A stretch of 64,000 bases of DNA from contig NZ_CP009241.1 of NCBI RefSeq assembly GCF_000758525.1, positions 6,076,001 through 6,140,000 of the forward strand. The letters are read 5' to 3'. Within the stretch, counting starts at the first letter, position 1; each line of letters opens with the position of its first letter. The notes under the pieces are model-generated. The model had not been told where the DNA came from. It did no database searches and worked only from the letters and a program-made list of their open reading frames with translations. The DNA is from Paenibacillus sp. FSL H7-0357 (GTDB lineage: Bacteria > Bacillota > Bacilli > Paenibacillales > Paenibacillaceae). Below, one piece after another: positions 1 to 64,000 of the stretch. The position numbers and the translations under genes were made by a program.

Positions 1-569
1 GCCAGATAGATAATCATGCCGTATCCGGTACTGGCCCAGATTTTGAAGGCGACAATAATGTATTTCCAAATGCCTGCATCGGAGTAGAACTCGTGGCGGT
101 CCAGCCCGGCGCCGGCCAACATCGTATTGATAAAACCGGAGTTAAAATTGAATAGGTTGTAAGCAAATACCCCCACGATAACCATTGAAATAAAGTTCGG
201 CAGGAGAATCACCGACTGGGAGATCTTCTTGAACCATTTGCCCGTTATCTCCGACAGCATAATGGCAAACACAATTTGAATGATATTCCCCAAGACAAGG
301 AAAGCCACATTGTACAGCAGGGTATTCTTGGTGATATTCCAGAGATCACCATTTTGAACCAGGAATTCGAAGTTCTTCAGGCCGATAAAATGGCTTCCGA
401 AGATCCCCTTGTTAAGTTTGTAATCCACAAATGCGACATAAGCTCCAGGCATTACCGCATAGTGGAAGATCAGGAAATACAAAAGCACGGGCAGCAGCAT
501 AAGGAAAAGAACTTTGTTCTTCATCAATTCCCGGCCGATATTTCCACCAGTTCGCATAATTCTTGCCAA
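1..569 (-). CDS. sugar ABC transporter permease, LplB-like (partial, C-terminus beyond window)
   Basis: Reading the minus strand from a TTG at 569 gives an open frame to the window edge, about 189 residues. The product is a binding-protein-dependent-transport permease of the LplB/YtcP type. It has a first membrane segment (FLMLLPVLLYFLIF), then the family pattern FIGLKNFEFL, TLLYNVAFLVLGNIIQIVFA, LLPNFISMVIVG and IWASTGYGMIIYLA. The TTG is preferred because GGAGGT lies 7 nt upstream; the in-frame ATG at 557 is too far from it. The EAA loop and the rest of the transporter lie outside the window. It is divergent from a GH94 phosphorylase and shares an operator-like sequence with it, so import of an oligosaccharide (perhaps beta-1,2-glucan fragments) is inferred. 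Confidence 0.85.
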   Translation of the reverse strand, partial: MARIMRTGGNIGRELMKNKVLFLMLLPVLLYFLIFHYAVMPGAYVAFVDYKLNKGIFGSHFIGLKNFEFLVQNGDLWNITKNTLLYNVAFLVLGNIIQIVFAIMLSEITGKWFKKISQSVILLPNFISMVIVGVFAYNLFNFNSGFINTMLAGAGLDRHEFYSDAGIWKYIIVAFKIWASTGYGMIIYL

Positions 570-658
570 TAGGCCCACCTCCAATTTGAACGATGCATTC
601 ACACCAATGGAATAAATTCAGACGCCTCTCAATCACGATAAAAGGTATACTGAAAGGT

Positions 659-674
659 ATAGAAACGTTTCCAT
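659..674 (-). promoter_or_regulatory. operator-like site, copy 1 (cre/LacI-type half of a divergent pair)
   Basis: The minus strand reads ATGGAAACGTTTCTAT, an exact 16-base copy of the site at 858-873 in the opposite orientation. The core GAAACGTTTC is a perfect palindrome, typical of LacI/GalR-family operators and close to catabolite-responsive elements. It lies between the permease promoter and its start codon, so it is placed to block transcription. The bound regulator (CcpA or a local LacI-type repressor) is not in the window. Confidence 0.65.
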
Positions 675-701
675 CATTTTTTTGGAACTCCCCTTGCGAA
701 G

Positions 702-731
702 AGCATACTCTTAAAATGTATGCGCTGTCAA
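702..731 (-). promoter_or_regulatory. sigma-A-type promoter for the permease
   Basis: On the minus strand TTGACA (726-731) is followed after 18 bases by TATGCT (702-707). The -35 is perfect and the -10 is weaker. It lies about 130 bases upstream of the permease start and just upstream of operator copy 1. Confidence 0.5.
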
Positions 732-813
732 TTGAATTTTTTTTCGAATTTCAAGTACATTAATTATATATACGGTCCTAAATGTTTCGAAACAATAATT
801 ATTTCAAAGATGA

Positions 814-842
814 TTGACATTTTTTAGCCACGAGACTAATAT
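814..842 (+). promoter_or_regulatory. sigma-A promoter for the GH94-GH3-phosphoesterase operon
   Basis: TTGACA (814-819), a 17-base spacer, then TAATAT (837-842): a near-consensus vegetative promoter. Transcription would start around 849, immediately before operator copy 2. The rest of the 570-976 intergenic region is AT-rich and holds no gene. Confidence 0.75.
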
Positions 843-857
843 CGAGGTATACCTAAC

Positions 858-873
858 ATGGAAACGTTTCTAT
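858..873 (+). promoter_or_regulatory. operator-like site, copy 2
   Basis: ATGGAAACGTTTCTAT on the plus strand, identical to the inverted copy at 659-674. It begins about 15 bases downstream of the -10 element of the plus-strand promoter, a position expected for repression by roadblock or by occlusion at the transcription start. Confidence 0.65.
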
Positions 874-976
874 TATCTTTTTTGGTGAAAATGCATGCCC
901 TTGATGACATTTGATTTGAACTCCCCTATCCGTTCAATTTCATGTCCTATCCATGTAGTGGAAAGCGAGGGTTCTT

Positions 977-3900
977 ATGATTTTCAGACCACAATCCAAC
1001 ATGATTACCTTTACACTCGATGAATCCAAGTACACGTTCTTGCCAACAGGCGACATCTTCGAATTCTCCAATGGGCCATTCCTCATTAATCAGTTCCAGG
1101 GCAATTCTATGGATGGTTCGGCCAATAATATTTATCTTCGCGTGCATACAGCACAAGGCATTGAAAGCTATCCCTTGCTGGGAATCCGCTCCCGCTCCAA
1201 ACTATTGTACAATCACGAAAGACTTATTTACCAAGGCCGGATAGAGGCTATTGATTACCGTGTTACATTCTCCCCTGCCGCTGATGGCATTTGGTTCTGG
1301 CATATCCAGCTCTCCGGAAACGGGGAAACGGTTGATGTCATTTATGGACAGGATCTCGGTGTCGCTGAAAAAGGCGGCGTGCTGTCCAATGAGCTGTATA
1401 TGAGCCAGTACCTGGATCACAGCATTTGGGAGGGTCCTAACGGTTACGCCGTATGCTCGCGCCAAAACCAGCCTCAGGGCATAGCTTTCCCCTATCTGCA
1501 GCAAGGTGTGCTTCAAACCAAAGCCGTCGGCTATTCAACGGATGGCACGCAGTTTTTTGGCTTATCTTATAAAGCCCTGGATGTTCCTCAAGTACTGGAA
1601 AGCGGCCTTCCGAATCAAAATGTTCAATATGAGCTGGCTTATACCGGTCTGCAAACAGAGCAAATGAAGCTGGCTGGAACCGTTGATTTTGCCTTCTACG
1701 GCCTGTTCTGCCAGACTCATCCCGCCGTAGTAACGTCTCTTGAGTTTGGGTCCCGGCTCCAGGAAGCTTATGCCTCCATAGACTGGAACCTGAGCGACGC
1801 TGTACAAGAGGGAGAAACGGTCACGCTCAGTGCTGAAATCGGGGGTCCTTATGTCTCTCCGCAGTGGTCACAAGCCGAGATTGATGCCGCGTTCCCTGAG
1901 CGGAAGCTCGAGGAATACGAGGATGGTAAACTGTTGTCCTTCTTTACTAATGACCACGTCCATGTCGTGCTGCAGCCTAAGGAACTGCTCGTTGAACGCC
2001 CGCACGGACATATCATTACCACCCTGATGGATGACACACAGGTCAATAACAAGCTGATTACGTCCACCAATTACATGTACGGTATTTTCAACGGTCAGAC
2101 GGTGGCGGGCAATACTTCTTTCCATAAGCTTCTCTCCACGCCGCGCGGCCTGCTCAATATTCTCAAGAACACAGGACAGCGCATTTATATCCGCCAGGAT
2201 GGCGTCTACCGGATTCTTACGCTGCCGGCCGCTTATGAGATGGGTGTGAATTTTGCCAAATGGCATTACAAGCTGGAGGATGATACGTTAACGATCACCA
2301 CCTTTACTGCCGCCAATCAACCGGATATTGTGCTTCAGGTACAATCAAAGCTCGGAAAATCCTACGATTACCTGATTACCAACCAGCTGGTTATAGGCGA
2401 GCATGAATTCCAGCATCCGGTGAGAGTCAGCGCTGCAGACGGAATTATCCGCATTCAACCAGATGAGGACGCTTGGCGGAACCATCCTTATCCCGGCCTG
2501 CATTATGACATTCAATTACCTGATACCGCTTTCAATTTCAGTGACGACCGGATATTCTTTGAAGACGGCAAGCCGCGCAACGGTACGCTGCTTACCCTTT
2601 CCGTAGAGCAGTCCTCAAGCTTCCAGCTAGTCATGCAAGGAAGGCTGGAGGACAAGGAAAGTTTGCCGCTGGCTCCTTACAGCTTTGAAGCTGAAGTAAC
2701 ATTGTACAGAGAATTCTACGAAGCGTTCAGTTCCCGTTTCTGCTTACAGATCGAGGGTGCCGAACAGGTGCAGATTGATAAATTGAACGAAACCGCATGG
2801 TGGTATACGCATAATGCAATGGTCCATTTTATTGTGCCGCACGGACTTGAACAGCCAGGCGGAGCCGCATGGGGCACGCGGGATGTATGTCAGGGGCCGA
2901 TGGAATATTTCCTGATGACCCAGCATTATGAATTGGCCAGAAATGTTCTTTTGGAGATTTTTGCCCACCAGCTGTGGGAGAGCCGGGAGTGGCCGCAATG
3001 GTTTATGTTCGACCAGCACCCTGTCCAATCCCCTGAATGGCATGGCGATGTCGTGCTTTGGCCGCTTAAATGCATTGCCGACTATGTAATGGCTACCGGG
3101 GACAGCTCTATTTTCCAAGAAAAGGTAGTCTATCACTATCTGGCAGATGCCCTGCCTACCCGGGAGTCGGAATCCGTGCTGGAGCATGTCAAGGCAGCTG
3201 TGGACACAATCTGCAAGCGCTTCCTGCCTGGAACAGCCCTCATCTCCTATGCCGGCGGTGACTGGGATGATACCCTGCAGCCTGCCGATGAAGCGCTAAA
3301 GACCAAGCTGGTCAGCGCCTGGACCGTTGCCTTGGCATTCCAGGTCATCCGTAATCTGTCGCAGGTCACTGGATTCGACCCTGAGTTCTCAAAGTCGCTT
3401 GCTGAAATGGCAGAACGGATGAAGGTCTCTTTCCAGACGTTGCTCATTAAAGATGAGGTTATTGCCGGCTTCGCTTACTTCAAAGACGCCGAAACCATCG
3501 AATACATGCTGCATCCGCTGGACCAAAATACCGGAATACAGTATCGCCTGCTGCCGATGACACGCAGCATCATTGCCGAACTGGTGGACCCTGCACAAGC
3601 GGATATGAATCTGCGCCTGATTGATGAGCATCTCAAATGTCCGGATGGCGTACGCCTGATGGACCGCCCTGCCCGCTATGAAGGCGGCGTAAGCACCATT
3701 TTCCGGCGTGCCGAGCAGGCCGCCAATGTCGGCCGTGAAATCAGCCTGCAATACGTGCATGCCCATATTCGTTATCTTGAGGCGGCAGCTAAACTCGGAG
3801 ATGCCGAGCGTGCCTGGGAAGGGCTGTTCCAAATCAATCCGATCAATATCCGCGAGAGCGTGCCCAATGCGAAAATCCGCCAGAGCAATATGTATTTCAG

Positions 3901-4324
3901 CAGCTCGGACGGAGATTTCCCGGACCGCTACAGCTATCACAAGAATTTCGAACAGCTGCGCACCGGCAGCGTCCAAGTGAAAGGCGGCTGGCGGCTATAT
4001 TCCAGCGGACCCGGCATTTACCTGAATCAGCTCATCTCGGGCATTCTGGGAATCCGCTTCACGGCAGACAGCCTGATTATTGATCCGGTTCTTCCGGCCA
4101 GTCTGGACGGTCTGCGCTTCACTTATCAATGCTTCGGCCGCACCTTACAATTTGTTTATCATATCGGATCGGGTTCCACCCGCACACCGGAACTACGTTC
4201 GGAGGGCAATGCCGTTGCCGGCCAAATCCTGTCCAATCCGTATCGCCCGGGTGCGCTAAGCATTCCTGCAAGCACTGTGCTTGCGCTGCCTGACGAAGAA
4301 CTGCATATCTATTTATCCCAATAA
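977..4324 (+). CDS. GH94 phosphorylase, probable 1,2-beta-oligoglucan phosphorylase (SOGP)
   Basis: This 1115-residue protein has the layout of GH94 inverting phosphorylases: a large N-terminal beta-sandwich part, an (alpha/alpha)6 catalytic part from about residue 600, and a C-terminal beta cap. The catalytic acid motif GGDWDDTLQP is at residues 760-769; Asp762 corresponds to the Asp of the cellobiose phosphorylase GDWND motif. Upstream is the aromatic-rich GAAWGTRDVCQGP. Such enzymes reversibly split a beta-glucoside with phosphate to give alpha-glucose 1-phosphate. Size, sequence style and the adjacent GH3 gene match the Listeria innocua 1,2-beta-oligoglucan phosphorylase locus, which supports sophoro-oligosaccharides as substrate; this is inference. 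No signal peptide is seen, so it is cytoplasmic. A GAGG sequence precedes the ATG. It is first in a plus-strand operon, 33 bases before the GH3 gene. Confidence 0.82.
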   Translation: MIFRPQSNMITFTLDESKYTFLPTGDIFEFSNGPFLINQFQGNSMDGSANNIYLRVHTAQGIESYPLLGIRSRSKLLYNHERLIYQGRIEAIDYRVTFSPAADGIWFWHIQLSGNGETVDVIYGQDLGVAEKGGVLSNELYMSQYLDHSIWEGPNGYAVCSRQNQPQGIAFPYLQQGVLQTKAVGYSTDGTQFFGLSYKALDVPQVLESGLPNQNVQYELAYTGLQTEQMKLAGTVDFAFYGLFCQTHPAVVTSLEFGSRLQEAYASIDWNLSDAVQEGETVTLSAEIGGPYVSPQWSQAEIDAAFPERKLEEYEDGKLLSFFTNDHVHVVLQPKELLVERPHGHIITTLMDDTQVNNKLITSTNYMYGIFNGQTVAGNTSFHKLLSTPRGLLNILKNTGQRIYIRQDGVYRILTLPAAYEMGVNFAKWHYKLEDDTLTITTFTAANQPDIVLQVQSKLGKSYDYLITNQLVIGEHEFQHPVRVSAADGIIRIQPDEDAWRNHPYPGLHYDIQLPDTAFNFSDDRIFFEDGKPRNGTLLTLSVEQSSSFQLVMQGRLEDKESLPLAPYSFEAEVTLYREFYEAFSSRFCLQIEGAEQVQIDKLNETAWWYTHNAMVHFIVPHGLEQPGGAAWGTRDVCQGPMEYFLMTQHYELARNVLLEIFAHQLWESREWPQWFMFDQHPVQSPEWHGDVVLWPLKCIADYVMATGDSSIFQEKVVYHYLADALPTRESESVLEHVKAAVDTICKRFLPGTALISYAGGDWDDTLQPADEALKTKLVSAWTVALAFQVIRNLSQVTGFDPEFSKSLAEMAERMKVSFQTLLIKDEVIAGFAYFKDAETIEYMLHPLDQNTGIQYRLLPMTRSIIAELVDPAQADMNLRLIDEHLKCPDGVRLMDRPARYEGGVSTIFRRAEQAANVGREISLQYVHAHIRYLEAAAKLGDAERAWEGLFQINPINIRESVPNAKIRQSNMYFSSSDGDFPDRYSYHKNFEQLRTGSVQVKGGWRLYSSGPGIYLNQLISGILGIRFTADSLIIDPVLPASLDGLRFTYQCFGRTLQFVYHIGSGSTRTPELRSEGNAVAGQILSNPYRPGALSIPASTVLALPDEELHIYLSQ

Positions 4325-4357
4325 CTTTCAATGCGCTCGATGAAGAAGGAGTCTGCC

Positions 4358-6517
4358 ATGACTAAACCGTTTATCCAAGAGCTTGTGAATGAAATGACAC
4401 TGGACGAAAAACTGGCCCAATTAACCCAGCTTGGTCCTTACTATTGGGGCCTGGACGATACCGTTGATTTGACGGGTCCGTTCAAGGAGCTCAAAATTAA
4501 GCCACATGCCATTGAGAATATCGGAAGCGTTCTGAACGGCGTTGGAGCCCGGAATGCCATCGAAATGCAGACCCGCCATATGCAAAAAAGCCGCCAGAAG
4601 ATTCCGCTGCTCTTTATGGCGGATGTCATCCACGGCTACCGGACCATTCTGCCCATTCCTCTGGCGCTGGGCTGCAGCTTCGATCTGGAAGCCTGTGAAC
4701 GCTTTGCCGAGCTCGCTGCCAAAGAAAGCGCGGCTGCCGGGATTCATGTCACTTTCTCACCGATGACCGATCTCGTCCGCGATCCGCGCTGGGGCCGTGT
4801 CATGGAAACATCCGGTGAGGACCCTTATCTGAACGCCCGCGTCACCGAAAGTATGGTGCGCGGCTATCAGGGCAAAGACCTGAAGGAAAAAGGACGCATA
4901 GCCGCCTGTGTCAAGCATTTTGCCGGCTATGGTGCGCCTGAAGGCGGCCGGGAATACAATACGGTCGATATGTCCTCCGGTGTATTGCGTGAATTCTATC
5001 TGCCTGCCTACAAGGCCGCGGTCGATGCCGGTGTAGCTATGGTAATGGCCGCATTCAATACGGTAGACCGTATTCCGGCAACCGGAAATGAACAGCTTCT
5101 GCGCGGGATTCTGCGGGAAGAATGGGGATTCAATGGTGTTACCATCGCTGACTTCAATTCCGTCAATGAGCTGATCCCCCACGGGGCTGCAGTGGATGGC
5201 CGCGAAGCTGCAGAGAAAAGTCTGGCTGCCGGTCTTGATATCGAGATGATGTCCACCCACTATCTCCATCATGCCGCAGACCTGATTGAACAAGGCCGGC
5301 TTGATGTCGCTTTGATCGACGAAGCGGTTATCCGCGTACTGGAGCTTAAGGACGCACTGGGTTTGTTTGAAAATCCGTTCAAGGATGCGGATCCGCAAGT
5401 GGATGAGGCAACCGAACCTAATGCGGAGCATTTGCAGACGGCACGCGAGCTTGGCGCAAGCTCGGTTGTGCTGCTGAAAAATGACAATGAAGCTTTGCCG
5501 CTCAAGCGGGGGATGAAAATCGGCCTGGCCGGTCCTTTCGCCACATCCATACATGTGCTGGGCGGCTGGGCCGGAACGGAAAAGGATCCGGCGGTCTCGC
5601 TCTACACAGGACTTTCCCGGAAAACCTCAGCCGGGGATATCCTTACGGCAATGACCGGCGAGCTGGGGAGTATGCTGGAGGGTGTATTTGATGTAGAGGA
5701 CGGGATAGAAGAAGCGTTTCACCGCTTGAAGGATTGCGATGTGATCCTTGCTGCAGTGGGCGAGAACCAGCAGGATACCGGAGAAGGCGGCAGCAAAACC
5801 AACCTGCGCCTGTCTCCTAATCAGGAGAAGCTGATCTGGCGCCTGAAGGACACCGGCAAAAAGATAGTGACCATTGTATTCAGCGGCCGGCCACTGGAGC
5901 TGAAGCCTGTGCTGGATGCCAGCGATGCTTTGCTCCAAGCCTGGTTCCTCGGCTCGGAGTCAGGGAACTCACTGGCAGATGTACTGTTCGGGGACTACAA
6001 TCCTTCCGGGCGTTTATCCATGAGCTTCCCCTACACTGTGGGCCAGATTCCGGTTTATTACAATGCTTATTCAACAGGACGTCCCTATGATCCCATGTAT
6101 CCGCAAGTACGTTATGTAACCCGGTATTTAGACTGCCCCAATGACCCGCTCTTCTGCTTCGGCTATGGCCTGAGCTATTCTGATTTTGCTTACAGCAGCT
6201 TCAAGGTTGAAGCCGCTGACAAGCTTGTAGCCTCTATTGAGGTAGAGAATACCTCGGACATCGAAGGTAAAGAAACCGTTCAGCTCTATATTCACGATGT
6301 CAGCGCAAGCGTTGTGCGTCCGGTCAAAGAGCTTAAGGGTTTCCGGCAGCTTTCATTGGCAGCGCATGAGAAGCAGGTGGTTTCCTTTGAAATCACCAGA
6401 GACATGTTAATGTTCTATGGCAAGGACGATCAGCTTGTCTTCGAGCCTGGTGAATTTGATATAATGATCGGCCGAAACTCAGGAGATCATTTCACCCGGC
6501 GTATCCATATCGACTGA
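4358..6517 (+). CDS. GH3 beta-glucosidase
   Basis: This 719-residue glycoside hydrolase family 3 enzyme starts at ATG 4358, chosen because AAGGAG lies 6 bases upstream. Longer starts at 4331 and 4340 have no such site. The order is an N-terminal TIM barrel (RDPRWGRVMETSGEDPY, then KHFAGYGAPEGGREYNTVDM), an alpha/beta sandwich and a C-terminal fibronectin-III-like domain (about residues 600-719). The nucleophile is probably Asp265 in TIADFNSVNEL, where many relatives have SDW. There is no signal peptide, so it works on imported sugar. Next to a SOGP-like phosphorylase it resembles the Listeria innocua Lin1840 beta-glucosidase, which acts on sophorose-type substrates; the linkage preference here is inferred. 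Confidence 0.88.
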   Translation: MTKPFIQELVNEMTLDEKLAQLTQLGPYYWGLDDTVDLTGPFKELKIKPHAIENIGSVLNGVGARNAIEMQTRHMQKSRQKIPLLFMADVIHGYRTILPIPLALGCSFDLEACERFAELAAKESAAAGIHVTFSPMTDLVRDPRWGRVMETSGEDPYLNARVTESMVRGYQGKDLKEKGRIAACVKHFAGYGAPEGGREYNTVDMSSGVLREFYLPAYKAAVDAGVAMVMAAFNTVDRIPATGNEQLLRGILREEWGFNGVTIADFNSVNELIPHGAAVDGREAAEKSLAAGLDIEMMSTHYLHHAADLIEQGRLDVALIDEAVIRVLELKDALGLFENPFKDADPQVDEATEPNAEHLQTARELGASSVVLLKNDNEALPLKRGMKIGLAGPFATSIHVLGGWAGTEKDPAVSLYTGLSRKTSAGDILTAMTGELGSMLEGVFDVEDGIEEAFHRLKDCDVILAAVGENQQDTGEGGSKTNLRLSPNQEKLIWRLKDTGKKIVTIVFSGRPLELKPVLDASDALLQAWFLGSESGNSLADVLFGDYNPSGRLSMSFPYTVGQIPVYYNAYSTGRPYDPMYPQVRYVTRYLDCPNDPLFCFGYGLSYSDFAYSSFKVEAADKLVASIEVENTSDIEGKETVQLYIHDVSASVVRPVKELKGFRQLSLAAHEKQVVSFEITRDMLMFYGKDDQLVFEPGEFDIMIGRNSGDHFTRRIHID

Positions 6518-6543
6518 TTTTGGCCAGAGAGGGGAATTTCCAA

Positions 6544-7506
6544 ATGAAACGCCATTTATCATTCCAGAATGATGGAACCTTTAAAATTGTGCAATTTACC
6601 GATCTACATTGGATGGATGGAAGAGCCGAGGATCAGCGTACCCGTAAACTCATGGAGCGTATTATAGAAGCGGAGCAGCCTGATCTTATCGTTTTTACAG
6701 GGGATTTGATTTACACGGGTCCCGTTCCAGCGGAAGAAAAAGAATGTGAGAACCCTCAGGAAGCTTTCCGGGAGGCTGTCGCTGCTGTTGAACAAACCGG
6801 CATTCCCTGGGCCTTTGTATTTGGCAACCATGATACAGAAACCCGCATTTCCCGTGATGAACTGATGCAGGTAGCCTTGGAGCATCCTCACACGCTGGCT
6901 GAGGCCGGACCTGCGGAGCTTGCCGGTACAGGCAATTATACACTTGAAATTGAGGGGCCCAATGGCAGCTCCGCTGCAGTTCTTTATTTTCTGGACTCCG
7001 GCAGTTATTCCGGTCTTGAGCAGGTACCAGGCTACAATTGGATCCAGCGGAATCAGCTTAACTGGCTGACAGCAGAATCGGCACGGCTGAATCCGCAAGC
7101 ACATGAGGATAAGCTGCCTGCACTCGCATTCTTTCATATCCCGGTTCCCGAGTACCAGGAGGTATGGTCTACCCGGATCTGCTATGGTCACCGATTCGAG
7201 CGCGTCTGTTCTGCTCCTGTTAATTCCGGATTATTTGCGACTTTGCTGGAAATGGGCGATGTGCTGGGCACCTTTTGCGGACATGACCATATCAACGACT
7301 TTGTTGGCAGCCTGCATGGCATACGCCTCTGTTACGGGCGGGCCTCAGGCTACAATACTTATGGAAAAGAAGGCTTTAAGCGGGGTGCCCGCGTGATAAA
7401 ACTAACCCTGGGCGAAAAGAATTTTGATACTTGGCTCCGTCTTGAAGACGGCTCCACCGTACTGGAACAGCCCGTTCATGAGCCGGATAACGTAACCGTA
7501 CACTAA
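6544..7506 (+). CDS. calcineurin-like metallophosphoesterase
   Basis: This 320-residue protein carries the full metal-binding signature of the PF00149 fold: FTDLHW near the N-terminus, FTGDLI, FGNHDTE and FCGHDHINDF near the C-terminus. The ATG at 6544 is chosen because AGAGGGGA precedes it by about 9 bases. A TTG at 6520 would extend it by 8 residues without a ribosome site. It follows the GH3 gene by 26 bases and is probably co-transcribed. No signal peptide is visible, so it is likely cytoplasmic. The substrate is unknown; a role in dephosphorylating sugar phosphates from the pathway is possible but unsupported by sequence. Confidence 0.8.
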   Translation: MKRHLSFQNDGTFKIVQFTDLHWMDGRAEDQRTRKLMERIIEAEQPDLIVFTGDLIYTGPVPAEEKECENPQEAFREAVAAVEQTGIPWAFVFGNHDTETRISRDELMQVALEHPHTLAEAGPAELAGTGNYTLEIEGPNGSSAAVLYFLDSGSYSGLEQVPGYNWIQRNQLNWLTAESARLNPQAHEDKLPALAFFHIPVPEYQEVWSTRICYGHRFERVCSAPVNSGLFATLLEMGDVLGTFCGHDHINDFVGSLHGIRLCYGRASGYNTYGKEGFKRGARVIKLTLGEKNFDTWLRLEDGSTVLEQPVHEPDNVTVH

Positions 7507-7555
7507 TCTTCCAAACTGGAATTGTTCGGCTCTAATAATCAGTCACCCGCTCTTG

Positions 7556-7600
7556 GAACGAGACTTCCCCGCATGATTGGCGGCGGTCTCGTTCTTTTTT
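7556..7600 (+). terminator. intrinsic terminator of the sugar operon
   Basis: A perfect 9-base stem GAACGAGAC / GTCTCGTTC with a GC-rich loop is followed at once by six T. It closes the GH94-GH3-phosphoesterase unit. Confidence 0.9.
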
Positions 7601-7625
7601 CATTTACATAACACCAAATCAATGA

Positions 7626-7654
7626 TTGACACACCATAACGGCAATGTTAGCAT
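7626..7654 (+). promoter_or_regulatory. probable promoter of the purine operon
   Basis: TTGACA (7626-7631), 17 bases, then TAGCAT (7649-7654). The -35 is perfect and the -10 imperfect. Transcription would begin near 7661 and include the aptamer-like leader from 7707. Confidence 0.45.
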
Positions 7655-7688
7655 ATAACAAAATAATTCAAGTTATAATTCCTCACAC

Positions 7689-7700
7689 AATGTTAACATT
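7689..7700. promoter_or_regulatory. 12-base perfect palindrome AATGTTAACATT
   Basis: A perfect inverted repeat lies between the proposed promoter and the riboswitch-like leader. A partial copy (AATGTTAGCAT) begins near 7644, over the proposed -10. The two could be repressor sites; no regulator is identified. Confidence 0.3.
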
Positions 7701-7706
7701 ACATCT

Positions 7707-7778
7707 CTCTTGTATAAGCTCGATAATTTGGATTGAGCGTATCTACAGGCAACCGTAAATTGCCCCAGGCTACAAGAG
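7707..7778 (+). promoter_or_regulatory. purine-riboswitch-like aptamer
   Basis: The leader folds as the purine aptamer. P1 is CTCTTGTA (7707-7714) with TACAAGAG (7771-7778), eight pairs. P2 is GCTCGAT/ATTGAGC with loop AATTTGG. J2/3 is GTATCTAC, which keeps the conserved TCTAC. P3 is GGCAA/TTGCC with the hallmark loop CCGTAAA. The base equivalent to position 74 is C (in GGCTAC), as in guanine-type aptamers. J3/1 is unusual: CCAGGC, with an apparent two-base insertion and a non-consensus base before that C. So ligand identity is uncertain. It sits in front of purine salvage and GMP-synthesis genes. Confidence 0.7.
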
Positions 7779-7884
7779 GCAACGCAAGACCGAAGGGAAC
7801 CAAGGCTGAGAACCGCATTATTATTATGCACTCTCCTATGGTGACGTTTGTCTTGCATGTGCCTCTTGTCATCCGGGGTTTTTT
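7763..7884 (+). terminator. expression-platform terminator overlapping the aptamer
   Basis: GCCTCTTGT (7861-7869) pairs with ACAAGAGGC (7772-7780), GTCTTGC (7850-7856) with GCAAGAC (7784-7790), and GGGG (7875-7878) with CCCC (7763-7766). Six T follow at 7879-7884. The 5' arm contains the 3' strands of aptamer P1 and P3, so aptamer and terminator exclude each other; ligand binding would favour read-through. A 59-base apical segment (7791-7849) may hold more structure. Confidence 0.6.
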
Positions 7885-7929
7885 GATATTCATGTTAAGG
7901 ACTTATTCAGATTAAAGGGAGTGAAGGCG

Positions 7930-8490
7930 ATGAGCGCATCCTATGCACGGTTAAGCGAGTCCATCAGCAAGGCCAAGAATGTGAGGATTTATAAAAACAA
8001 GGATACCGCCTATGATTTCAAGCTGTACCCTTTCGGAGAACGGGGCACCTATATTGATCCCGGGCTGATTAGTGAAATCACTGATAATCTGGCAGACAGT
8101 GTTACGCAGCAATTCCCTGCATTTGATTATATCGTATCGCCTGAACCCGGCGGACACACTTGGGGGATGCTGGCCGCCTACAAGCTGATGAAACCGATGA
8201 ACATCCTGCGGCTCAGCACCGAGCTGTACGACAATTATGAGGTGTGCATCAAGCGGGAGACCGCTTATAACGAGAACTATATTTATTTTGACGGTTTCAA
8301 GGCCGGGGATCGGGTACTTATACTTGATGATGTCATCAGCTCGGGGGCGACTATCCGCTCCATCGCCGACCAAATGGCTGATATGGGCGTGCATTTAGTC
8401 GGGGTACAGGCGATTCTGGCCAAAGGCGAACACTACAAGGCGCTGGAAGCAGACTATGGCATACCGGTACGGGTGCTGTCTAAGGTATAA
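7930..8490 (+). CDS. purine-type phosphoribosyltransferase
   Basis: This 186-residue type I phosphoribosyltransferase carries the PRPP-binding loop VLILDDVISSGAT at residues 129-141. The SPEPGGHTWGMLAAYKL segment forms the core Rossmann-like fold. It would join a purine base to PRPP to give the nucleotide and pyrophosphate. The overall form is like adenine/xanthine-type or archaeal hypoxanthine-guanine enzymes; the base used cannot be told from sequence. ATG 7930 is preferred over GTG 7921, because AAGGGAG ends at 7921, 8 bases before the ATG; the next gene has the same arrangement. First gene behind the riboswitch-like leader, 60 bases before the IMP dehydrogenase gene. Confidence 0.82.
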   Translation: MSASYARLSESISKAKNVRIYKNKDTAYDFKLYPFGERGTYIDPGLISEITDNLADSVTQQFPAFDYIVSPEPGGHTWGMLAAYKLMKPMNILRLSTELYDNYEVCIKRETAYNENYIYFDGFKAGDRVLILDDVISSGATIRSIADQMADMGVHLVGVQAILAKGEHYKALEADYGIPVRVLSKV

Positions 8491-8550
8491 AGTGTTATAG
8501 AAGCTGATTTCAACTTATATAAATAACTTATTTAAGGGAGTGAAGATCGT

Positions 8551-10062
8551 ATGGCTTTTTATTATGAACAGCCTTCAAGAACGTTCAGCGAATTTCTGCT
8601 TGTTCCGAACCTGACCACCAAGGATTGTATCCCGGGTAATGTCGATCTTAGAACCCCTGTAACGAAATTCCGCAAGGGTGAAGCGCCAGCGCTTACGATG
8701 AACCTTCCGGTAACCTCCGCCGTGATGCAGGCCGTTTCCGACCACAACATGGCTATCGCTCTGGCCAAAAGCGGAGGAATCTCCTTCATCTATGGCTCCC
8801 AGTCTGTGGAACAGCAGGTTGATATGGTGCGCAGAGTCAAGAAATTCAAGGCAGGCTTTGTCCTCAGCGACTCCAATCTGCGCCCGGAGGATACCCTGCA
8901 GGATGTGCTGGCCCTAAAAGCGCGCAGTGGCCACTCCACCATCGCCATCACGGACAACGGCGAGCCAACCGGCAAGCTGATGGGCATTGTCACCAGCCGT
9001 GATTACCGCGAGAACCGCCTGCCGCCGGAATGCCCGATTACGGAATTCATGACTCCTCTCTCCGCTTTGATCTACGCCGCAGAAGGCATCACTTTAACGG
9101 AAGCCAATGATATGATCTGGGACCATAAGCTGAACTGTCTTCCGATCGTGAACAGCAGCGGCCATCTCGTCTACCTGGTCTTCCGCAAGGACTACGACAG
9201 CCATCAGGAATATCCGCTGGAGCTGCATGACAGCAATAAACAGCTCATCGTCGGTGCCGGCATCAACTCCCGGGATTACAAGGAGCGGGTTCCGGCGCTG
9301 GTCGAAGCAGGAGCAGATGTGCTCTGCATCGATTCCTCCGATGGTTATTCGGAATGGCAGGCAGAGACCATCCATTATATTAAGGATACTTTTGGGGAAT
9401 CGGTAAAGGTGGGTGCCGGGAATGTCGTGGATAAAGAGGGATTCCTCTACCTCGTTGAAGCAGGGGCGGACTTCGTCAAAGTCGGCATCGGCGGCGGCTC
9501 CATCTGCATCACCCGGGAACAAAAAGGTATCGGCAGAGGGCAAGCCTCCTCCGTCATTGAAGTGGCCGCGGCCCGCCAGGAATACTACGAACAGACCGGA
9601 ATTTATGTCCCGATCTGCTCCGACGGCGGCATCGTCCACGATTACCATATCGTCCTTGCCTTAGCCATGGGTGCAGACTTCGTGATGCTGGGCCGCTATT
9701 TCGCCAGATTCGATGAAAGCCCTGGCCGCAAGCTGCTGGTCGGCGGGAACTTTGTCAAAGAATATTGGGGTGAGGGCTCCAGCCGGGCCCGCAACTGGCA
9801 AAGATACGACTTCGGCAACGCCGATAAAGAAAGCAAACTTGAATTCGAGGAAGGTGTCGATTCCTTCATCCCTTATGCCGGCAGACTCAAAGACAACCTG
9901 GATCTCAGCATCAGCAAAATCAAATCGACCATGTGCAACTGCGGCGCTTTAACCATTCCCGGGCTGCAGCAGCATGCCAAAATCACCCTCGTTTCCTCCA
10001 CAACTATTTACGAAGGGGGGGCACATGATGTTATGCTAAAGGAAAAAGACAGAACATCCTGA
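8551..10062 (+). CDS. guaB: IMP dehydrogenase, Tritrichomonas foetus-type
   Basis: This 503-residue enzyme oxidises IMP to XMP with NAD, the committed step to GMP. It has a TIM barrel interrupted by a CBS pair (about residues 100-225: [30 protein letters not shown]). The catalytic loop is [20 protein letters not shown], with nucleophile Cys319. The mobile flap has Arg418-Tyr419 in NWQRYDFG. Length and these three positions equal those known for the T. foetus enzyme (503 residues, Cys319, Arg418, Tyr419). Motifs such as [16 protein letters not shown] and [12 protein letters not shown] also match that clade. Ordinary bacterial GuaB has GPGSICTTR instead. AAGGGAG precedes the ATG. Flanked by two phosphoribosyltransferase genes, it belongs to a purine unit. 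Confidence 0.93.
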
Positions 10063-10132
10063 TCATTGGCAGCCTGTGAACACAGAAAGGTTGCTGCGGC
10101 GGGATCGTTCTGATTCATAAGGAGCCCACACA

Positions 10133-10660
10133 ATGACGTCATTACAAAAGGTTCTGGTCACCAAAACAGAGCTGCAGCAGAGAGTCCAGGAGCTTGGAGC
10201 AGACATATCACGGGATTACGAAGGAAAGGAGCTGGTGCTCATCGGCATCCTCAAGGGAGCAGCCGTATTTATGGCTGACCTGATGCGCGAGATCACCCTC
10301 CCCATCGGCATGGATTACATGTCCGTATCCAGCTATGGCGCCAGCTCTACCTCAAGCGGCGTCATCACCGTCAAAAAAGACATCGACACCGACATCCGCG
10401 GCAAACATGTCCTCCTCGTCGAGGACATGATCGACACCGGCCTGACCCTGCAGCATCTCAAGCAGCTCTTTGCTCTCCGTGAGGCCGCTAGTGTCCGCAT
10501 CTGCACCATCCTCAGCAAGCCCTCCCGCCGCCTTGCCGACATCCCCATCGACTACTGCGGCATCGAAATCCCCGATGAATTCGTCGTCGGTTACGGATTG
10601 GACTATGCCGAACAATTCCGGAATCTGCCGGAGGTTTGGATTGTGCAGACGGGCGAATAG
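10133..10660 (+). CDS. hpt: hypoxanthine (guanine) phosphoribosyltransferase
   Basis: This 175-residue enzyme forms IMP or GMP from hypoxanthine or guanine and PRPP. The family landmarks are LIGILKGAAVFMADL (residues 36-50), the substrate loop SSYGASSTSSG, the PRPP motif VLLVEDMIDTGLT (residues 93-105) and the C-terminal YGLDYAEQFRNLPEVWI. Its length is normal for bacterial Hpt. AAGGAG lies 8 bases before the ATG. It is last in the purine unit, 70 bases after the IMP dehydrogenase gene. Its product IMP is the substrate of that enzyme, so the unit is a salvage route to guanine nucleotides. Confidence 0.95.
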   Translation: MTSLQKVLVTKTELQQRVQELGADISRDYEGKELVLIGILKGAAVFMADLMREITLPIGMDYMSVSSYGASSTSSGVITVKKDIDTDIRGKHVLLVEDMIDTGLTLQHLKQLFALREAASVRICTILSKPSRRLADIPIDYCGIEIPDEFVVGYGLDYAEQFRNLPEVWIVQTGE

Positions 10661-10665
10661 GGGGC

Positions 10666-10708
10666 AGCAAAAAGAGCCGGAACTTTTTAAGTGCCGGCTC
10701 TTTTTGCT
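10666..10708. terminator. bidirectional terminator between hpt and the Van-like genes
   Basis: A 15-base perfect stem (AGCAAAAAGAGCCGG and its complement) has A-rich and T-rich arms, so it can act in both directions. It closes hpt on the plus strand and the converging vanZ-side transcript on the minus strand. Confidence 0.85.
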
Positions 10709-10727
10709 GTAATGGGTTCATAAGGCT

Positions 10728-10949
10728 TTATTGGACCTGGTGACGCTTAAAGGCGCGCCCGACAAAGGGGATGCATACCGCGCTTATAACAACATAAACA
10801 ACAATCCTCATAGTGATAATATCTACGGTCAAGCCCCGTTCGCTCCCAGCAGGCCATACACTCCTGGTTTCATCTTTATCGCCATTTGATCGACCGCTGT
10901 TTTGCATCCATTGTTTGGATTGAGTTTTTCTTTTGTCTGTTATTTTCAT
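10728..10949 (-). CDS. possible small membrane protein after vanZ
   Basis: A 73-residue frame begins inside the 3' end of the vanZ-like gene. It has a charged N-terminal half and one hydrophobic segment, MRIVVYVVISAVCIPFVG, followed by a basic tail, as in a single-pass protein. It overlaps vanZ by about 74 bases and has no strong ribosome site, so it may be chance. I do not recognise a family. Confidence 0.35.
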   Translation of the reverse strand: MKITDKRKTQSKQWMQNSGRSNGDKDETRSVWPAGSERGLTVDIITMRIVVYVVISAVCIPFVGRAFKRHQVQ

Positions 10950-11493
10950 TGCCTAACAACTTCTCCCACCCGCTTGTACGTTGAAAGCAGAGGGATAAAA
11001 AAGCAAATACGGCATATCCGAGTATACCTCCCAAGAGGTTCAGAATTATATCATCAATGTCTGCGGAGGCTCCGATAAAATATTGCGAAAATTCGATACA
11101 AAAGCTCCAGAAAAAAATCACCAACACAGTTCTCCCAAAGGCTCGCGCCCATGAAAATACACTTGGCACAAAAAATCCACAGGGGATAAACATGATGATA
11201 TTAGCATAGACCTGCACAATCGCTTTATCCGGCGACATTCCCCCTGACTCATTTAACCAGCGTAAAGGGATCAGATTCAAGTGATGTTGCGCCGGATGAA
11301 ATGCTTCTTCTCCCCATGCTGAAATTATGGTGGCGTACAACACTATAAAACTGCACGCAGCAAATAACAAAAAGCACAACTGCCGGATTACATTTACCCG
11401 TCTCCTCAACAAAAAGAATACCGGCAAATATAAGATGGCGAGAGCCCCAATGATAATGCCCCCTATTATAAAGTAACCCAGTAAATCATTCAT
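10876..11493 (-). CDS. vanZ: VanZ-family membrane protein
   Basis: This 205-residue protein has about five hydrophobic segments and the VanZ-family pattern: HHLNLIPLRWL, YANIIMFIPCGFFVP, FFWSFCIEFSQYFIG and SADIDDIILNLLGGILGY. ATG 11493 is used because GGAGGT lies 4 bases before it; an upstream ATG at 11505 lies within that ribosome site. It overlaps the end of the kinase gene by 8 bases, so it is translated from the vanR-vanS transcript. In Tn1546, VanZ gives low-level teicoplanin resistance. The molecular function is not settled, and no vanHAX genes are nearby. Confidence 0.85.
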   Translation of the reverse strand: MNDLLGYFIIGGIIIGALAILYLPVFFLLRRRVNVIRQLCFLLFAACSFIVLYATIISAWGEEAFHPAQHHLNLIPLRWLNESGGMSPDKAIVQVYANIIMFIPCGFFVPSVFSWARAFGRTVLVIFFWSFCIEFSQYFIGASADIDDIILNLLGGILGYAVFAFLSLCFQRTSGWEKLLGNENNRQKKNSIQTMDAKQRSIKWR

Positions 11494-12631
11494 AGTGACC
11501 TCCATGTGAAGTGAGCGGTATCTTTACGCTAAATACGGTTTTCCCATTTTCACTCTGCATCCCGATCTGCCCCTCATGCCGCATTATTATTTCTTTGGCA
11601 ATGGCCAGGCCCAAGCCTGCACCTCCCGTATTCGTTGAACGGGCATCATCCAATCGGTAGAACTTATCAAAGATACTGTTTTGCTTATCAGGCGGTATGG
11701 TTTGCCCGGTGTTCGTAAAGGTAATGTTGGCCATACCCTCATGGGCTTTTGCCGCCACCTCAATCGTGCTGTTATCGTCACTGTATGCAACGGCATTTTT
11801 CAAAATGTTATTAAAAACCCGCGCCAGCTTATCTGCATCACCATAAACGGTTATCGTATCCTCGGCGTCAATAACCATCTTTTTTCCGGCAGTCGTGAGC
11901 GAGGGATAAAATTCATCCGGCATTTGTATCAGCATATAAGAGATGTCAACGTTCTGTTTGTTGAGCTGGAGCGTTTGCTGGTTATACCTTTCGACTTCAA
12001 AAAAATCATGGATAAGACGCTCCAAATGATACGCCTTATCCAAAGTGATTTTCATATATTTCTCTTGTTGCTCCTTCGGCATATCGGAAGCTTCGTTAAG
12101 TAAACTCAAATATCCAATGACGGAAGTAAGCGGCGTTTTTATATCATGAGCCAGATACATGACCAAATCTCTTTTGTTCTGCTCTGCCACCTGTACTTCC
12201 AGTTCACGTTTTTTGAGGGTTTGCTTCACAAAAATCAGTTTCTGCTCCATTGAGGACATCTCCGGTGATAGCGTAATATCTGCTTCATCCTTAATTAAGG
12301 CATCCATTCCTGCATTGACTTCATTAAAATATTTTGTAAACCAGGATAAAGAAAAATAGAAAAAAATAAGAAAAAAGACCGATATCGCTATCAGCATTAT
12401 GATTTCCCAATGATCACGGAAAGTACTTTCGTAAATCGAAAGGGCATCGCTATATTCGTAACCAAAAACATGTTGTAATAACAGAACGCCTCCCTCACCC
12501 AGTCGTCCTCGAACTAGTAAATATAGAATATCCACTGCGATGATAGCAAGAATTATCAAAATCAGCATTCGAATGAATACTTTCATCCTTAACTTTGCAT
12601 AGTTCATCTGAATATGGGTTTTACTTTTCAA
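11486..12631 (-). CDS. vanS: VanS-like sensor histidine kinase
   Basis: A membrane sensor kinase of 381 residues. Two transmembrane segments (about residues 20-40 and 76-96) flank a short external loop of about 35 residues. Then come a linker, the H-box LAHDIKTPLTSVIGYL with His162, and the ATPase boxes NNILKNAVAY and GGAGLGLAIAKEI. Sequence and the small sensor loop closely resemble VanS of Tn1546, including the N-terminal LKSK/LKNK stretch and the SLLNEA/SLLDEA match. A TTG at 12631 is chosen because it overlaps the vanR stop by 11 bases and lies just after a G-rich stretch; this arrangement parallels Tn1546. The signal may be a glycopeptide or envelope stress. Confidence 0.85.
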   Translation of the reverse strand: MKSKTHIQMNYAKLRMKVFIRMLILIILAIIAVDILYLLVRGRLGEGGVLLLQHVFGYEYSDALSIYESTFRDHWEIIMLIAISVFFLIFFYFSLSWFTKYFNEVNAGMDALIKDEADITLSPEMSSMEQKLIFVKQTLKKRELEVQVAEQNKRDLVMYLAHDIKTPLTSVIGYLSLLNEASDMPKEQQEKYMKITLDKAYHLERLIHDFFEVERYNQQTLQLNKQNVDISYMLIQMPDEFYPSLTTAGKKMVIDAEDTITVYGDADKLARVFNNILKNAVAYSDDNSTIEVAAKAHEGMANITFTNTGQTIPPDKQNSIFDKFYRLDDARSTNTGGAGLGLAIAKEIIMRHEGQIGMQSENGKTVFSVKIPLTSHGGHYE

Positions 12632-13316
12632 TTTTATACCCCACCCCCCATATCGTTCGGATCCATTTCGGATTATCCACCGAATCATTCATTTTTTCGC
12701 GCAAATGCCTGATATGAACAGTGATGGTATTATTATTTTTATTGTAATATTCATCGCCCCAAATCACGTGAAATAATTGTTCCGAGCTGATGACTTTGCC
12801 TTTATTCTCACAAAGGACCCGTAAGATTGAAAATTCTGTAGGTGTAAGAGATAACTGTTTTTCGTTCAGCCAGCACTCATGGGTGTTCACATCCAGAACC
12901 AGGCCGGAATAGGCTATGACCGTTTCATCAGGCACTGGCATGGACTTGTATTTCTTATATCTGCGCAATTGCGCCTTTACCCGCGCGACCATCTCAAGCG
13001 GACGAAACGGTTTGGTAATATAATCGTCTGCCCCCATCGTAAGGCCAGTAATCTGGTCTGTTTCTTCATCCTTAGCCGTAAGCATTATAATAGGAAAATT
13101 ATGATTTTCCCGAATGCGCTGGCAGATGGTAAAACCGTTAATATCCGGAAGCATAACATCCAGAATTGCTAAATCCACATGTTCATTCTCAATATACTTG
13201 AGGGCATCCTGCCCATTATAAAACTTATGAACATTGAAATTTTCATTTCTTAAGTAGATTTCGATCAGATCGGTGATGGCCTGCTCATCATCCACCACCA
13301 GAATATTATCAGTCAC
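12621..13316 (-). CDS. vanR: VanR-like OmpR-family response regulator
   Basis: A 231-residue regulator with a receiver domain (DDEQ acidic pair; phospho-acceptor Asp53 in LAILDVMLPD; Lys of ADDYITKPF) and a C-terminal OmpR winged helix (TPTEFSILRVLCENKG ... TVHIRHLREKM ... WGVGYKIEK). The receiver and linker, RPLEMVARVKAQLRRYKKYK, are very close to Tn1546 VanR. GTG at 13316 is preferred, since an AGGTGA site lies upstream and the product then begins MTDNILVVDDE like VanR. The longer start at 13337 has no ribosome site. It is the first gene of vanR-vanS-vanZ. An imperfect inverted repeat, CTTAAGATAATCCTAAG (13404-13420), lies upstream and may be its own operator. Confidence 0.88.
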   Translation of the reverse strand: MTDNILVVDDEQAITDLIEIYLRNENFNVHKFYNGQDALKYIENEHVDLAILDVMLPDINGFTICQRIRENHNFPIIMLTAKDEETDQITGLTMGADDYITKPFRPLEMVARVKAQLRRYKKYKSMPVPDETVIAYSGLVLDVNTHECWLNEKQLSLTPTEFSILRVLCENKGKVISSEQLFHVIWGDEYYNKNNNTITVHIRHLREKMNDSVDNPKWIRTIWGVGYKIEK

Positions 13317-13444
13317 TGTGGGATCACCTGCCTTCACTGCATGAAATATACTTATTGTACCAGAAAACGGAAAGGGCTTATGTTGTTTTTTTCTTGTTTA
13401 ATTCTTAAGATAATCCTAAGGTTAGCTGAATTCCCCACATAAAG

Positions 13445-13473
13445 AAGGCTGTCGAAACTTTCTCGACAGCCTT
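13445..13473 (-). terminator. terminator of the acyltransferase pair
   Basis: A perfect 11-base stem AAGGCTGTCGA / TCGACAGCCTT with a short loop and a modest T-rich tail on the minus strand. It lies 16 bases past the stop of the gene at 13489-14526. Confidence 0.75.
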
Positions 13474-13488
13474 ACATTTTGAATGCAA

Positions 13489-14526
13489 TCACGAAGTAGT
13501 TACTGGTATTGTACCGGACTTCACTCTGGCGCTGAACCCGGCAACTGCTTTTTTCAATAGTAAGGCCAGTCCCAACGTAATGAGAATACAAATCGCATTC
13601 AGAACAAGGTCGTTCACCTGCAGGTTCAGGCTTCTCCGGAGATCTGTCAACATCTTGAGCATTCTTTCATGAAGCAGATAAATCTCCAGACTATGCGTGC
13701 CGCAGAATGAGAGGAAGGAATAACGGGTCCATTTACGCTCTGCCATCCAGTGCAGTACTCCCGCCGCCAAGATGCATAAAGGCAGTGTAATCAGAATAAA
13801 AGGATACCACCACAGTCCATAACTCCATACATAGTCCTGCAGATATTTCTGGCTAACTACCAGCAGCAATATACCTGAGACAAACACTGCAAGATGCATG
13901 ATTAGACTCAGCCGCGAGATTGCCCGTTTTTGATCGATAAGGTATCCAACAAACACGCCTACACAGAATATCGGAATTCTTATCGTAAAAATCAGCAAAT
14001 AGGAGAGCGAAGTTCCAGATAGAACTACGCTGAGCAGTATTCCAAGAAGGCTGGCCACAGCAACGGCAATCACCTTATTCCGCCCCCTGAAAAAATACAT
14101 AAACAGCGGCGTAAGCAAATACAACACCAATAGTGCAGGGACGTACCAGTCAAACCGGCTGTCCAGCCCGAGCCAAAAGCTAAGCGTCGTCAGATTCAGA
14201 AGGACCTCTGTAAAGGACATCTCACCGATCCCCCAATACAGAAGACAAAATAACAGCACCACCGGAAGATACGTTGGCAGAATCCGCTGCAGCCGTCTTT
14301 TGTAAAAGGTAGCCGTGCTGACATTTCCGCGATAGGCATAATATAACCCCAAACCCGAAACCAGCAGAAAGATATCGACTCCACCGTACCCATAGGCTTG
14401 CAAGGTGCCGAGAACCGGCACGGAGGATGCATTAATCGTCGAATGATACAGCACCACCCACAGAATCGCCAGTCCCATGAGTTGGGTACGATACGTGCTG
14501 ATCAGCTTATAATTAAGCTTTGTCAT
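13489..14526 (-). CDS. acyltransferase-3-family membrane protein
   Basis: A 345-residue protein with about ten hydrophobic segments. The N-terminus, STYRTQLMGLAILWVVLYHS, carries the Arg-then-His pattern of acyltransferase 3 (OafA-type) proteins; YGGVDIFLLVSGLGLYYAY is the usual second motif, and RRLQRILPTY follows it. The family transfers acyl groups (often acetyl) from the cytosol to carbohydrates or lipids outside. Its acceptor here is unknown; cell-wall or exopolysaccharide O-acylation is possible, given the neighbouring capsule locus. It overlaps the previous gene by 14 bases and is translationally coupled to it. Confidence 0.82.
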   Translation of the reverse strand: MTKLNYKLISTYRTQLMGLAILWVVLYHSTINASSVPVLGTLQAYGYGGVDIFLLVSGLGLYYAYRGNVSTATFYKRRLQRILPTYLPVVLLFCLLYWGIGEMSFTEVLLNLTTLSFWLGLDSRFDWYVPALLVLYLLTPLFMYFFRGRNKVIAVAVASLLGILLSVVLSGTSLSYLLIFTIRIPIFCVGVFVGYLIDQKRAISRLSLIMHLAVFVSGILLLVVSQKYLQDYVWSYGLWWYPFILITLPLCILAAGVLHWMAERKWTRYSFLSFCGTHSLEIYLLHERMLKMLTDLRRSLNLQVNDLVLNAICILITLGLALLLKKAVAGFSARVKSGTIPVTTS

Positions 14527-15613
14527 GGATAACCTCCTGAAGCGCCGGCAGCTGGCGGGAAGAGGGGCTCGCAGGCATTAGACTGGAAAGTTTCTTGTAA
14601 TTCAGCGAAAAGAGAATGCCAAGCGAAGCTTCCGCAAGAATGATTAAATCCCGATTAGAAATCACCAGCGGAATCGCAACCACACTAATGACGATAAGAA
14701 CCCAAACCGCCGGATACCCCATATACGGCTCGATGAAGCGGCCCAGCCACAGCAGGACTCTCATCGCCACATAAGTGCCGACCAGTGCCAGACACCATAT
14801 CCACACAATATACAGGCGGCCCAGCCCAAGCCGGTCAAAGGCCAAGATCAAGATCAGATGGGTAAATAGAAATAGAAATGAATGCTTACCGAAATAGAGC
14901 ATCAGATTACTGGGAGCATAGCTTTTTTTCCTTCTGAAGAGATAAAAGACCCCGAACAATACAAACAAAGACAGCAGAAGATAGTTCACAGACATATTGT
15001 ATTTGATAAAATCCGCTTCACGCACTCCACCGTAACTGGATATCACGAGCAGTGCCCCGGCTACAAGAGCTCCAATAAGGTTCACGTGGTTACTGCACCG
15101 ATATGCGAAGATCCCGGCCACAAATGCAAACATCCATGGGAAATAGGTAAACCCAACAGTTTCTGTGAACAGTATGGATTTAAACGGGAAGTCCGGCAAT
15201 AGACTGCCAATGAAAAAATGCACCAAAAAAACAAGCAACGCCAATAGGAGATATAAATAGAGTGAAGGTTTCAAATATTTCTCTATGAGGTATACACTCA
15301 GCACTCCGAGTGCAATGATCTGGGGAACATCCATTACCGAAAACGCCTGAACCTCCGGTTTCCACATGAGATTATAGGAGAAACCGATGACAGCGAACAA
15401 CACGTAGAAGCTAAGCAGCGACCTGAAGCTTTTCCTTCGAACCTGCAAGGTGGTCGTCACCCCCGAGACAGCAAAGAAAAATACAGGGGCCAAACCGGCA
15501 ATAATCTGAAACACCCGCTCATTGCCATTAAAATAAAGCGGAATATGGGCCACAATCATCAAAATACAGCTAATCCCCTTAATAGCATCCAATGAATAGT
15601 CATATTCCTTCAT
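14513..15613 (-). CDS. multi-pass acyltransferase-like membrane protein
   Basis: A 366-residue protein with about ten transmembrane segments. The N-terminal part, DYSLDAIKGISCILMIVAHI, is typical of acyltransferase-3 or NAG-acetyltransferase-like proteins (basic residue in helix 1, His near its end). The following FFFAVSGVTTTLQVRRKSF also fits. The ATG at 15613 follows a GAGGAGAGTGAGGGGA stretch. It is first of a two-gene unit whose products may act together on one acceptor. No soluble catalytic domain is present. Confidence 0.72.
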   Translation of the reverse strand: MKEYDYSLDAIKGISCILMIVAHIPLYFNGNERVFQIIAGLAPVFFFAVSGVTTTLQVRRKSFRSLLSFYVLFAVIGFSYNLMWKPEVQAFSVMDVPQIIALGVLSVYLIEKYLKPSLYLYLLLALLVFLVHFFIGSLLPDFPFKSILFTETVGFTYFPWMFAFVAGIFAYRCSNHVNLIGALVAGALLVISSYGGVREADFIKYNMSVNYLLLSLFVLFGVFYLFRRKKSYAPSNLMLYFGKHSFLFLFTHLILILAFDRLGLGRLYIVWIWCLALVGTYVAMRVLLWLGRFIEPYMGYPAVWVLIVISVVAIPLVISNRDLIILAEASLGILFSLNYKKLSSLMPASPSSRQLPALQEVIHDKA

Positions 15614-15668
15614 TCCCCTCACTCTCCTCCCCCTTTATTTGACTTTCTTATAGAGTACTTTCTTATAG

Positions 15669-15696
15669 AGTATAAGACGGAATTCATAACTTTCCA
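15669..15696 (-). promoter_or_regulatory. probable promoter of the acyltransferase pair
   Basis: On the minus strand TGGAAA (691-696 of the 15,000 block) is followed after 16 bases by TATACT (15669-15674). Directly downstream is a perfect 15-base tandem duplication, ACTCTATAAGAAAGT twice (about 15652-15681), part of which overlaps the -10. Confidence 0.5.
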
Positions 15697-16091
15697 TCAC
15701 TCTAAAGTGTAAGATTGGGTTGTGGGGGGAATGTGCAAAGCATGGAAGTGTTACATGAAAAAAAACAGAACATAACATCAAAACAAAACGGAGGCTACTT
15801 AAGCCCCCGTTCCACTGCGCTGCCTGCCTACCAGCTTCCGCCGATTCGATCCACGCTTCACCCACAACCGATCCGCATCATCACGATAGAACCAGATATG
15901 CATCCATCTCAAAGGTGTCCAGACTTCCTTAAATAAATAATTAGGCAAGGAATTCTCCCCTATCACAACAGTATAGATATAATCCTTATTATAGATCGGG
16001 ATACCTAATTTGTTTGTCGGTTGGTGGGAGTGAAGTTAGGAATAGTATTAATAGTTTTGTCGACTGATAGTATAGAATGATTTAGAACAAT
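15697..16091. other. non-coding boundary of the polysaccharide locus
   Basis: Between the acyltransferase promoter and the last gene of the polysaccharide locus no convincing gene is seen. There is an imperfect hairpin near 15787-15811 (AACGGAGGCT / AGCCCCCGTT) that could end transcription. From about 15,950 leftward-transcribed sequence becomes AT-rich, marking the edge of the cassette. Confidence 0.45.
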
Positions 16092-16715
16092 TTATCGAAA
16101 CCAACGCTTGATCTGCTCTAATGCATCTTTAGCCTCAGGCCCGTTATAACCGAATACATTGCCTATCATCTTAGTGTACTCGTTAAAGGTTGTTTCCCGA
16201 CTATAACGATCACTCCACCAACGTTTGGCATTGTATCCGGATTCCGAACCTACATAGGCAAGCTCAATACCAGACTTTTTATAAACATGATCGAAAAGAA
16301 ACTTCACACGCCGCATGTGAAAATCCGAAGACACAACAATAGCGGATGTAAAACCATGCTGTTTCATAATTGGAAGTGTTAGCTCGGCGTTCTGATAGGT
16401 GCTCAATGCTGCATTTTCGGTTAGAATAGCCTCTTTCGGTATACCTAAAGTAAGAGCGGTTTGGAGCATGTCGCCGGAATTGCTTGTTACCTCCTTAAAG
16501 TTTGAGAGGAGTAGGTAAGGAGCGTAGCCATCATTATACAACTTTGCTCCCTTTTCAATCCTCCCTGTTCCACCGCTTAGTACGATAATTACATCTGATT
16601 CTAAAGGAGATGCGATTAGTATCAGTAATCTTCCAGCTATAAAGAAAAAAAACGCTAATAAAAGAAAAATTAAAAAAAGACATCTGAGGGTCCTTTTGCT
16701 CCGTAATTTATTCAC
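16092..16715 (-). CDS. DUF218/YdcF-like membrane-anchored protein
   Basis: A 207-residue protein with one N-terminal transmembrane segment (about residues 10-35) and an extracytoplasmic DUF218 (SanA/YdcF/ElyC) domain. Motifs are VIIVLSGGTGRIEKGAKLYNDG, LLLSN, TENAALSTYQNA and AIVVSSDFHMRR. Family members act in envelope or polysaccharide metabolism, but the reaction is not established. It overlaps the stop of the UDP-glucose dehydrogenase gene by 4 bases and is the last gene of the long minus-strand polysaccharide locus. Confidence 0.8.
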   Translation of the reverse strand: MNKLRSKRTLRCLFLIFLLLAFFFFIAGRLLILIASPLESDVIIVLSGGTGRIEKGAKLYNDGYAPYLLLSNFKEVTSNSGDMLQTALTLGIPKEAILTENAALSTYQNAELTLPIMKQHGFTSAIVVSSDFHMRRVKFLFDHVYKKSGIELAYVGSESGYNAKRWWSDRYSRETTFNEYTKMIGNVFGYNGPEAKDALEQIKRWFR

Positions 16716-18022
16716 TCTATTAAGGTATGTACTTTTCTTCTACCAATAGATTCGTAGACCAATCCAGCATCCTCTGCCTCAGTAAGAGAGTAACAATTCC
16801 TTCCATCCAGTATAAGAGGCCTCTTCATTAACTCCTTATATTTATTAAGTGGAAAAGACTTAATCTCCGCCCATTCTGTAAAAATAAAGCATATATCTGT
16901 ATCTACTATTGTCTCTTCTATTGATTTACAATAATTAATTTCATCAGGAAAAATCCGTCTGAAGTTTTCAGTTCCAACTGGGTCCCATACTTTTACATTT
17001 GCGCCATCTTCAATCATCAAGGGAATATTCACTAAAGAAGGTGCATCTCTTAAATCATCTGTTCCAGGCTTGAAGGTTAAACCTAACACAGCAATACTGA
17101 GTCCGTTAAAACTATCAAAATATTTCCTGGATTTCTTTATTAGCTTTATCTTCTGATTCTCATTCACTTCGATTGCTGCCTTTACTGTTTTCAATTCATA
17201 GTCATTAAAACTAGCAAGCCAATGTAACGCTTTAGTATCCTTTGGGAAACATGATCCACCATAACCAATACCAGCATTTAGGAAGCGATTACCTATTCTT
17301 GGATCCATACCCATTCCTAAAGCAACATCATCAATGTTAGCTCCAACAATCTCACAAAGGTTAGCCATTTCATTGATGTAGGATATCTTCAAAGCTAGGA
17401 AGTCATTAGCAGCATACTTAATCATTTCTGCACTTCTACGGTTGGTAACTACAAAAGGTATATCAAACTCCTTATACATTTCCTTCATTAATTTCTCAGC
17501 ATTTTCAGACTCTACACCTAACACTATTCTTGTAGCATTCAGAGTATCTTTAACGGCTGTCCCTTGAGATAGAAATTCCGGATTAGAAGCGACTTCGATA
17601 GTTACATTATACTTTTTGTGTTCATTTATAATTTGTTCCACTTTATCATTAGTTCCTACTGGAACAGTTGACTTGACAATAACAATACAGTCTTGTTCTA
17701 CCGTTTGTGCTATTTGCCGAGCTACCTCAAATACATATTTTAAGTTCGCGGAGCCATCTTTCTTCTCTGGTGTTCCAACTCCAATGATAATGATTTGTGC
17801 ATCACTGTATGCTTTCATGTAATCAGTTGTATAAGTGATGTTCTCTTTATTTTGCTCCATAAGTAGCTCTAGGCCAGGTTCGTATATTGGAGAAGTACCA
17901 TTTTGCATAAGTGAAATTTTTTCTTTATCAATATCTAAACAGGTTATATTATTTCCTCTTTCAGCTAAACAAACAGCTGTAACCAGTCCTACGTAACCAG
18001 TACCCGCTACGGAGATTTTCAT
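16712..18022 (-). CDS. ugd: UDP-glucose/UDP-sugar 6-dehydrogenase
   Basis: A 436-residue NAD enzyme oxidising UDP-glucose (or a related UDP-sugar) to the uronic acid. The N-terminal Rossmann motif is GTGYVGLVTAVCLA. The catalytic-Cys motif NAGIGYGGSCFPKDTKAL places Cys258. The C-terminal domain begins near FKPGTDDLRDAPS. ATG 18022 is used, since AAGGA lies 10 bases upstream; ATG 18031 lies only two bases from it. The next gene overlaps by 4 bases. It implies a uronic acid in the polymer made by this locus. Confidence 0.95.
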   Translation of the reverse strand: MKISVAGTGYVGLVTAVCLAERGNNITCLDIDKEKISLMQNGTSPIYEPGLELLMEQNKENITYTTDYMKAYSDAQIIIIGVGTPEKKDGSANLKYVFEVARQIAQTVEQDCIVIVKSTVPVGTNDKVEQIINEHKKYNVTIEVASNPEFLSQGTAVKDTLNATRIVLGVESENAEKLMKEMYKEFDIPFVVTNRRSAEMIKYAANDFLALKISYINEMANLCEIVGANIDDVALGMGMDPRIGNRFLNAGIGYGGSCFPKDTKALHWLASFNDYELKTVKAAIEVNENQKIKLIKKSRKYFDSFNGLSIAVLGLTFKPGTDDLRDAPSLVNIPLMIEDGANVKVWDPVGTENFRRIFPDEINYCKSIEETIVDTDICFIFTEWAEIKSFPLNKYKELMKRPLILDGRNCYSLTEAEDAGLVYESIGRRKVHTLIE

Positions 18023-18027
18023 AATAA

Positions 18028-18939
18028 TCATATCCTTAACATTTTTTTAATAAGCGCTTTGTTCCATACAACAAAATACTCAAATCTAGTACCAAATCTA
18101 TCTTTAAACAATCTTATAATTTTGTCATTTAGTTCTGGATGATCAAATTCGCATCTCCTATTGCTCGTATTAATACTGGTATCATACTTACTACTTACTC
18201 CACTATGTGTACCTGATCCATCAAGGCCAATATTTTTCACTCTTGAGACTTTAGGGTATATTGTGAACATATCTAATTTAGATTGGCTATAACACCATCG
18301 TATTGCCCAGGAATCAATATCCCCCTTCATTTGGGAATCTAGCATAGCAGACAAATCTCTACCGCCGCGGTTAAACTTCTTCCGAAGACTCTTATCTATT
18401 CTAAAAGTCATGTAATCATCCACTTGCCAGTCTACATTGTCCCACCTATTTTTCCAAGTAGCCCATCCCCAGCTACACCCCCTATATGATAAATATACTT
18501 CACTTTCATATTTATCCGGGAAATCCAAATTAAAAGTATAACCACTTACTGACCAAATTTTTTTATCATTTTCATAAAATTTCAATGCATCATTCATATA
18601 ACTTAAAAAGTCCGGTGAAGTTATTAAATCATCCTCAAGAACAATTACTTGTTGAGTCAATTCAATTATTTCATTAACTCCTGAGATTATTGAATTTGCG
18701 AGTCCTTTATTAAACTCTGATTTAATGATTTTGACTGATTTAAACAACTTTTTATCAGGAAGTGTGTCAATATAATCTCTTACAAGTGTCACATTCTTAA
18801 TAGCCTTTTCATTTTTTGGTGCATCTGAGAATATAAAAACATCAGTGTCATCTGCCTGATAATTATAGGCTAATGATTCAATTGTCCGCCTAGTGTGCTC
18901 TGGTCTTGCATAAACAAATATTAAAACAGGAGCTAACAT
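18028..18939 (-). CDS. GT-A-fold glycosyltransferase
   Basis: A 303-residue glycosyltransferase resembling the GNT-I/GT13-like bacterial group. It starts PVLIFVYARPEHTRRTIESL, has FNKGLANSIISGVNEI, and the metal-binding acidic motif VLEDDLITSPDFL near residue 100, then SYRGCSWGWATWKNRW. It is cytoplasmic with no membrane segment. It would transfer one sugar during assembly of the lipid-linked repeat; donor and linkage cannot be told. It sits between the PaaK-like gene and ugd. Confidence 0.8.
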   Translation of the reverse strand: MLAPVLIFVYARPEHTRRTIESLAYNYQADDTDVFIFSDAPKNEKAIKNVTLVRDYIDTLPDKKLFKSVKIIKSEFNKGLANSIISGVNEIIELTQQVIVLEDDLITSPDFLSYMNDALKFYENDKKIWSVSGYTFNLDFPDKYESEVYLSYRGCSWGWATWKNRWDNVDWQVDDYMTFRIDKSLRKKFNRGGRDLSAMLDSQMKGDIDSWAIRWCYSQSKLDMFTIYPKVSRVKNIGLDGSGTHSGVSSKYDTSINTSNRRCEFDHPELNDKIIRLFKDRFGTRFEYFVVWNKALIKKMLRI

Positions 18940-18948
18940 AGTAACACC

Positions 18949-20313
18949 TCACAACGGTATATTTTGAATGAGTAGTTTCGACTTTCCTCTTTTTGTCAAA
19001 GGTAACTCAATTACAAACTCAAAATATGTTTTTATTTTTGCAATATCATAAAAATTATCATGAAGCTCAATTTGATCTTCCTGTGAAAACCTTTCATTTT
19101 TAATTATTCTAAAAACGATCACTCCAGGGGTGTTCTGCACAATTTGCCATTTTTCTATATGATCAAAAGCTTTATAGTGTCTACCAAATACTATAGCAGT
19201 TAGTAAGACTTTATCCATATTCTCAGTATAAATATAATCCTGTGTTCTCCCTAGAATCCTTTTAAGCCTCACTATCCCGTTCTCAATCCCGTCATAAGTA
19301 GCCAAATCTCCTGTACGATATCGTATAAAGGGCATAGCATAGTTATTAAATCCAGTCACGACCACTTCGCCAACTTCACCCGGTTTCACATGAATACCAT
19401 TTTCATCAATTATTTCAGTATATCCATAATAAGGGGAACAATAAGTTATAAGTCTATCATCAATTGAATAGCCAAATACGCTAGCTTCAGCATGCCCATA
19501 TTGATTAATAACTTTAGTTTTGAAAGCACGACTTATATTTTTCAGTTGATAATCAGAGAAGCTTTCAGATGTTAATTCAACCCCTTTTATCACCATGCCC
19601 AACTCAATGTTATTATCATTGATATAAGTTGCTATCGAATCGATAAATGATGGATAACCTCTTATGAAGCTTGGTTTGAAGTCCTTTATATACTCTACAT
19701 ATAAATGTTTATTATTATTAGTAAGATATTGCGATGACAAAGCAAAACTACCATATGGTATATCTTTTTCGCTTTTTCTTATCCAAAATATTTCTTGCTT
19801 CAGCAGTTCTTCTGGTATTATTGTACCGTCCATTGCCAAAATTTTATCTCCTGGAGAATATCCAAACATCCTGTATAAAAAATGTTGGTGCTCTGAATCA
19901 TAGCCCCCCAATGTATAAAATCCTAATGGTTCACCTGTGCTTCCTCCGGTAGTTACAAAACCAACATATTTTTTTGATTCAGGGATAGCCAAAATGTTGC
20001 TTTTTTCTTCTCTTATGGTACCTTTCGAGAGAAAAGGAATCCTAAAAAAATCTTCATAATTTTTTAAGTCAATCTGATTCTCAATAAATATTCTTTTATA
20101 ATATACAGAATTTTCAAACGCATAATTTAGAATTTTGATAATTTTTTTCCTATAGATATTTTCGAAATTCATGTTATGTCCCATATGAAATTTTTGGAGA
20201 TTTTTCAATCCGTAGTATATTTCCAACTTACCAATATAATGCCTGAAACCATAGCGAATATATTGAGGATCATTTAATCTTTTCATAATGCGAACTAATC
20301 GAGAATTCCCCAT
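18949..20313 (-). CDS. CapK/PaaK-like adenylate-forming enzyme
   Basis: A 454-residue member of the phenylacetate-CoA ligase-like group often found in capsule loci. The nucleotide loop is TTGGSTGEPLGFY, the aromatic motif QYGHAEASVFGY, and the ribose-binding motif MPFIRYRTGDLATYD. The C-terminal lid ends with LTKRGKSKLLIQN, which contains the expected Lys. Such proteins activate a carboxylate as an adenylate; the acyl or sugar-acid substrate in capsule clusters is not known. Possibilities are activation of an organic acid for polymer decoration, or of the uronic acid for amidation. It lies between wzx and a glycosyltransferase. Confidence 0.78.
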   Translation of the reverse strand: MGNSRLVRIMKRLNDPQYIRYGFRHYIGKLEIYYGLKNLQKFHMGHNMNFENIYRKKIIKILNYAFENSVYYKRIFIENQIDLKNYEDFFRIPFLSKGTIREEKSNILAIPESKKYVGFVTTGGSTGEPLGFYTLGGYDSEHQHFLYRMFGYSPGDKILAMDGTIIPEELLKQEIFWIRKSEKDIPYGSFALSSQYLTNNNKHLYVEYIKDFKPSFIRGYPSFIDSIATYINDNNIELGMVIKGVELTSESFSDYQLKNISRAFKTKVINQYGHAEASVFGYSIDDRLITYCSPYYGYTEIIDENGIHVKPGEVGEVVVTGFNNYAMPFIRYRTGDLATYDGIENGIVRLKRILGRTQDYIYTENMDKVLLTAIVFGRHYKAFDHIEKWQIVQNTPGVIVFRIIKNERFSQEDQIELHDNFYDIAKIKTYFEFVIELPLTKRGKSKLLIQNIPL

Positions 20314-20325
20314 ATAAAATCATCC

Positions 20326-21696
20326 TCATTTGTGTTTAATATCTGAAAAAATCTTTCTCAAATTAAATGCTCTTAACATCATAATGGACGAAATTCTTGT
20401 TGGTTTAAAAAAGGCTGGCGCAATAATCGCAACTGTTATTTGTGAAGTTAGTGTAGCTATAGCCGCCCCATAACCTCCATATAATGGTATTAAAAAATAA
20501 TTCAATGATATATTAATAATACAACCAGCTGCTATATAAGCCATTGAATATCTTTGTAAGCCTTCACTCACTAACCAAACACCTCTAGCCGAACCTAACA
20601 TCGCAAATATACCTGCCCAGATACTAACTGACAAAATTCGTGCAGATTCTATATATTCAGGACCATATAAAATTCCAATAATAAGCTTCGCAAATAACAT
20701 TATGAATACGCCGAAAACAATACCCATCCAAGCTACAATATTATAAAGTAACTGCACCGACCTTATATAACCATCTTTATCGATTTTCTTTTTACTCATA
20801 ATTACTGGTCTAAATGAAATAATAATGGCAGTTGGAATAAAATACCACATCTCCGCAATTCTAACAGCCGCTGAAAATATGCCAAGCTCATCTTTATTTG
20901 GCATTATAGTCCCCAACATAACTTGATCAATTCTCATGTATAATGATACCATCAAGCCTGAAAGCACAAGATACCAACTTTGCGACAATATTTCTTTCGC
21001 ATAATCCATGCTAAATCTCATGCGAGATTTTTCTTGTCGGTATTTGATATAAGCCATAACTAGTGCTGCACTTACTATTGCAATATCAATTGTGTAAATT
21101 AAGGCAAAAAGAATTAGATCACCTTTGAAATAAACTAATAATAGTTTTAAACCTGCAGTCAACAAACTGACAATAATTCTAATTAAGGAGGATATCTTCG
21201 CTTTCTGATGAGCCTGTATCCAATACTCAATAACTTCGAACGATCTTATAACCATTGAGCAGGACATTATAAGAACGATAAGTTGTAGAGAATTATTAGA
21301 TGGTTCTAGTATCCACATTACTATACAAGAAACAACGGTTAATATGACTCCGCCAATTATCCTTAACAAAAAGCTTGTGCAGAGAATAGTCCCTTCTTCA
21401 TACTCTTTTTCCACAATAGTTTTAACAATTAAAATCTCCAAACCTAATGTTGATAAAACTGTAAACAAAGAGACGATAGCCAATGCATAATTAAATTCGC
21501 CATATAACTCGGGACCGAAATAACGTGCAACTACCGCAGTTATAAACACACCTAGTATCATGCTAAAGACTTTATCACTTACTAGCCAACCAGAGTTCCC
21601 TAATATTTTTTTGGCTACCTCATTACTTAATAGTCTACTCTTAACTAGATTTAATAAGTTCAATTTATTTTCCCACTTTTTCCATATACTTTTCAA
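20326..21696 (-). CDS. wzx: Wzx-type repeat-unit flippase
   Basis: A 456-residue integral membrane protein with about 12-14 hydrophobic segments, in the polysaccharide transport (PST/MATE-like) family. Typical features are the N-terminal NSGWLVSDKVFSMILGVFITAVVARYFGPELYGEFNYA and the later WAGIFAMLGSARGVWLVSEG. It would move the undecaprenyl-linked repeat unit across the membrane. Wzy lies two genes upstream in the same transcript, completing a Wzx/Wzy system. Confidence 0.9.
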   Translation of the reverse strand: MKSIWKKWENKLNLLNLVKSRLLSNEVAKKILGNSGWLVSDKVFSMILGVFITAVVARYFGPELYGEFNYALAIVSLFTVLSTLGLEILIVKTIVEKEYEEGTILCTSFLLRIIGGVILTVVSCIVMWILEPSNNSLQLIVLIMSCSMVIRSFEVIEYWIQAHQKAKISSLIRIIVSLLTAGLKLLLVYFKGDLILFALIYTIDIAIVSAALVMAYIKYRQEKSRMRFSMDYAKEILSQSWYLVLSGLMVSLYMRIDQVMLGTIMPNKDELGIFSAAVRIAEMWYFIPTAIIISFRPVIMSKKKIDKDGYIRSVQLLYNIVAWMGIVFGVFIMLFAKLIIGILYGPEYIESARILSVSIWAGIFAMLGSARGVWLVSEGLQRYSMAYIAAGCIINISLNYFLIPLYGGYGAAIATLTSQITVAIIAPAFFKPTRISSIMMLRAFNLRKIFSDIKHK

Positions 21697-21720
21697 ATAG
21701 TATTTTTAAATGAGACTCAA

Positions 21721-22977
21721 TTAGTCTATTGAAACTATATTCTTATAAATTTGAGATAGCTTTTCTAAATTATGTTCTCTATTATGGGTTTTCAAAGCAC
21801 GTACTCTTGCGTTATTAGAAAATTTCAATGCTAAGTCATTATCAGCAAAAATTTCACAAACATAGTGTGCCAACATATATGGTGCATCTGCTTGATACAA
21901 GAATCCTTCTTGCTTATCAAGTAATAAATCGCTTATCCCCCCAACATAAGAAGCTACACAGGGCACTCCTAGTATCATTGCTTCTCCGAGCGAGTTAGGA
22001 CTATTCTCAATCGATGAAGGACAAACAAATACGTTTGATTTTAGAAATCTGTTACACATTTCATTCTCATCTAGACTGCCGGTAAAGGATACTTTATCTT
22101 GAAGTTTATATTTACCTATAAGATGGTTTAAATACTTAGCGTATGATGTTTCCTTTAATTTTGCTTTTAATCCACGTATATTAAAAATATCAATACCACC
22201 AATATATAGTTTAGCTTTCGGGAATTTTTTCAAAATAATAGGCATTGCCTCTAACATATGGTGCAAGCCTTTAATAGGATATGTGCCTTGACTAACAAAT
22301 ATTGAATGTTCTTCAATTTTTTTAATATTCCATACAGAATTATAAAATTCCTCTCTTAGTGTTTCATTACAGTAATGATATTGTATGTCAGGATTTATCT
22401 GTAGTGCACAGGCTTTATCCCACATTGTTCTTCCTAGTACATGCTTCACCTTCTTTAGTGCCAATACTTCAGAAAAACCTCTTTGCTCAAATTTTTTTTG
22501 TTGTTGCACTAAATTATCTTTTTTAATCAGATCTCGAAAGGTAAAGCTATTTTGAATCTTTCTAGGTAGATTAGCCATATAATGTTGGGCGTAAATTGAT
22601 ACTAACCCTTGTATAGAAATAAGCACTTTTATTTTTCTTTGATTACAAACGTTAACCATAGAGAGTGTATGAACAAACTCCGTTCCAAATATATGTACAA
22701 TGTCAGGAGTAGTTGTTTCTATAATTTTCTCAAGATATTTATAAATTTCATGCTCATTTCTATTCTGTGGAAAAGGATAATACTTTATCTTCTCCCCAAA
22801 TAGAACATTTTTCGAACTGATTAATTTACAAGGGAAAGCGATTGAGAGTTCTATTCTATCAGAATTCGCTAAATATTTAGACATATTAACAAGCCATCCA
22901 CCAAAAGGAATAGTTCTCAAGTTCATCAAAATACTTGCTTCTGGTAATGGAATATTCGTGAGCCATAAAACTTTCAT
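21721..22977 (-). CDS. GT4-type (GT-B) glycosyltransferase
   Basis: A 418-residue GT-B enzyme. The N-domain begins MKVLWLTNIPLPEASILMNL. The C-domain holds the donor-binding features FVSQGTYPIKGLHHMLEA, VSFTGSLDENEM and the EX7E-like SSIENSPNSLGEAMILGVP. It is soluble or peripheral at the inner membrane face and adds a sugar to the growing repeat. The acceptor and donor are not predictable. Confidence 0.85.
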   Translation of the reverse strand: MKVLWLTNIPLPEASILMNLRTIPFGGWLVNMSKYLANSDRIELSIAFPCKLISSKNVLFGEKIKYYPFPQNRNEHEIYKYLEKIIETTTPDIVHIFGTEFVHTLSMVNVCNQRKIKVLISIQGLVSIYAQHYMANLPRKIQNSFTFRDLIKKDNLVQQQKKFEQRGFSEVLALKKVKHVLGRTMWDKACALQINPDIQYHYCNETLREEFYNSVWNIKKIEEHSIFVSQGTYPIKGLHHMLEAMPIILKKFPKAKLYIGGIDIFNIRGLKAKLKETSYAKYLNHLIGKYKLQDKVSFTGSLDENEMCNRFLKSNVFVCPSSIENSPNSLGEAMILGVPCVASYVGGISDLLLDKQEGFLYQADAPYMLAHYVCEIFADNDLALKFSNNARVRALKTHNREHNLEKLSQIYKNIVSID

Positions 22978-23041
22978 CTTTTCAACCCCAAACTGTCATA
23001 TATTACAAGTGAAATATAAAAGTACCTTTTTTTGATCAATA

Positions 23042-24406
23042 CTAACTATTTATTTGTGGTACTTTTGATGATTTACTGGTTTTATCATTATGAATTTTGT
23101 TTACTACTAAAATCAAGCCTATTGCAAGCCAAGTATGAGGCGCTGAATAGTTCCATCGGAACGCTGTAGCTACCATTTGGTATACTAGATATACATTCAA
23201 GGAAAAGGTAATTAAGTTACTATTATTTAAATAATACCTATAAAAGATAGCACAGCTCACACCAAACAAAAGAGATAGAGATAATACTAAAGGTAAACCT
23301 CCATCTAAGTAGAAATTCATTATACTTGTGTAAAAAGCATTAAACGTAGTGTTATCTCCTATTAGTATTGGGTTAACGGTGAAACTAGCCGTCTTTTCAT
23401 TTGCCGTATGGAAAGAGAACGAGTTCCCACTTAAAAAAATAAGAAATGTGTTAATCATTTCTTCAATTCCCGAAAAAAAGGATCTTCCATAAGTATATCC
23501 TGTTAATTTATATATTTGAGAAGATAAAAAAAAGTCCAACGATCTAAATGGCCCTGTAAAGTATATTACAAGTTGTTTGAGAGAGTAATTCACAAAAACA
23601 TCTACAGACTCTGATAAGCTCGGAGACCTAATTCCAATTCTTTTAGCTGAGCTTAAATTCATAAAATAAACAACAAAAACAAAAAAAATCACATAAAGAG
23701 ATTTTGAGATGTTACTTCTTTTCTTGAAATTTGTGCTTACTTTTTTAAATAAATCATATTTAAAACCAAAGGAAATCAATGTGAAAATTATAATTTCAAA
23801 ATAAATAAACCTTCCATTTCCTATAAATGCAAATAAAACACTATTGAATAAAGCCAACCCCAAGTTTATTCCTTTTTTTCCATTTACAACCAAGTCGGAT
23901 ATTAACGCAAGAATAGAAACTTTAACCAATGGGGTAATAATCCAAAAATATAATAGCGAACTAAAAGATGAGCCAAATAATAAACCTTGTTCATATACAA
24001 TTCTTCTCATGTCTGCCGTAGTCATAGAAAATAATAAATTGTTATATTTTATAGCAAAATAAATCAAGATGAAGGAAAGAAAAAACTGAAGAAACAAAAA
24101 GAATCTGGTATTTAATAAGTCACCACCTAAGAGTCTTTGCTTATCCACCCCCACATTTATATGATTTTTATTTTTTTTGTGATTTACTACAAAGAAGCCA
24201 ATAGAAGTTGCAACCACATTCAACCAAATTATCATATATGTTTTAGTTGAAACATCATATAGCATAAATGGGTTACCTAAGGATACAATAGTCCATATTC
24301 CCCAGAATAATGAGAAATAGGTTAATGGATTAAATATATTACCAGTTCTAATTACTCCAAATATTATAATGAAGCAAATTGTACATATAAATAATATGTA
24401 TAACAT
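23042..24406 (-). CDS. wzy: oligosaccharide repeat-unit polymerase (Wzy-like)
   Basis: A 454-residue protein with about 11-12 hydrophobic segments and little similarity to anything soluble, as is usual for Wzy. It has a large central loop (about residues 255-350) with Arg- and Ser-rich stretches (KRIGIRSPSLSESVDVF, GYTYGRSFFSG) and a late hydrophobic series. The call rests on topology and on position next to wzx and glycosyltransferases. It would polymerise flipped repeat units at the outer face. Confidence 0.8.
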   Translation of the reverse strand: MLYILFICTICFIIIFGVIRTGNIFNPLTYFSLFWGIWTIVSLGNPFMLYDVSTKTYMIIWLNVVATSIGFFVVNHKKNKNHINVGVDKQRLLGGDLLNTRFFLFLQFFLSFILIYFAIKYNNLLFSMTTADMRRIVYEQGLLFGSSFSSLLYFWIITPLVKVSILALISDLVVNGKKGINLGLALFNSVLFAFIGNGRFIYFEIIIFTLISFGFKYDLFKKVSTNFKKRSNISKSLYVIFFVFVVYFMNLSSAKRIGIRSPSLSESVDVFVNYSLKQLVIYFTGPFRSLDFFLSSQIYKLTGYTYGRSFFSGIEEMINTFLIFLSGNSFSFHTANEKTASFTVNPILIGDNTTFNAFYTSIMNFYLDGGLPLVLSLSLLFGVSCAIFYRYYLNNSNLITFSLNVYLVYQMVATAFRWNYSAPHTWLAIGLILVVNKIHNDKTSKSSKVPQINS

Positions 24407-24436
24407 TTTTTCCCCCTAAACTGAAACATCAATAAT

Positions 24437-25669
24437 TTAGCATATTTCATGAAAAATAGTAGTTTTAAGAAAATCCAAGATTTTTTCCGCTTGTTTTAAG
24501 TTGTTTTTATAAGTCAAGACAAAACTTTTAGCCTTCAATCCGAACCCATGGAGTTCTCTCATATCTAAACTTAAAACTTCAACAAGTTTTTCCTTTAAGT
24601 CATCCACATTTTCACCTTCAAAACAATAAACAAATTCTTTATATTCTACTGGCATTCCCGGCAAATTTGTTGTTAATATTGGAGTACCAGAAGCCATATA
24701 CTCCATATTCTTTGAAGGAAATGAATATTTTGTAAACTCTTCTTCAGATGGCCTCGGATTAATTAATAATGTTGCTTTTGTCTCCTTGATTATTATCTCG
24801 CTATTAGGTAAAACCCCATAAAATCTAATTCTTTTGTCTTTAAGTTCATAATTTTTCAATTCATTTTCCAGTTCCCCCGATCCAAACAACCATAGTTCGG
24901 CATCATTGAATGGAATATTAATAAATGCTTCAACTAATTTTTTCACACCGTATTTTTCTTGTAACGCACCTGCATAAATAACAATTTTTTTTTCATATTT
25001 ATTTTTCAATTCGTTATTAATTTTTGTCATTTCTAGATCTACGAATCCTTCAATAACAATATGAGGCTTCTTATGTGGATTGACTATTTCATTCATATGG
25101 ATGGTCAACAAAACATATCCATCATGCTTTTTAATAAAAAAATCACAAAATTCAGTATACCATTTTTTAAATAATTGCTTAATTCCAAATTGTCTCTTAG
25201 TGGAATATGTCTGCATAAATTGCGGTAAATCAGTAACAATCCCAATAGTTTTCACATTACAAAGAGTTGCTGCACATTTAGCAGCAGCACTGATAGTTAA
25301 ATTCAAAACATCACATATTATGACCCTTTCATTCTTTCTATTATTAAAGCACCATATAAATGAACCAATAAAGGCAATTAGCAACGTAAGAATGTGCCCT
25401 ATAAAGGGTACGTTTAATAAAGGTATATACTTATATGTAACTTCTTTATCGCTATCATTAGGATAGTTGATAAATAATTTTCGAGTATTCATGCGTGATA
25501 ATGGTATTCCACTAAGCGTTGTAACGGTAGCATGTCCTAGACTTCCAAACCCCTCGGCTAGTAAACGATGAAACTTTTGAGCCTGTTGCTCCGGTTTAAT
25601 AATGCTTTTAGTGAAAAAATCATTAAATGTTCTGGTAGAGCATAATCTTGAAACATAAAGTATTTCCAT
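24437..25669 (-). CDS. GT4-type glycosyltransferase
   Basis: A 410-residue GT-B glycosyltransferase. The C-domain has IVIYAGALQEKYGVKKLVEA, LWLFGSGELENELKNY, RIRFYGVLPNSEI and INPRPSEEEFTKYSFPSKNMEYMASG, a variant of the EX7E motif ending in a conserved Glu. A hydrophobic stretch near residues 88-108 may associate it with the membrane. It shares one base with the upstream gene (TAATG), so the two are coupled. Confidence 0.85.
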   Translation of the reverse strand: MEILYVSRLCSTRTFNDFFTKSIIKPEQQAQKFHRLLAEGFGSLGHATVTTLSGIPLSRMNTRKLFINYPNDSDKEVTYKYIPLLNVPFIGHILTLLIAFIGSFIWCFNNRKNERVIICDVLNLTISAAAKCAATLCNVKTIGIVTDLPQFMQTYSTKRQFGIKQLFKKWYTEFCDFFIKKHDGYVLLTIHMNEIVNPHKKPHIVIEGFVDLEMTKINNELKNKYEKKIVIYAGALQEKYGVKKLVEAFINIPFNDAELWLFGSGELENELKNYELKDKRIRFYGVLPNSEIIIKETKATLLINPRPSEEEFTKYSFPSKNMEYMASGTPILTTNLPGMPVEYKEFVYCFEGENVDDLKEKLVEVLSLDMRELHGFGLKAKSFVLTYKNNLKQAEKILDFLKTTIFHEIC

Positions 25670-26748
25670 TAATCCCTCCCCCCTCCAAATATCTCATATA
25701 ATTTATTTTTAAAAATTAAATTGTCATTTAAAGCCTTCTCAATAATATTACCTGCTACAACTTCTAGTTTTGCCCAATCAATTGAGTTGTACCAACTGTA
25801 TATATCCTCAGCGATATTATTCGCATCATAATTAATCTGATATCCTAATTCTGAACTCGTTATTTGCATTGCAGTGTCTGAATTCACAATTATTGGTATA
25901 CTATACCAAGCAGCATCGTAAAGCTTATTAGATAAAGCATATTTAACTAATAAGGACTCATTTCCATAAGCATTAAAGAGTATGTCTGTCTCTTCATAGA
26001 ATTTTTCTTTTTGGTTTTCGTTATACCTTCCGTAGAAAAAAACATTTTTCATATTATTTTCTTTGCAGTACTCTTTGATTTTATTTTCATCTACTCCATC
26101 ACCGTAGAAAGAAAATAAGAATCGTTCATCATTTGATATCAAATTTAGCATTTTAACAACTTCACTATAATAAGAAATAGCCCCAATATACGAAATTCTG
26201 ATAATCTCTCTTTGCCTTGCAGTATTTGATCTTATATTTTTGTTCCTCTTATTCTTAAAATCCAAGTTATGACATACTGTATATTCCGCTTGTGGTAAAA
26301 AACTCAAAAAAGAAGGAGATGAAATAACTGTCATTTTACTAACATGTACTACTTTTCCTAACATTTTTTTATAAAACGAGTATTTCTCATAAGTATAATC
26401 TCTTATATCTAAAATGAATCTATCTTTATATTTCTTTTTCAGGAATTTACTCAAAAATAAAGCAGGCAAAGTGGTAAGAATTATAAGAAAATCATACTTT
26501 TTTTCCTTAATTACTTTTTCGCAAAATTTAAAAAAACCATACATTTGCTTCAATTTCCATATTTTATCACTATCATCAGACATCTCCTTTCTATATACTA
26601 TTGTATTATTATTTGATTTTTCATTCATATTCTTTCTATCCCAATAAATCAAATCAAAATCAATCCTATTTTCTTTCAAAAAAGATTCGTAAACATTAAA
26701 ATAAGGCATATACCTTAAATTAGAGAATCCAATAACTCCCACTTTCAT
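25669..26748 (-). CDS. glycosyltransferase (GT-B-like)
   Basis: A 359-residue protein of GT-B style: KVGVIGFSNLRYMPYFNVY, IRISYIGAISYYSEVVKML, FSFYGDGVDENKIKEY, VFFYGRYNENQKEKF and FNAYGNESLLVKYALSNKLYDA. ATG 26748 is chosen, as GGAGGAA lies 9 bases upstream. The frame could begin at 26766 but that ATG lies within the previous gene and has no ribosome site. It is very AT-rich. Substrates are unknown. Confidence 0.75.
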   Translation of the reverse strand: MKVGVIGFSNLRYMPYFNVYESFLKENRIDFDLIYWDRKNMNEKSNNNTIVYRKEMSDDSDKIWKLKQMYGFFKFCEKVIKEKKYDFLIILTTLPALFLSKFLKKKYKDRFILDIRDYTYEKYSFYKKMLGKVVHVSKMTVISSPSFLSFLPQAEYTVCHNLDFKNKRNKNIRSNTARQREIIRISYIGAISYYSEVVKMLNLISNDERFLFSFYGDGVDENKIKEYCKENNMKNVFFYGRYNENQKEKFYEETDILFNAYGNESLLVKYALSNKLYDAAWYSIPIIVNSDTAMQITSSELGYQINYDANNIAEDIYSWYNSIDWAKLEVVAGNIIEKALNDNLIFKNKLYEIFGGGRD

Positions 26749-26750
26749 TT

Positions 26751-27878
26751 TTAATATTTCCTCCATGTATTCCTATCAATTATATTTGTATAACTCTGTA
26801 TAATTTTTATGACCTTCACAGAAACATTCTCATCCTTATAGTCATAGGGTAGTAATGTTTTTTCATTGTTCAGTTTCATCTCACAAGCCAGTTTTATGGA
26901 TTGTTCAATTAGTTTAGTATCAATGCCTCCAATAACAACTGTTCCTTTATCTAAAACCTCGGGACGCTCTGTAGATGTTCTTAACAAGACCCCTGGAAAA
27001 TCCAGCATCGCACTCTCTTCAGACAAAGTACCACTATCCGAAAGAACACAATAACTATTCTTTTGGAGTTTATTATAATCAAGGAACCCAAATGGCTTTA
27101 AGTTCTGCACAAGTGGATGAAATTTGAAATTTCGTTGTTCAATATATTTCATGCTTCTTGGATGCGTAGAATAAATTACAGGCATTTGATAACGTTCAGC
27201 AATTTTATTAATTGCTGTCATTAATGATATGAAATTCTGTTCATTATCAATATTTTCTTCACGATGAGCTGAAACAATTATATATTTCTCCGGTTCCAAA
27301 TTTAATCGATTAAGCACATCACTAGCGTCGATCTTGTCCATATGTGCTTGAAGAACCTCTTGCATAGGTGAGCCTGTAACAAAAATATGTTCTTTACGGA
27401 ATCCTTCTGACAAAAGGTATCTTCTGGAATGTTCTGTATACGGAAGATTAATATCTGAAATATGGTCAACAATCTTGCGATTGATTTCCTCAGGAACGTT
27501 CTGATCGAAGCACCTATTCCCTGCTTCCATATGGAAAATAGGCACTTTCAGTCTTTTAGCAGCAATCGCACTCAGTGCACTATTAGTATCACCTAAAATA
27601 AGTAGAGCATCAGGTTTTTCCTTCTCAAGAACTTCGAACGATTTTGCTATTATGTTCCCCATAGTTTCTCCAAGATTAGTTCCCACTGCCTCAAGGAAGT
27701 AATCTGGTTGGCGAAGTTCAAGCTCATTGAAGAACACTTCATTTAATGTGTAATCCCAATTCTGCCCTGTATGTACTAGAACATGATTGAAGTATCTATC
27801 GCAAGCTTTTATGCACTCAGACAAACGAATAATCTCTGGTCTGGTTCCTAATATTGTCATAACCTTGAGTTTCTCCAT
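26751..27878 (-). CDS. capG: non-hydrolysing UDP-sugar 2-epimerase, CapG/FnlC-like
   Basis: A 375-residue epimerase of the WecB fold: MTILGTRPEIIRLSECIKA, VLVHTGQNWDY, LILGDTNSALSA, FHMEAGNRCFDQNVPEEINR, ISAHREENID-type VSAHREENID and LSDSGTLSEESAML. Following CapE and CapF in the same transcript, it should carry out the last step, UDP-2-acetamido-2,6-dideoxy-L-talose to UDP-L-FucNAc. WecB proper (UDP-ManNAc) has the same fold, so the call relies on context and on the residue style of CapG proteins. Confidence 0.9.
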   Translation of the reverse strand: MEKLKVMTILGTRPEIIRLSECIKACDRYFNHVLVHTGQNWDYTLNEVFFNELELRQPDYFLEAVGTNLGETMGNIIAKSFEVLEKEKPDALLILGDTNSALSAIAAKRLKVPIFHMEAGNRCFDQNVPEEINRKIVDHISDINLPYTEHSRRYLLSEGFRKEHIFVTGSPMQEVLQAHMDKIDASDVLNRLNLEPEKYIIVSAHREENIDNEQNFISLMTAINKIAERYQMPVIYSTHPRSMKYIEQRNFKFHPLVQNLKPFGFLDYNKLQKNSYCVLSDSGTLSEESAMLDFPGVLLRTSTERPEVLDKGTVVIGGIDTKLIEQSIKLACEMKLNNEKTLLPYDYKDENVSVKVIKIIQSYTNIIDRNTWRKY

Positions 27879-27882
27879 TTAT

Positions 27883-28998
27883 TTATACCTCCAAGTAATA
27901 AGTGTCTGGTTTGTCAGGATTAAATAATTCATTAGCCCAAAAAAGGGTTATTACATCAGTATTACCTGTGTTAGTAATAGAGTGTGTGTATCCAGGTGGA
28001 ATATCTATTACTCTTAAAGATGAACCATTTACTGGATACTCAAAGATTTCTTCGCCTTCAATCATTCGGAATTTCACAATAGCTTCGCCTTCAATGACAA
28101 GGAACTTCTCCACCTTAGTATGATGCCAGTGGTTGCCTCTTGTGATACCTGGTTTAGTCCGGGATATGAATACTTGACCAGAGTGTTCGCTCTTAACAAA
28201 CTCTGCTAACCATCCTCTATTATCATGTTTCATTTCCAGATTGTATCCGAAATCGTCTTCTTGCAAATAAGAGAGATAAGTACTATAAAGATAACGTTCA
28301 AAATCATTCTTCAGATCTGAGAGAACTAGTGTTCTTCGGCTAGCTTTAAATGAGGCTAAACTAGCCTCCAACTCCTTAAGTTTAACGTTAAATGATCGTG
28401 AAATATCAAGATAATCACTTGTCTTGGTTACATCCGAATTGTCCATGACGTGTATAAACGATTCAACTACATCATCAATATAAACCAACTTAACTTCTGC
28501 TTCCGGATCATTCACTTTAATGGGTATATCTCTACTAATATTGTAACACCAAGTCGCAACTACAGAATTATAGTTAGGTTTGCTCCATTTTCCGAAAACA
28601 TTTGGTAGCCTAAAGACAAATGTACGAATCTCTTCATTACGCCCATAAGCAAATACTGCTTCCTCAGCCGCACGTTTGCTGTTCCCATATGGATTATCCA
28701 TTTCAGCTTGTATCGATGAAGAAAGTAGTATTGGTGTCTTCTTTCCATTCGAACTCAAAATATTGAGTAGATGTTGAGTATAATCCAAGTTTCCAGTCAT
28801 AAATTCCTCAGTATTATCAGGACGATTAATTCCAGCAAGATGATAAATAAAATCTGCCTTAATCGCATATTCTTCTAATTCTTGGAGTGAATGCTTAGAG
28901 TCGATCTTCATAACCTCGATATCTTCTCTTCTATTTAATGATGCTACTAAATTACGTCCAATAAATCCGTGAGCACCTGTTACCAAAACAGTTTTCAT
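27883..28998 (-). CDS. capF: CapF/FnlB bifunctional enzyme of UDP-L-FucNAc synthesis
   Basis: A 371-residue two-domain protein. The N-terminal short-chain dehydrogenase domain has VTGAHGFIGRNL and NPYGNSKRAAEE. The C-terminal cupin domain, from about residue 245, has GITRGNHWHHTKVEKFLVIEG and IPPGYTHSITN, with metal-binding His residues. This fusion is characteristic of CapF of Staphylococcus aureus, where the cupin epimerises and the dehydrogenase domain reduces the CapE product. Five bases separate it from capE and four from capG. Confidence 0.95.
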   Translation of the reverse strand: MKTVLVTGAHGFIGRNLVASLNRREDIEVMKIDSKHSLQELEEYAIKADFIYHLAGINRPDNTEEFMTGNLDYTQHLLNILSSNGKKTPILLSSSIQAEMDNPYGNSKRAAEEAVFAYGRNEEIRTFVFRLPNVFGKWSKPNYNSVVATWCYNISRDIPIKVNDPEAEVKLVYIDDVVESFIHVMDNSDVTKTSDYLDISRSFNVKLKELEASLASFKASRRTLVLSDLKNDFERYLYSTYLSYLQEDDFGYNLEMKHDNRGWLAEFVKSEHSGQVFISRTKPGITRGNHWHHTKVEKFLVIEGEAIVKFRMIEGEEIFEYPVNGSSLRVIDIPPGYTHSITNTGNTDVITLFWANELFNPDKPDTYYLEV

Positions 28999-29003
28999 TA
29001 TTC

Positions 29004-30023
29004 TTAGCCCCTGCCATTAAGTTCTTTTTTTATCAAATCTAGACTTAACAAGAGTTCCTTTATACCTTGAATATCTAATCTTTCTGTATTATGAGAGTTG
29101 TATTCCCAGCCCACAGAAATTTCTTTATCACCTTCGTCAAAGAATTTATCATAGTTTAAGTCTCTGGTATCAGCAGAAATTCGATAATAGCTGCCCAAAT
29201 CTGTTGCTTTAGCCATTTCCTCACGTGTCAGTAACGTCTCATATAACTTTTCGCCATGTCTAGTTCCAATAACTCTTGTGTGACTGTCCGATTGAAATAG
29301 TTCTTTTAGGGCAACAGCTAGTTCTCCTATTGTTGAAGCAGGAGCTTTCTGAACGAAAATGTCCCCTTGTACTGCTTTATTAAATGCAAACAACACTAGT
29401 TCAACAGCATCCTCCAAGGACATTAGATAACGAGTCATATCAGGATCTGTAATTGTAATATCCTCATAATTTTTAATCTGATCAATAAATAATGGGATAA
29501 CAGAACCTCTTGAACACATTACATTTCCATAACGAGTTCCACAGATTAACGTATCTTCAGGAGAAACAGTTCTTGATTTAGCTACCATAACCTTCTCCAT
29601 CATCGCTTTTGAAATACCCATAGCATTGATAGGATAAACTGCTTTATCAGTCGATAGACATACGACTTTTTTCACTCCAAAAGCAATGGCAGCATTAAGA
29701 ACATTTTCGGTACCCATAACATTGGTCTTAACAGCTTCCATTGGAAAAAATTCACATGAAGGGACTTGTTTTAGGGCAGCGGCATGGAACACATAATCTA
29801 CGTTATGCATAGCTGCTGCCACGCTGTTGTAGTCTCTCACATCACCGATAAAGAATTTGACTTTATCATTTCTTAATTCCTTGCGCATATCATCCTGTTT
29901 CTTCTCATCTCTGGAGAATATTCTAATCTCACTAATTTCCGTGTTCAAGAATCTTTTTAAGACTGCATTACCAAAAGAGCCAGTTCCTCCAGTTATCAAT
30001 AACGTTTTTCCTGTAAACATCAT
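29004..30023 (-). CDS. capE: UDP-GlcNAc 4,6-dehydratase/5-epimerase, CapE/FnlA-like
   Basis: A 339-residue cytosolic extended short-chain dehydrogenase. It has LLITGGTGSFGNAVLKRF, FHAAALKQVPSCEF, STDKAVYPINAMGISKAMMEK and YGNVMCSRGSVIPLFIDQI. It lacks membrane segments, unlike the PglF-like protein of this locus. It performs the first step from UDP-GlcNAc towards UDP-L-FucNAc and stands directly before capF and capG. Confidence 0.94.
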   Translation of the reverse strand: MMFTGKTLLITGGTGSFGNAVLKRFLNTEISEIRIFSRDEKKQDDMRKELRNDKVKFFIGDVRDYNSVAAAMHNVDYVFHAAALKQVPSCEFFPMEAVKTNVMGTENVLNAAIAFGVKKVVCLSTDKAVYPINAMGISKAMMEKVMVAKSRTVSPEDTLICGTRYGNVMCSRGSVIPLFIDQIKNYEDITITDPDMTRYLMSLEDAVELVLFAFNKAVQGDIFVQKAPASTIGELAVALKELFQSDSHTRVIGTRHGEKLYETLLTREEMAKATDLGSYYRISADTRDLNYDKFFDEGDKEISVGWEYNSHNTERLDIQGIKELLLSLDLIKKELNGRG

Positions 30024-30047
30024 TAATTACCCCATATCTTATTTTAT

Positions 30048-31250
30048 TTAATGAGAGACAATAATTTTGTAAGTTTTATCGACAGTAAAGTTTTCTTCTA
30101 AATAAGCTCTCCCATTAGAGCCCATTTCCAAACGTAATTTCTCACTGTTATTTAAAGTAGTTACATTATTCTTGAAACCTTCTAAATCCCCACTCTTAGA
30201 CCACAATCCACATTTTGCTTCATGTAACATATCTTTGACATCAGTATTGACATCTGTTGCTGCTAAAATTGGCAGTCTAAATTCCATATAAGAATTTAAT
30301 CTTGAAGGAAAGTTCGGAATTGTGAATCTTGCGTCTAAAAATACAAGTCCAACATCACTTACAGATAAAATCTCATCAAATTCATTTTTGGGCATGTATT
30401 TTTCTAACCGTGTGTTCTTTTGCTTACTTATAGTTATTTGATTCTTTATCTTCTCGAACTCAGTACCTGAACCTACTATTAAAACGTATGTCCGTTCTAT
30501 ATTTTCCAAACATTTTAAAACATCTATTAAAAAATCTATGCCTTGTGGTTTCCCTAAATTCCCCCCATAAACATATACCACCGCATCTGAAGGGATATTA
30601 TACTTAGATCGTATCCTATTTCTCTCTATAGAGGAATGAGTACGCATTTGAACTGGTTTAATAGAGTTAGGACAAACCTCGATCTGATTGATATCAACTT
30701 CGGTATTATGTTTGATAACATAATCTACGTTCGCTTTTGACATGCATCCAATATTATCAGATATTGCGTACAAACTTCTCTCTTTTCTTCTGAAATAATG
30801 CCATAGCATACTTCTTTCTTTAATGATTCCCAAATCAACTGCATTCTGTGGAAAAATATCCTTCAACAGCAAATATGATTTACTTCTATCCCGCTTTTTT
30901 ATATAATCAACTATCTTTACAAAAGTAATTGGTGGAGTTGAATATATGATTAAGTCAAATCTAATATCTTTAAAATACTCTTTTACAGCTTTGATAAACT
31001 GTCTTTCAATCAATAAGGTAGATATCCCCTTCTCTAGGAAACCAGTTTTTGTTACATTTCCTGTCTTTACTCTTAATACTTGTATACCGAATTCATTTTT
31101 AAGTTCTGTTTCTTTCTCATACCTCTTCTCACGCTGACAAATCACATAAACTTCATCGCCACGATCTTTAAACTCTCTCATCAAGTCTACATATAAATTT
31201 CTCGAGTCTTCCCCTTCTGGATAAGCGAGTGTCAAAAATAGTATTTTCAT
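30048..31250 (-). CDS. GT4 glycosyltransferase, WbuB-like (candidate FucNAc transferase)
   Basis: A 400-residue GT-B glycosyltransferase: MKILFLTLAYPEGEDSRNLY, LIIYSTPPITFVKIVDYIK, LLKDIFPQNAVDLGI, VYVYGGNLGKPQGIDFLIDVL and YMEFRLPILAATDVN. This set is typical of WbuB-type enzymes encoded beside fnlABC, which transfer L-FucNAc. Its place just upstream of capEFG supports that, by context only. It overlaps the upstream aminotransferase gene by 4 bases. Confidence 0.85.
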   Translation of the reverse strand: MKILFLTLAYPEGEDSRNLYVDLMREFKDRGDEVYVICQREKRYEKETELKNEFGIQVLRVKTGNVTKTGFLEKGISTLLIERQFIKAVKEYFKDIRFDLIIYSTPPITFVKIVDYIKKRDRSKSYLLLKDIFPQNAVDLGIIKERSMLWHYFRRKERSLYAISDNIGCMSKANVDYVIKHNTEVDINQIEVCPNSIKPVQMRTHSSIERNRIRSKYNIPSDAVVYVYGGNLGKPQGIDFLIDVLKCLENIERTYVLIVGSGTEFEKIKNQITISKQKNTRLEKYMPKNEFDEILSVSDVGLVFLDARFTIPNFPSRLNSYMEFRLPILAATDVNTDVKDMLHEAKCGLWSKSGDLEGFKNNVTTLNNSEKLRLEMGSNGRAYLEENFTVDKTYKIIVSH

Positions 31251-32395
31251 CTTTTATCAGATTCGAAAACTTCACTAAATGTGTTTATTACTAACCTTTG
31301 CTGATCCTGTGTCATAGAAGATCCTGAAGGGAGACAAATTCCATATTGAAATAAGTAACTGCCAACACTTTTAGTTTCATAGTGATTGAATATCGGTGTA
31401 TCTATGAATAGTGGCTGTAAATGCATCGGTTTCCATAAAGGCCGAGATTCAATATTCTTCATTTCAAGTTGATTAACTATATATTCAGGAGTGACATCAA
31501 CTCCCTCGTTTATGGTTAGTACAGATAACCAGTAATTAGGACTTCCCAAATCAGAAATCGGCATAAAACGGAGCGGCAATTCATTAAAACCATCTACATA
31601 TTGGTCAAATATAAACTTTCGGTTATCAATAAAACCATCCAAAGCCTGTAACTGTCCTCGGCCTATTCCAGCACTTATATTGGAAATTCGATAATTATAA
31701 CCTACTTCTTTATGTTCATAATGCTTGGCCGCCTCTCTAGATTGTGTTGCCCAAAATCGCATTTTCTTGATGGCCTCAGCATCGTTAGAAACGACCATTC
31801 CGCCACCCGAAGTAGTAATAATTTTGTTTCCATTAAAAGAGAATATACCTATATGACCAAATGTCCCACATTTCTTTCCTTTATACGTTGCCCCGAGAGC
31901 CTCAGCTGCATCTTCAATAACTGGAACTCCATATCGTTCACATATCGGTAATAGCTCATCGTAATCAGCACTCTGTCCATAAAGATCGACAATAATGACT
32001 GCCTTAGGCATTTTGTTTTCTTTTTTTGCCCATTCAAATGCTTTCTCTAAAGCTATTGGTGACATATTCCATGTTTCCGGTTCTGAGTCTATAAATACCG
32101 GCTGAGCGTATTGATATAATATTGGGTTGCAACTACCTGCAAATGTAAGGTCAGAACAAAAAACATAATCACCAGGACCCACATTAAAATATTTGAGCGC
32201 TAAGTGAATACCTGCAGTTCCAGAAGATAATGCCAGTCCGTGATCAATACCCACATATTCACATAATTCTTCCTCGAATTTATCTACATTAGTCCCAAGT
32301 GGCGCAATCCAATTACTATCAAAAGCTTCCTTTATGTAATTCATTTCATTCCCGCTCATGTGAGGAGGAGAAAGGAATATCCGTTCTTGTGTCAT
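31247..32395 (-). CDS. PglE-like sugar aminotransferase (DegT/DnrJ family)
   Basis: A 382-residue PLP-dependent aminotransferase. It begins RIFLSPPHMSGNEMNYIKEAFDSNWIAPLG, has ALSSGTAGIHLAL and EDAAEALGATYKG, and the PLP lysine is Lys191 in SFNGNKIITTSGGGM. The typical substrate is UDP-4-keto-6-deoxy-GlcNAc, giving the 4-amino sugar of bacillosamine synthesis. It lies 19 bases after the PglD-like acyltransferase gene, the standard pairing. The matching 4,6-dehydratase (PglF-like) is earlier in the transcript. Confidence 0.92.
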   Translation of the reverse strand: MTQERIFLSPPHMSGNEMNYIKEAFDSNWIAPLGTNVDKFEEELCEYVGIDHGLALSSGTAGIHLALKYFNVGPGDYVFCSDLTFAGSCNPILYQYAQPVFIDSEPETWNMSPIALEKAFEWAKKENKMPKAVIIVDLYGQSADYDELLPICERYGVPVIEDAAEALGATYKGKKCGTFGHIGIFSFNGNKIITTSGGGMVVSNDAEAIKKMRFWATQSREAAKHYEHKEVGYNYRISNISAGIGRGQLQALDGFIDNRKFIFDQYVDGFNELPLRFMPISDLGSPNYWLSVLTINEGVDVTPEYIVNQLEMKNIESRPLWKPMHLQPLFIDTPIFNHYETKSVGSYLFQYGICLPSGSSMTQDQQRLVINTFSEVFESDKR

Positions 32396-32414
32396 TTCAT
32401 CGTCACCTTTTGTT

Positions 32415-33059
32415 TTAGTTAAACTTAATAGGTTTTGCCGGAGAACCCACTGCAGTACAATTTGGAGGTAAATTCCTTACCACCACGGAACCAGCACCAA
32501 CAATTACATCTTCTTCTATAATAATTCCTTGTATAATTTGAGAACCTGTTCCTAGTTCAACAAAGTTATTAAGCTTAGTGTTGCCAGAGAGATTAACACT
32601 CGGATAAAGCGTACAAAAATCTTCAATTACGGCATCATGGCCAATAGTACAATCCAAATTCACAATAACATGTTTACCGATAGAAATATTTACCGTCAAT
32701 ATAGAACCTGCACAGATAATACTTCCTTGACCGACTTCTAACCATTCGGACATTATTACAGAAGGATCAATTAGCGTAACAAATCTCACATTGGAAAATT
32801 CTAACGCTTCAGAAATCACTTTTTTTCTTAGTTTAGGTTTCCCTATCGTACAAGCTACAGATATTGCTGATTCTCTCGAATCAAACCATTCCATTCCTCC
32901 CAATACCGGAAGACCATTTATAATACTTCCTTCCAGATGAGAATTATTATCTATGAAACCAATGAGATTCCATGTTTCCTGAAACCGGTTAATATTGTTT
33001 ACCAGCCAGGCAACCTCTCTTCCAAATCCTCCTGCTCCTATAAGTACAAGATCCTGCAT
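32415..33059 (-). CDS. PglD/NeuD-like sugar N-acyltransferase
   Basis: A 214-residue protein with an N-terminal sugar-nucleotide-binding Rossmann part (LVLIGAGGFGREVAWLV) and a C-terminal left-handed beta-helix of hexapeptide repeats (GSIICAGSILTVNISIGKHV ... VIVGAGSVVVRN). His141 in CTIGHDAVIEDF matches the catalytic base of PglD. PglD acetylates the 4-amino group of UDP-4-amino-sugars from acetyl-CoA. Here the two genes just upstream encode a thiolase and a 3-hydroxyacyl-CoA dehydrogenase, so another acyl-CoA may be the donor. Confidence 0.9.
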   Translation of the reverse strand: MQDLVLIGAGGFGREVAWLVNNINRFQETWNLIGFIDNNSHLEGSIINGLPVLGGMEWFDSRESAISVACTIGKPKLRKKVISEALEFSNVRFVTLIDPSVIMSEWLEVGQGSIICAGSILTVNISIGKHVIVNLDCTIGHDAVIEDFCTLYPSVNLSGNTKLNNFVELGTGSQIIQGIIIEEDVIVGAGSVVVRNLPPNCTAVGSPAKPIKFN

Positions 33060-33073
33060 GCATAATTCACCTC

Positions 33074-34339
33074 TTAATCTTTTCCTACAATAAATGTATA
33101 GTTTGTTGTTGCTGACCCTCCAATATTTAACATCATTGCATTTCTGGCATTATTAATTTGATATTCCCCAGCATTATTCGATATTTGTTTATACAAATCC
33201 AACAACATTCTAACTCCGGAAGCTCCGACAGGATGCCCCCCACCAATTAAACCACCGCTTGGATTCACTGGCTTTTCACCAGCGAATGAGATCAGGCCTG
33301 ACTCAATAGCTTCATACTCTTTTCCTGGATCTGTCAAACCCAAGCAGGATAATGCAGCATATTCACTGGATGTAAAACAATCATGAACCTCAAACAAATC
33401 TATATCCTTAACCTCTAATTCGGATTTTTTGTATGCCTCTTCAACTGCTGTTCGAGTCCATTTAAGAAGATACGGATTGTCACTACTTTCATTAATCTTT
33501 GAATTGAAAGTTAATGGAGCATTTCTGTGACCCCATCCTTTTATGTAAGGAAGGTCACTAATATTCAAGTTGTTTCTCCTGCAATAACTACGTGCATATT
33601 CTTCAGAAGCAAGAAGTACCATTGCTGCTCCATCAGTTGTTTGAGAACAATCACTAATAGCCAATCTTCCACCAACCAGTGGATTAGATTCCGTTTTCCG
33701 CATTTCAGATTGCGATCTACTCATAAACCAATTTTTTGTTTGTGATTTAGGATTTCTTTTAGCATTTGAATAATTAATATAAGAAATCTCAGCTAAGTTG
33801 TTCATATACCGCTCAGCATCAAGATTATATTTTTCAATAGTGGCATCAGCTAATTTACTAAATAAATTAGGAAACGGAAAGTCGACCCCTTTGGCTTCCT
33901 TCTCAAAATAAGAAGCACTTCCAAGGAACGTTCCACTCAACTTACTATTCACTGTCTTCATCATCTCAATACCTACTACAATAGCCAAATCATATTGCTC
34001 ACTTTTTATTTTGGCTATAGCAGCATCTATCGCTACTGAGCCTGAAGCACATGCTGCTTCATACCGTGCTGAAGGCAAACCATAGAATACATCACTAATC
34101 TCTGTAAGGAATGCTCCGAGATGTCCCTGAGACAAATAGTTTTCTGCTGCAAAATTACCTATAAAGGCTCCAATTTTATTCTCATTATTAAGTTTTTTAA
34201 TTTCGTCAGTTGAAATATTAGTTGCTAAAAATCCATCCTCTATAATTTCTCTAAACATTCCAACTAGTGATTTACCCTCTTTACTCCAATTGCGTTCGTA
34301 GTCACTTTGTTCTCCACCGAGAATATATACTTTGCTCAT
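33074..34339 (-). CDS. SCP2-type thiolase (acetyl-CoA acetyltransferase-like)
   Basis: A 421-residue thiolase-fold enzyme with an intact active site: nucleophile Cys97 in [14 protein letters not shown], the HDCF motif (His319-Asp320-Cys321) in [15 protein letters not shown], and His369 in [14 protein letters not shown]. The HDCF form places it with SCP2/SCPx-type thiolases rather than classical AtoB. Such enzymes condense or cleave 3-ketoacyl-CoA. In this polysaccharide transcript, between a hydroxyacyl-CoA dehydrogenase gene and a PglD-like gene, biosynthetic condensation to acetoacetyl-CoA or a homologue is inferred. Fifteen bases separate it from the acyltransferase gene. Not a normal capsule gene. 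Confidence 0.86.
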
Positions 34340-34359
34340 TGCTGCCCCCCATGGTAAAT

Positions 34360-35661
34360 CTAGAATTTAGCTCTCAAATATCTCCTGAAATCTAATTGCG
34401 AAGGTTCTATGTTTATTTTATTGAACATATCAACGAATGAATTCAGTTTAGTATCTTTGTTCATAATTTCTATCAATTTGTCTTTACCACCAAATAATTG
34501 CAACAGGGCTAACGGGGGCGCCCAATTAAATCCATATGCCATTACTGTATCAGCATCGTGTATACTTCCAGCAATTTCATCAGCTACAAATACTGAGTAC
34601 GTAATATATTTCATTAAGAAATGACTACAGATACGGGCTTCCTCTGAATCATTATTTATCAATATTTTGATAGCCTCGTCATAATTAGATTCTTTAATAG
34701 CAGCTACCATTCTTTGCACAAAATAAAAGGAATACTTGATTTGTGAACGATAATTTTTAGTTTCAATATCATAAACATATATATGTTTCTTCCCCGTACT
34801 ATCTCTTTCAAGTTTATATAACCCTTGGCCACATTTTCTCCCTAGTTTGTTCCCTTTAATTAATAGTTCGATAAATTCAGGTAACCTAAAAGAACTATTA
34901 TACATATCATGAGAATTAGTAAAGAGATTATCTGTGATCGCTTTGTATATATCAAGTCCAATAAAATCTACAGTTACAAGTGGAGCCATCCCCCTACCAG
35001 TAAAAGGACCCAGAATTGAATCGATATAATCGATTCCACCTCTATCTCTGTATAGTTCAGCAAATTGAAGTGCTTCATTTAAAAACTGGAAACCAATACG
35101 ATTCGCTAAAAACGCTGGTGCATCTTTAAGAACAACAACTTTTCTAAATAACACTTGCTCTAGATAAGCTCTTAAAGCAACGAGCACTTCTTTATCTGAA
35201 TTCTCGTTAGGAATCAACTCACACAATGGCAAGTTATATGGAGGATTAAAGAAATGTGTAACAAAATACAAAGATTGTCCTTCTTTATCAAAGCTTTCTT
35301 TCAATTTTTCTATAGAAAGACCTGAAGTCCCAGTACTTACAATTGTTCCGGGTCTTCTATGTTTAGAAATAATTTTATTCACTTCATTCTTCACTTCATA
35401 AATTTCAGCAACAGATTCAAATATCCAATCTGAGTTGGCGATACAATCTGCCAACTCATCAAAGGTCTTTGCTATTAAATTACCTCTAATTGAATCAGCT
35501 CTGACAGACCCAACAGCTTTTTCAATTCCTTCAAAAGACTTATCTAGAGACCTACTGACCATGTAAACTTCAACATTTCCAAAAGAAGCAAAAATCCCTG
35601 CTACCGCTGCGCCCATAGCCCCGTTTGCACCGATTACTGTTACTCTATTAATTGTTATCAT
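34360..35661 (-). CDS. 3-hydroxyacyl-CoA dehydrogenase
   Basis: A 433-residue NAD-dependent dehydrogenase. The Rossmann motif is [16 protein letters not shown]. The active-site series is kept: STGTSGLS, His136 in VTHFFNPP, Glu148 in CELIP and Asn187 in FLANRIGF. The C-terminal helical domain (from about residue 185) binds substrate and dimerises; a further helical extension follows to 433. ATG 35661 follows GGGGGA; a TTG at 35673 would add four residues. It interconverts 3-ketoacyl-CoA and L-3-hydroxyacyl-CoA. It lies between the PglC-like gene and the thiolase gene, 18-20 bases from each, which suggests a dedicated supply of hydroxyacyl-CoA for sugar acylation. Confidence 0.88.
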
Positions 35662-35691
35662 ATCTTCCCCCAAGGATGACCTTTTCGAGCG

Positions 35692-36312
35692 TTATAGACC
35701 TTCTTTTCTTACTGAAGCTAGCGAAGACATTGTAGTAACATCAGAATTATTAATTCCAGTTTTACGAATAATATTAACTACTGTTTTCAAAACAATCTTC
35801 AAATCCAAAACAAAGCTTACATGCTCAACATACCACACATCTAATCTGAACTTTTCATCCCACGATATCGCATTCCGACCATTCACTTGAGCCCATCCAG
35901 ATATACCTGGTGTAACGTCATGTCTTCGCAACTCATCAGAGGAATAGTAGTCCAGATATTCAACTAAAAGTGGTCTTGGGCCTATAAAGCTCATTTCACC
36001 TCTAATAATATTAAACAGTTGTGGGAGTTCATCTATACTTGATTTACGCAAAAATGATCCTATCTTGGTCAGCCTCATCATGTCAGGTAATAATTCGCCA
36101 GTTCGGTTTGTATCTGCTGACATGGTTCTAAATTTATACAGGGTAAAAACCCTACAATTTTTACCTGGACGTTTTTGCCGAAATAATACTGGACCATCAG
36201 AACTCACCTTAATTGCTATAAAGGCAGCTAACATAATGGGAGAAGTAAGAACAATAAGAAAACATGCAGTAAGCCAATCCATAATCCTCTTAACAATTAA
36301 GTAAGACTTCAT
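35692..36312 (-). CDS. PglC-like phosphoglycosyl transferase (initiating enzyme)
   Basis: A 206-residue monotopic phosphoglycosyl transferase. It has an N-terminal membrane helix (DWLTACFLIVLTSPIMLAAFIAI), the active-site helix VLFRQKRPGKN ... YKFRTMSADTN, SSIDELPQLFNIIRGEMSFIGPRPLL and PGISGWAQVNGRNAISW. It lacks the large N-terminal part of WbaP-like proteins, so it is of the small PglC type that moves phospho-bacillosamine or similar to undecaprenyl phosphate. It starts repeat-unit assembly. With the PglD-, PglE- and PglF-like genes it completes a bacillosamine-type set. Confidence 0.93.
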   Translation of the reverse strand: MKSYLIVKRIMDWLTACFLIVLTSPIMLAAFIAIKVSSDGPVLFRQKRPGKNCRVFTLYKFRTMSADTNRTGELLPDMMRLTKIGSFLRKSSIDELPQLFNIIRGEMSFIGPRPLLVEYLDYYSSDELRRHDVTPGISGWAQVNGRNAISWDEKFRLDVWYVEHVSFVLDLKIVLKTVVNIIRKTGINNSDVTTMSSLASVRKEGL

Positions 36313-36359
36313 TTATGATCAACCTCTATAGTTTAGATACTGAAAAAAATAGCGGGTAA

Positions 36360-37364
36360 CTACCCCGCCATACCTTCAGCTAATGCCATACCTTTTTGCA
36401 ATTCGGCTTCAAACGTTGCTCTGTATTGGGCAATAATAGCAGTGCTATGTCCATTACTCTTTAATTTTTGTTCAGCATCTGTAATAATACTATTGAAGCT
36501 CGCAGTGAAAGAGGATAACTGTTGTTTGCCCTTAGCTACAAGATTAGCCTTTGCAGCAGCGTCCTTAGCACTCACATACTCTATTGCAAGTCCATAAAGG
36601 GTTGAAGTGCTCTGATCGCGCAAGGCATTCAATTTCGCTTCTGTATCCCCTGTTATTTGTTCGTAGGTTAATGCTCCACTTCCACCAGCGCCCCCTCCAG
36701 TCGTTCCAGATGAAGGTTTCGGTGAAGGCGTTGAAGTTGGACCTGATCCAGTTGGAGTGGCAACGGGTACCACAGGTGTTGGAGTAACTTGAGCTTGATA
36801 TGATGGCGATTCAGCAGTAATTGTCTTTGTTGTTTGATTCCAGCTAATGTTGTTGCCTACAGATTCCGATAAAAAACGAAGAGGCACATATAATGTTCCG
36901 TTAAGCATATAACTGCCCTGCCCCGTAGGAACTGTTTTGGTAGATCCATTAAATACAAAGCTCGCTTTCACTTTACCCAACATAATATTTTTGGTTACTG
37001 CTGAAATACTACCTACATTCCCAACATTCATTAAATATTCTTTAATCACTACCAATTCCGAGCTACTAGGTTCAGACACTGTAACCTTTACGCTCTTGGC
37101 ATCCCAATTCACACTTTTCTGCAAAGCATAGGACATGAATCGAAGTGGAACATACGTTGTATTGTTGTAGGTGAATACATGCTGCCCGGTAGGAGGCTGT
37201 AAACTTACTCCATCAAAAATCATCTTCACGTTCATACTGGATGCTTTGATCGTATCAGCTACTGTTGCAGCTGATGCAGACAGTGGAGCAGATGCTGTTA
37301 ATGGGGCAACTCCTATCAGTGTAAGCAGTAACAACACCGCTGCTGGAAATTTCGCCTTAGGCAT
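36360..37364 (-). CDS. secreted copper-amine-oxidase-N domain protein
   Basis: A 334-residue exported protein. A signal peptide (PKAKFPAAVLLLLTLIGVAPLTASAPLSASA) is followed by two copies of the copper amine oxidase N-terminal-like domain. Each has the hallmark: YNNTTYVPLRFMSYAL with WDAKSVKVT, and LNGTLYVPLRFLSESVG with WNQTTKTIT. A Pro/Thr/Gly-rich linker (about residues 195-230) and a C-terminal helical region follow. ATG 37364 is used because GAAGGA precedes it and the upstream gene stops at 37366-37368. The domain occurs in many Paenibacillus envelope proteins and is probably wall- or polymer-binding; no enzyme activity is indicated. Confidence 0.8.
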   Translation of the reverse strand: MPKAKFPAAVLLLLTLIGVAPLTASAPLSASAATVADTIKASSMNVKMIFDGVSLQPPTGQHVFTYNNTTYVPLRFMSYALQKSVNWDAKSVKVTVSEPSSSELVVIKEYLMNVGNVGSISAVTKNIMLGKVKASFVFNGSTKTVPTGQGSYMLNGTLYVPLRFLSESVGNNISWNQTTKTITAESPSYQAQVTPTPVVPVATPTGSGPTSTPSPKPSSGTTGGGAGGSGALTYEQITGDTEAKLNALRDQSTSTLYGLAIEYVSAKDAAAKANLVAKGKQQLSSFTASFNSIITDAEQKLKSNGHSTAIIAQYRATFEAELQKGMALAEGMAG

Positions 37365-37365
37365 A

Positions 37366-38118
37366 TTACTCACTTCCTTCTTTTTCAGCTTTTTTTGCTT
37401 CTTCTTCTTCAACTAGTATTTGATCATGCGTCTTCCCTTGACTTACACCATATTTTTTGGCGACCTGGGACAACTCGTTATATTGTTCTTCAGAAACCTT
37501 ACCAAGAATGATACTACGGGCTTCCCGCTTCTCTTCTATACTCAGACCACCTTTAGCTAACTCTTGCAGCCGCTTAATATCTGAGAGGCTTAATTGACCC
37601 ATAACAATTGAAGCCACGTCTGCCTTATCCTTCACAGTAACACTTTCTTGTATTTGCTTTGCTTTGTCTGTTGAGACCTGAGCAGTATAGTCGTCTACTG
37701 CTGGAGTATTCGTAGGTTTACTTGTAGGTTTACTTGTAGGTTTACTCGTACCAGCGGTTGCTTGTCCGCCAGCATCCTCCCCCTTATCTGTACCCTCCGC
37801 AGCAGTTGTATCTGTAGATTTGGTGATTGCTGTGGATTGAGTTGTTGCTATAGGCTCTACACTTTTAGGTTCTCCACTTGCTGTTGGCTCCGCAGTCGCA
37901 TCTCCCGCCACTACAGCAGGTTCAACTTGCTCTCCCTTGGTTACATTATCAGTAGTCTGATCCACTTCCACATCGAAGCTATCGGCCATTGAACTCATTA
38001 GTTTGTCCACTGCGTAATTGGCTGCAAATAAGCCGCCCACACCAAGCACTACAATCACCGATAGCGTCCAGAACAATATCTTCTTCCATCTCTTGTTGAA
38101 CACTTCAGGCACCTCCAT
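37366..38118 (-). CDS. single-pass membrane protein with Thr/Pro-rich linker, unknown function
   Basis: A 250-residue protein. One transmembrane helix (ILFWTLSVIVVLGVGGLFAANY, residues 14-35) follows a basic N-terminus. Then there is a Thr/Ser/Pro-rich external stretch with the tandem repeat KPTS (about residues 125-137), and a charged helical C-terminal domain (about 150-250) ending in EEEEAKKAEKEG. The helical part contains two similar segments (ADVASIVMGQLSLSDIKRLQEL and EARSIILGKVSEEQYNELSQV), suggesting a duplication. I do not recognise a family. Being co-transcribed with the polysaccharide genes, it may be an envelope factor for polymer export or attachment. Confidence 0.75.
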   Translation of the reverse strand: MEVPEVFNKRWKKILFWTLSVIVVLGVGGLFAANYAVDKLMSSMADSFDVEVDQTTDNVTKGEQVEPAVVAGDATAEPTASGEPKSVEPIATTQSTAITKSTDTTAAEGTDKGEDAGGQATAGTSKPTSKPTSKPTNTPAVDDYTAQVSTDKAKQIQESVTVKDKADVASIVMGQLSLSDIKRLQELAKGGLSIEEKREARSIILGKVSEEQYNELSQVAKKYGVSQGKTHDQILVEEEEAKKAEKEGSE

Positions 38119-38127
38119 ATCAAAGAA

Positions 38128-39960
38128 TTAGCTAATTGCAGCTTGAGCTACTGGCTGCATTGGAACAATTTGGTTGATGACTTCACGAATGGCTTCTCCG
38201 TCTTCAGACAACACACGTTCCAATCGTTTGAATTCCAGTTCAAGCTGGTTCTGGCTTAGCACATTGGGTCTGCCGATGAAGATCCGGTCATGCTGGGTGG
38301 AACCCAGATTCTCCTCAGCAGTCAGCAGTTCTTCATACAGCTTCTCACCTTCCCGTATTCCAGAGAAGGTAATCGCGATGTCCCTGTAAGGCTCATAGCC
38401 AGATAAGGTAATCAAATCTTCCGCCAATGTCAGAATCTTGACAGGTTGCCCCATATCCAGCACAAAGACTTCCCCGCCGTTCGCGAAAGATCCGGATTGG
38501 ATAACAAGCTGTACCGCTTCTGGAATGGTCATGAAATAACGCACCATCTCTGGATGGGTAACGGTAACAGGTCCACCGGCAGCAATCTGCTGTTTGAACG
38601 CCGGTATTACACTGCCACGGCTGCCCAGTACATTGCCGAACCGCACAGCCGAGAACTTCGTTGGACTTGAAGTGTTAAGACTCTGCACATACATCTCGGC
38701 GATCCGCTTCGTCGCTCCCATTACGCTCGTTGGGTTGACTGCCTTGTCTGAAGAGATTAGTACGAAACGTTCCGCTCCATATTTATCTGCACAGTCCGCT
38801 ACATTGCGTGTACCGAAGACATTGTTCTTAATAGCCTCGGAAGGATTACGCTCCATTAGAGGAACGTGCTTATGTGCTGCCGCATGAAAGACTACGTGCG
38901 GTCTATGACACTCGAATACTTCCATAATCCGAGCGCGGTCCTGCACATCGGCTATGATTGTTACAACATTCAACTCAGGAAACTTCTTGCGGAGTTCCAT
39001 CTCAATCGTATAGATACTATTCTCGCCATGTCCGAGAATTAACAGCTTGCATGGTGCGAATGGAGAGATCTGACGACATAGTTCTGAGCCAATCGAGCCT
39101 CCAGCACCAGTAATTAATACTGTCTTGTTGTGCACATATCCAAGGATACTGTTCAGGTCAGCCACAATCGGTTCACGGCCAAGCAAATCCTCTACGCTTA
39201 CATCACGCAGCTTCTTCACCGAGATTTTGCCGGCGATTAGGTCATTCAGTGCAGGTATAATCTTAAGCTTAACTCCGGTAGCCTTAGCCAGATTAATAAT
39301 CTCTGAAATCTCCGTTCTTGAGACAGAAGGCATTGCAATAATAACCTCATGAATCTCAAATTCCTTCACGATCCTGGGAATATCATACCTGTTACCCAAC
39401 ACAGGCACACCAAGAATAGACAAATGGTATTTATCCACACTATCGTCTATAAATCCAACGATTCGAGTATGTGCAAATGAAGGTCCCATCATTTCACGGG
39501 CAATCAGAATTCCGCAGTCACCGGCACCCACAATCAAAGTATGCGTCTCTGTACCCTTGGAGTTAATCCGGTCATTCCGGAACACCCTCCAGCAGAAGCG
39601 CACCCCACCGACCAGCAGCAAAATGGTCTCTGTCGCCCGTACCTCAATACTAAGAGGGACCCGCTCAGGCAAAATAAGAAATGCCACTGCAAAAGCAAGA
39701 ACGGCGCCTACGACAATAGCTTTGAAGACCGAGACGATCTCGCCAATACTGGCATACTGCCACAATCTGCGGTAGAGCCCGAAGTAGATCAGACTCCCCC
39801 CAAAAGTGACAGTCGCAATAAGACCGAACATCAGCATCTGAAGCATATATTCGTCAGGGACGCCGTTAGGGAACCGGAACATATAAGAAGTTATAATACT
39901 GAACCAGATGATCGCAAGGTCAATGAGGAACAATAAATACACTCTGGTTTTCACTGTCAT
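38128..39960 (-). CDS. membrane UDP-GlcNAc 4,6-dehydratase, PglF/EpsC/CapD-like
   Basis: A 610-residue protein with four N-terminal transmembrane helices (about residues 10-110), a Rossmann-like domain (about 130-250: LIVGAGDCGILIAREM) and a catalytic short-chain dehydrogenase domain (from about 285: VLITGAGGSIGSELCRQI, FHAAAHKHVPLMERNP, SSDKAVNPTSVMGATKR). This is the architecture of PglF and WbpM, which make UDP-4-keto-6-deoxy-GlcNAc. ATG 39960 is chosen because GGAGG lies 9 bases upstream; a TTG at 39984 is less likely. Its product feeds the PglE-like aminotransferase. Confidence 0.92.
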   Translation of the reverse strand: MTVKTRVYLLFLIDLAIIWFSIITSYMFRFPNGVPDEYMLQMLMFGLIATVTFGGSLIYFGLYRRLWQYASIGEIVSVFKAIVVGAVLAFAVAFLILPERVPLSIEVRATETILLLVGGVRFCWRVFRNDRINSKGTETHTLIVGAGDCGILIAREMMGPSFAHTRIVGFIDDSVDKYHLSILGVPVLGNRYDIPRIVKEFEIHEVIIAMPSVSRTEISEIINLAKATGVKLKIIPALNDLIAGKISVKKLRDVSVEDLLGREPIVADLNSILGYVHNKTVLITGAGGSIGSELCRQISPFAPCKLLILGHGENSIYTIEMELRKKFPELNVVTIIADVQDRARIMEVFECHRPHVVFHAAAHKHVPLMERNPSEAIKNNVFGTRNVADCADKYGAERFVLISSDKAVNPTSVMGATKRIAEMYVQSLNTSSPTKFSAVRFGNVLGSRGSVIPAFKQQIAAGGPVTVTHPEMVRYFMTIPEAVQLVIQSGSFANGGEVFVLDMGQPVKILTLAEDLITLSGYEPYRDIAITFSGIREGEKLYEELLTAEENLGSTQHDRIFIGRPNVLSQNQLELEFKRLERVLSEDGEAIREVINQIVPMQPVAQAAIS

Positions 39961-40002
39961 TTTTAGTGCCTCCAAAAATAACAATTTTGTCTATGGAACA
40001 AC

Positions 40003-40692
40003 TCAATTTCCATAATAATAATAATAGTAACCTTCACTGGCTTTACGCTTCACATTATTTAGGACTACGCCCAGCATTTTGGCCCCTACACGATCAAGAT
40101 TAGCCTTGGCCTTGGCCGCGATATCACGCTTAACCTTGCCATAACTCACTACCATTATGACTCCATCACTCTTAGAAGATACAATTTGTGCATCAGTAAC
40201 TGCCAGCAGAGGCGGTGTATCAATAAGAACAATATCAAACCGTTGCCGAAGTTCTTGGAGCACACTGCTCATGCGGTTAGATGACAACATTTCAGCCGGA
40301 TTAGGTGGGATTGGTCCTGAAGTCATCAGATACAGGTTATCCACCCCAGATTCTTGAATGACTTCATCCAGATTCGCTTGCTGAGATAATAGCGAGGATA
40401 GGCCTAACCTGTTACTTAAGGAGAACGTCTTATGTGCTGTTGGCTTACGCAAGTCACTATCGATCAAAAGCACCTTTTTATCGGATTGGGCATAAGCTGC
40501 CGCCAAATTGGCTGAGACTGTAGATTTACCTTCTTCTGGACCCGAGGACGTCACCATAATGACTTGAATTTGTTCATCGACCGAGGAAAAATCAATGTTC
40601 GTACGCAATGCCCGGAACGCCTCCGATACCGGTGATCGTGGGTTCGTAACAGTAATCAGATGACGTTGTTGTTTATTTGGCTGCTGTGACAT
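40003..40692 (-). CDS. ywqD: bacterial tyrosine kinase, YwqD/CapB-like
   Basis: A 229-residue BY-kinase. Walker A is SSGPEEGKST with Lys56, Walker A' is VLLIDSDLRKP, and Walker B is IVLIDTPPLLAV. The C-terminus is a run of six Tyr (about residues 222-227), the autophosphorylation cluster. It overlaps the wzz gene by 20 bases and needs that partner for activation. It controls chain length and export by cycles of phosphorylation, reversed by the PHP phosphatase encoded nearby. Confidence 0.94.
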   Translation of the reverse strand: MSQQPNKQQRHLITVTNPRSPVSEAFRALRTNIDFSSVDEQIQVIMVTSSGPEEGKSTVSANLAAAYAQSDKKVLLIDSDLRKPTAHKTFSLSNRLGLSSLLSQQANLDEVIQESGVDNLYLMTSGPIPPNPAEMLSSNRMSSVLQELRQRFDIVLIDTPPLLAVTDAQIVSSKSDGVIMVVSYGKVKRDIAAKAKANLDRVGAKMLGVVLNNVKRKASEGYYYYYYGN

Positions 40693-41449
40693 GCTCTAGT
40701 TCCCCCGGCTTTCTGACTTGTGTCTGAGCTTGTGTCTCAGTACCTTTGGCTTCATCTTGTCCAACTCTTGTGATCATCGCAATAGTTGGCAATCCCAGAT
40801 AACGCTCAATATCCGCCTCAGTCTTCAGCGTATCATCCATGTATTCTAGAAGAAATGCAATTCCGAGACCAAGCATTAAAGAAACAATAAATGCAATAGC
40901 AAGATTCATCACTACATTTGGTTCCACAGGTCCTGGTTCTACAGATGGATTAACCTTAGCCTCATTAAGAATAGATACATTCTGAACATTGAATAATGAC
41001 GGAATTTCCTGTTTAAATACAAGCGAAATGGCATTCACGATTTCTGCAGCTCTCTGGTACGAATTATCTCGAACGACAAGTGTCATCACCTGCGTATTAT
41101 TTACGGAACTCACGTTTACCTTCTTCAACAACTCCTCCGCAGTGATATTGAATTGCGGATATTCCTTGGCTACGACGTCTAGAATCGCCGGTGTCTTGAT
41201 AATTTCCTTGTACGTATTAATCAGCTGTATATTCGTATTAATTTGGTTAAGGTCCAACTGACCCGCCGTAGATTGTGTAGGCGTCTGATTCACAATGATT
41301 TTCGTAGAAGCTTCGTATACGGGATTCTTGATATACAAACTGTAAATTCCGGCAAGAAGACATGCCACCATTACAATACTTGCAATTAGCCAAACTCTCT
41401 TCCTGACAATCTGAAAATAATCGCGAAGATCCAATTCTTGTGCTGACAA
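40673..41449 (-). CDS. ywqC: Wzz/YwqC-like chain-length and kinase-activator protein
   Basis: A 258-residue protein with two membrane helices (about residues 18-38 and 178-200) enclosing an external domain (YEASTKIIVNQTP ... VSSVNNTQVMTLVVRD). The second is preceded by the Pro-rich motif VEPGPVEPNVVMNL. The cytoplasmic tail (EADIERYLGLPTIAMI) contacts the BY-kinase. A TTG at 41449 is the start; GGAGGG lies 8 bases upstream and no ATG is nearby. Only about 45 bases separate this start from the terminator behind the SLH gene. Confidence 0.92.
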   Translation of the reverse strand: MSAQELDLRDYFQIVRKRVWLIASIVMVACLLAGIYSLYIKNPVYEASTKIIVNQTPTQSTAGQLDLNQINTNIQLINTYKEIIKTPAILDVVAKEYPQFNITAEELLKKVNVSSVNNTQVMTLVVRDNSYQRAAEIVNAISLVFKQEIPSLFNVQNVSILNEAKVNPSVEPGPVEPNVVMNLAIAFIVSLMLGLGIAFLLEYMDDTLKTEADIERYLGLPTIAMITRVGQDEAKGTETQAQTQVRKPGELEHVTAAK

Positions 41450-41494
41450 GTGAATTTCCCTCCAAGCTATTTCTGTAATATTTCAATCCACGCT

Positions 41495-41530
41495 AAAAAA
41501 GTGCCCCCTCTCACGTAGACGAGAGGAGGC
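41495..41530 (-). terminator. terminator between the SLH gene and the polysaccharide operon
   Basis: On the minus strand GCCTCCTCTC pairs with GAGAGGGGGC around an eight-base loop, followed by ACTTTTTT. It lies 18 bases after the SLH gene stop and about 46 bases before the wzz start. Confidence 0.85.
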
Positions 41531-41548
41531 TCTCCACTTGCTTATTGC

Positions 41549-43576
41549 TTACTTGAAGTTAATAGTACGATAGATAATTACCGCAGCTTCTGCACGGCTA
41601 GCTGTGTTTGTAGGGTTGAACTTACCAGCATTACCGATTACCAAGTTGTTGCTGGCAGCGAAGGCTACTCCATCTTTCAGCGTAGCATTGATCTTAGCAG
41701 CATCAGTGAATTTGTTCAGAGCCGAAGCATCTGTCTTTGCATCTGGGTGAGTCAATTTCAATGCACGGGAGATCAGTGTCGCCATCTCAGCGCGTGTAAT
41801 AGTGGCAGTTGGATCGAATGTAGTTGAAGTGCGGCCTTGGATAATACCCTTCTCTGCAGCAACAGCTACATAAGGAGCGTACCAAGCAGTAGAACTCACA
41901 TCGCTGAAGTTTTCAGTTGCTGTGCTGTTTTCCAAGTTCAGCGCACGAACCAGCATCTTAGCGAATTCCGCACGGGTAACATTGTTCTTAGGAGCGAATT
42001 TACCATTTCCGATACCTTCAATCGCACCCTTAGCAGCTACGACTTGAATTTGTCTTCCAGCCCAAGCTTGAACTTTAGCAATATCACTGAAGCTCACCTT
42101 ATTCTCGAGAACAGCATAGGAAGAGAATGTGTCTCTTGGTTCAACGATATATTCACCGTCAAGCACGCCGCCTTGGAATTGCAAATTACTATAAACCACT
42201 TTTGCTACAGACAACAATTCTTTATCAAGACCAGTAGTATCCTTAAGTGGAAGCTTAATAGTCAATGGTTGCTTGAACGTTGTTGTTGGAACGTTCTTCA
42301 CAGTAAATCCGAAATCATATACACTTGACGCCAGTTTCAGCTTAGTAATAGATGTTACTGTAGTATCAGCAGCAGTTGTAACTGTCAGGGCAACCTCTGT
42401 ATTAAATTGAGCCATCGGAATTGTTACTGTCAGGCTGTTATAGGTCACACCCATGTTGGCAATACCTTTAGCCGTCGCAGCATCAACGATTACTTTGGAC
42501 AGTGGAACTTCTACTGTCGACACTTTAATTGGACCAAGATCAAGCGTCAGTGTCAACGGGCCGGTATATCCTACAGCTTTTGCAGCTGCAACTAGTTTAT
42601 CAAACGCCGCAAGGATGTCAGCATCAACCAATTTAACTGTGGCTTTATCACCTGTGATCACAACGTATTTGGACGCATCAAATATCGAGGCTTTGGCAAA
42701 AGCTTCAGCAGGAGTCAATGTAGTTGTAGTAGTACCACCACTAGCAACGCCACCACCGCCACCATTGTTACCACCACCAGCTTGGAGGTATGCGTTGTAA
42801 TATGCTCTTGCAAGTACCAATAGCGCAGCTTTTTCTTTAGTAACAGATGCTTCGTTTTCCAGGTTATTCTTCACTGCCGCAAGATCCGCTCTGGTGACTC
42901 CGAACTTATTGAGTCCGTTAAGCACACCATTAACAGTAGAGGAACCCACTGCAACTTTAAGAGTAGCTTCTTTGGCTTGTTTGAAAAGAGCACTGTTTTC
43001 GTCTTGCAGCGCTGCAAGAATCACAGCTTCACTTTGTCCCTTGAAGAGAGGGATCAGTGTTTGTTCAACACCGTTTGTACCGAGGATGGAAGTGTATACT
43101 TCATCAACAGTTAGGTTAGGCAGACCAATTTCTCCAGCAATCTTCTTCACCAAGTCTTTGTAAGCTTGGTAGTTCTCAGACTTCTGAATGTCAGTTACTG
43201 CTGAATACTCAGGAGTATATACAGATGTAACGATCTCCACATAAAGTTTGTGTAATAGAGATTTGTCAGCCTGTGTCAGGAAAGTCAACTTATCCGTTAC
43301 GGGAGCAAAATCCGCTTCCAATTGTGCTTGAGTCAAGCCCTGAAGCTCTCCACGGAAATCACGCAGGATCTGTTTGTCCGCTTCTGCCAAAGTTGCGTAC
43401 AACACATTTGCACGATCTTTCAAAGCTGTAAAAATTACGTCATTGCTAGATGCCGCAGATGCAACGCCATTCAAATGTTTAGCCAAACCTTGGCTGCTGA
43501 AAGGGAAGCCTGCTACAGATGCTGCTGCCATACTTACTGCTAGTGTTGATACTGCTAATTTTTTCTTCAAAGTCAC
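41549..43576 (-). CDS. S-layer-homology domain surface protein
   Basis: A 675-residue exported protein. The signal peptide (residues 1-43, ending near GVASAA) precedes a helical region (about 45-270) and a Gly/Thr-rich linker (NNGGGGGVASGGTTTTT). A beta-rich domain follows (about 290-490), then three C-terminal SLH domains. Their signatures are FSDIAKVQAWAGRQI ... VTRAEFAKMLVRAL, FSDVSSTAWYAPYV ... ITRAEMATLISRAL and FTDAAKINATLKDGV ... SRAEAAVIIYRTI. The SLH domains anchor it to cell-wall polymer. It lies between the PHP phosphatase gene and wzz. The middle parts have no recognised enzyme motif, so a structural or adhesive role is likely. Confidence 0.9.
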   Translation of the reverse strand: MTLKKKLAVSTLAVSMAAASVAGFPFSSQGLAKHLNGVASAASSNDVIFTALKDRANVLYATLAEADKQILRDFRGELQGLTQAQLEADFAPVTDKLTFLTQADKSLLHKLYVEIVTSVYTPEYSAVTDIQKSENYQAYKDLVKKIAGEIGLPNLTVDEVYTSILGTNGVEQTLIPLFKGQSEAVILAALQDENSALFKQAKEATLKVAVGSSTVNGVLNGLNKFGVTRADLAAVKNNLENEASVTKEKAALLVLARAYYNAYLQAGGGNNGGGGGVASGGTTTTTLTPAEAFAKASIFDASKYVVITGDKATVKLVDADILAAFDKLVAAAKAVGYTGPLTLTLDLGPIKVSTVEVPLSKVIVDAATAKGIANMGVTYNSLTVTIPMAQFNTEVALTVTTAADTTVTSITKLKLASSVYDFGFTVKNVPTTTFKQPLTIKLPLKDTTGLDKELLSVAKVVYSNLQFQGGVLDGEYIVEPRDTFSSYAVLENKVSFSDIAKVQAWAGRQIQVVAAKGAIEGIGNGKFAPKNNVTRAEFAKMLVRALNLENSTATENFSDVSSTAWYAPYVAVAAEKGIIQGRTSTTFDPTATITRAEMATLISRALKLTHPDAKTDASALNKFTDAAKINATLKDGVAFAASNNLVIGNAGKFNPTNTASRAEAAVIIYRTINFK

Positions 43577-43716
43577 TTTTCATCCACCTCTTTGTATGTA
43601 GTGTTGAATCTGTTACTGCTGTTGCTGTTAGAATAGGTCATACTAAGTCTACGCTATTCTGATAAAATGTAACAATAACCCAGTATTACCCATTCTACCA
43701 CTATTCGAGAGATTGG

Positions 43717-44499
43717 TCACGCTTTACGAGAAAATATTCCGAAGATTTTTTGACTTTTTTTGCGGGAACCCGTATAAAGCACTCGAACTAGCTCCTCGTT
43801 GGCGATAATTCTCTGTGAATTGTGGCGAAAACAGTCGGAAACGGCAGCCCCCAGTTCTTTCTCCACAACGTTGTAAGCTTCACTGAGACCAAAGGGTCGA
43901 TGATGGCTGTCATGCGCATCGGAAGCGATCACATGAACAGCGTTTCTTCGACACAGGTCGAGTGATAGCTTCTGCAGTTTGCTTCCAAAGACTCCGGCAA
44001 TACTCTGCGCTGTGACTTGTCCTAGTGCTCCCAGCTCTATTAATCTTTCTAATTTGGTGGGATCTTCAGCAATTTCAGCGTTACGCTCCGGATGGGCAAT
44101 GACTGGGACAAAACCTTGAATCATAAGTTCATGGCAAGTTTCCTCCATGCTGCGTGGTACCCGAGAAGAAGGCATTTCTAGCAATATATACTTTGATCCC
44201 GCAAGCGTCAGCAACTGGCCTTGTTCCAAATCAATTAGGAGATCCCCGTATATGCGGATCTCCTGACCAGGTAGTACTAGCAGGTTAATACCAGCTTGTT
44301 GAAGTCTCTCATTCAAAAGCTGAACGGCTTGTCCAATATTTGGAGCGGGATTCATATATACTCCATTGGCATGGTGAGGTGTAGCTATTGCCGTAGAAAT
44401 ACCATCCTTCTGGGCGTCCTGTGCCATAGCGAGAGCCGCTTCCCAGTCTGCAGCTCCATCATCCATAAAAGGTAAAATGTGGTTATGAATATCTATCAT
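43717..44499 (-). CDS. ywqE: PHP-family protein-tyrosine phosphatase, YwqE/CpsB-like
   Basis: A 260-residue metal-dependent phosphatase of the polymerase-and-histidinol-phosphatase fold. It has MIDIHNHILPFMDDGA, IATPHHANGVYMNP, PGQEIRIYGDL, PVIAHPERNAEIAEDP and HVIASDAHDSHHRP, which supply the metal-binding His and Asp residues. It dephosphorylates the Tyr tail of the BY-kinase. It is separated from the kinase gene by the SLH gene but lies on the same strand, 140 bases upstream of it. Confidence 0.93.
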   Translation of the reverse strand: MIDIHNHILPFMDDGAADWEAALAMAQDAQKDGISTAIATPHHANGVYMNPAPNIGQAVQLLNERLQQAGINLLVLPGQEIRIYGDLLIDLEQGQLLTLAGSKYILLEMPSSRVPRSMEETCHELMIQGFVPVIAHPERNAEIAEDPTKLERLIELGALGQVTAQSIAGVFGSKLQKLSLDLCRRNAVHVIASDAHDSHHRPFGLSEAYNVVEKELGAAVSDCFRHNSQRIIANEELVRVLYTGSRKKSQKIFGIFSRKA

Positions 44500-44602
44500 A
44501 TACTTTTTATCGATCCTTTTCTAGCTTTATTTTATAGATTTTTCGCAAAAACACAACCATTTCACTGGGGAATAATCGCTAGAATTAATGTGTAATTTAT
44601 TC

Positions 44603-45190
44603 CTACAATTCCAATTCTATCAAACGCCGGTTTATTGCTGCAAGTTTACCGTCAATTTCACCTATCATTTTACCGCTCTGGACGGTAAGTCTGCAATCTA
44701 ATAAACTATCAATTTCGAGGCGCAGCGCCGCAATCTCGCGTTCTATAGCGTCAGACTTAAAGAGAGTCATCATCTCCGATAAGGACTGTTTATGCTGATA
44801 GATCAGTTTGCTGCCACTAGCAGTCAGTTCTGAGATCCGGCGGACCGATCCACTCTCATAGTAATACTCCATTGTGAATCCTTGATAAATCCTATTCACT
44901 GAACCAGACCCTTTATAAGTGACGAAAAGCTTGCGGACTGCATTATTCAGATGGGGGTTCACCACCCGGCAGGAAAACGAGCAGATATAGAGATGCCCCC
45001 GGCGTTCCACATTGAGGCGAATCGCTTCCCCCCCGTTTTCCTCCAATACAATCTCCTGTTCTCCACCTCCGAGAACCTTAACACGGTGGCTAATATAGCA
45101 GGTATCGGCTGTGAGCAGAAACTGGTTCATCTGAAATTCTGTCATTTGCAAAGTTGTATTTACATATTCCGTCGCCAATCGCTGAGCCAT
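44603..45190 (-). CDS. conserved-looking protein of unknown function
   Basis: A 195-residue soluble protein without recognised domains. The N-terminal half is beta-rich (VKVLGGGEQEIVLEENGGEAIRL, HLYICSFSCRV). The C-terminal part is helical with heptad-like spacing (REIAALRLEIDSLLDC ... DGKLAAINRRLIELEL), possibly a coiled coil. ATG 45190 is chosen because GAGGG lies 6 bases upstream; earlier starts at 45196 and 45220 fit less well. Codon use looks normal for the flanking chromosome. It sits between the polysaccharide locus and ysxC, with its own spacing. Confidence 0.7.
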   Translation of the reverse strand: MAQRLATEYVNTTLQMTEFQMNQFLLTADTCYISHRVKVLGGGEQEIVLEENGGEAIRLNVERRGHLYICSFSCRVVNPHLNNAVRKLFVTYKGSGSVNRIYQGFTMEYYYESGSVRRISELTASGSKLIYQHKQSLSEMMTLFKSDAIEREIAALRLEIDSLLDCRLTVQSGKMIGEIDGKLAAINRRLIELEL

Positions 45191-45374
45191 AACCATCCCT
45201 CTATTCTTTATAGCAATCATTAGATTGATTATACAACGTAGAGCGGCGGGTTTCTCTCATGCTAGAACAGGCTAAAGACCGTTAATCCCTATTATGGGGT
45301 GGAAATGGGAGAATAGGTGAGGAATTCGCATTGATCCTATGATATACGCATATTTCCCATATATCAGGACCAAC

Positions 45375-46040
45375 TTATTCTTCAGAGATATCCTCAGACT
45401 GAGATGCTTCCACGGGATCCTGGCTTTCCTGCTCATCCTCTATATCTTCTTCGGAAGGAAGGCAGTATCTCTCAATCAGTTCCCACAGTTCATCTTTGCC
45501 GAGGCCCAGTTCCGAGGAAAAGGAGATGAAATTATCCCCCGGCAATACACCGAGCTCCTGTTTCATAATTTTGATATGTTTTGGCCAGCGGGTCTTTGGA
45601 ATCTTGTCCGCTTTGGTTGCCACCACGCAGAGCGGCAGATCATAATGCTTCAGCCAATCAAACATCATTTTATCGTTACTGGTTGGCGGGTGACGCAAAT
45701 CCACTATAAGCAGAATAAGCCTTAGCGTGTCCCGCTCTGCCATATACTTTTCGACCATTTTCCCCCATGAGGCACGTTGGGTTTTGGAAACTTTGGCATA
45801 CCCGTAGCCCGGGAAGTCAACAAAATACATATCTTCGTTGACACGGTAATAGTTCATATGCTGTGTCTTGCCCGGTGTGGAGCTGGTACGGGCCAGATTT
45901 TTACGGTTAATCATCCGGTTGATCAGGGAGGACTTCCCTACGTTGGAGCGCCCTGCCAGAGCAATCTCCGGCAAGGCGTCAACTGGGTATTGATCAGGGC
46001 CTACGGCGCTGATGATAAATTCGGCATTGTTAACTTTCAT
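45375..46040 (-). CDS. ysxC: ribosome-biogenesis GTPase YsxC/EngB
   Basis: A 221-residue TRAFAC GTPase. G1 is GRSNVGKSS (residues 30-38), G2 lies in [11 protein letters not shown]3 is VDFPGYGY, G4 is TKAD and G5 is SFSSE. It acts in late assembly of the 50S subunit and is essential in Bacillus. The C-terminus carries an acidic tail (residues 195-221) beyond the normal end. It follows lonA by 12 bases, as in Bacillus subtilis. Confidence 0.96.
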
Positions 46041-46052
46041 AGGACTTCCTTT

Positions 46053-48416
46053 CTAATGCACACTACTCGGCGCTTCACTGCTAATTTCTGTATGATGTTC
46101 AACAAGCGCATGCTGCAGCACCTGATCCATATGGGATACAGGCACAAACTCCACATCGTTTCGTACGCTCTCCGGGATATCCTTGAGGTCGCGCTCGTTG
46201 TCCTTCGGAAGAAGGATTTTTTTGTAACCGGCACGGTGGGCAGCCAGCGATTTCTCCTTGAGCCCGCCAATCGGCAGGACACGCCCGCGCAGCGTAATCT
46301 CCCCCGTCATTGCCACGTCTTTAGATACATATCGTTTGGTCAGTGCGGAGATCAATGCAGTAGCAATGGTGATCCCTGCAGAGGGGCCATCCTTCGGTAT
46401 TGCTCCTTCAGGGATGTGAATGTGGATGTCGTTTTTCTCATGAAAATCCGGCTCTAGTCCCAGCTCCTCCGCCTTTGAACGGGTATAGCTAAAAGCGGCC
46501 TGTGCCGACTCCTTCATCACGTCACCCAACTGTCCCGTAAGCGTGAGCTTGCCAGTGCCCTGAACAACCGTTACTTCGATCAGTAGCGTGTCGCCTCCAA
46601 CCTCGGTCCATGCCAGCCCGGTTACGGTGCCAATCTGATCCTCCAACTCGGCCATACCGTAACGGTACTTCGATACACCGAGGTAGTCCTTGACCTCACC
46701 CGGCAGGATACTGACTTGTTTCTTCTCATCGGATACAATCTGCTTCGCTGCTTTGCGGCAAAGTGCCGCGATCTGCTGCTCCAAATTACGTACCCCGGAT
46801 TCCCGGGTATATTCGCGGACGATCTTCAGCAGGGTGTCATCTTCAATGGACAGTTGCTCATCCTCCAAGCCATGATTCTTACGCTGCTTCGGCAGCAAAT
46901 AACGGCTGGCAATTTGCAGTTTCTCCAGTTCTGTGTAACCGGGAATGAAGAGCATCTCCATCCGGTCAAGCAGGGGACGTGGAATATTATGCACAGCATT
47001 CGCAGTTGTCACGAACATAACATTCGACAGGTCGAACGGCAACTCGACGAAATGATCGCTGAATGTATTGTTTTGCTCCGGATCGAGCACCTCCAGCAGT
47101 GCCGCCGAAGGGTCGCCGCGGAAGTCCGCCGCCATCTTGTCGATTTCGTCAAGGAGAAAGACCGGGTTAACGCTGCCCGCTGTCTTCATCCCCTGGATGA
47201 TCCGGCCCGGCATTGCACCGACATAGGTGCGGCGGTGGCCGCGAATCTCAGCTTCATCCCGCACGCCGCCCAGAGAAATGCGCACGAACTTGCGGTTCAG
47301 TGAACGGGCAATCGAACGAGCTAACGAAGTTTTGCCGACACCCGGAGGTCCTACCAGACAGAGAATCGGGCCCTTCAGCTTCTTGACCAGCTTTTGGACG
47401 GCCAGATATTCCAGTACCCGTTCCTTCGGCTTCTCCAGACCGTAATGATCCGCATCCAGCACCTGCTCCGCCTTCAGAATATCCAAATCATCCTCTGTCG
47501 ATTCGCTCCAAGGCAGACTCAGCAGCCAATCCACATAGTTGCGGATGACGCTGCCTTCCGCCGAGCTAGCCGGCATTTTTTCCAAGCGGTCGATTTCCTT
47601 CTCGATTTTCTCCTGCACACGTTCCGGCAGATTCTTTTCTTCCATCAGGCTACGCAGCTCATCCGCTTCACCGGCCCGGCCTTCTTTTTCACCGAGCTCC
47701 TTCTGGATCGCTTTCATCTGTTCACGCAGATAATATTCCTTCTGGGTTTTCTCCATCTGTTTCTTCACACGCTGGTTGATTTTGCGCTCAAGTTCAAGCA
47801 CTTCACGCTCATTGTTAAGGATATCGAGCAGCTTCTCCAGGCGTTTGCTGACATCAATGGTCTCCAGAATCTCCTGCTTATCCTTAATCTTTAGTGCCAA
47901 ATGGCTCGTGATGACATCGGCGAGTCTTCCCGGCTCTTCAATATCAGAGACAGCAGCAAGCGTTTCTGGGGTGACTTTTTTGGACAAAGTGATGTAGTGT
48001 TCGAATTGGCTCAGTACGGTGCGCATTAGAGCGTCACTCTCCTGATCCACATCCTCCTGCTCTGGCAGCTCGCGCGCCATCACCTCGTAAAACTCCTCAT
48101 TATCCATATAATGAATAATTTCGGCCCGCTCCACACCTTCCACCAGCACACGAATCGTGCCGTTGGGAAGCTTCAGCATTTGCCGCACATTCGCGACGGT
48201 ACCGACCCGAAAAATATCTTCTTGTCCCGGCTCCTCAATATTCACTTCCGACTGTGAGCAGAGGAGAATCAGGTTATCTTCAACCATAGCTTTTTCCAGC
48301 GCCCGAACGGACTTCTCGCGGCCCACATCCAAATGAAGAACCATACTGGGGTACACAAGAAGACCTCTAAGGGGCAATAAAGGAAAACGACGACCTTTTG
48401 TTTTGTTTGGTATCAT
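46053..48416 (-). CDS. lonA: ATP-dependent protease LonA
   Basis: A 787-residue cytoplasmic protease. It has the N-terminal substrate domain ([26 protein letters not shown]), a long coiled coil (about 190-280), the AAA+ module with Walker [10 protein letters not shown] and Walker [11 protein letters not shown], and the C-terminal protease domain. The catalytic dyad is Ser679 in KDGPSAG and Lys720 in GGLKEKS. ATG 48416 is chosen since GGGAGGTG lies about 8 bases upstream. It degrades misfolded and regulatory proteins. It is followed by ysxC in one transcript. Confidence 0.97.
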
Positions 48417-48642
48417 CGCTTTCGCACCTCCCATGGTTCTCAAGTAGTGTCATATGCATTCATTCTAACAAAAGCGGCATCAAAACACCAACAGGCTGCC
48501 TTTCAGTGTAAACGTTCTACGTCTTTCCAGCATATCAACGCAGCAATTAGTATTTGCGGCTCGCATGTGGAATATGTCCGTTTGTGGATAAAGCGGACAA
48601 AAGGAGCAAGAAATTGTGCTGAAATGTGGAATTCCATAAAAA

Positions 48643-48669
48643 AGAGCGGCGGGTTTCCCGCCACTCTTT
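48643..48669 (-). terminator. terminator of the VanZ-like gene
   Basis: AAGAGTGGCGGG pairs with CCCGCCGCTCTT on the minus strand (one G-T-type mismatch), followed by six T. It lies 17 bases beyond the stop of the gene at 48686. Confidence 0.85.
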
Positions 48670-48685
48670 CGCTGTGCAGTAACAT

Positions 48686-49108
48686 CTAATTCGCATTGCT
48701 TAAATTGCGATCAAACTTAATTCTGTTCACTATCTGCACAACCATCGCCCCCAATAAAACACCGGCAGAATCAATGGCTACGTCATACAATCTGCCGTCA
48801 CGTCCAAAGTATAATTGGAGCAGCTCTGTCAGCAGGGCAAAAGCAATGGATACAAGAATACTCATAACGGTGCTCTTACTCCGTCTATAGAACAGGACTG
48901 CCAGCACAGCAAATCCTGAGAAATGTCCTATCTTTCTGATGATATACCCGGAGGTATACTTCAAATCCAGCGTCGTCAGTTCGTGGAAATCGGCTGATCC
49001 CAGCCAATGAAACGATGGAACGGTGCCGTTCACCCAAAAGCTGGAGTCAGAAGCACAGGTGAATACAAGCAACAGCATGGCCCATGCGATAAGCACAAAA
49101 GTTTTCAT
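48686..49108 (-). CDS. VanZ-like family membrane protein
   Basis: A 140-residue protein with four hydrophobic segments. Features of the VanZ-like family are KYTSGYIIRKIGHFSGFAVLAVLFYRR and ALLTELLQLYFGRDGRLYDVAIDSAGVLLG. ATG 49108 starts directly at the first membrane helix and is preferred to the longer frame from 49162. It sits between lonB and lonA on the same strand, ending at its own terminator. The function is not known. It is a second, divergent VanZ-type protein in the window, unrelated in position to vanRS. Confidence 0.8.
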   Translation of the reverse strand: MKTFVLIAWAMLLLVFTCASDSSFWVNGTVPSFHWLGSADFHELTTLDLKYTSGYIIRKIGHFSGFAVLAVLFYRRSKSTVMSILVSIAFALLTELLQLYFGRDGRLYDVAIDSAGVLLGAMVVQIVNRIKFDRNLSNAN

Positions 49109-49166
49109 TACAATACCCACTTTCAAATTACAGTGTTTATAGTATCGCAGATTTGTAATCAAAAAT

Positions 49167-50879
49167 CTAATTTTGCATATCCCCTGCAGCGTCAGCCTTA
49201 AAGAGCGAAGGTGACGCAGAGAACGTCTCGCCGGAGACTGCAGGCAGCCTTACATCCGCGGTCTCTGCGCCGAACAGGTGACGGAATACCTCTTCCACCG
49301 TCTCCACCGGAATGACCCGCAGGGGGGCGAGGTCGGCGAATAAGGATTGCCAGTTTTCTTTCGGAATCAGCACAGTAGTTGCTCCAGCCTGAAAAGCTGC
49401 CTCTACCTTGGCGATTACGCCGCCGACTGGCTTCACACGTCCATGAATCCCGATCTCACCGGTGATGGCAACAGTGTTGTCAACCGGCAAACGGCGGATT
49501 GCGGAGACGATGGCAACAGCCATCGCCACTCCAGCGGATGGACCGTCAATCGGCGTACCACCGGGAAAGTTTACATGCAGATCGTAACGATCCGGCTCCA
49601 AATTCATCGTGCGCAGGACCGTCAGCACGTTCTCTACAGATCCTTTGGCCATACTCTTGCGACGGATCGTACGCGATCCCCCGCCAATCTCTTCTTCATC
49701 AACCACACCGGTAACATTTAGCCGACCCTGACCGCTAGCAGGTGCAGCCGAAACTTCAATCTCCAGCAAAGTACCCATACCAGGTCCATACACCGCCAGG
49801 CCGTTGACCAGCCCTATCTGAGGCGATGAAGGAATCTTGCGTTCCGTCCGCAGCGGCAGCTGACTGCTGCCAGCCACCCATTCCACGTCGGCCGCTGTCA
49901 GAGTGTCACGTTGTTCGGTCAAGGCCAACCCTGCGGCGAGTTGAATCATATTGACGGCTTCCCGGCCGTTAGTGGCATATTGCTGCACCACAGTCACAGC
50001 TTCCGGGCTGGGCTTCAAGCCAATTTTCTGAATCGCATCACGACCGATCACGGCGATCTCATCAGGCAGCAAAGGACGGAAATAAATTTCCATACAGCGT
50101 GAACGCAGCGCCGGTGAAATTTCATCAGGAGAACGGGTGGTTGCTCCGACAAGACGGAAATCGGCTGGCAGACCATTTTGAAAAATATCATGGATATACG
50201 CAGGTGTATTGCTGTCCTCGGAATTGTAATAGGCACTTTCCAGCAGCACTTTGCGGTCTTCAAGAACTTTTAGCAGCTTGTTCATCTGAATGGGGTGAAG
50301 CTCACCGATTTCATCCAGAAAAAGAATCCCGCCATGCGCCTTGGTCACAGCTCCCGGCTTCGGCTGGGGCACGCCTGCAACCCCCATTGCACCGGCCCCT
50401 TGGTAGATCGGATCATGCACTGAGCCAATTAGCGGATCGGCGATTCCCCTTTCATCAAAACGGGCTGTAGTCGCATCAATTTCTGTAAATTTGGCATCAC
50501 TTTTGAAGGGGGATAGCACATTCTTTTTCGCTTCCTCCATGACGACACGGGCAGCAGCAGTCTTGCCGACTCCCGGAGGTCCGTAAATGATAACATGCTG
50601 CGGGTTGGCGCTGCACAGCGCCGCCTTCAGGGCACGCAGCCCATCCTTTTGCCCGACGATATCTCCAATGGAGGCCGGACGCGTCTTTTCCGAGAGCGGT
50701 TTGGTTAAAGAAATCATCCGCATCTTCCGCAGCTTATCCAACTCCTTGCGCGACTCACGATCCACCGCCGTCTTATTGGTCTTCTGTCCCCGCAGCAAAT
50801 TCCAAAAATAAACGCCGATAACCAGCGCGAAAAAGAGCTGCACGATCATCAGCAATATGCTCAATGAGCTTAATTCCAT
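49167..50879 (-). CDS. lonB: ATP-dependent protease LonB
   Basis: A 570-residue Lon-like protease with an N-terminal membrane helix (LSILLMIVQLFFALVIGVYFW), an AAA+ module (Walker [11 protein letters not shown], Walker B ILFLDEIGEL) and a C-terminal Lon protease domain. The dyad is Ser448 in IDGPSAG and Lys491 in VIAKVE. It lacks the large LonA N-domain, which fits LonB of Bacillus, a forespore protease. Position upstream of lonA also matches Bacillus. Confidence 0.94.
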   Translation of the reverse strand: MELSSLSILLMIVQLFFALVIGVYFWNLLRGQKTNKTAVDRESRKELDKLRKMRMISLTKPLSEKTRPASIGDIVGQKDGLRALKAALCSANPQHVIIYGPPGVGKTAAARVVMEEAKKNVLSPFKSDAKFTEIDATTARFDERGIADPLIGSVHDPIYQGAGAMGVAGVPQPKPGAVTKAHGGILFLDEIGELHPIQMNKLLKVLEDRKVLLESAYYNSEDSNTPAYIHDIFQNGLPADFRLVGATTRSPDEISPALRSRCMEIYFRPLLPDEIAVIGRDAIQKIGLKPSPEAVTVVQQYATNGREAVNMIQLAAGLALTEQRDTLTAADVEWVAGSSQLPLRTERKIPSSPQIGLVNGLAVYGPGMGTLLEIEVSAAPASGQGRLNVTGVVDEEEIGGGSRTIRRKSMAKGSVENVLTVLRTMNLEPDRYDLHVNFPGGTPIDGPSAGVAMAVAIVSAIRRLPVDNTVAITGEIGIHGRVKPVGGVIAKVEAAFQAGATTVLIPKENWQSLFADLAPLRVIPVETVEEVFRHLFGAETADVRLPAVSGETFSASPSLFKADAAGDMQN

Positions 50880-51224
50880 AGGTCATCCTCCCATTTCATT
50901 CAGTCTACCTGGTCTATACCGTTGGCTACTACTAGGTAGTATAGCCGTTTCGGTCATTCGTAAACGCAGTGGGGCAGTATTTATGAATAATTAACTAAAT
51001 TTTGGATAAAAAAATCAGGGGTATGACCGAAGGTCAGATTGACGGGATGGTTATCTGAATTTTATAGCTGAATGTTACAGGAATGAATAAGTGGGTGATG
51101 TAGGAAAGGGTATGGGCGGATAAGATCGGTAAGGAGTTGGGCAATCGTAATGAGAGTCAGACGCGGTTCGCCTTCGTGCTAATGCTGCACCTAGGGGCAG
51201 GAGAGACCGGATGACTGGCGTTGT
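50880..51224. other. non-coding region upstream of lonB
   Basis: This region must hold the lonB promoter. I see no convincing gene. The sequence drifts into the repeat block that begins about 51225. Confidence 0.5.
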
Positions 51225-51640
51225 TGAGGGTGATCGAGCGTTGCTGCTGACATATATTTAACCGTAGTTGCGATACGGACGTCCTCGCGTTGCTGCACAT
51301 CGCTAGTCGTTGGTATGCGCCACTAAGGGTAGCTGTAACTTTGGGCGATTGTACGTTGATGCGACGTCCTCGCGTAGCTGTAACTGGGCGATGATACGTT
51401 GATACGGACGTCTTGGTGTTGCTGTGCCAACCAGTCGTTGATATGCACCACTAAGCGTAGCTGTAACTTTGAGCGATAGTTCGTTGATGTGACGTCTTGG
51501 CGTTGCTGCGGCCACTAGTCGTTGATGTGCACCACTAAACGTAGCTGTAACTGGGCGATAGTACGTTGATGCGACTTCCTCGCGTAGCCGCGGTCACCAG
51601 GCGTTGATATGTACTTCTAAATGTTGCTGCTGCGGGCCAT
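51225..51640. repeat. interleaved degenerate repeats (about 44-base and 39-base units)
   Basis: Two related unit types alternate, mostly A-B pairs of about 84 bases. Type A begins GTAGCTGTAACT (51329, 51374, 51457, 51541) and contains GTACGTTGATGCGAC. Type B begins GTTGCTG and contains AGTCGTTGAT and CACCACTAA. All units share a G(T/A)(T/A)GCTG head and a CGTTGAT core, so A and B probably came from one ancestor. An apparent 70-residue frame here is only the repeat translated. Confidence 0.8.
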
Positions 51641-51684
51641 ACATGGAGCAGCCTCACAAACTTTTGAACAGACTTTTTACCAAA

Positions 51685-51861
51685 GGGAAATATTCCCTCT
51701 ATTTCAAGTTATTTGTTCTATATAGCTGAAATAGAGGGATATTCTCCCTATGTTTTTAAAGATTATTGTGAAATCAGCTTCTCCATTAAAGGTTAGCGGG
51801 CAAATTCCCCGCAACTTGTAAGTACGGGCACATCACAGCAAATTTATAGGGTACATTTCCC
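51685..51861. repeat. four GGG-N7-CCC elements, right side of lonB region
   Basis: GGG and CCC separated by exactly seven bases occur at 51685, 51736, 51798 and 51849. Each is AT-rich inside (such as AAATATT, ATATTCT, TACATTT), and several are followed by a CTAT tail. Four more occur beyond the nuclease-like gene. Confidence 0.75.
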
Positions 51862-51954
51862 GCTATCCCGTGAATTCAACTGTTCTTCGCTTACTAAAAC
51901 CCTCCATCCTATTTCTCCATGTTCGACCACCACTTAGTTGCTGCACTCACTCTA

Positions 51955-52626
51955 CTATTCCCAGTAACTGAGAACATTGCGCGCCAGCTCATACCTTACC
52001 CTCCGGACACCATCGCCACGTTTTGCAGGCGTCAGCCAACCTTTTTCACTTATCTTATACAGCATGTGCCGGGCCGTTTTAGGATCGAGTGAGAAATATT
52101 CAGCTACATCCTGCGGTCGTACGGTTCCGGCCTGACGGATTACAAAACGCATAATTTCTCTTTCAACCAGCAGCAACTTCTCCACTGGAACAACTGGTCC
52201 TATATATCTACTCAACACCATGCGCAGCAATGTAACACATAATTCAGGACGCTGCTCCACATCATCGTAGGCAAAGGAGATGACTTGGTAACCCATTGCA
52301 CACAGAAACGTTTCGCGGTTCAACTCATTGCTATATTTCTGTCTGTCCATATCCTTTACATGTGCAGCATAACCTTTGATCTCCAACAGGAGTCTGATCG
52401 TTCCCGGCAAAAATGCAAAATCAGCAAAATAGGAACGGCCGCGCCAGTCCATGACTTCATATTCCGGATGAAGATCGCAGAAGTCACCACGCAGCGGCCA
52501 CCATACATTTTGCAGAAATAATGCTTCGGCATGCCGATGCCCCCTCTCCAGCCTCCCCCTTCGCTCTCCGCTCCTAGAATCTAGATGATGCTGAATAAAC
52601 TCTTCAATATTCGGCTTGTGATTCAT
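51955..52626 (-). CDS. PD-(D/E)XK-nuclease-like protein with winged-helix C-terminus
   Basis: A 223-residue protein. The central part, YFADFAFLPGTIRLLLEIKGY, has the spacing of a PD-(D/E)XK core (Asp, then Glu-x-Lys), with helix SNELNRETFLCAMGYQVISFAYDDV after it, as in DUF559-like or restriction-type nucleases. The C-terminal 80 residues look like a winged helix (VRPQDVAEYFSLDPKTARHMLYKISEKGWLTPAKRG). ATG 52626 is used, because the longer frame from 52671 runs through a terminator hairpin. Nuclease activity is inferred from motif only. It stands alone, flanked on both sides by GGG-N7-CCC elements. Confidence 0.65.
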   Translation of the reverse strand: MNHKPNIEEFIQHHLDSRSGERRGRLERGHRHAEALFLQNVWWPLRGDFCDLHPEYEVMDWRGRSYFADFAFLPGTIRLLLEIKGYAAHVKDMDRQKYSNELNRETFLCAMGYQVISFAYDDVEQRPELCVTLLRMVLSRYIGPVVPVEKLLLVEREIMRFVIRQAGTVRPQDVAEYFSLDPKTARHMLYKISEKGWLTPAKRGDGVRRVRYELARNVLSYWE

Positions 52627-52660
52627 ATCCGCTAATCCCCCTTTGGTTATACAAAATAAA

Positions 52661-52713
52661 AAACGCCCCATTTCACCGCCGGATCACCCGTGGTGCAATG
52701 GGACGTTTTTCGC
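52661..52713 (-). terminator. terminator upstream of the nuclease-like gene
   Basis: A long stem with AAAAAACGCCCCATT on one side and AATGGGACGTTTTT on the other, and an inner ACCGCC/GGTGG-type pairing, ends in a T run on the minus strand. It would stop transcripts from ispG. Confidence 0.75.
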
Positions 52714-52763
52714 CACCTTGCTTGATGCTATAAAAAAATTAGGAACAACTATCTATACTTAGA

Positions 52764-52939
52764 GGGAAATACGCCCGCTATTATATCCAGAATGCTTGTT
52801 TCTCGAGCAATAAAGGGAATACTGCCCTTTAATTATTTCTAAATCTCCGAATCGTCCTAAGATGATTGAATTAAAGGGACGAATTCCCCCTATATTCTTC
52901 ACTCCCTTGAATAATAACAAATTAACGGGAGTATTTCCC
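52764..52939. repeat. four GGG-N7-CCC elements between nuclease-like gene and ispG
   Basis: The same GGG-seven-CCC pattern occurs at 52764, 52815, 52876 and 52927, spaced 51-61 bases apart. Inner bases are AAATACG, AATACTG, ACGAATT and AGTATTT. No other feature is visible in this gene-free stretch. Confidence 0.75.
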
Positions 52940-53067
52940 CTTAGTAAATTTAATTAGTGCAATTATAGTATAGCCAAACTGCAGAGCAACGAGTTCCAAT
53001 CAGCAACTGAATGAAGGATGATTAGATAAAAGGAGTCAGCTTGTTCGACTAGTTAGAATAAGTTCTA

Positions 53068-54207
53068 CTATTCTTCCGGATTACCCACACCTATAGCAGG
53101 AGCCAGTCCAGCATGCTTGCGGCCGGGGATTTCGCCCGTTGCTTCAAAGTGAGCGACAATGATGTCGATCTCCTTCTTCAGTTCGGAGACAAGCTCTGCC
53201 TCAGGAACCTTGCGGATCATTTTGCCGTAACGGAACAGCAGTCCCTCACCACGGGCACCGGCGATGCCGATATCGGCTTCACGGGCTTCTCCGGGGCCGT
53301 TAACGGCGCAGCCCAGCACCGATACTTTGATCGGTACCTTCAGCTTGGAAATATACTCTTCTACTTCGTTGGCGATGGAGAAGAGATCAATGTCCAGACG
53401 TCCACAGGTCGGACATGAGATCAAGGTGGCAGCGTTGGAGATCAGACCAAAAGTCTTGAGCAGTTCACGCGCTACCTTCACTTCCTCGACTGGATCGGCA
53501 CTGAGTGAGATCCGCACGGTGCTGCCGATGCCCATGGAGAGCAGTGCCCCGATACCTGCCGAGCTCTTCACGGTTCCGGCGAACAACGTGCCGGATTCTG
53601 TAATGCCCAGATGCAGCGGATAAGGAATGACTTCTGCCGCCTTGCGGTAAGCCTCAATAGCCATAGGCACATCCGAAGCCTTCAGGGAAACGATAATGTC
53701 ATGGAAATCGAGTTCCTCGAGAATTCCAATATGATAAAGTGCGCTCTCGACCATAGCTTCCGGAGTCGGATAGCCGTATTTCTCGAGCAAGTGGTTTTCC
53801 AGTGAACCGGCATTTACGCCAATGCGGATCGGAATTCCTTTTTCTTTGCAGGCTTTGACTACAGCTTCCACCTTGTCGCGGCGGCCGATGTTGCCGGGAT
53901 TGATCCGGACCTTGTCGATGCCGTTCTCAATAGCCAGCAAAGCTAGCTTATAGTTAAAATGAATATCCGCTACAAGCGGAATATGAATCTGCTTCTTGAT
54001 TTCCTTGATCGCAGCAGCCGCTTCTTCATTGTTGACAGTTACGCGCACGAGTTGGCAGCCCGCTTCCTCCAGCCGCAGAATTTCAGCGACCGTAGCTTCC
54101 ACATCAGCGGTTTTGGTCGTACACATGCTTTGAATAGCAACCTCATTGTTTCCCCCGATAATAACTCCGCCAACATTGACAGGACGGGTCTGGTGTCTCA
54201 AGAACAT
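53068..54207 (-). CDS. ispG: 4-hydroxy-3-methylbut-2-enyl diphosphate synthase
   Basis: A 380-residue enzyme of the MEP isoprenoid pathway, converting ME-cPP to HMBPP. It has the TIM-barrel part ([54 protein letters not shown]) and the [4Fe-4S] part with cysteines in SCPTCGR and [14 protein letters not shown] 54207 is used since GGGGGAG lies 6 bases upstream. It follows clpX on the same strand and is unlinked to other MEP genes here. Confidence 0.97.
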
Positions 54208-54242
54208 GGTTTTCTCCCCCATAACGATCAAAGCTCCACCCC

Positions 54243-54288
54243 CACCGATCCCGCTTTGTGAAGCGGGATAGCGGCAAAAAGGTGGAGT
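54243..54288 (-). terminator. hairpin between clpX and ispG
   Basis: A perfect ATCCCGCTT/AAGCGGGAT stem with loop TGTG lies within an outer CTCCACC/GGTGGAG-type pairing. The T tract after it is poor, so it may attenuate rather than end clpX transcripts, or stabilise the ispG messenger. Confidence 0.5.
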
Positions 54289-54308
54289 CTGTGAATTGTA
54301 TTGTTTAA

Positions 54309-55565
54309 TTAGGCGCTTTCTTCCTTCTTCTTGTCTTTCTTGATGCCCAGCTCAGGCAACGCCTTCTCTTGAACGACCTGCTCCGTAATCACGCAGTCCT
54401 TGATGTCATCGCGTGAAGGAACCTCATACATCACATCAAGCATAATACTCTCTATGATTGCACGCAGACCACGGGCACCCGTGTTACGTTTGATGGCTTC
54501 CTTAGCGATGGCTTCAAGCGCCAGCGGTTCAAATTTCAGCGCGACATTGTCCATTTCCAGCAGCTTGATATACTGCTTGGTGAGCGCGTTTTTCGGCTCG
54601 GACAGGATGCGCACCAGCGTATTCTCATCAAGCGGCTCTAGCGTGGAGATTACCGGCAGACGGCCGACAAACTCAGGAATGAGACCAAATTTAAGCAGAT
54701 CTTCAGGCAATACCATGGACAGGTATTCGCCTGTCTTCAGGTCCTTCTGACCTTCAACAGCAGCGTTGAAGCCGATGACTTTTTTGCCGATACGGCGTTT
54801 GATCATTTGCTCCAGACCGTCAAAAGCACCGCCAACGATGAACAGGATATTCGTCGTGTCGATTTGGATAAACTCCTGGTGAGGATGCTTGCGTCCGCCT
54901 TGCGGTGGTACGGAAGCTACAGTGCCTTCCAGAATCTTCAGCAGGGCCTGCTGTACACCTTCACCGGAAACGTCGCGTGTAATGGACGGATTCTCGGATT
55001 TGCGTGCTACTTTATCAATTTCATCAATATAGATAATACCGCGTTCGGCTTTTTCCACATCATAATCCGCAGCCTGGATCAGCTTCAGTAGAATATTCTC
55101 AACATCCTCACCCACATAGCCCGCTTCCGTAAGGGAAGTGGCATCTGCAATAGCAAAAGGAACGTTGATAATCTTCGCCATGGTCTGCGCCAGCAGCGTT
55201 TTACCCGAACCTGTTGGACCGAGCAGGAGAATATTGCTCTTCGTCAGTTCAACGTCTTCGATCTTGCTTTGGCTGTTCACACGCTTGTAGTGATTATATA
55301 CAGCAACGGAGAGCGATTTCTTCGCCTGCTCCTGGCCGATTACGTATTGATCAAGAATATCACGGATTTCCTTTGGTTTCGGGATATCCTTCAGGTCCAG
55401 CTCTTCCTCATGGCCAAGCTCTTCCTCCACGATTTCCGTGCACAGCTCGATGCATTCGTCACATATATAAACACCAGGTCCTGCTACAAGCTTACGAACC
55501 TGCTCTTGTGATTTGCCGCAAAAAGAACATTTCAATTGCCCTTTTTCATCATTAAATTTAAACAT
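54309..55565 (-). CDS. clpX: ATP-dependent protease ATP-binding subunit ClpX
   Basis: A 418-residue unfoldase. It has the N-terminal zinc domain ([11 protein letters not shown] ... [10 protein letters not shown]), Walker [13 protein letters not shown], Walker [14 protein letters not shown], the pore loop GYVGED, the RKH region and the IGF-type ClpP-contact loop (KVIGFNAA). It feeds substrates to ClpP. It is 12 bases downstream of clpP on the same transcript, with a normal length. Confidence 0.98.
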
Positions 55566-55577
55566 CTTACCACCCCT

Positions 55578-56168
55578 TTAAGATATGATCGGTGAAGAGA
55601 GTACCTGGTCAATAAGCCCATATTCCTTCGCTTCTTCCGCGCTCATGAAGTTATCGCGGTCCGTATCCCGTTCGATTTTTTCAAGGGGCTGACCTGTGCG
55701 ATCCACATATATTTGATTCAGCTTATGTCTAGTCTTGAGGATCCAGTCTGTGTGAATCCAGATATCGGATGCCTGCCCTTGAACGCCGCCGAGCGGCTGA
55801 TGAATCATGACCTCACTGTTGGTCAGCGCGTATCTTTTGCCCGGAGCTCCAGCAGTAAGCAACAGCGATCCCATACTGGCTGCCATTCCTACACAAATCG
55901 TAGAAACATCGGGTTTGATGTATTGCATCGTATCATATATACCCATGCCGGCTGTCACAGAACCACCAGGCGAGTTGATGTACAGGTGAATGTCTTTTTC
56001 GGGGTCATCTGCTGCCAGGAACAACAACTGGGCAATAATCAGATTGGCGACATCATCGTCAATTGCATTGCTCAGGAAGATGATGCGATCCTTCAGCAAT
56101 CTGGAATAGATATCGTATGACCGTTCTCCCCGACTTGTTGATTCCACAACCATTGGTACCAGACTCAT
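55578..56168 (-). CDS. clpP: ATP-dependent Clp protease proteolytic subunit
   Basis: A 196-residue serine protease. The triad is Ser98 in GMAASMGS, His123 in MIHQPLGG and the Asp of RDTDRDNF. The oligomerisation segment [20 protein letters not shown] is intact. The short N-terminus ([10 protein letters not shown]) is the usual ClpP start. It is between tig and clpX, an order common in bacteria but not in Bacillus subtilis, where clpP is elsewhere. Confidence 0.98.
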
Positions 56169-56364
56169 GCCACCAACCTCTTTTCTCTATACAGATTAGT
56201 CTTTCCGTTCAGAAATATTTTAACACGTTCAAGGCGGTATGTCATTTTTTCACTGCTGAGGAAATCCGCATTGGTCATGTGCCTGCCATTATAGCGCAAT
56301 TTCAGACACATTGCCAATCCTCTGTTCGGTTATGTACCTCCAAACACCAGCACCCGATAAAAAT

Positions 56365-56391
56365 AAGGCACGTAACAAACTTACGTGCCTT
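56365..56391 (-). terminator. terminator of tig
   Basis: A perfect 11-base stem AAGGCACGTAA / TTACGTGCCTT with a five-base loop and TTTTT on the minus strand, 68 bases after the tig stop. So clpP-clpX need their own promoter or read-through. Confidence 0.9.
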
Positions 56392-56458
56392 ATCAACTGT
56401 CTATGGAGGCCGTACTACTGCTTGGCCGCTCTAGGTAAAATTGTAACTCCAGAAAATA

Positions 56459-57787
56459 CTACTCAGCGCTTGTTTCTTCAGCAGCTTCTTCAGTTGCTTC
56501 AACTTCCACGCTGCTGGATACGAGCAGTTCAATGGTCTTGCGCAGCGAAATTTCTTCGTTCAAGCTGCTCAGGGAACCGTTAGCTGCAAGGATACTGCGG
56601 ATTTCTTCAGGAGAACGTTTGAAGGATTCAGCCATGGAAGCGAGCTCTTGGTTCACTTCTTCTTCGGAAACTTCGATCTTCTCTTCCTTTGCGATCACTT
56701 CAAGCACCAGGTTGTTGCGGACGCGTTTTTCGGCATCGTCTTTCATTTGGCTCTCAAGATCTTCACGGGTTTGACCGGAGAAGCTGAGGAACATATCCAT
56801 GTTCATGCCTTGTTGGCGAAGACGGTTGTCGAAATCGCGAACCATGTTTTGAACTTCACTGGCGATCATTGCTTCAGGAATTTCCACTTCAGCATTAGCT
56901 GCTGCTTTGTCAACTACTGCAGTTTCACGAACGCCTTTCAGCTCTTCCTGTTTGCGGGATTCAAGCTGTGCTTTCAGATCTGCTTTGTATTCTTCCAGTG
57001 TGTCGAATTCACTTACATCTTTGGCGAACTCGTCGTCCAGGGCAGGAAGCTGTTTGCGTTTGATTTCATGCAGCTTCACTTTGAATACAGCAGCTTTGCC
57101 TGCAAGGTTCTCTGCATGGTAAGCCTCAGGGAAAGTAACTTCTACATCCTTGAAATCACCAGTGGACATGCCTACAACCTGCTCTTCAAAACCAGGGATG
57201 AAGGAGTTGCTGCCAAGTTCCAGGGAATGACGTTCTGCTTGACCGCCTTCGAACTGCACGCCATCTACGGAACCGTCAAAGTCGATTACAGTGATATCGC
57301 CATTAGCTGCCGCTTCATCTTCAACAACAACCAGTTCAGCATGACGTTCTTGCAGACGTTTCAGTTCGGCATCCAGCTCTTCTTCAGTAACTTCAGCTTT
57401 TTGAACCGGAACTTCCAGGCCTTTGTACTCGCCCAGTTTCACTTCAGGCTTAACAGTGATCTTCGCTTTGAAAATAAATGCTTGACCTTTAGCGAATTGC
57501 TCGATGTCTACTTCAGGACGGTCTACCGGGAAAATGTCGGTTTGCTCAACAGCTTCGCCGTAAACTTCAGGAAGAAGAATGTCGATGGCATCCTGGTACA
57601 GGCTTTCTACACCAAAACGGGATTCAAAGATCGGCCGAGGCACTTTACCTTTACGGAAACCAGGTACGTTTGCTTTCTTAACCACTTTATTAAAAGCTTT
57701 GTCGAGTGCTGCAGCTACGCGTTCTGCTTCTACTTCGACTTCAAGAACTCCAAGGTTCTTCTCTATTTTTTCCCAAGTTGCCTTCAT
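56459..57787 (-). CDS. tig: trigger factor
   Basis: A 442-residue ribosome-bound chaperone with peptidyl-prolyl isomerase activity. The ribosome-binding signature is NVPGFRKGKVPRPIFE (about residues 40-55). A PPIase domain (about 150-245, ANGDITVIDFDGSVDG) and a long C-terminal helical domain follow, ending in a Glu/Ala-rich tail. It lies directly after ysoA, as in Bacillus. The long frame on the opposite strand (56648-57898) is an artefact. Confidence 0.97.
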   Translation of the reverse strand: MKATWEKIEKNLGVLEVEVEAERVAAALDKAFNKVVKKANVPGFRKGKVPRPIFESRFGVESLYQDAIDILLPEVYGEAVEQTDIFPVDRPEVDIEQFAKGQAFIFKAKITVKPEVKLGEYKGLEVPVQKAEVTEEELDAELKRLQERHAELVVVEDEAAANGDITVIDFDGSVDGVQFEGGQAERHSLELGSNSFIPGFEEQVVGMSTGDFKDVEVTFPEAYHAENLAGKAAVFKVKLHEIKRKQLPALDDEFAKDVSEFDTLEEYKADLKAQLESRKQEELKGVRETAVVDKAAANAEVEIPEAMIASEVQNMVRDFDNRLRQQGMNMDMFLSFSGQTREDLESQMKDDAEKRVRNNLVLEVIAKEEKIEVSEEEVNQELASMAESFKRSPEEIRSILAANGSLSSLNEEISLRKTIELLVSSSVEVEATEEAAEETSAE

Positions 57788-57883
57788 AATATACTTTTCC
57801 CTCCAAAAATAGGTTACATGTTTACTTTAAATAATCACGCAATTCACGCACAGAATAACCATTATATTATATACAACATCGCT

Positions 57884-58813
57884 TTATTTATCAAGTAGAG
57901 AACTCTTTACAAATCCTTTGAGAGAACGATAGGCTCCTTCAAATTGAAAGCGCATGCCGCCTGTTATCCCGTACATCCCGCGTGTTTCTTCCTCCTGCCG
58001 CGTTCCGTTCAGGCTTTCTGACACCATTTGATGCAGCGCACCCGCCCAAATATCGAGCAGCGCATCCTCTCCGTCCAACAATTTTCGATATTCGGCCGAA
58101 CCGTAAATCGACATGATAAATTGTCCCCAAAGCTCTTGGGCAAAATAATAAAGTGTAGGCTCATGAACCTCCGCCTGCTCAGCCACCCGTTCCATCACTT
58201 GGCTCACCTGCAGCGGGAAATCCTCATTTTGCAGCGGTACCGTCTCAATCTCCACAATCGACGCTTCCTGTCCGCGCATCAGCTTAATGGTTCCCTGTAC
58301 GCCGCGCCGCCGGAGGGTCTGGAGTGTACGGAATTGCAGCAGCGGATGAACCGTTGCCTTCTCCAGCCAGTCTGTCAGCGTCTCGTCGACATGTCCGCCC
58401 TCCAGATAAGAAAGCTGCTCCAGTGCCAGGATCGTCGCTTCGGACAGCGGCTCGTTCATGATACGCTTCAATAACTTATCAGGATAATCCGCATCCTCTT
58501 CCTGCTTCGATTTAGCCAGTATGCGGGCCATGTCCTCTTCCTTAAGATCCTGCTCTTCACCGGGAGCGGCATCTTTCGCATCTCCGCCCTGGGCAGCGTA
58601 TGGAAAGGCCGCCTCCAGCCAACTAAGCAGCGACTGCCATTCCTCGTAGTGCCGCTCTTCCTGACCTTGGCATTGCAGCAAAAAGCGCAGCAGTTCCATC
58701 GCTTCCCCGTAACGTTCACTCTCCAGCATCACCGTGAGCTGAATCTGATAGTAATCCAGCGTCTTCGGAAACAGCACGACATTCTCTTTGGCAGGGGAAT
58801 TCGAATGATTAAT
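57884..58813 (-). CDS. ysoA: YsoA-like TPR-type protein, probable AUU start
   Basis: A protein of about 309 residues placed before tig like ysoA of Bacillus subtilis. The N-terminal part, TLDYYQIQLTVMLESERYGEAMELLRFLL, looks like a tetratricopeptide repeat. A charged linker and a helical region with EATILALEQLSYLEGGHVDETL follow. The start is unusual: AAGGAGGTG (58821-58829) is ideally placed for an ATT at 58811-58813, seven bases after GGAGG, and no ATG, GTG or TTG is nearby. The TTG at 58846 lies about at the transcription start and has no ribosome site. The function is unknown; chaperone-like protein binding is a guess. Confidence 0.78.
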   Translation of the reverse strand: MNHSNSPAKENVVLFPKTLDYYQIQLTVMLESERYGEAMELLRFLLQCQGQEERHYEEWQSLLSWLEAAFPYAAQGGDAKDAAPGEEQDLKEEDMARILAKSKQEEDADYPDKLLKRIMNEPLSEATILALEQLSYLEGGHVDETLTDWLEKATVHPLLQFRTLQTLRRRGVQGTIKLMRGQEASIVEIETVPLQNEDFPLQVSQVMERVAEQAEVHEPTLYYFAQELWGQFIMSIYGSAEYRKLLDGEDALLDIWAGALHQMVSESLNGTRQEEETRGMYGITGGMRFQFEGAYRSLKGFVKSSLLDK

Positions 58814-58852
58814 GAGGGCACCTCCTTTTCTCCGAACCTTAATCAATTGTAG

Positions 58853-58880
58853 ATTATAGCATATCCCGGCTAGGTTTCAA
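58853..58880 (-). promoter_or_regulatory. promoter of ysoA
   Basis: On the minus strand TTGAAA (58875-58880), 16 bases, TATAAT (58853-58858). The start point near 58846 leaves a leader of about 30 bases before the proposed AUU codon. Confidence 0.75.
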
Positions 58881-58950
58881 AAAAACAAGTTGAAAAAGTT
58901 ATCTATGTATGATAACATAATTTTTGCTTGCTTTTCGCTCAAGCTATTAT

Positions 58951-59024
58951 GTCCCGGTAGCTCAGTTGGATAGAGCATGCGCCTTCTAAGCGCACGGTCG
59001 GGGGTTCGAATCCCTTCCGGGACG
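58951..59024 (+). tRNA. tRNA-Arg (anticodon TCT)
   Basis: A full cloverleaf: acceptor GTCCCGG/CCGGGAC with discriminator G, D arm GCTC/GAGC with loop AGTTGGATA, anticodon arm TGCGC/GCGCA around CTTCTAA (anticodon TCT), and T arm GGGGG/CCCTT with loop TTCGAAT. CCA is not encoded. It reads AGA codons. Confidence 0.97.
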
Positions 59025-59030
59025 TCCTTT

Positions 59031-59064
59031 CAGAAACAGCCTTCCTTCGGGGAGGCTGTTTCTG
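59031..59064 (+). terminator. hairpin after tRNA-Arg
   Basis: CAGAAACAGCCT pairs perfectly with AGGCTGTTTCTG. There is no clear T run after it, so termination would be weak or depend on the T-rich 3' arm. Confidence 0.6.
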
Positions 59065-59214
59065 CGTTCAGGCGAGCGGAGCCCGCTGCGGGCTGGCGCG
59101 TCCAAGAACGCGATGCAGTTCGGAATTAGAATGTCGGGAACACGATGTCAGCTGGACGTTGGCGTGTCCGGCAACGCAATGCCTTCTGACTGGACGTTAG
59201 GCATCTAGAATCGT

Positions 59215-59336
59215 GAAGCCCCCGGGGGTTCGTTAGACGTCTGGAACGACGAGTGAAGCCCGTTGGGGATTCGTTAGATGTTTGGAATGACGAGTGATGC
59301 CTGTTGGGAATTCGTTAGACGTTTGGAATGACGAGG
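59215..59336. repeat. three 40-41-base direct repeats
   Basis: Units begin at 59215, 59255 and 59296 with GAAGCC or GATGCC, followed by GGGGGTTCGTTAGACG-like and TGGAACGACGAG-like parts. Sequence before 59215 holds weaker relatives. No gene is present. Confidence 0.75.
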
Positions 59337-59442
59337 GAAGTCCATTGGGTGGACTACCATATCTTTGAATGAAGTCCGTCGGGTGCTGAGCGACCACAAA
59401 CGAAAATATTAGTGGTTCAGTTTAGCGGCAACTCGGCTACTG

Positions 59443-59568
59443 CGGACTCAGGAGACGCTATTTAGTCAATTACCAGACATCCGGGGGAGTCGCGGACTCC
59501 AGAGTCGTTATTTAAAAGAAATTAACCTAAATCGGGGATTTCAGCACAAATAACGCCTCCTCAGTCCG
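59443..59568. repeat. 21-base element, two direct copies and one inverted
   Basis: CGGACTC at 59443 and 59493 each starts a 21-base element ending in TTATTT or CTATTT. An inverted copy occupies 59548-59568 (begins AAATAACGCC). The second and third copies can pair to form a long stem. Confidence 0.7.
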
Positions 59569-59723
59569 GATGCGCCTAAAAACAGCCTGATCTTTAATAA
59601 TAAGGCCCCCTGGGTCCGAAGCGGGTGAGCAATAGCACCTTTCGTCAGTAGATACAGATTCTGCTTGAATTCTTTCCGTTGTCCTTCCTCTAACACGTCA
59701 ACTCCATGCATAAAAAGAAACAA

Positions 59724-59745
59724 CCCCGCCTGATAACAAGCGGGG
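59724..59745 (-). terminator. terminator on the anmK side
   Basis: CCCCGC / GCGGGG stem with a ten-base loop, followed on the minus strand by TTGTTTCTTTTT. It lies beyond the tandem array, some 540 bases after the anmK stop. Confidence 0.65.
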
Positions 59746-59761
59746 CATTTGCCTATTTACT

Positions 59762-60177
59762 AACTGCGTTTATCCTACTGGTTGAATTCACCTACCAACT
59801 GCGTTTATCCACTGGTTGAATTCACCTACCGACTGCGTTTATCCTACTGGTTGAATTCACCTACCGACTGCGTTTATCTACTGGTTGAATTCACCTACTA
59901 ACTGCGTTTATCCTACTGGTTGAATTCACCTACCAACTGCGTTTATCTACTGGTTGAATTCACCTACTGGCTGCGGTTATCTACTGGTTAGATTCACCTA
60001 CCAACTGCGTTTATCCACTGGTTGAATTCACCTACTGGCTGCGGTTATCTACTGGTTAGATTCACCTACCAACTGCGTTTATCCACTGGTTGAATTCACC
60101 TACCAACTGCGTTTATCCACTGGTTAAATTCACCTACCGGCTGCGTTTATCTAGTGGTTAAATTCACCTACCGGGCG
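59762..60177. repeat. tandem array, 12 copies of a 34-35-base unit
   Basis: Units such as AACTGCGTTTATCCACTGG followed by TTGAATTCACCTACC repeat head to tail 12 times, with no spacers. Variants alternate: AACTGCGTTT and GGCTGCGGTT heads, TCCTAC, TCCAC or TCTAC in the middle. Degraded units continue to about 60250. The unit has a near-palindromic GGTTGAATTCACC core. Confidence 0.9.
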
Positions 60178-60288
60178 TAATCTACCGGTTGCGTTTCACC
60201 CGCTGTCTGCGTTTACCTGCTGTCTGAGTCTTTCTGCTACTACGTTTACGCAGCAACAGTTAACTTCGCATGTGAAAATCAAATCCCC

Positions 60289-61476
60289 TTATGGAAACGC
60301 CAGCTTGCCCATCACTGTCGGGCGGGACGCTCCTGTGGCCGAAGGAAGATTATTGGCGACTCCGTGCATGAAATCATTGCCCAGCAAGGCGAAAATAATC
60401 GCCTCCTTCGCGTCGTCGCTGAAACCCAGCACGCTTGAGGTTATTACAGCCTGTTCCGTCAGCAGTTGCTGAAGCATAGCCAGCAGTGCAGCATTGTGCG
60501 CACCGCCGCCGCTGACGATGACCTCGTCAATTTGGCATACAGGGAATACGTACCTTAGATAACCTTCCGCTATCGTCCGCGCGGTAAAGGCGGTAGCAGT
60601 AGCTACAATATCTGCATCGTTCAAGCCGCGTGTCCGGGCCAGGGTCACAAACTGTTCGGCATAAGCTTTGCCGAAGACTTCCCGGCCTGTAGACTTGGGT
60701 GGCTTCAGTGCAAAATAAGGGTGCTCCATCATTTGATCCACCAGCATTTCGTCTGGTGTTCCCTGCGCGGCCCACGATCCTCCATCATCATAAGACATTT
60801 GACCGCCGCTCAGCAGATATACAGTCTGATCAATGACCATGTTCCCGGGGCCTGTATCGAAGGCAAACACATCCTCCGGACCCGCTGCGGCAGGAAGTGC
60901 TGTACAATTCCCGATTCCTCCAATATTCTGTAGCAGCCGCCCTTTCTCCGGATGCCGGAACAGAATCAGATCTCCATAAGGTGCCAGCGGCGCCCCCTGC
61001 CCGCCAACTGCCATGTCACCCGGGCGGAAATCCCCGACCACAACCCGGCCGGTTCTCTTGGCCAGTACAGACAAGTCGCCAAGCTGGAGCGTGGAACGGA
61101 CCAGAAGCGGATCATCGGTTGCCGCTTCTGGGATATGCCACACGGTCTGGCCGTGGGAGCTGATGAGATCAATCTCATCAAGCTCCATTCCGACACTGCG
61201 TACCGCTTCTATGGCCGCCTCAGCAAACCGTTCCGCCAGATATACGTTCATACCACATACCAGGTCCACCGATGAATGTTCTATCGTGCATAGCTCCTTC
61301 AGCCGCTCCCGAAGCCCGTCGTCATAGGGCACAGAGGAATAATGCAGCAGTTCAGCCTTGGCAGCAAGTCCGCTTCCTTCTATTGAGACTATCGCTGCGT
61401 CAATGCCATCCAGCGAAGTGCCGGACATTAAACCAACAACAACAGATTTTTGTTTAGTCCAGAGCGGGCCAATCAT
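60289..61476 (-). CDS. anmK: anhydro-N-acetylmuramic acid kinase
   Basis: A 395-residue sugar kinase of the ASKHA fold. It has GLMSGTSLDGIDAAIV, SSHGQTVWHIPE, VGDFRPGDMAVGGQGAPLAP, NIGGIGNCT, FDTGPGNMVIDQ and VIVSGGGAHNAAL. It opens and phosphorylates anhydro-MurNAc to MurNAc 6-phosphate during peptidoglycan recycling. It overlaps the end of nagZ by 4 bases and is the last gene of that unit. Confidence 0.95.
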   Translation of the reverse strand: MIGPLWTKQKSVVVGLMSGTSLDGIDAAIVSIEGSGLAAKAELLHYSSVPYDDGLRERLKELCTIEHSSVDLVCGMNVYLAERFAEAAIEAVRSVGMELDEIDLISSHGQTVWHIPEAATDDPLLVRSTLQLGDLSVLAKRTGRVVVGDFRPGDMAVGGQGAPLAPYGDLILFRHPEKGRLLQNIGGIGNCTALPAAAGPEDVFAFDTGPGNMVIDQTVYLLSGGQMSYDDGGSWAAQGTPDEMLVDQMMEHPYFALKPPKSTGREVFGKAYAEQFVTLARTRGLNDADIVATATAFTARTIAEGYLRYVFPVCQIDEVIVSGGGAHNAALLAMLQQLLTEQAVITSSVLGFSDDAKEAIIFALLGNDFMHGVANNLPSATGASRPTVMGKLAFP

Positions 61477-63449
61477 AAGCTAAGGCCCCAGCCTGCCGGA
61501 TATTTATCCCCGAGCGATACCGGCAGTCGTCCCTGAAACGGAATTTGCCCGAGCAATGCTTTGGCTGCACTTTCCAGCGCAAGCGGACGCCCTTCATATG
61601 CAGCAGCATAAGTCTCTATCTCCGGCATTGCCAGCAGGTCATAAGGATTGCGCAGCGCAACAACCGCAAGCGGCTTGCCAAGCGCCCGCAAGGATTCCAC
61701 CAAATTGCATTGATCGGGATTAAACTGCGCATTGTAGGTGCCGACAACAATCTGCTCAATGTCCTCAACCCGCGCTACCTCCAGCAGGTCAGCAGCATAG
61801 CTGGCAATATCTCCTGCCGGAACGACACGGTCAATACAATCCAGTCCATATTTACTCAGCATCGTACCAAGTCCCGCGGTTTCGCCAAAAGCTTCATCCA
61901 CAAGAGTGGCTACTACAGGAGCTGCCGTAACTGCTAGCGTCTTCTTCCGTTGTAGGGGAAGCACAGAGGATTGATTGCGGACCAAGGTGATGCTGGCTTC
62001 ACTGATACGGCGCGCCACTTCTACATGCGGCGGAGCTTCCAGCAGGCCGAGACCTGCATATGCTGCGGCAGAGCTGGCCGCGTGCCCGTATTCAACATCT
62101 ACCGCAGCGGGATTTGCAGCATGCTCGTCTTCCATCTCCAACAGTTTGGAACCCCCAGCACTTGTACCTTCTGCACTTACAGCACTCGCACCGCCTGCAC
62201 TCACTGCTCCAGCGCCATCTGCACTCCCAGCACTCGTTCCTCCTGCACCCTCAGCACTTGTGCCTTCTGCACTCACTGCTCCAGCACCCCCTGCACCCAC
62301 AGCTCCAACGCCGCCTGCACTTACGGCCGTTGAACCCGCTGCCGAAGAATCCGCCGCACCAGCCCCGCCAACAGATCCGGCTGCGATCACACCCCGCTTC
62401 ACCTTCAGCGCGAGCAGCCGCCGCACCGAGTCGTCAATGCGGGTTTCGCTGATTCTGCCTTCAGCGACCGCATGAAGGATAGCTTCAATGGCAGCCAGCT
62501 GACGGTCAGCGCGGTGGCTGATCAGAACGATATCAGCCCCGGCTTCAATGGCCAGCACCGAAGCTTCAACGGTGCCGTAGTGCTCGGCGATGGCGTTCAT
62601 CTCCATGCAATCGGTCATAATAATCCCGCCGAAGCCCAGTTCTTCTCGTAGCAGACCGGTCAGAACCGCCTTCGAGAGTGTAACCGGAAGCTTCTCCTGC
62701 TCAAGTGCCGGGAAGTAGATATGCGCCGACATCATGGCATCTACACCTTCGGCAATTGCTCTGCGGAAAGGAACCAGCTCTACGCTGTCCATACGTGCCC
62801 GGTCATGTCTAACGGTTGGCAGATCCAGATGCGAGTCCACATCAGTATCCCCGTGGCCCGGAAAATGTTTAGCCGTAGCCGCGACACCTGCATCCTGAAA
62901 TCCGCGGATCGTCGCTGCGCCATAATCGGCTACCTTCTCCGGCGATTCGCCGAAGGAACGGACGCCGATCACCGGATTCCGGGCATTATTGTTCACGTCC
63001 AGCACGGGAGCATAATTCAAATTAATGCCCATGGCGCTCAGTTCCCGCCCGCTGATCAAAGCCGCCCGATAGGCATCCTCTACCGATCCGGCCGCTGCAA
63101 TTGCCATTCCGCCGGGCATAAGCGCCACACCTTCAGTAATGCGGGCGACCATACCGCCTTCCTGGTCGATGGAGATCCAGAGAGGAGCCTTGCCGCCTTC
63201 CGCTGCAGCCCGCTGCAACTCAGCGGTCATTCTGGCTACCTGCTCCGGCGTCTCTACGTTGCGGGCGAAGTAAATAACACCGCCGATCCCCCCTTTTGCA
63301 ACAAGCTCGCGAATTCCGTCGTCCGGCACAGCGGTTCCTTCGAAACCGCACATCAGCATTTGCCCGATTTTGTCACTGAGACTCATTTCGGCGACCACCA
63401 TATCAAGGCCGCTCTCTTGTACTGCTGCCTCACGCCAATCCATTGCCAC
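61473..63449 (-). CDS. nagZ: GH3 beta-N-acetylglucosaminidase NagZ
   Basis: A 658-residue GH3 enzyme. The catalytic barrel has LMCGFEGTAVPDDGIRELV, VIGVRSFGESPEKV, KHFPGHGDTDVDSHLDLP (the loop holding the Asp-His general acid pair of NagZ) and GGIIMTDCMEMNAIAEHYG, with the nucleophile Asp in MTDCM. The C-terminal alpha/beta domain follows (ISEASITLVRNQSSVLPL onwards), as in Bacillus NagZ. Between them, about residues 353-426, is an Ala/Gly/Ser-rich low-complexity insert of near-repeats (SAGGAGAVSAEGTSAEG type). It removes GlcNAc from muropeptides. No signal peptide is evident. The start is GTG 63449; an ATG two codons later is possible. Confidence 0.93.
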   Translation of the reverse strand: MAMDWREAAVQESGLDMVVAEMSLSDKIGQMLMCGFEGTAVPDDGIRELVAKGGIGGVIYFARNVETPEQVARMTAELQRAAAEGGKAPLWISIDQEGGMVARITEGVALMPGGMAIAAAGSVEDAYRAALISGRELSAMGINLNYAPVLDVNNNARNPVIGVRSFGESPEKVADYGAATIRGFQDAGVAATAKHFPGHGDTDVDSHLDLPTVRHDRARMDSVELVPFRRAIAEGVDAMMSAHIYFPALEQEKLPVTLSKAVLTGLLREELGFGGIIMTDCMEMNAIAEHYGTVEASVLAIEAGADIVLISHRADRQLAAIEAILHAVAEGRISETRIDDSVRRLLALKVKRGVIAAGSVGGAGAADSSAAGSTAVSAGGVGAVGAGGAGAVSAEGTSAEGAGGTSAGSADGAGAVSAGGASAVSAEGTSAGGSKLLEMEDEHAANPAAVDVEYGHAASSAAAYAGLGLLEAPPHVEVARRISEASITLVRNQSSVLPLQRKKTLAVTAAPVVATLVDEAFGETAGLGTMLSKYGLDCIDRVVPAGDIASYAADLLEVARVEDIEQIVVGTYNAQFNPDQCNLVESLRALGKPLAVVALRNPYDLLAMPEIETYAAAYEGRPLALESAAKALLGQIPFQGRLPVSLGDKYPAGWGLSL

Positions 63450-63477
63450 CGCCTGCCTTCCCCCAATCAGATTTTAG

Positions 63478-64000
63478 CTATTCATACAGAAGATAAGGCT
63501 TCCGCAACATCAGCCATTTATCGCTTTCTTCCTGCCATTGTCCAATGATTTCCCGCAGCCCCTCTGCTGTGCCAATGCGCCTGCGCACCGCTTCGCCGCC
63601 GGTCAATAAATCAATGAAGTATCTCCCGCCTTCTTTCGGCGGAGCAACCCACTGAAACTGCTCCGGATAGAGTGAACACACCTCATGCAGCATGGCAAGT
63701 CCGGTACGTACGGATTCATAAGCCTGCGGCTCAGTCACGAATAATCGCACACCACCGCATAATTCTCCTTGATGTTTGGAGAAGGTTGGTGTTGCATACA
63801 CAGGATGGAAGTGCACACCCGGAAGCTGATGTTTCTCCATCGCTTCGGCAAGTAATGCCCCATCCAGCCATGGTGCGCCAACCCACTCAAACGGGCGGGT
63901 GGTTCCCCGCCCTTCTGAGAGATTCGTTCCTTCAAAAAAACAGGTTCCAGCATAAACTCTCACCGTGTCGATCGTCGGCACATTAGGGGAGGGCATCATC
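63478..64000 (-). CDS. namZ: exo-beta-N-acetylmuramidase NamZ (DUF1343), C-terminal part
   Basis: The last 174 residues of a DUF1343 protein; the gene continues past the window edge. The signature VRVYAGTCFFEGTNLSEGRGTTRPFEWVGAPW is present, with GVHFHPVYATPTFSKHQGELCGGV after it. In Bacillus the related YbbC (NamZ) removes MurNAc from peptidoglycan ends and is encoded with nagZ. Here nagZ begins 28 bases downstream, then anmK, so the three form a wall-recycling operon. Confidence 0.92.
   Translation of the reverse strand, partial: MMPSPNVPTIDTVRVYAGTCFFEGTNLSEGRGTTRPFEWVGAPWLDGALLAEAMEKHQLPGVHFHPVYATPTFSKHQGELCGGVRLFVTEPQAYESVRTGLAMLHEVCSLYPEQFQWVAPPKEGGRYFIDLLTGGEAVRRRIGTAEGLREIIGQWQEESDKWLMLRKPYLLYE

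Follow-up and report, generated by a model that had tools for sequence, protein, structure and literature searches.

The operon at the centre of the window, the 64,000-nucleotide stretch of Paenibacillus sp. FSL H7-0357 analysed here, combines a bacillosamine-type sugar pathway with a 3-hydroxyacyl-CoA dehydrogenase (HCDH) and a thiolase. Together these two enzymes probably supply the acyltransferase encoded in the operon with a 3-hydroxyacyl group, 3-hydroxybutyryl being the most likely one. The best explanation of the data as a whole, to which we assign a probability of roughly three in four, is that the pair makes (S)-3-hydroxybutyryl-CoA for N-acylation by the PglD-like enzyme and is a portable donor module. 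In the proposed route, the thiolase would condense two molecules of acetyl-CoA to acetoacetyl-CoA, which the HCDH would reduce to (S)-3-hydroxybutyryl-CoA; no hydratase is present, and the product would stop there. The PglF- and PglE-like enzymes would make UDP-QuiNAc4N, and the PglD-like enzyme would put the (S)-3-hydroxybutyryl group on its 4-amino group. Transfer of the completed sugar phosphate onto the lipid carrier by the PglC-like enzyme would then provide the first sugar of a repeat unit, in which L-FucNAc probably occurs as well. In this route, the reaction direction, the length and configuration of the acyl chain and the use of the donor by the acyltransferase are predictions.

All genes of the operon are located on the minus strand. 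The PglC-like phosphoglycosyltransferase (PGT; 35692–36312) is followed by the HCDH (34360–35661), the thiolase (33074–34339), the PglD-like sugar N-acyltransferase (32415–33059), the PglE-like aminotransferase (31247–32395) and a glycosyltransferase (30048–31250; Glycos_transf_1, 51.1 bits) that overlaps the PglE-like gene by 4 bases. The gaps between the first five genes are 30, 20, 14 and 19 bases, in line with the first-pass annotation, which had described five consecutive genes spaced by about 15–50 bases. The PglE-like gene lies just beyond the stretch covered by that annotation. By eye, Shine-Dalgarno-like purine-rich stretches occur 5' of the starts of the HCDH, thiolase, PglD-like and PglE-like genes. 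A PglF-like dehydratase is encoded upstream at 38128–39984, also on the minus strand, as had been claimed; two genes (36360–37412 and 37366–38118) intervene between it and the pglC-like gene. A terminator-like hairpin directly before the pglC-like gene (36349–36371, minus strand), called by consensus scan only, is weak because 15 such sites occur in the region compared to a shuffle mean of 11.7.

All four enzyme steps of the PglF-E-D-C pathway, including a PglC-class transferase, are encoded in this one locus. The PglF-like protein is a UDP-GlcNAc 4,6-dehydratase of the membrane type (Pfam Polysacc_synt_2, 408.7 bits) with WlaL (5bjw, 316 bits), which we take to be PglF, as best solved chain. 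For the PglE-like enzyme (DegT_DnrJ_EryC1, 314.9 bits) the best solved chains are 1o61 and 4ztc (305 and 303 bits), presumably both C. jejuni PglE, and for the PGT (Bac_transf, 214.5 bits) the chain 8e37 (226 bits), named 'N,N'-diacetylbacilliosaminyl-1-phosphate transferase'. In the C. jejuni Pgl system, the dehydratase, aminotransferase and transferase are the closest solved counterparts of the Paenibacillus enzymes, and the PglD fold is shared as well. The acetyl-CoA donor of the C. jejuni system comes from general metabolism, and its pgl locus is not known to contain thiolase or HCDH genes. Downstream of the glycosyltransferase, and likewise on the minus strand, three genes of an L-FucNAc pathway encode an FnlA-like dehydratase/epimerase (29004–30023; TIGR04130, 568.8 bits, under the cut-off of 730), a WbcJ/FnlB-like reductase (27883–28998; NF047837, 443.7 bits, under the cut-off of 500) and a WecB/FnlC-like 2-epimerase (26751–27878; TIGR00236, 244.8 bits, cut-off 210.15).

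The HCDH resembles the dehydrogenase part of FadB/FadJ and has the NAD domain (3HCDH_N), the C-terminal domain (3HCDH) and the catalytic Ser, His, Glu and Asn of (S)-3-hydroxyacyl-CoA dehydrogenases. The ATG start gives the coordinates above; an alternative TTG start is located at 35673. In TTG-based numbering the residues are S117, H140, N143, E152 and N191, the positions 136, 148 and 187 given earlier being the ATG-based equivalents of H140, E152 and N191. All five are kept in the 81 aligned relatives, window included. The thiolase belongs to the SCP2 type (NF004936, 572.6 bits, cut-off 375), whose motif consists of a nucleophilic Cys, HDC(F) and the His of GHP; the corresponding residues C97, H319-D320-C321 and H369 are kept in 66 or 67 of 67 aligned relatives, again including the window. 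With the roles that we assume for these residues, the active sites of both enzymes are intact, as first reported from the sequence. The nearest solved chain of the thiolase is 4bi9, a putative 3-ketoacyl-CoA thiolase (208 bits), while the type-1 SCP2-thiolase 6hsj scored 115 bits; we predict acetoacetyl-CoA as its product. The AlphaFold model of the HCDH (mean pLDDT 91.7) matched mostly FadB/FadJ-type alpha subunits in Foldseek, with query TM-scores of 0.56–0.74 among the 50 matches listed. However, the multifunctional alpha subunits differ from the 437-aa HCDH, in which Pfam detected no N-terminal enoyl-CoA hydratase domain of the kind that they carry, and synthesis from acetyl-CoA should therefore stop at the (S)-3-hydroxyacyl-CoA. 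A dehydrogenase part adjoining a thiolase is also found in the beta-oxidation trifunctional enzyme (FadB/FadJ with FadA/FadI), from which the Paenibacillus pair differs in the missing hydratase domain, the SCP2-type thiolase and its position in glycan loci. The genome itself has one further strong match for the thiolase and two strong ones for 3HCDH, indicating that the operon pair is an extra one.

The PglD-like enzyme (PglD_N and Hexapep; TIGR03570, 206.8 bits, cut-off 160.8) gave an AlphaFold model with a mean pLDDT of 94.8 and a TM-score of 0.92 to VioB (7txp), and its His141 aligns with the His of three solved acetyltransferases. Its nearest solved relatives, VioB, WeeI, PglB, PerB and PglD, are all acetyltransferases that use acetyl-CoA. 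It might accordingly attach acetyl as in diacetylbacillosamine, the acyl group of the pair being used elsewhere, for example in O-acylation of the polymer; two acyltransferase-3-like genes at 13489–15622 of the window (107.1 bits, and 30.3 bits at a cut-off of 31), outside the low-GC glycan block, and acyltransferase-3 proteins flanking the pair in 4 of 68 related loci would suit such a use. We consider this very unlikely, as the PglD-like enzyme is the sole acyltransferase touching the pair in the operon and enzymes of the PglD, QdtC-like and LpxD-like types are its commonest partners. The acyl pocket was compared with that of other PglDs by sequence columns only: columns separating 18 pair-associated from 29 other PglDs include 135, 136, 140, 152 and 154, near His141, which is suggestive at most. 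A PglD tree was built from 18 of 38 flanking sequences and 29 of 38 others, chosen by length, together with 8 non-flanking sequences and one PDB chain. The window PglD fell into an 11-row group of pair-associated PglDs only, with moderate support (89/82) and bootstrap values that had not settled; 7 of the 18 pair-associated PglDs are placed outside this group, and 3 others from the order of Dorea nest beside some of these.

Adjacency of the pair to sugar N-acyltransferases in other genomes, suggested at the outset as a check of the donor idea, was borne out. At one sampling step 80 of 202 relatives were retained. A thiolase lies directly 3' of the HCDH in 68 of 83 loci; left out were L060 and L078, where no HCDH frame was called, and 13 loci with an HCDH and no thiolase directly after it. 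In 44 of the 68, an acyltransferase gene is an immediate neighbour of the pair (18 PglD, 11 QdtC-like, 8 LpxD-like, 4 acyltransferase-3, 2 GNAT and 1 other hexapeptide enzyme), and PglD, QdtC-like and LpxD-like enzymes are the neighbours in 37. With Paenibacillus excluded, these three types account for 34 of 109 flanking genes compared to 2 of 528 genes that lie on the same strand at a distance of at least three positions. Seeds for the LpxD and QdtC classes came from genes next to the pair, and every gene of every locus was then searched with them at a single threshold of 100 bits. A point against the best explanation is that no recognised acyltransferase touches the pair in the remaining 24 loci, six of them Leptospirales, by an acyltransferase list that is incomplete: L058, counted among the 24, lies beside a gene for a 681-aa protein that matches GNAT weakly (32.1 bits). 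A single broad 'PglD' partner label was rejected as it mixed true PglD (about 215 aa) with longer hexapeptide enzymes; Pfam, NCBIfam and bit scores split it into PglD, QdtC-like and LpxD-like, and removed L080 as a false member.

The six related Leptospirales pairs could also be read as favouring a fatty-acid degradation remnant that hitchhikes in glycan loci and has no function there. We regard this as extremely improbable: the association recurs across phyla (with the caveat that most loci come from genomes assembled from metagenomes, in which the phylum assignment may be mistaken), the catalytic residues are kept, and Pfam found neither a hydratase nor an acyl-CoA dehydrogenase among 21 genes of the region. 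Furthermore, the pair sits within the low-GC glycan block and its thiolase is rare, with 3 carriers among the 394 genomes surveyed in the family, the genome of the window counted. The HCDH is similarly rare in the order of Dorea (2 of 295 genomes, Dorea included), and a viral-contig scan found no relatives in viral contigs.

The type of partner switched repeatedly while the HCDH-thiolase pair persisted. Well supported branches of the HCDH tree, which keeps the broad hexapeptide label, force this label to change at least 13 times. Within the genus, the pair occurs once with PglD, PglE and PglC (window and L099) and, in L100, with FdtA, an aminotransferase and a QdtC-like enzyme scoring 451 bits to QdtC, which is named an acetyltransferase in the PDB. 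L100 thus resembles the QdtA-QdtB-QdtC route to dTDP-Qui3NAc, with the donor pair in addition. The window HCDH groups with spirochaete HCDHs (98/90), outside the main set, which also counts against the best explanation. In the reciprocal direction, none of 38 PglD relatives has the pair within about 1.5 kb on each side. The 38 comprise 26 relatives found at E ≤ 1e-30 in 245 genomes of the family to which the window belongs and 12 found at E ≤ 1e-40 in 295 genomes of the order that includes Dorea sp. 5-2, with the copies of the window and L099 excluded. PglDs in general are therefore not accompanied by the pair; it is the pair that moves together with acyltransferases. The first-pass annotation had proposed that the pair supplies a 3-hydroxyacyl-CoA to the PglD-like enzyme; this idea is supported in good part by the conserved adjacency, and both the switching of partner types and the lack of a hydratase domain add to it. 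The acyl group itself is a prediction.

More generally, HCDH and thiolase may form a portable module for 3-hydroxyacyl donors, moving together with acyltransferases of various types. That this module is widespread, serves cell-surface sugars through interchangeable PglD-, QdtC- or LpxD-like and some other acyltransferases, and in Clostridia takes the form of an acyl exchange on a glycan sugar, akin to that of LpxC and LpxD, by PIG-L and an LpxD-like enzyme, in bacteria with no detectable LpxC, appears somewhat more probable than its converse. A PIG-L de-N-acetylase and an LpxD-like enzyme occur with the pair in L054, L062 and L077, a combination reminiscent of the LpxC and LpxD steps of lipid A synthesis. 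The LpxD-like partners, one of which belongs to Dorea sp. 5-2, scored 146–214 bits to NF002060 in all eight cases, one of them over the cut-off of 207. In contrast to lipid A synthesis, LpxC was not found in any of the eight genomes, the control detecting it in E. coli and three other genomes, and a CoA-bound (S) donor is predicted for the HCDH-thiolase loci. Lipid A LpxD uses the (R) isomer. The HCDH product should be (S), which counts against the donor reading.

Known glycans provide precedents for the predicted group. QuiNAc4N with (S)-3-hydroxybutanoyl is described for A. baumannii with qhbCB/gdr (PMC9676051, Table 7) and for P. shigelloides O1, there alongside L-FucNAc (PMC3210612). The A. 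baumannii genes for UDP-QuiNAc4NHb likewise encode a 4,6-dehydratase, an aminotransferase and an acyltransferase; however, the part of PMC9676051 covered here describes no donor-making genes, whereas the Paenibacillus operon carries thiolase and HCDH. The main texts of two papers on A. baumannii capsules, PMC9676051 included, contain the word 'thiolase' 0 times, so that A. baumannii evidently produces the sugar with no description of such genes, a further point against the best explanation. The viosamine island of P. syringae (vioA, B, T, M, S, R, acp) is likewise a locus whose enzymes place 3-hydroxybutyryl in amide linkage on a 4-amino sugar, and deletion of vioR removes the modified viosamine (PMC3927599, as far as covered). 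Its donor genes encode a 3-oxoacyl-ACP synthase III, a 3-oxoacyl-ACP reductase and an ACP, and its sugar is dTDP-linked, in contrast to the thiolase and 3HCDH that Pfam and NCBIfam identified in Paenibacillus. Primed with a CoA ester other than acetyl-CoA, the thiolase could instead lead to another, for example longer or branched, (S)-3-hydroxyacyl-CoA. Shewanella MR-4 carries 3-hydroxy-3-methylbutyrate or 3-hydroxybutyrate on Qui4N depending on the medium (PMC3210612, in part), and in L041, L042 and L044 a gene before the pair belongs to the enoyl-CoA hydratase group (by Pfam for L042, by similarity for the others). We judge this rather unlikely, as the group published on QuiNAc4N in the sections covered of PMC9676051 and PMC3210612 is 3-hydroxybutanoyl; the sequence is silent on chain length, either way.

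Among titles and the beginnings of abstracts, with subscription journals thinly covered, we found no description of a thiolase-HCDH pair as part of a glycan locus. The amino sugars of bacteria recurrently carry 3-hydroxybutyryl as N-acyl group, and the capsule papers, as far as covered, assign its donor to no gene. The module would name a dedicated source of this group and predicts the (S) configuration. With it, genome sequence would also point to N-hydroxyacylated glycans in gut Clostridia, Bacteroidales and Paenibacillus, and annotated acetyltransferases may turn out to work with a different donor. Cultured carriers include Mediterraneibacter massiliensis, Massilimicrobiota timonensis and Oceanobacillus rekensis. 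In L023, L028 and L086, whose HCDH has no adjoining thiolase, a hexapeptide enzyme is located directly before the HCDH; that of L086 is LpxD-like (220 bits, cut-off 207).

Read downwards from position 36312 on the minus strand, the glycan operon carries genes for a PglC-like transferase (35692-36312), a 3-hydroxyacyl-CoA dehydrogenase (HCDH; 34360-35661), an SCP2-type thiolase (33074-34339), a PglD-like acyltransferase (32415-33059), a PglE-like aminotransferase (31247-32395) and a glycosyltransferase, with gaps of 14-30 bases in the run from the PglC-like to the PglE-like gene. Three L-FucNAc-type genes come after the glycosyltransferase gene. The pathway dehydratase gene lies upstream of the PglC-like gene, with two other, overlapping genes between them (36360-38118, minus strand); these share 58% and 55% identity with the genes at the same place in the Paenibacillus locus L099. 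The first matches the copper amine oxidase N-terminal domain (Pfam, 67.1 bits), and a Pfam scan of the second gave no match. The host genome is a single contig of 7.69 Mb, and named Paenibacillus strains carry close relatives of the window's genes. GC content is 30-37% at about 16-36 kb versus 41-58% in the remaining 2-kb windows, and the glycan block therefore looks exchanged. Terminator- and promoter-like sites from a consensus scan of the region decided nothing.

The single enzymes of the locus are ordinary. Bacillosamine-pathway enzymes are the best solved relatives of the dehydratase, the aminotransferase and the transferase; the solved chains 1o61 and 4ztc are PglE, and WlaL is PglF. The score of the thiolase far exceeds the NF004936 cut-off. 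In alignments the HCDH matches the dehydrogenase portion of alpha subunits of the FadB/FadJ type, but it has no counterpart of their hydratase domain. A Pfam scan of 21 genes of the region turned up neither a hydratase nor an acyl-CoA dehydrogenase. Besides this HCDH-thiolase pair, the genome has one strong match to thiolase and two to 3HCDH, plus weak ones, and the pair genes are thus additional copies.

To the 80 of 202 relatives from a genome scan with the HCDH alignment that were taken into the tree and locus set, we added the window and two Paenibacillus loci (n = 83). The listed relatives belong to Bacillota, Bacteroidota, Spirochaetota, Verrucomicrobiota, Actinomycetota, Planctomycetota and Thermodesulfobacteriota, although single phylum labels may be wrong because most are metagenome-assembled. 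The thiolase gene directly follows the HCDH gene on the same strand in 68 loci and does not in 13; no HCDH frame was called in the other 2. Within the window's own family the pair is rare (3 of 394 genomes, its own included).

The gene immediately beside the 68 pairs encodes a PglD in 18 cases, a QdtC-like enzyme in 11 and an LpxD-like enzyme in 8; acyltransferase-3 (4), GNAT (2) and another hexapeptide enzyme (1) account for further flanks, and 24 pairs, 6 of them from Leptospirales, have no recognised acyltransferase alongside. With Paenibacillus excluded, PglD, QdtC- and LpxD-like enzymes make up 34 of 109 flanking genes versus 2 of 528 same-strand genes at least three genes away (Fisher p 3e-26, a value made too small by the non-independence of related loci). 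Mapped onto the HCDH tree, the partner label, a broad hexapeptide class, requires 20 changes, and well supported branches force at least 13 of these; thus, the pair joined, or lost, such acyltransferases many times. Both the window and L099 combine the pair with PglD, PglE and PglC. In the second Paenibacillus locus, L100, the pair is instead accompanied by the gene set for a 3-amino sugar: a QdtC-like enzyme that scores 451 bits against QdtC, an FdtA ketoisomerase (152.6 bits) and an aminotransferase.

The first-pass annotation had proposed that the pair supplies a 3-hydroxyacyl-CoA, perhaps 3-hydroxybutyryl-CoA, for attachment to a 4-amino group by the PglD-like enzyme. This idea is probably right but too narrow: the gene arrangement is real, and the novelty is the pair as a predicted conserved donor module. 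In the best reading, acetyl-CoA would be converted via acetoacetyl-CoA to (S)-3-hydroxybutyryl-CoA, the acyl group would pass from this CoA donor onto N-4 of UDP-QuiNAc4N, and the acylated sugar would then be loaded on the lipid carrier. This donor reading is weakened by the nearest solved relatives of the PglD-like enzyme (VioB, WeeI, PglB and PerB), all acetyltransferases, by the roughly one third of pairs that lack a recognised partner, and by the placement of the HCDH from the window with those of spirochaetes (support 98/90), whose loci have no recognised acyltransferase alongside.

QuiNAc4N bearing (S)-3-hydroxybutanoyl has been published for A. baumannii (PMC9676051) and, in passages of PMC3210612, for Pseudoalteromonas and for P. 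shigelloides O1, where L-FucNAc is in the same repeat. The word 'thiolase' is absent from the main text of the two A. baumannii papers searched, PMC9676051 included, and the donor there therefore presumably comes from general metabolism. In contrast, donor synthesis is predicted to be built into the operon in the window. A functional parallel is the viosamine island of P. syringae, in which genes for a 3-oxoacyl-ACP synthase III, a reductase and an ACP serve the same purpose and deletion of vioR abolishes the modified sugar (PMC3927599).

In the PglD tree, the window's enzyme is placed apart from PglDs of its own family, within a moderately supported group (89/82) of 11 pair-associated PglDs from Paenibacillus, Clostridia, Erysipelotrichaceae, Verrucomicrobiota and Actinomycetota. 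The other 7 of the 18 pair-associated PglDs fall outside, and three Dorea-order PglDs nest beside some of these. Columns 154, 135, 12, 136, 176, 186, 152 and 140 separate the 18 most strongly from 29 other PglDs, and five of these eight lie at most 13 residues from His141. Position 140 is Gly in all 18 versus 9 of the 29, whereas three solved acetyltransferases have Ser, Ala or Asp there. Part of these differences could be explained by relatedness alone. Among 38 PglD relatives at large, none had the pair within the about 1.5 kb searched on each side.

The LpxD-like partners occur in Clostridia and Erysipelotrichaceae. NF002060 or TIGR01853 is the best NCBIfam model for all eight; NF002060 scores are 146-214 bits, with the cut-off of 207 exceeded in one, from Dorea (L021), whose best solved chain is LpxD. 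In lipid A synthesis LpxD takes 3-hydroxyacyl donors, which provides an independent pointer to a 3-hydroxyacyl product of the pair. A weak point is that the (S) product expected of the HCDH mismatches the (R) donor of classical LpxD. LpxC was found in none of the eight genomes, some possibly incomplete; the control search was positive in E. coli and three other genomes. A PIG-L de-N-acetylase gene is near in three of the eight loci. The clostridial loci L054, L062 and L077 bring together a PIG-L de-N-acetylase, the pair, an LpxD-like acyltransferase and a PglC-like transferase, and their genomes gave no LpxC match.

Other surroundings of the HCDH were also seen. In a spirochaete clade (L066, L068, L069, L071) it lacks the thiolase and is directly followed by a family-2 glycosyltransferase-group gene. 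In five Leptospirales loci a family of about 320-331 aa directly follows the pair (e.g. L053:7576-8562, L063:12742-13734), without a Pfam match in the two members scanned (L053, L063). An enoyl-CoA hydratase-group gene directly precedes the pair at L041:4962-5813, L042:9107-9964 and L044:9238-9996, where perhaps another acyl product is made; an ATP-grasp gene is near in two of the three. A YunB-like sporulation protein gene is close to the pair in L075, L084 and L087 (Pfam for L084), as is an acyltransferase-3 gene in L075 and L084.

Within the window, three further minus-strand features were noted. A 454-aa AMP-binding-like protein (18949-20313; weak PF00501 match, 27.5 bits, cut-off 29.9), presumably CapK/PaaK-like, is a second possible acyl-activating gene product in the same glycan block as the pair. 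Two adjoining acyltransferase-3-like genes (13489-15622; 107.1 bits, and 30.3 bits with a cut-off of 31) lie on the margin of the glycan region and are not part of the low-GC block. Given a UDP-glucose/GDP-mannose dehydrogenase family gene (16712-18031; 212.6 bits), the repeat unit may also contain a uronic acid.
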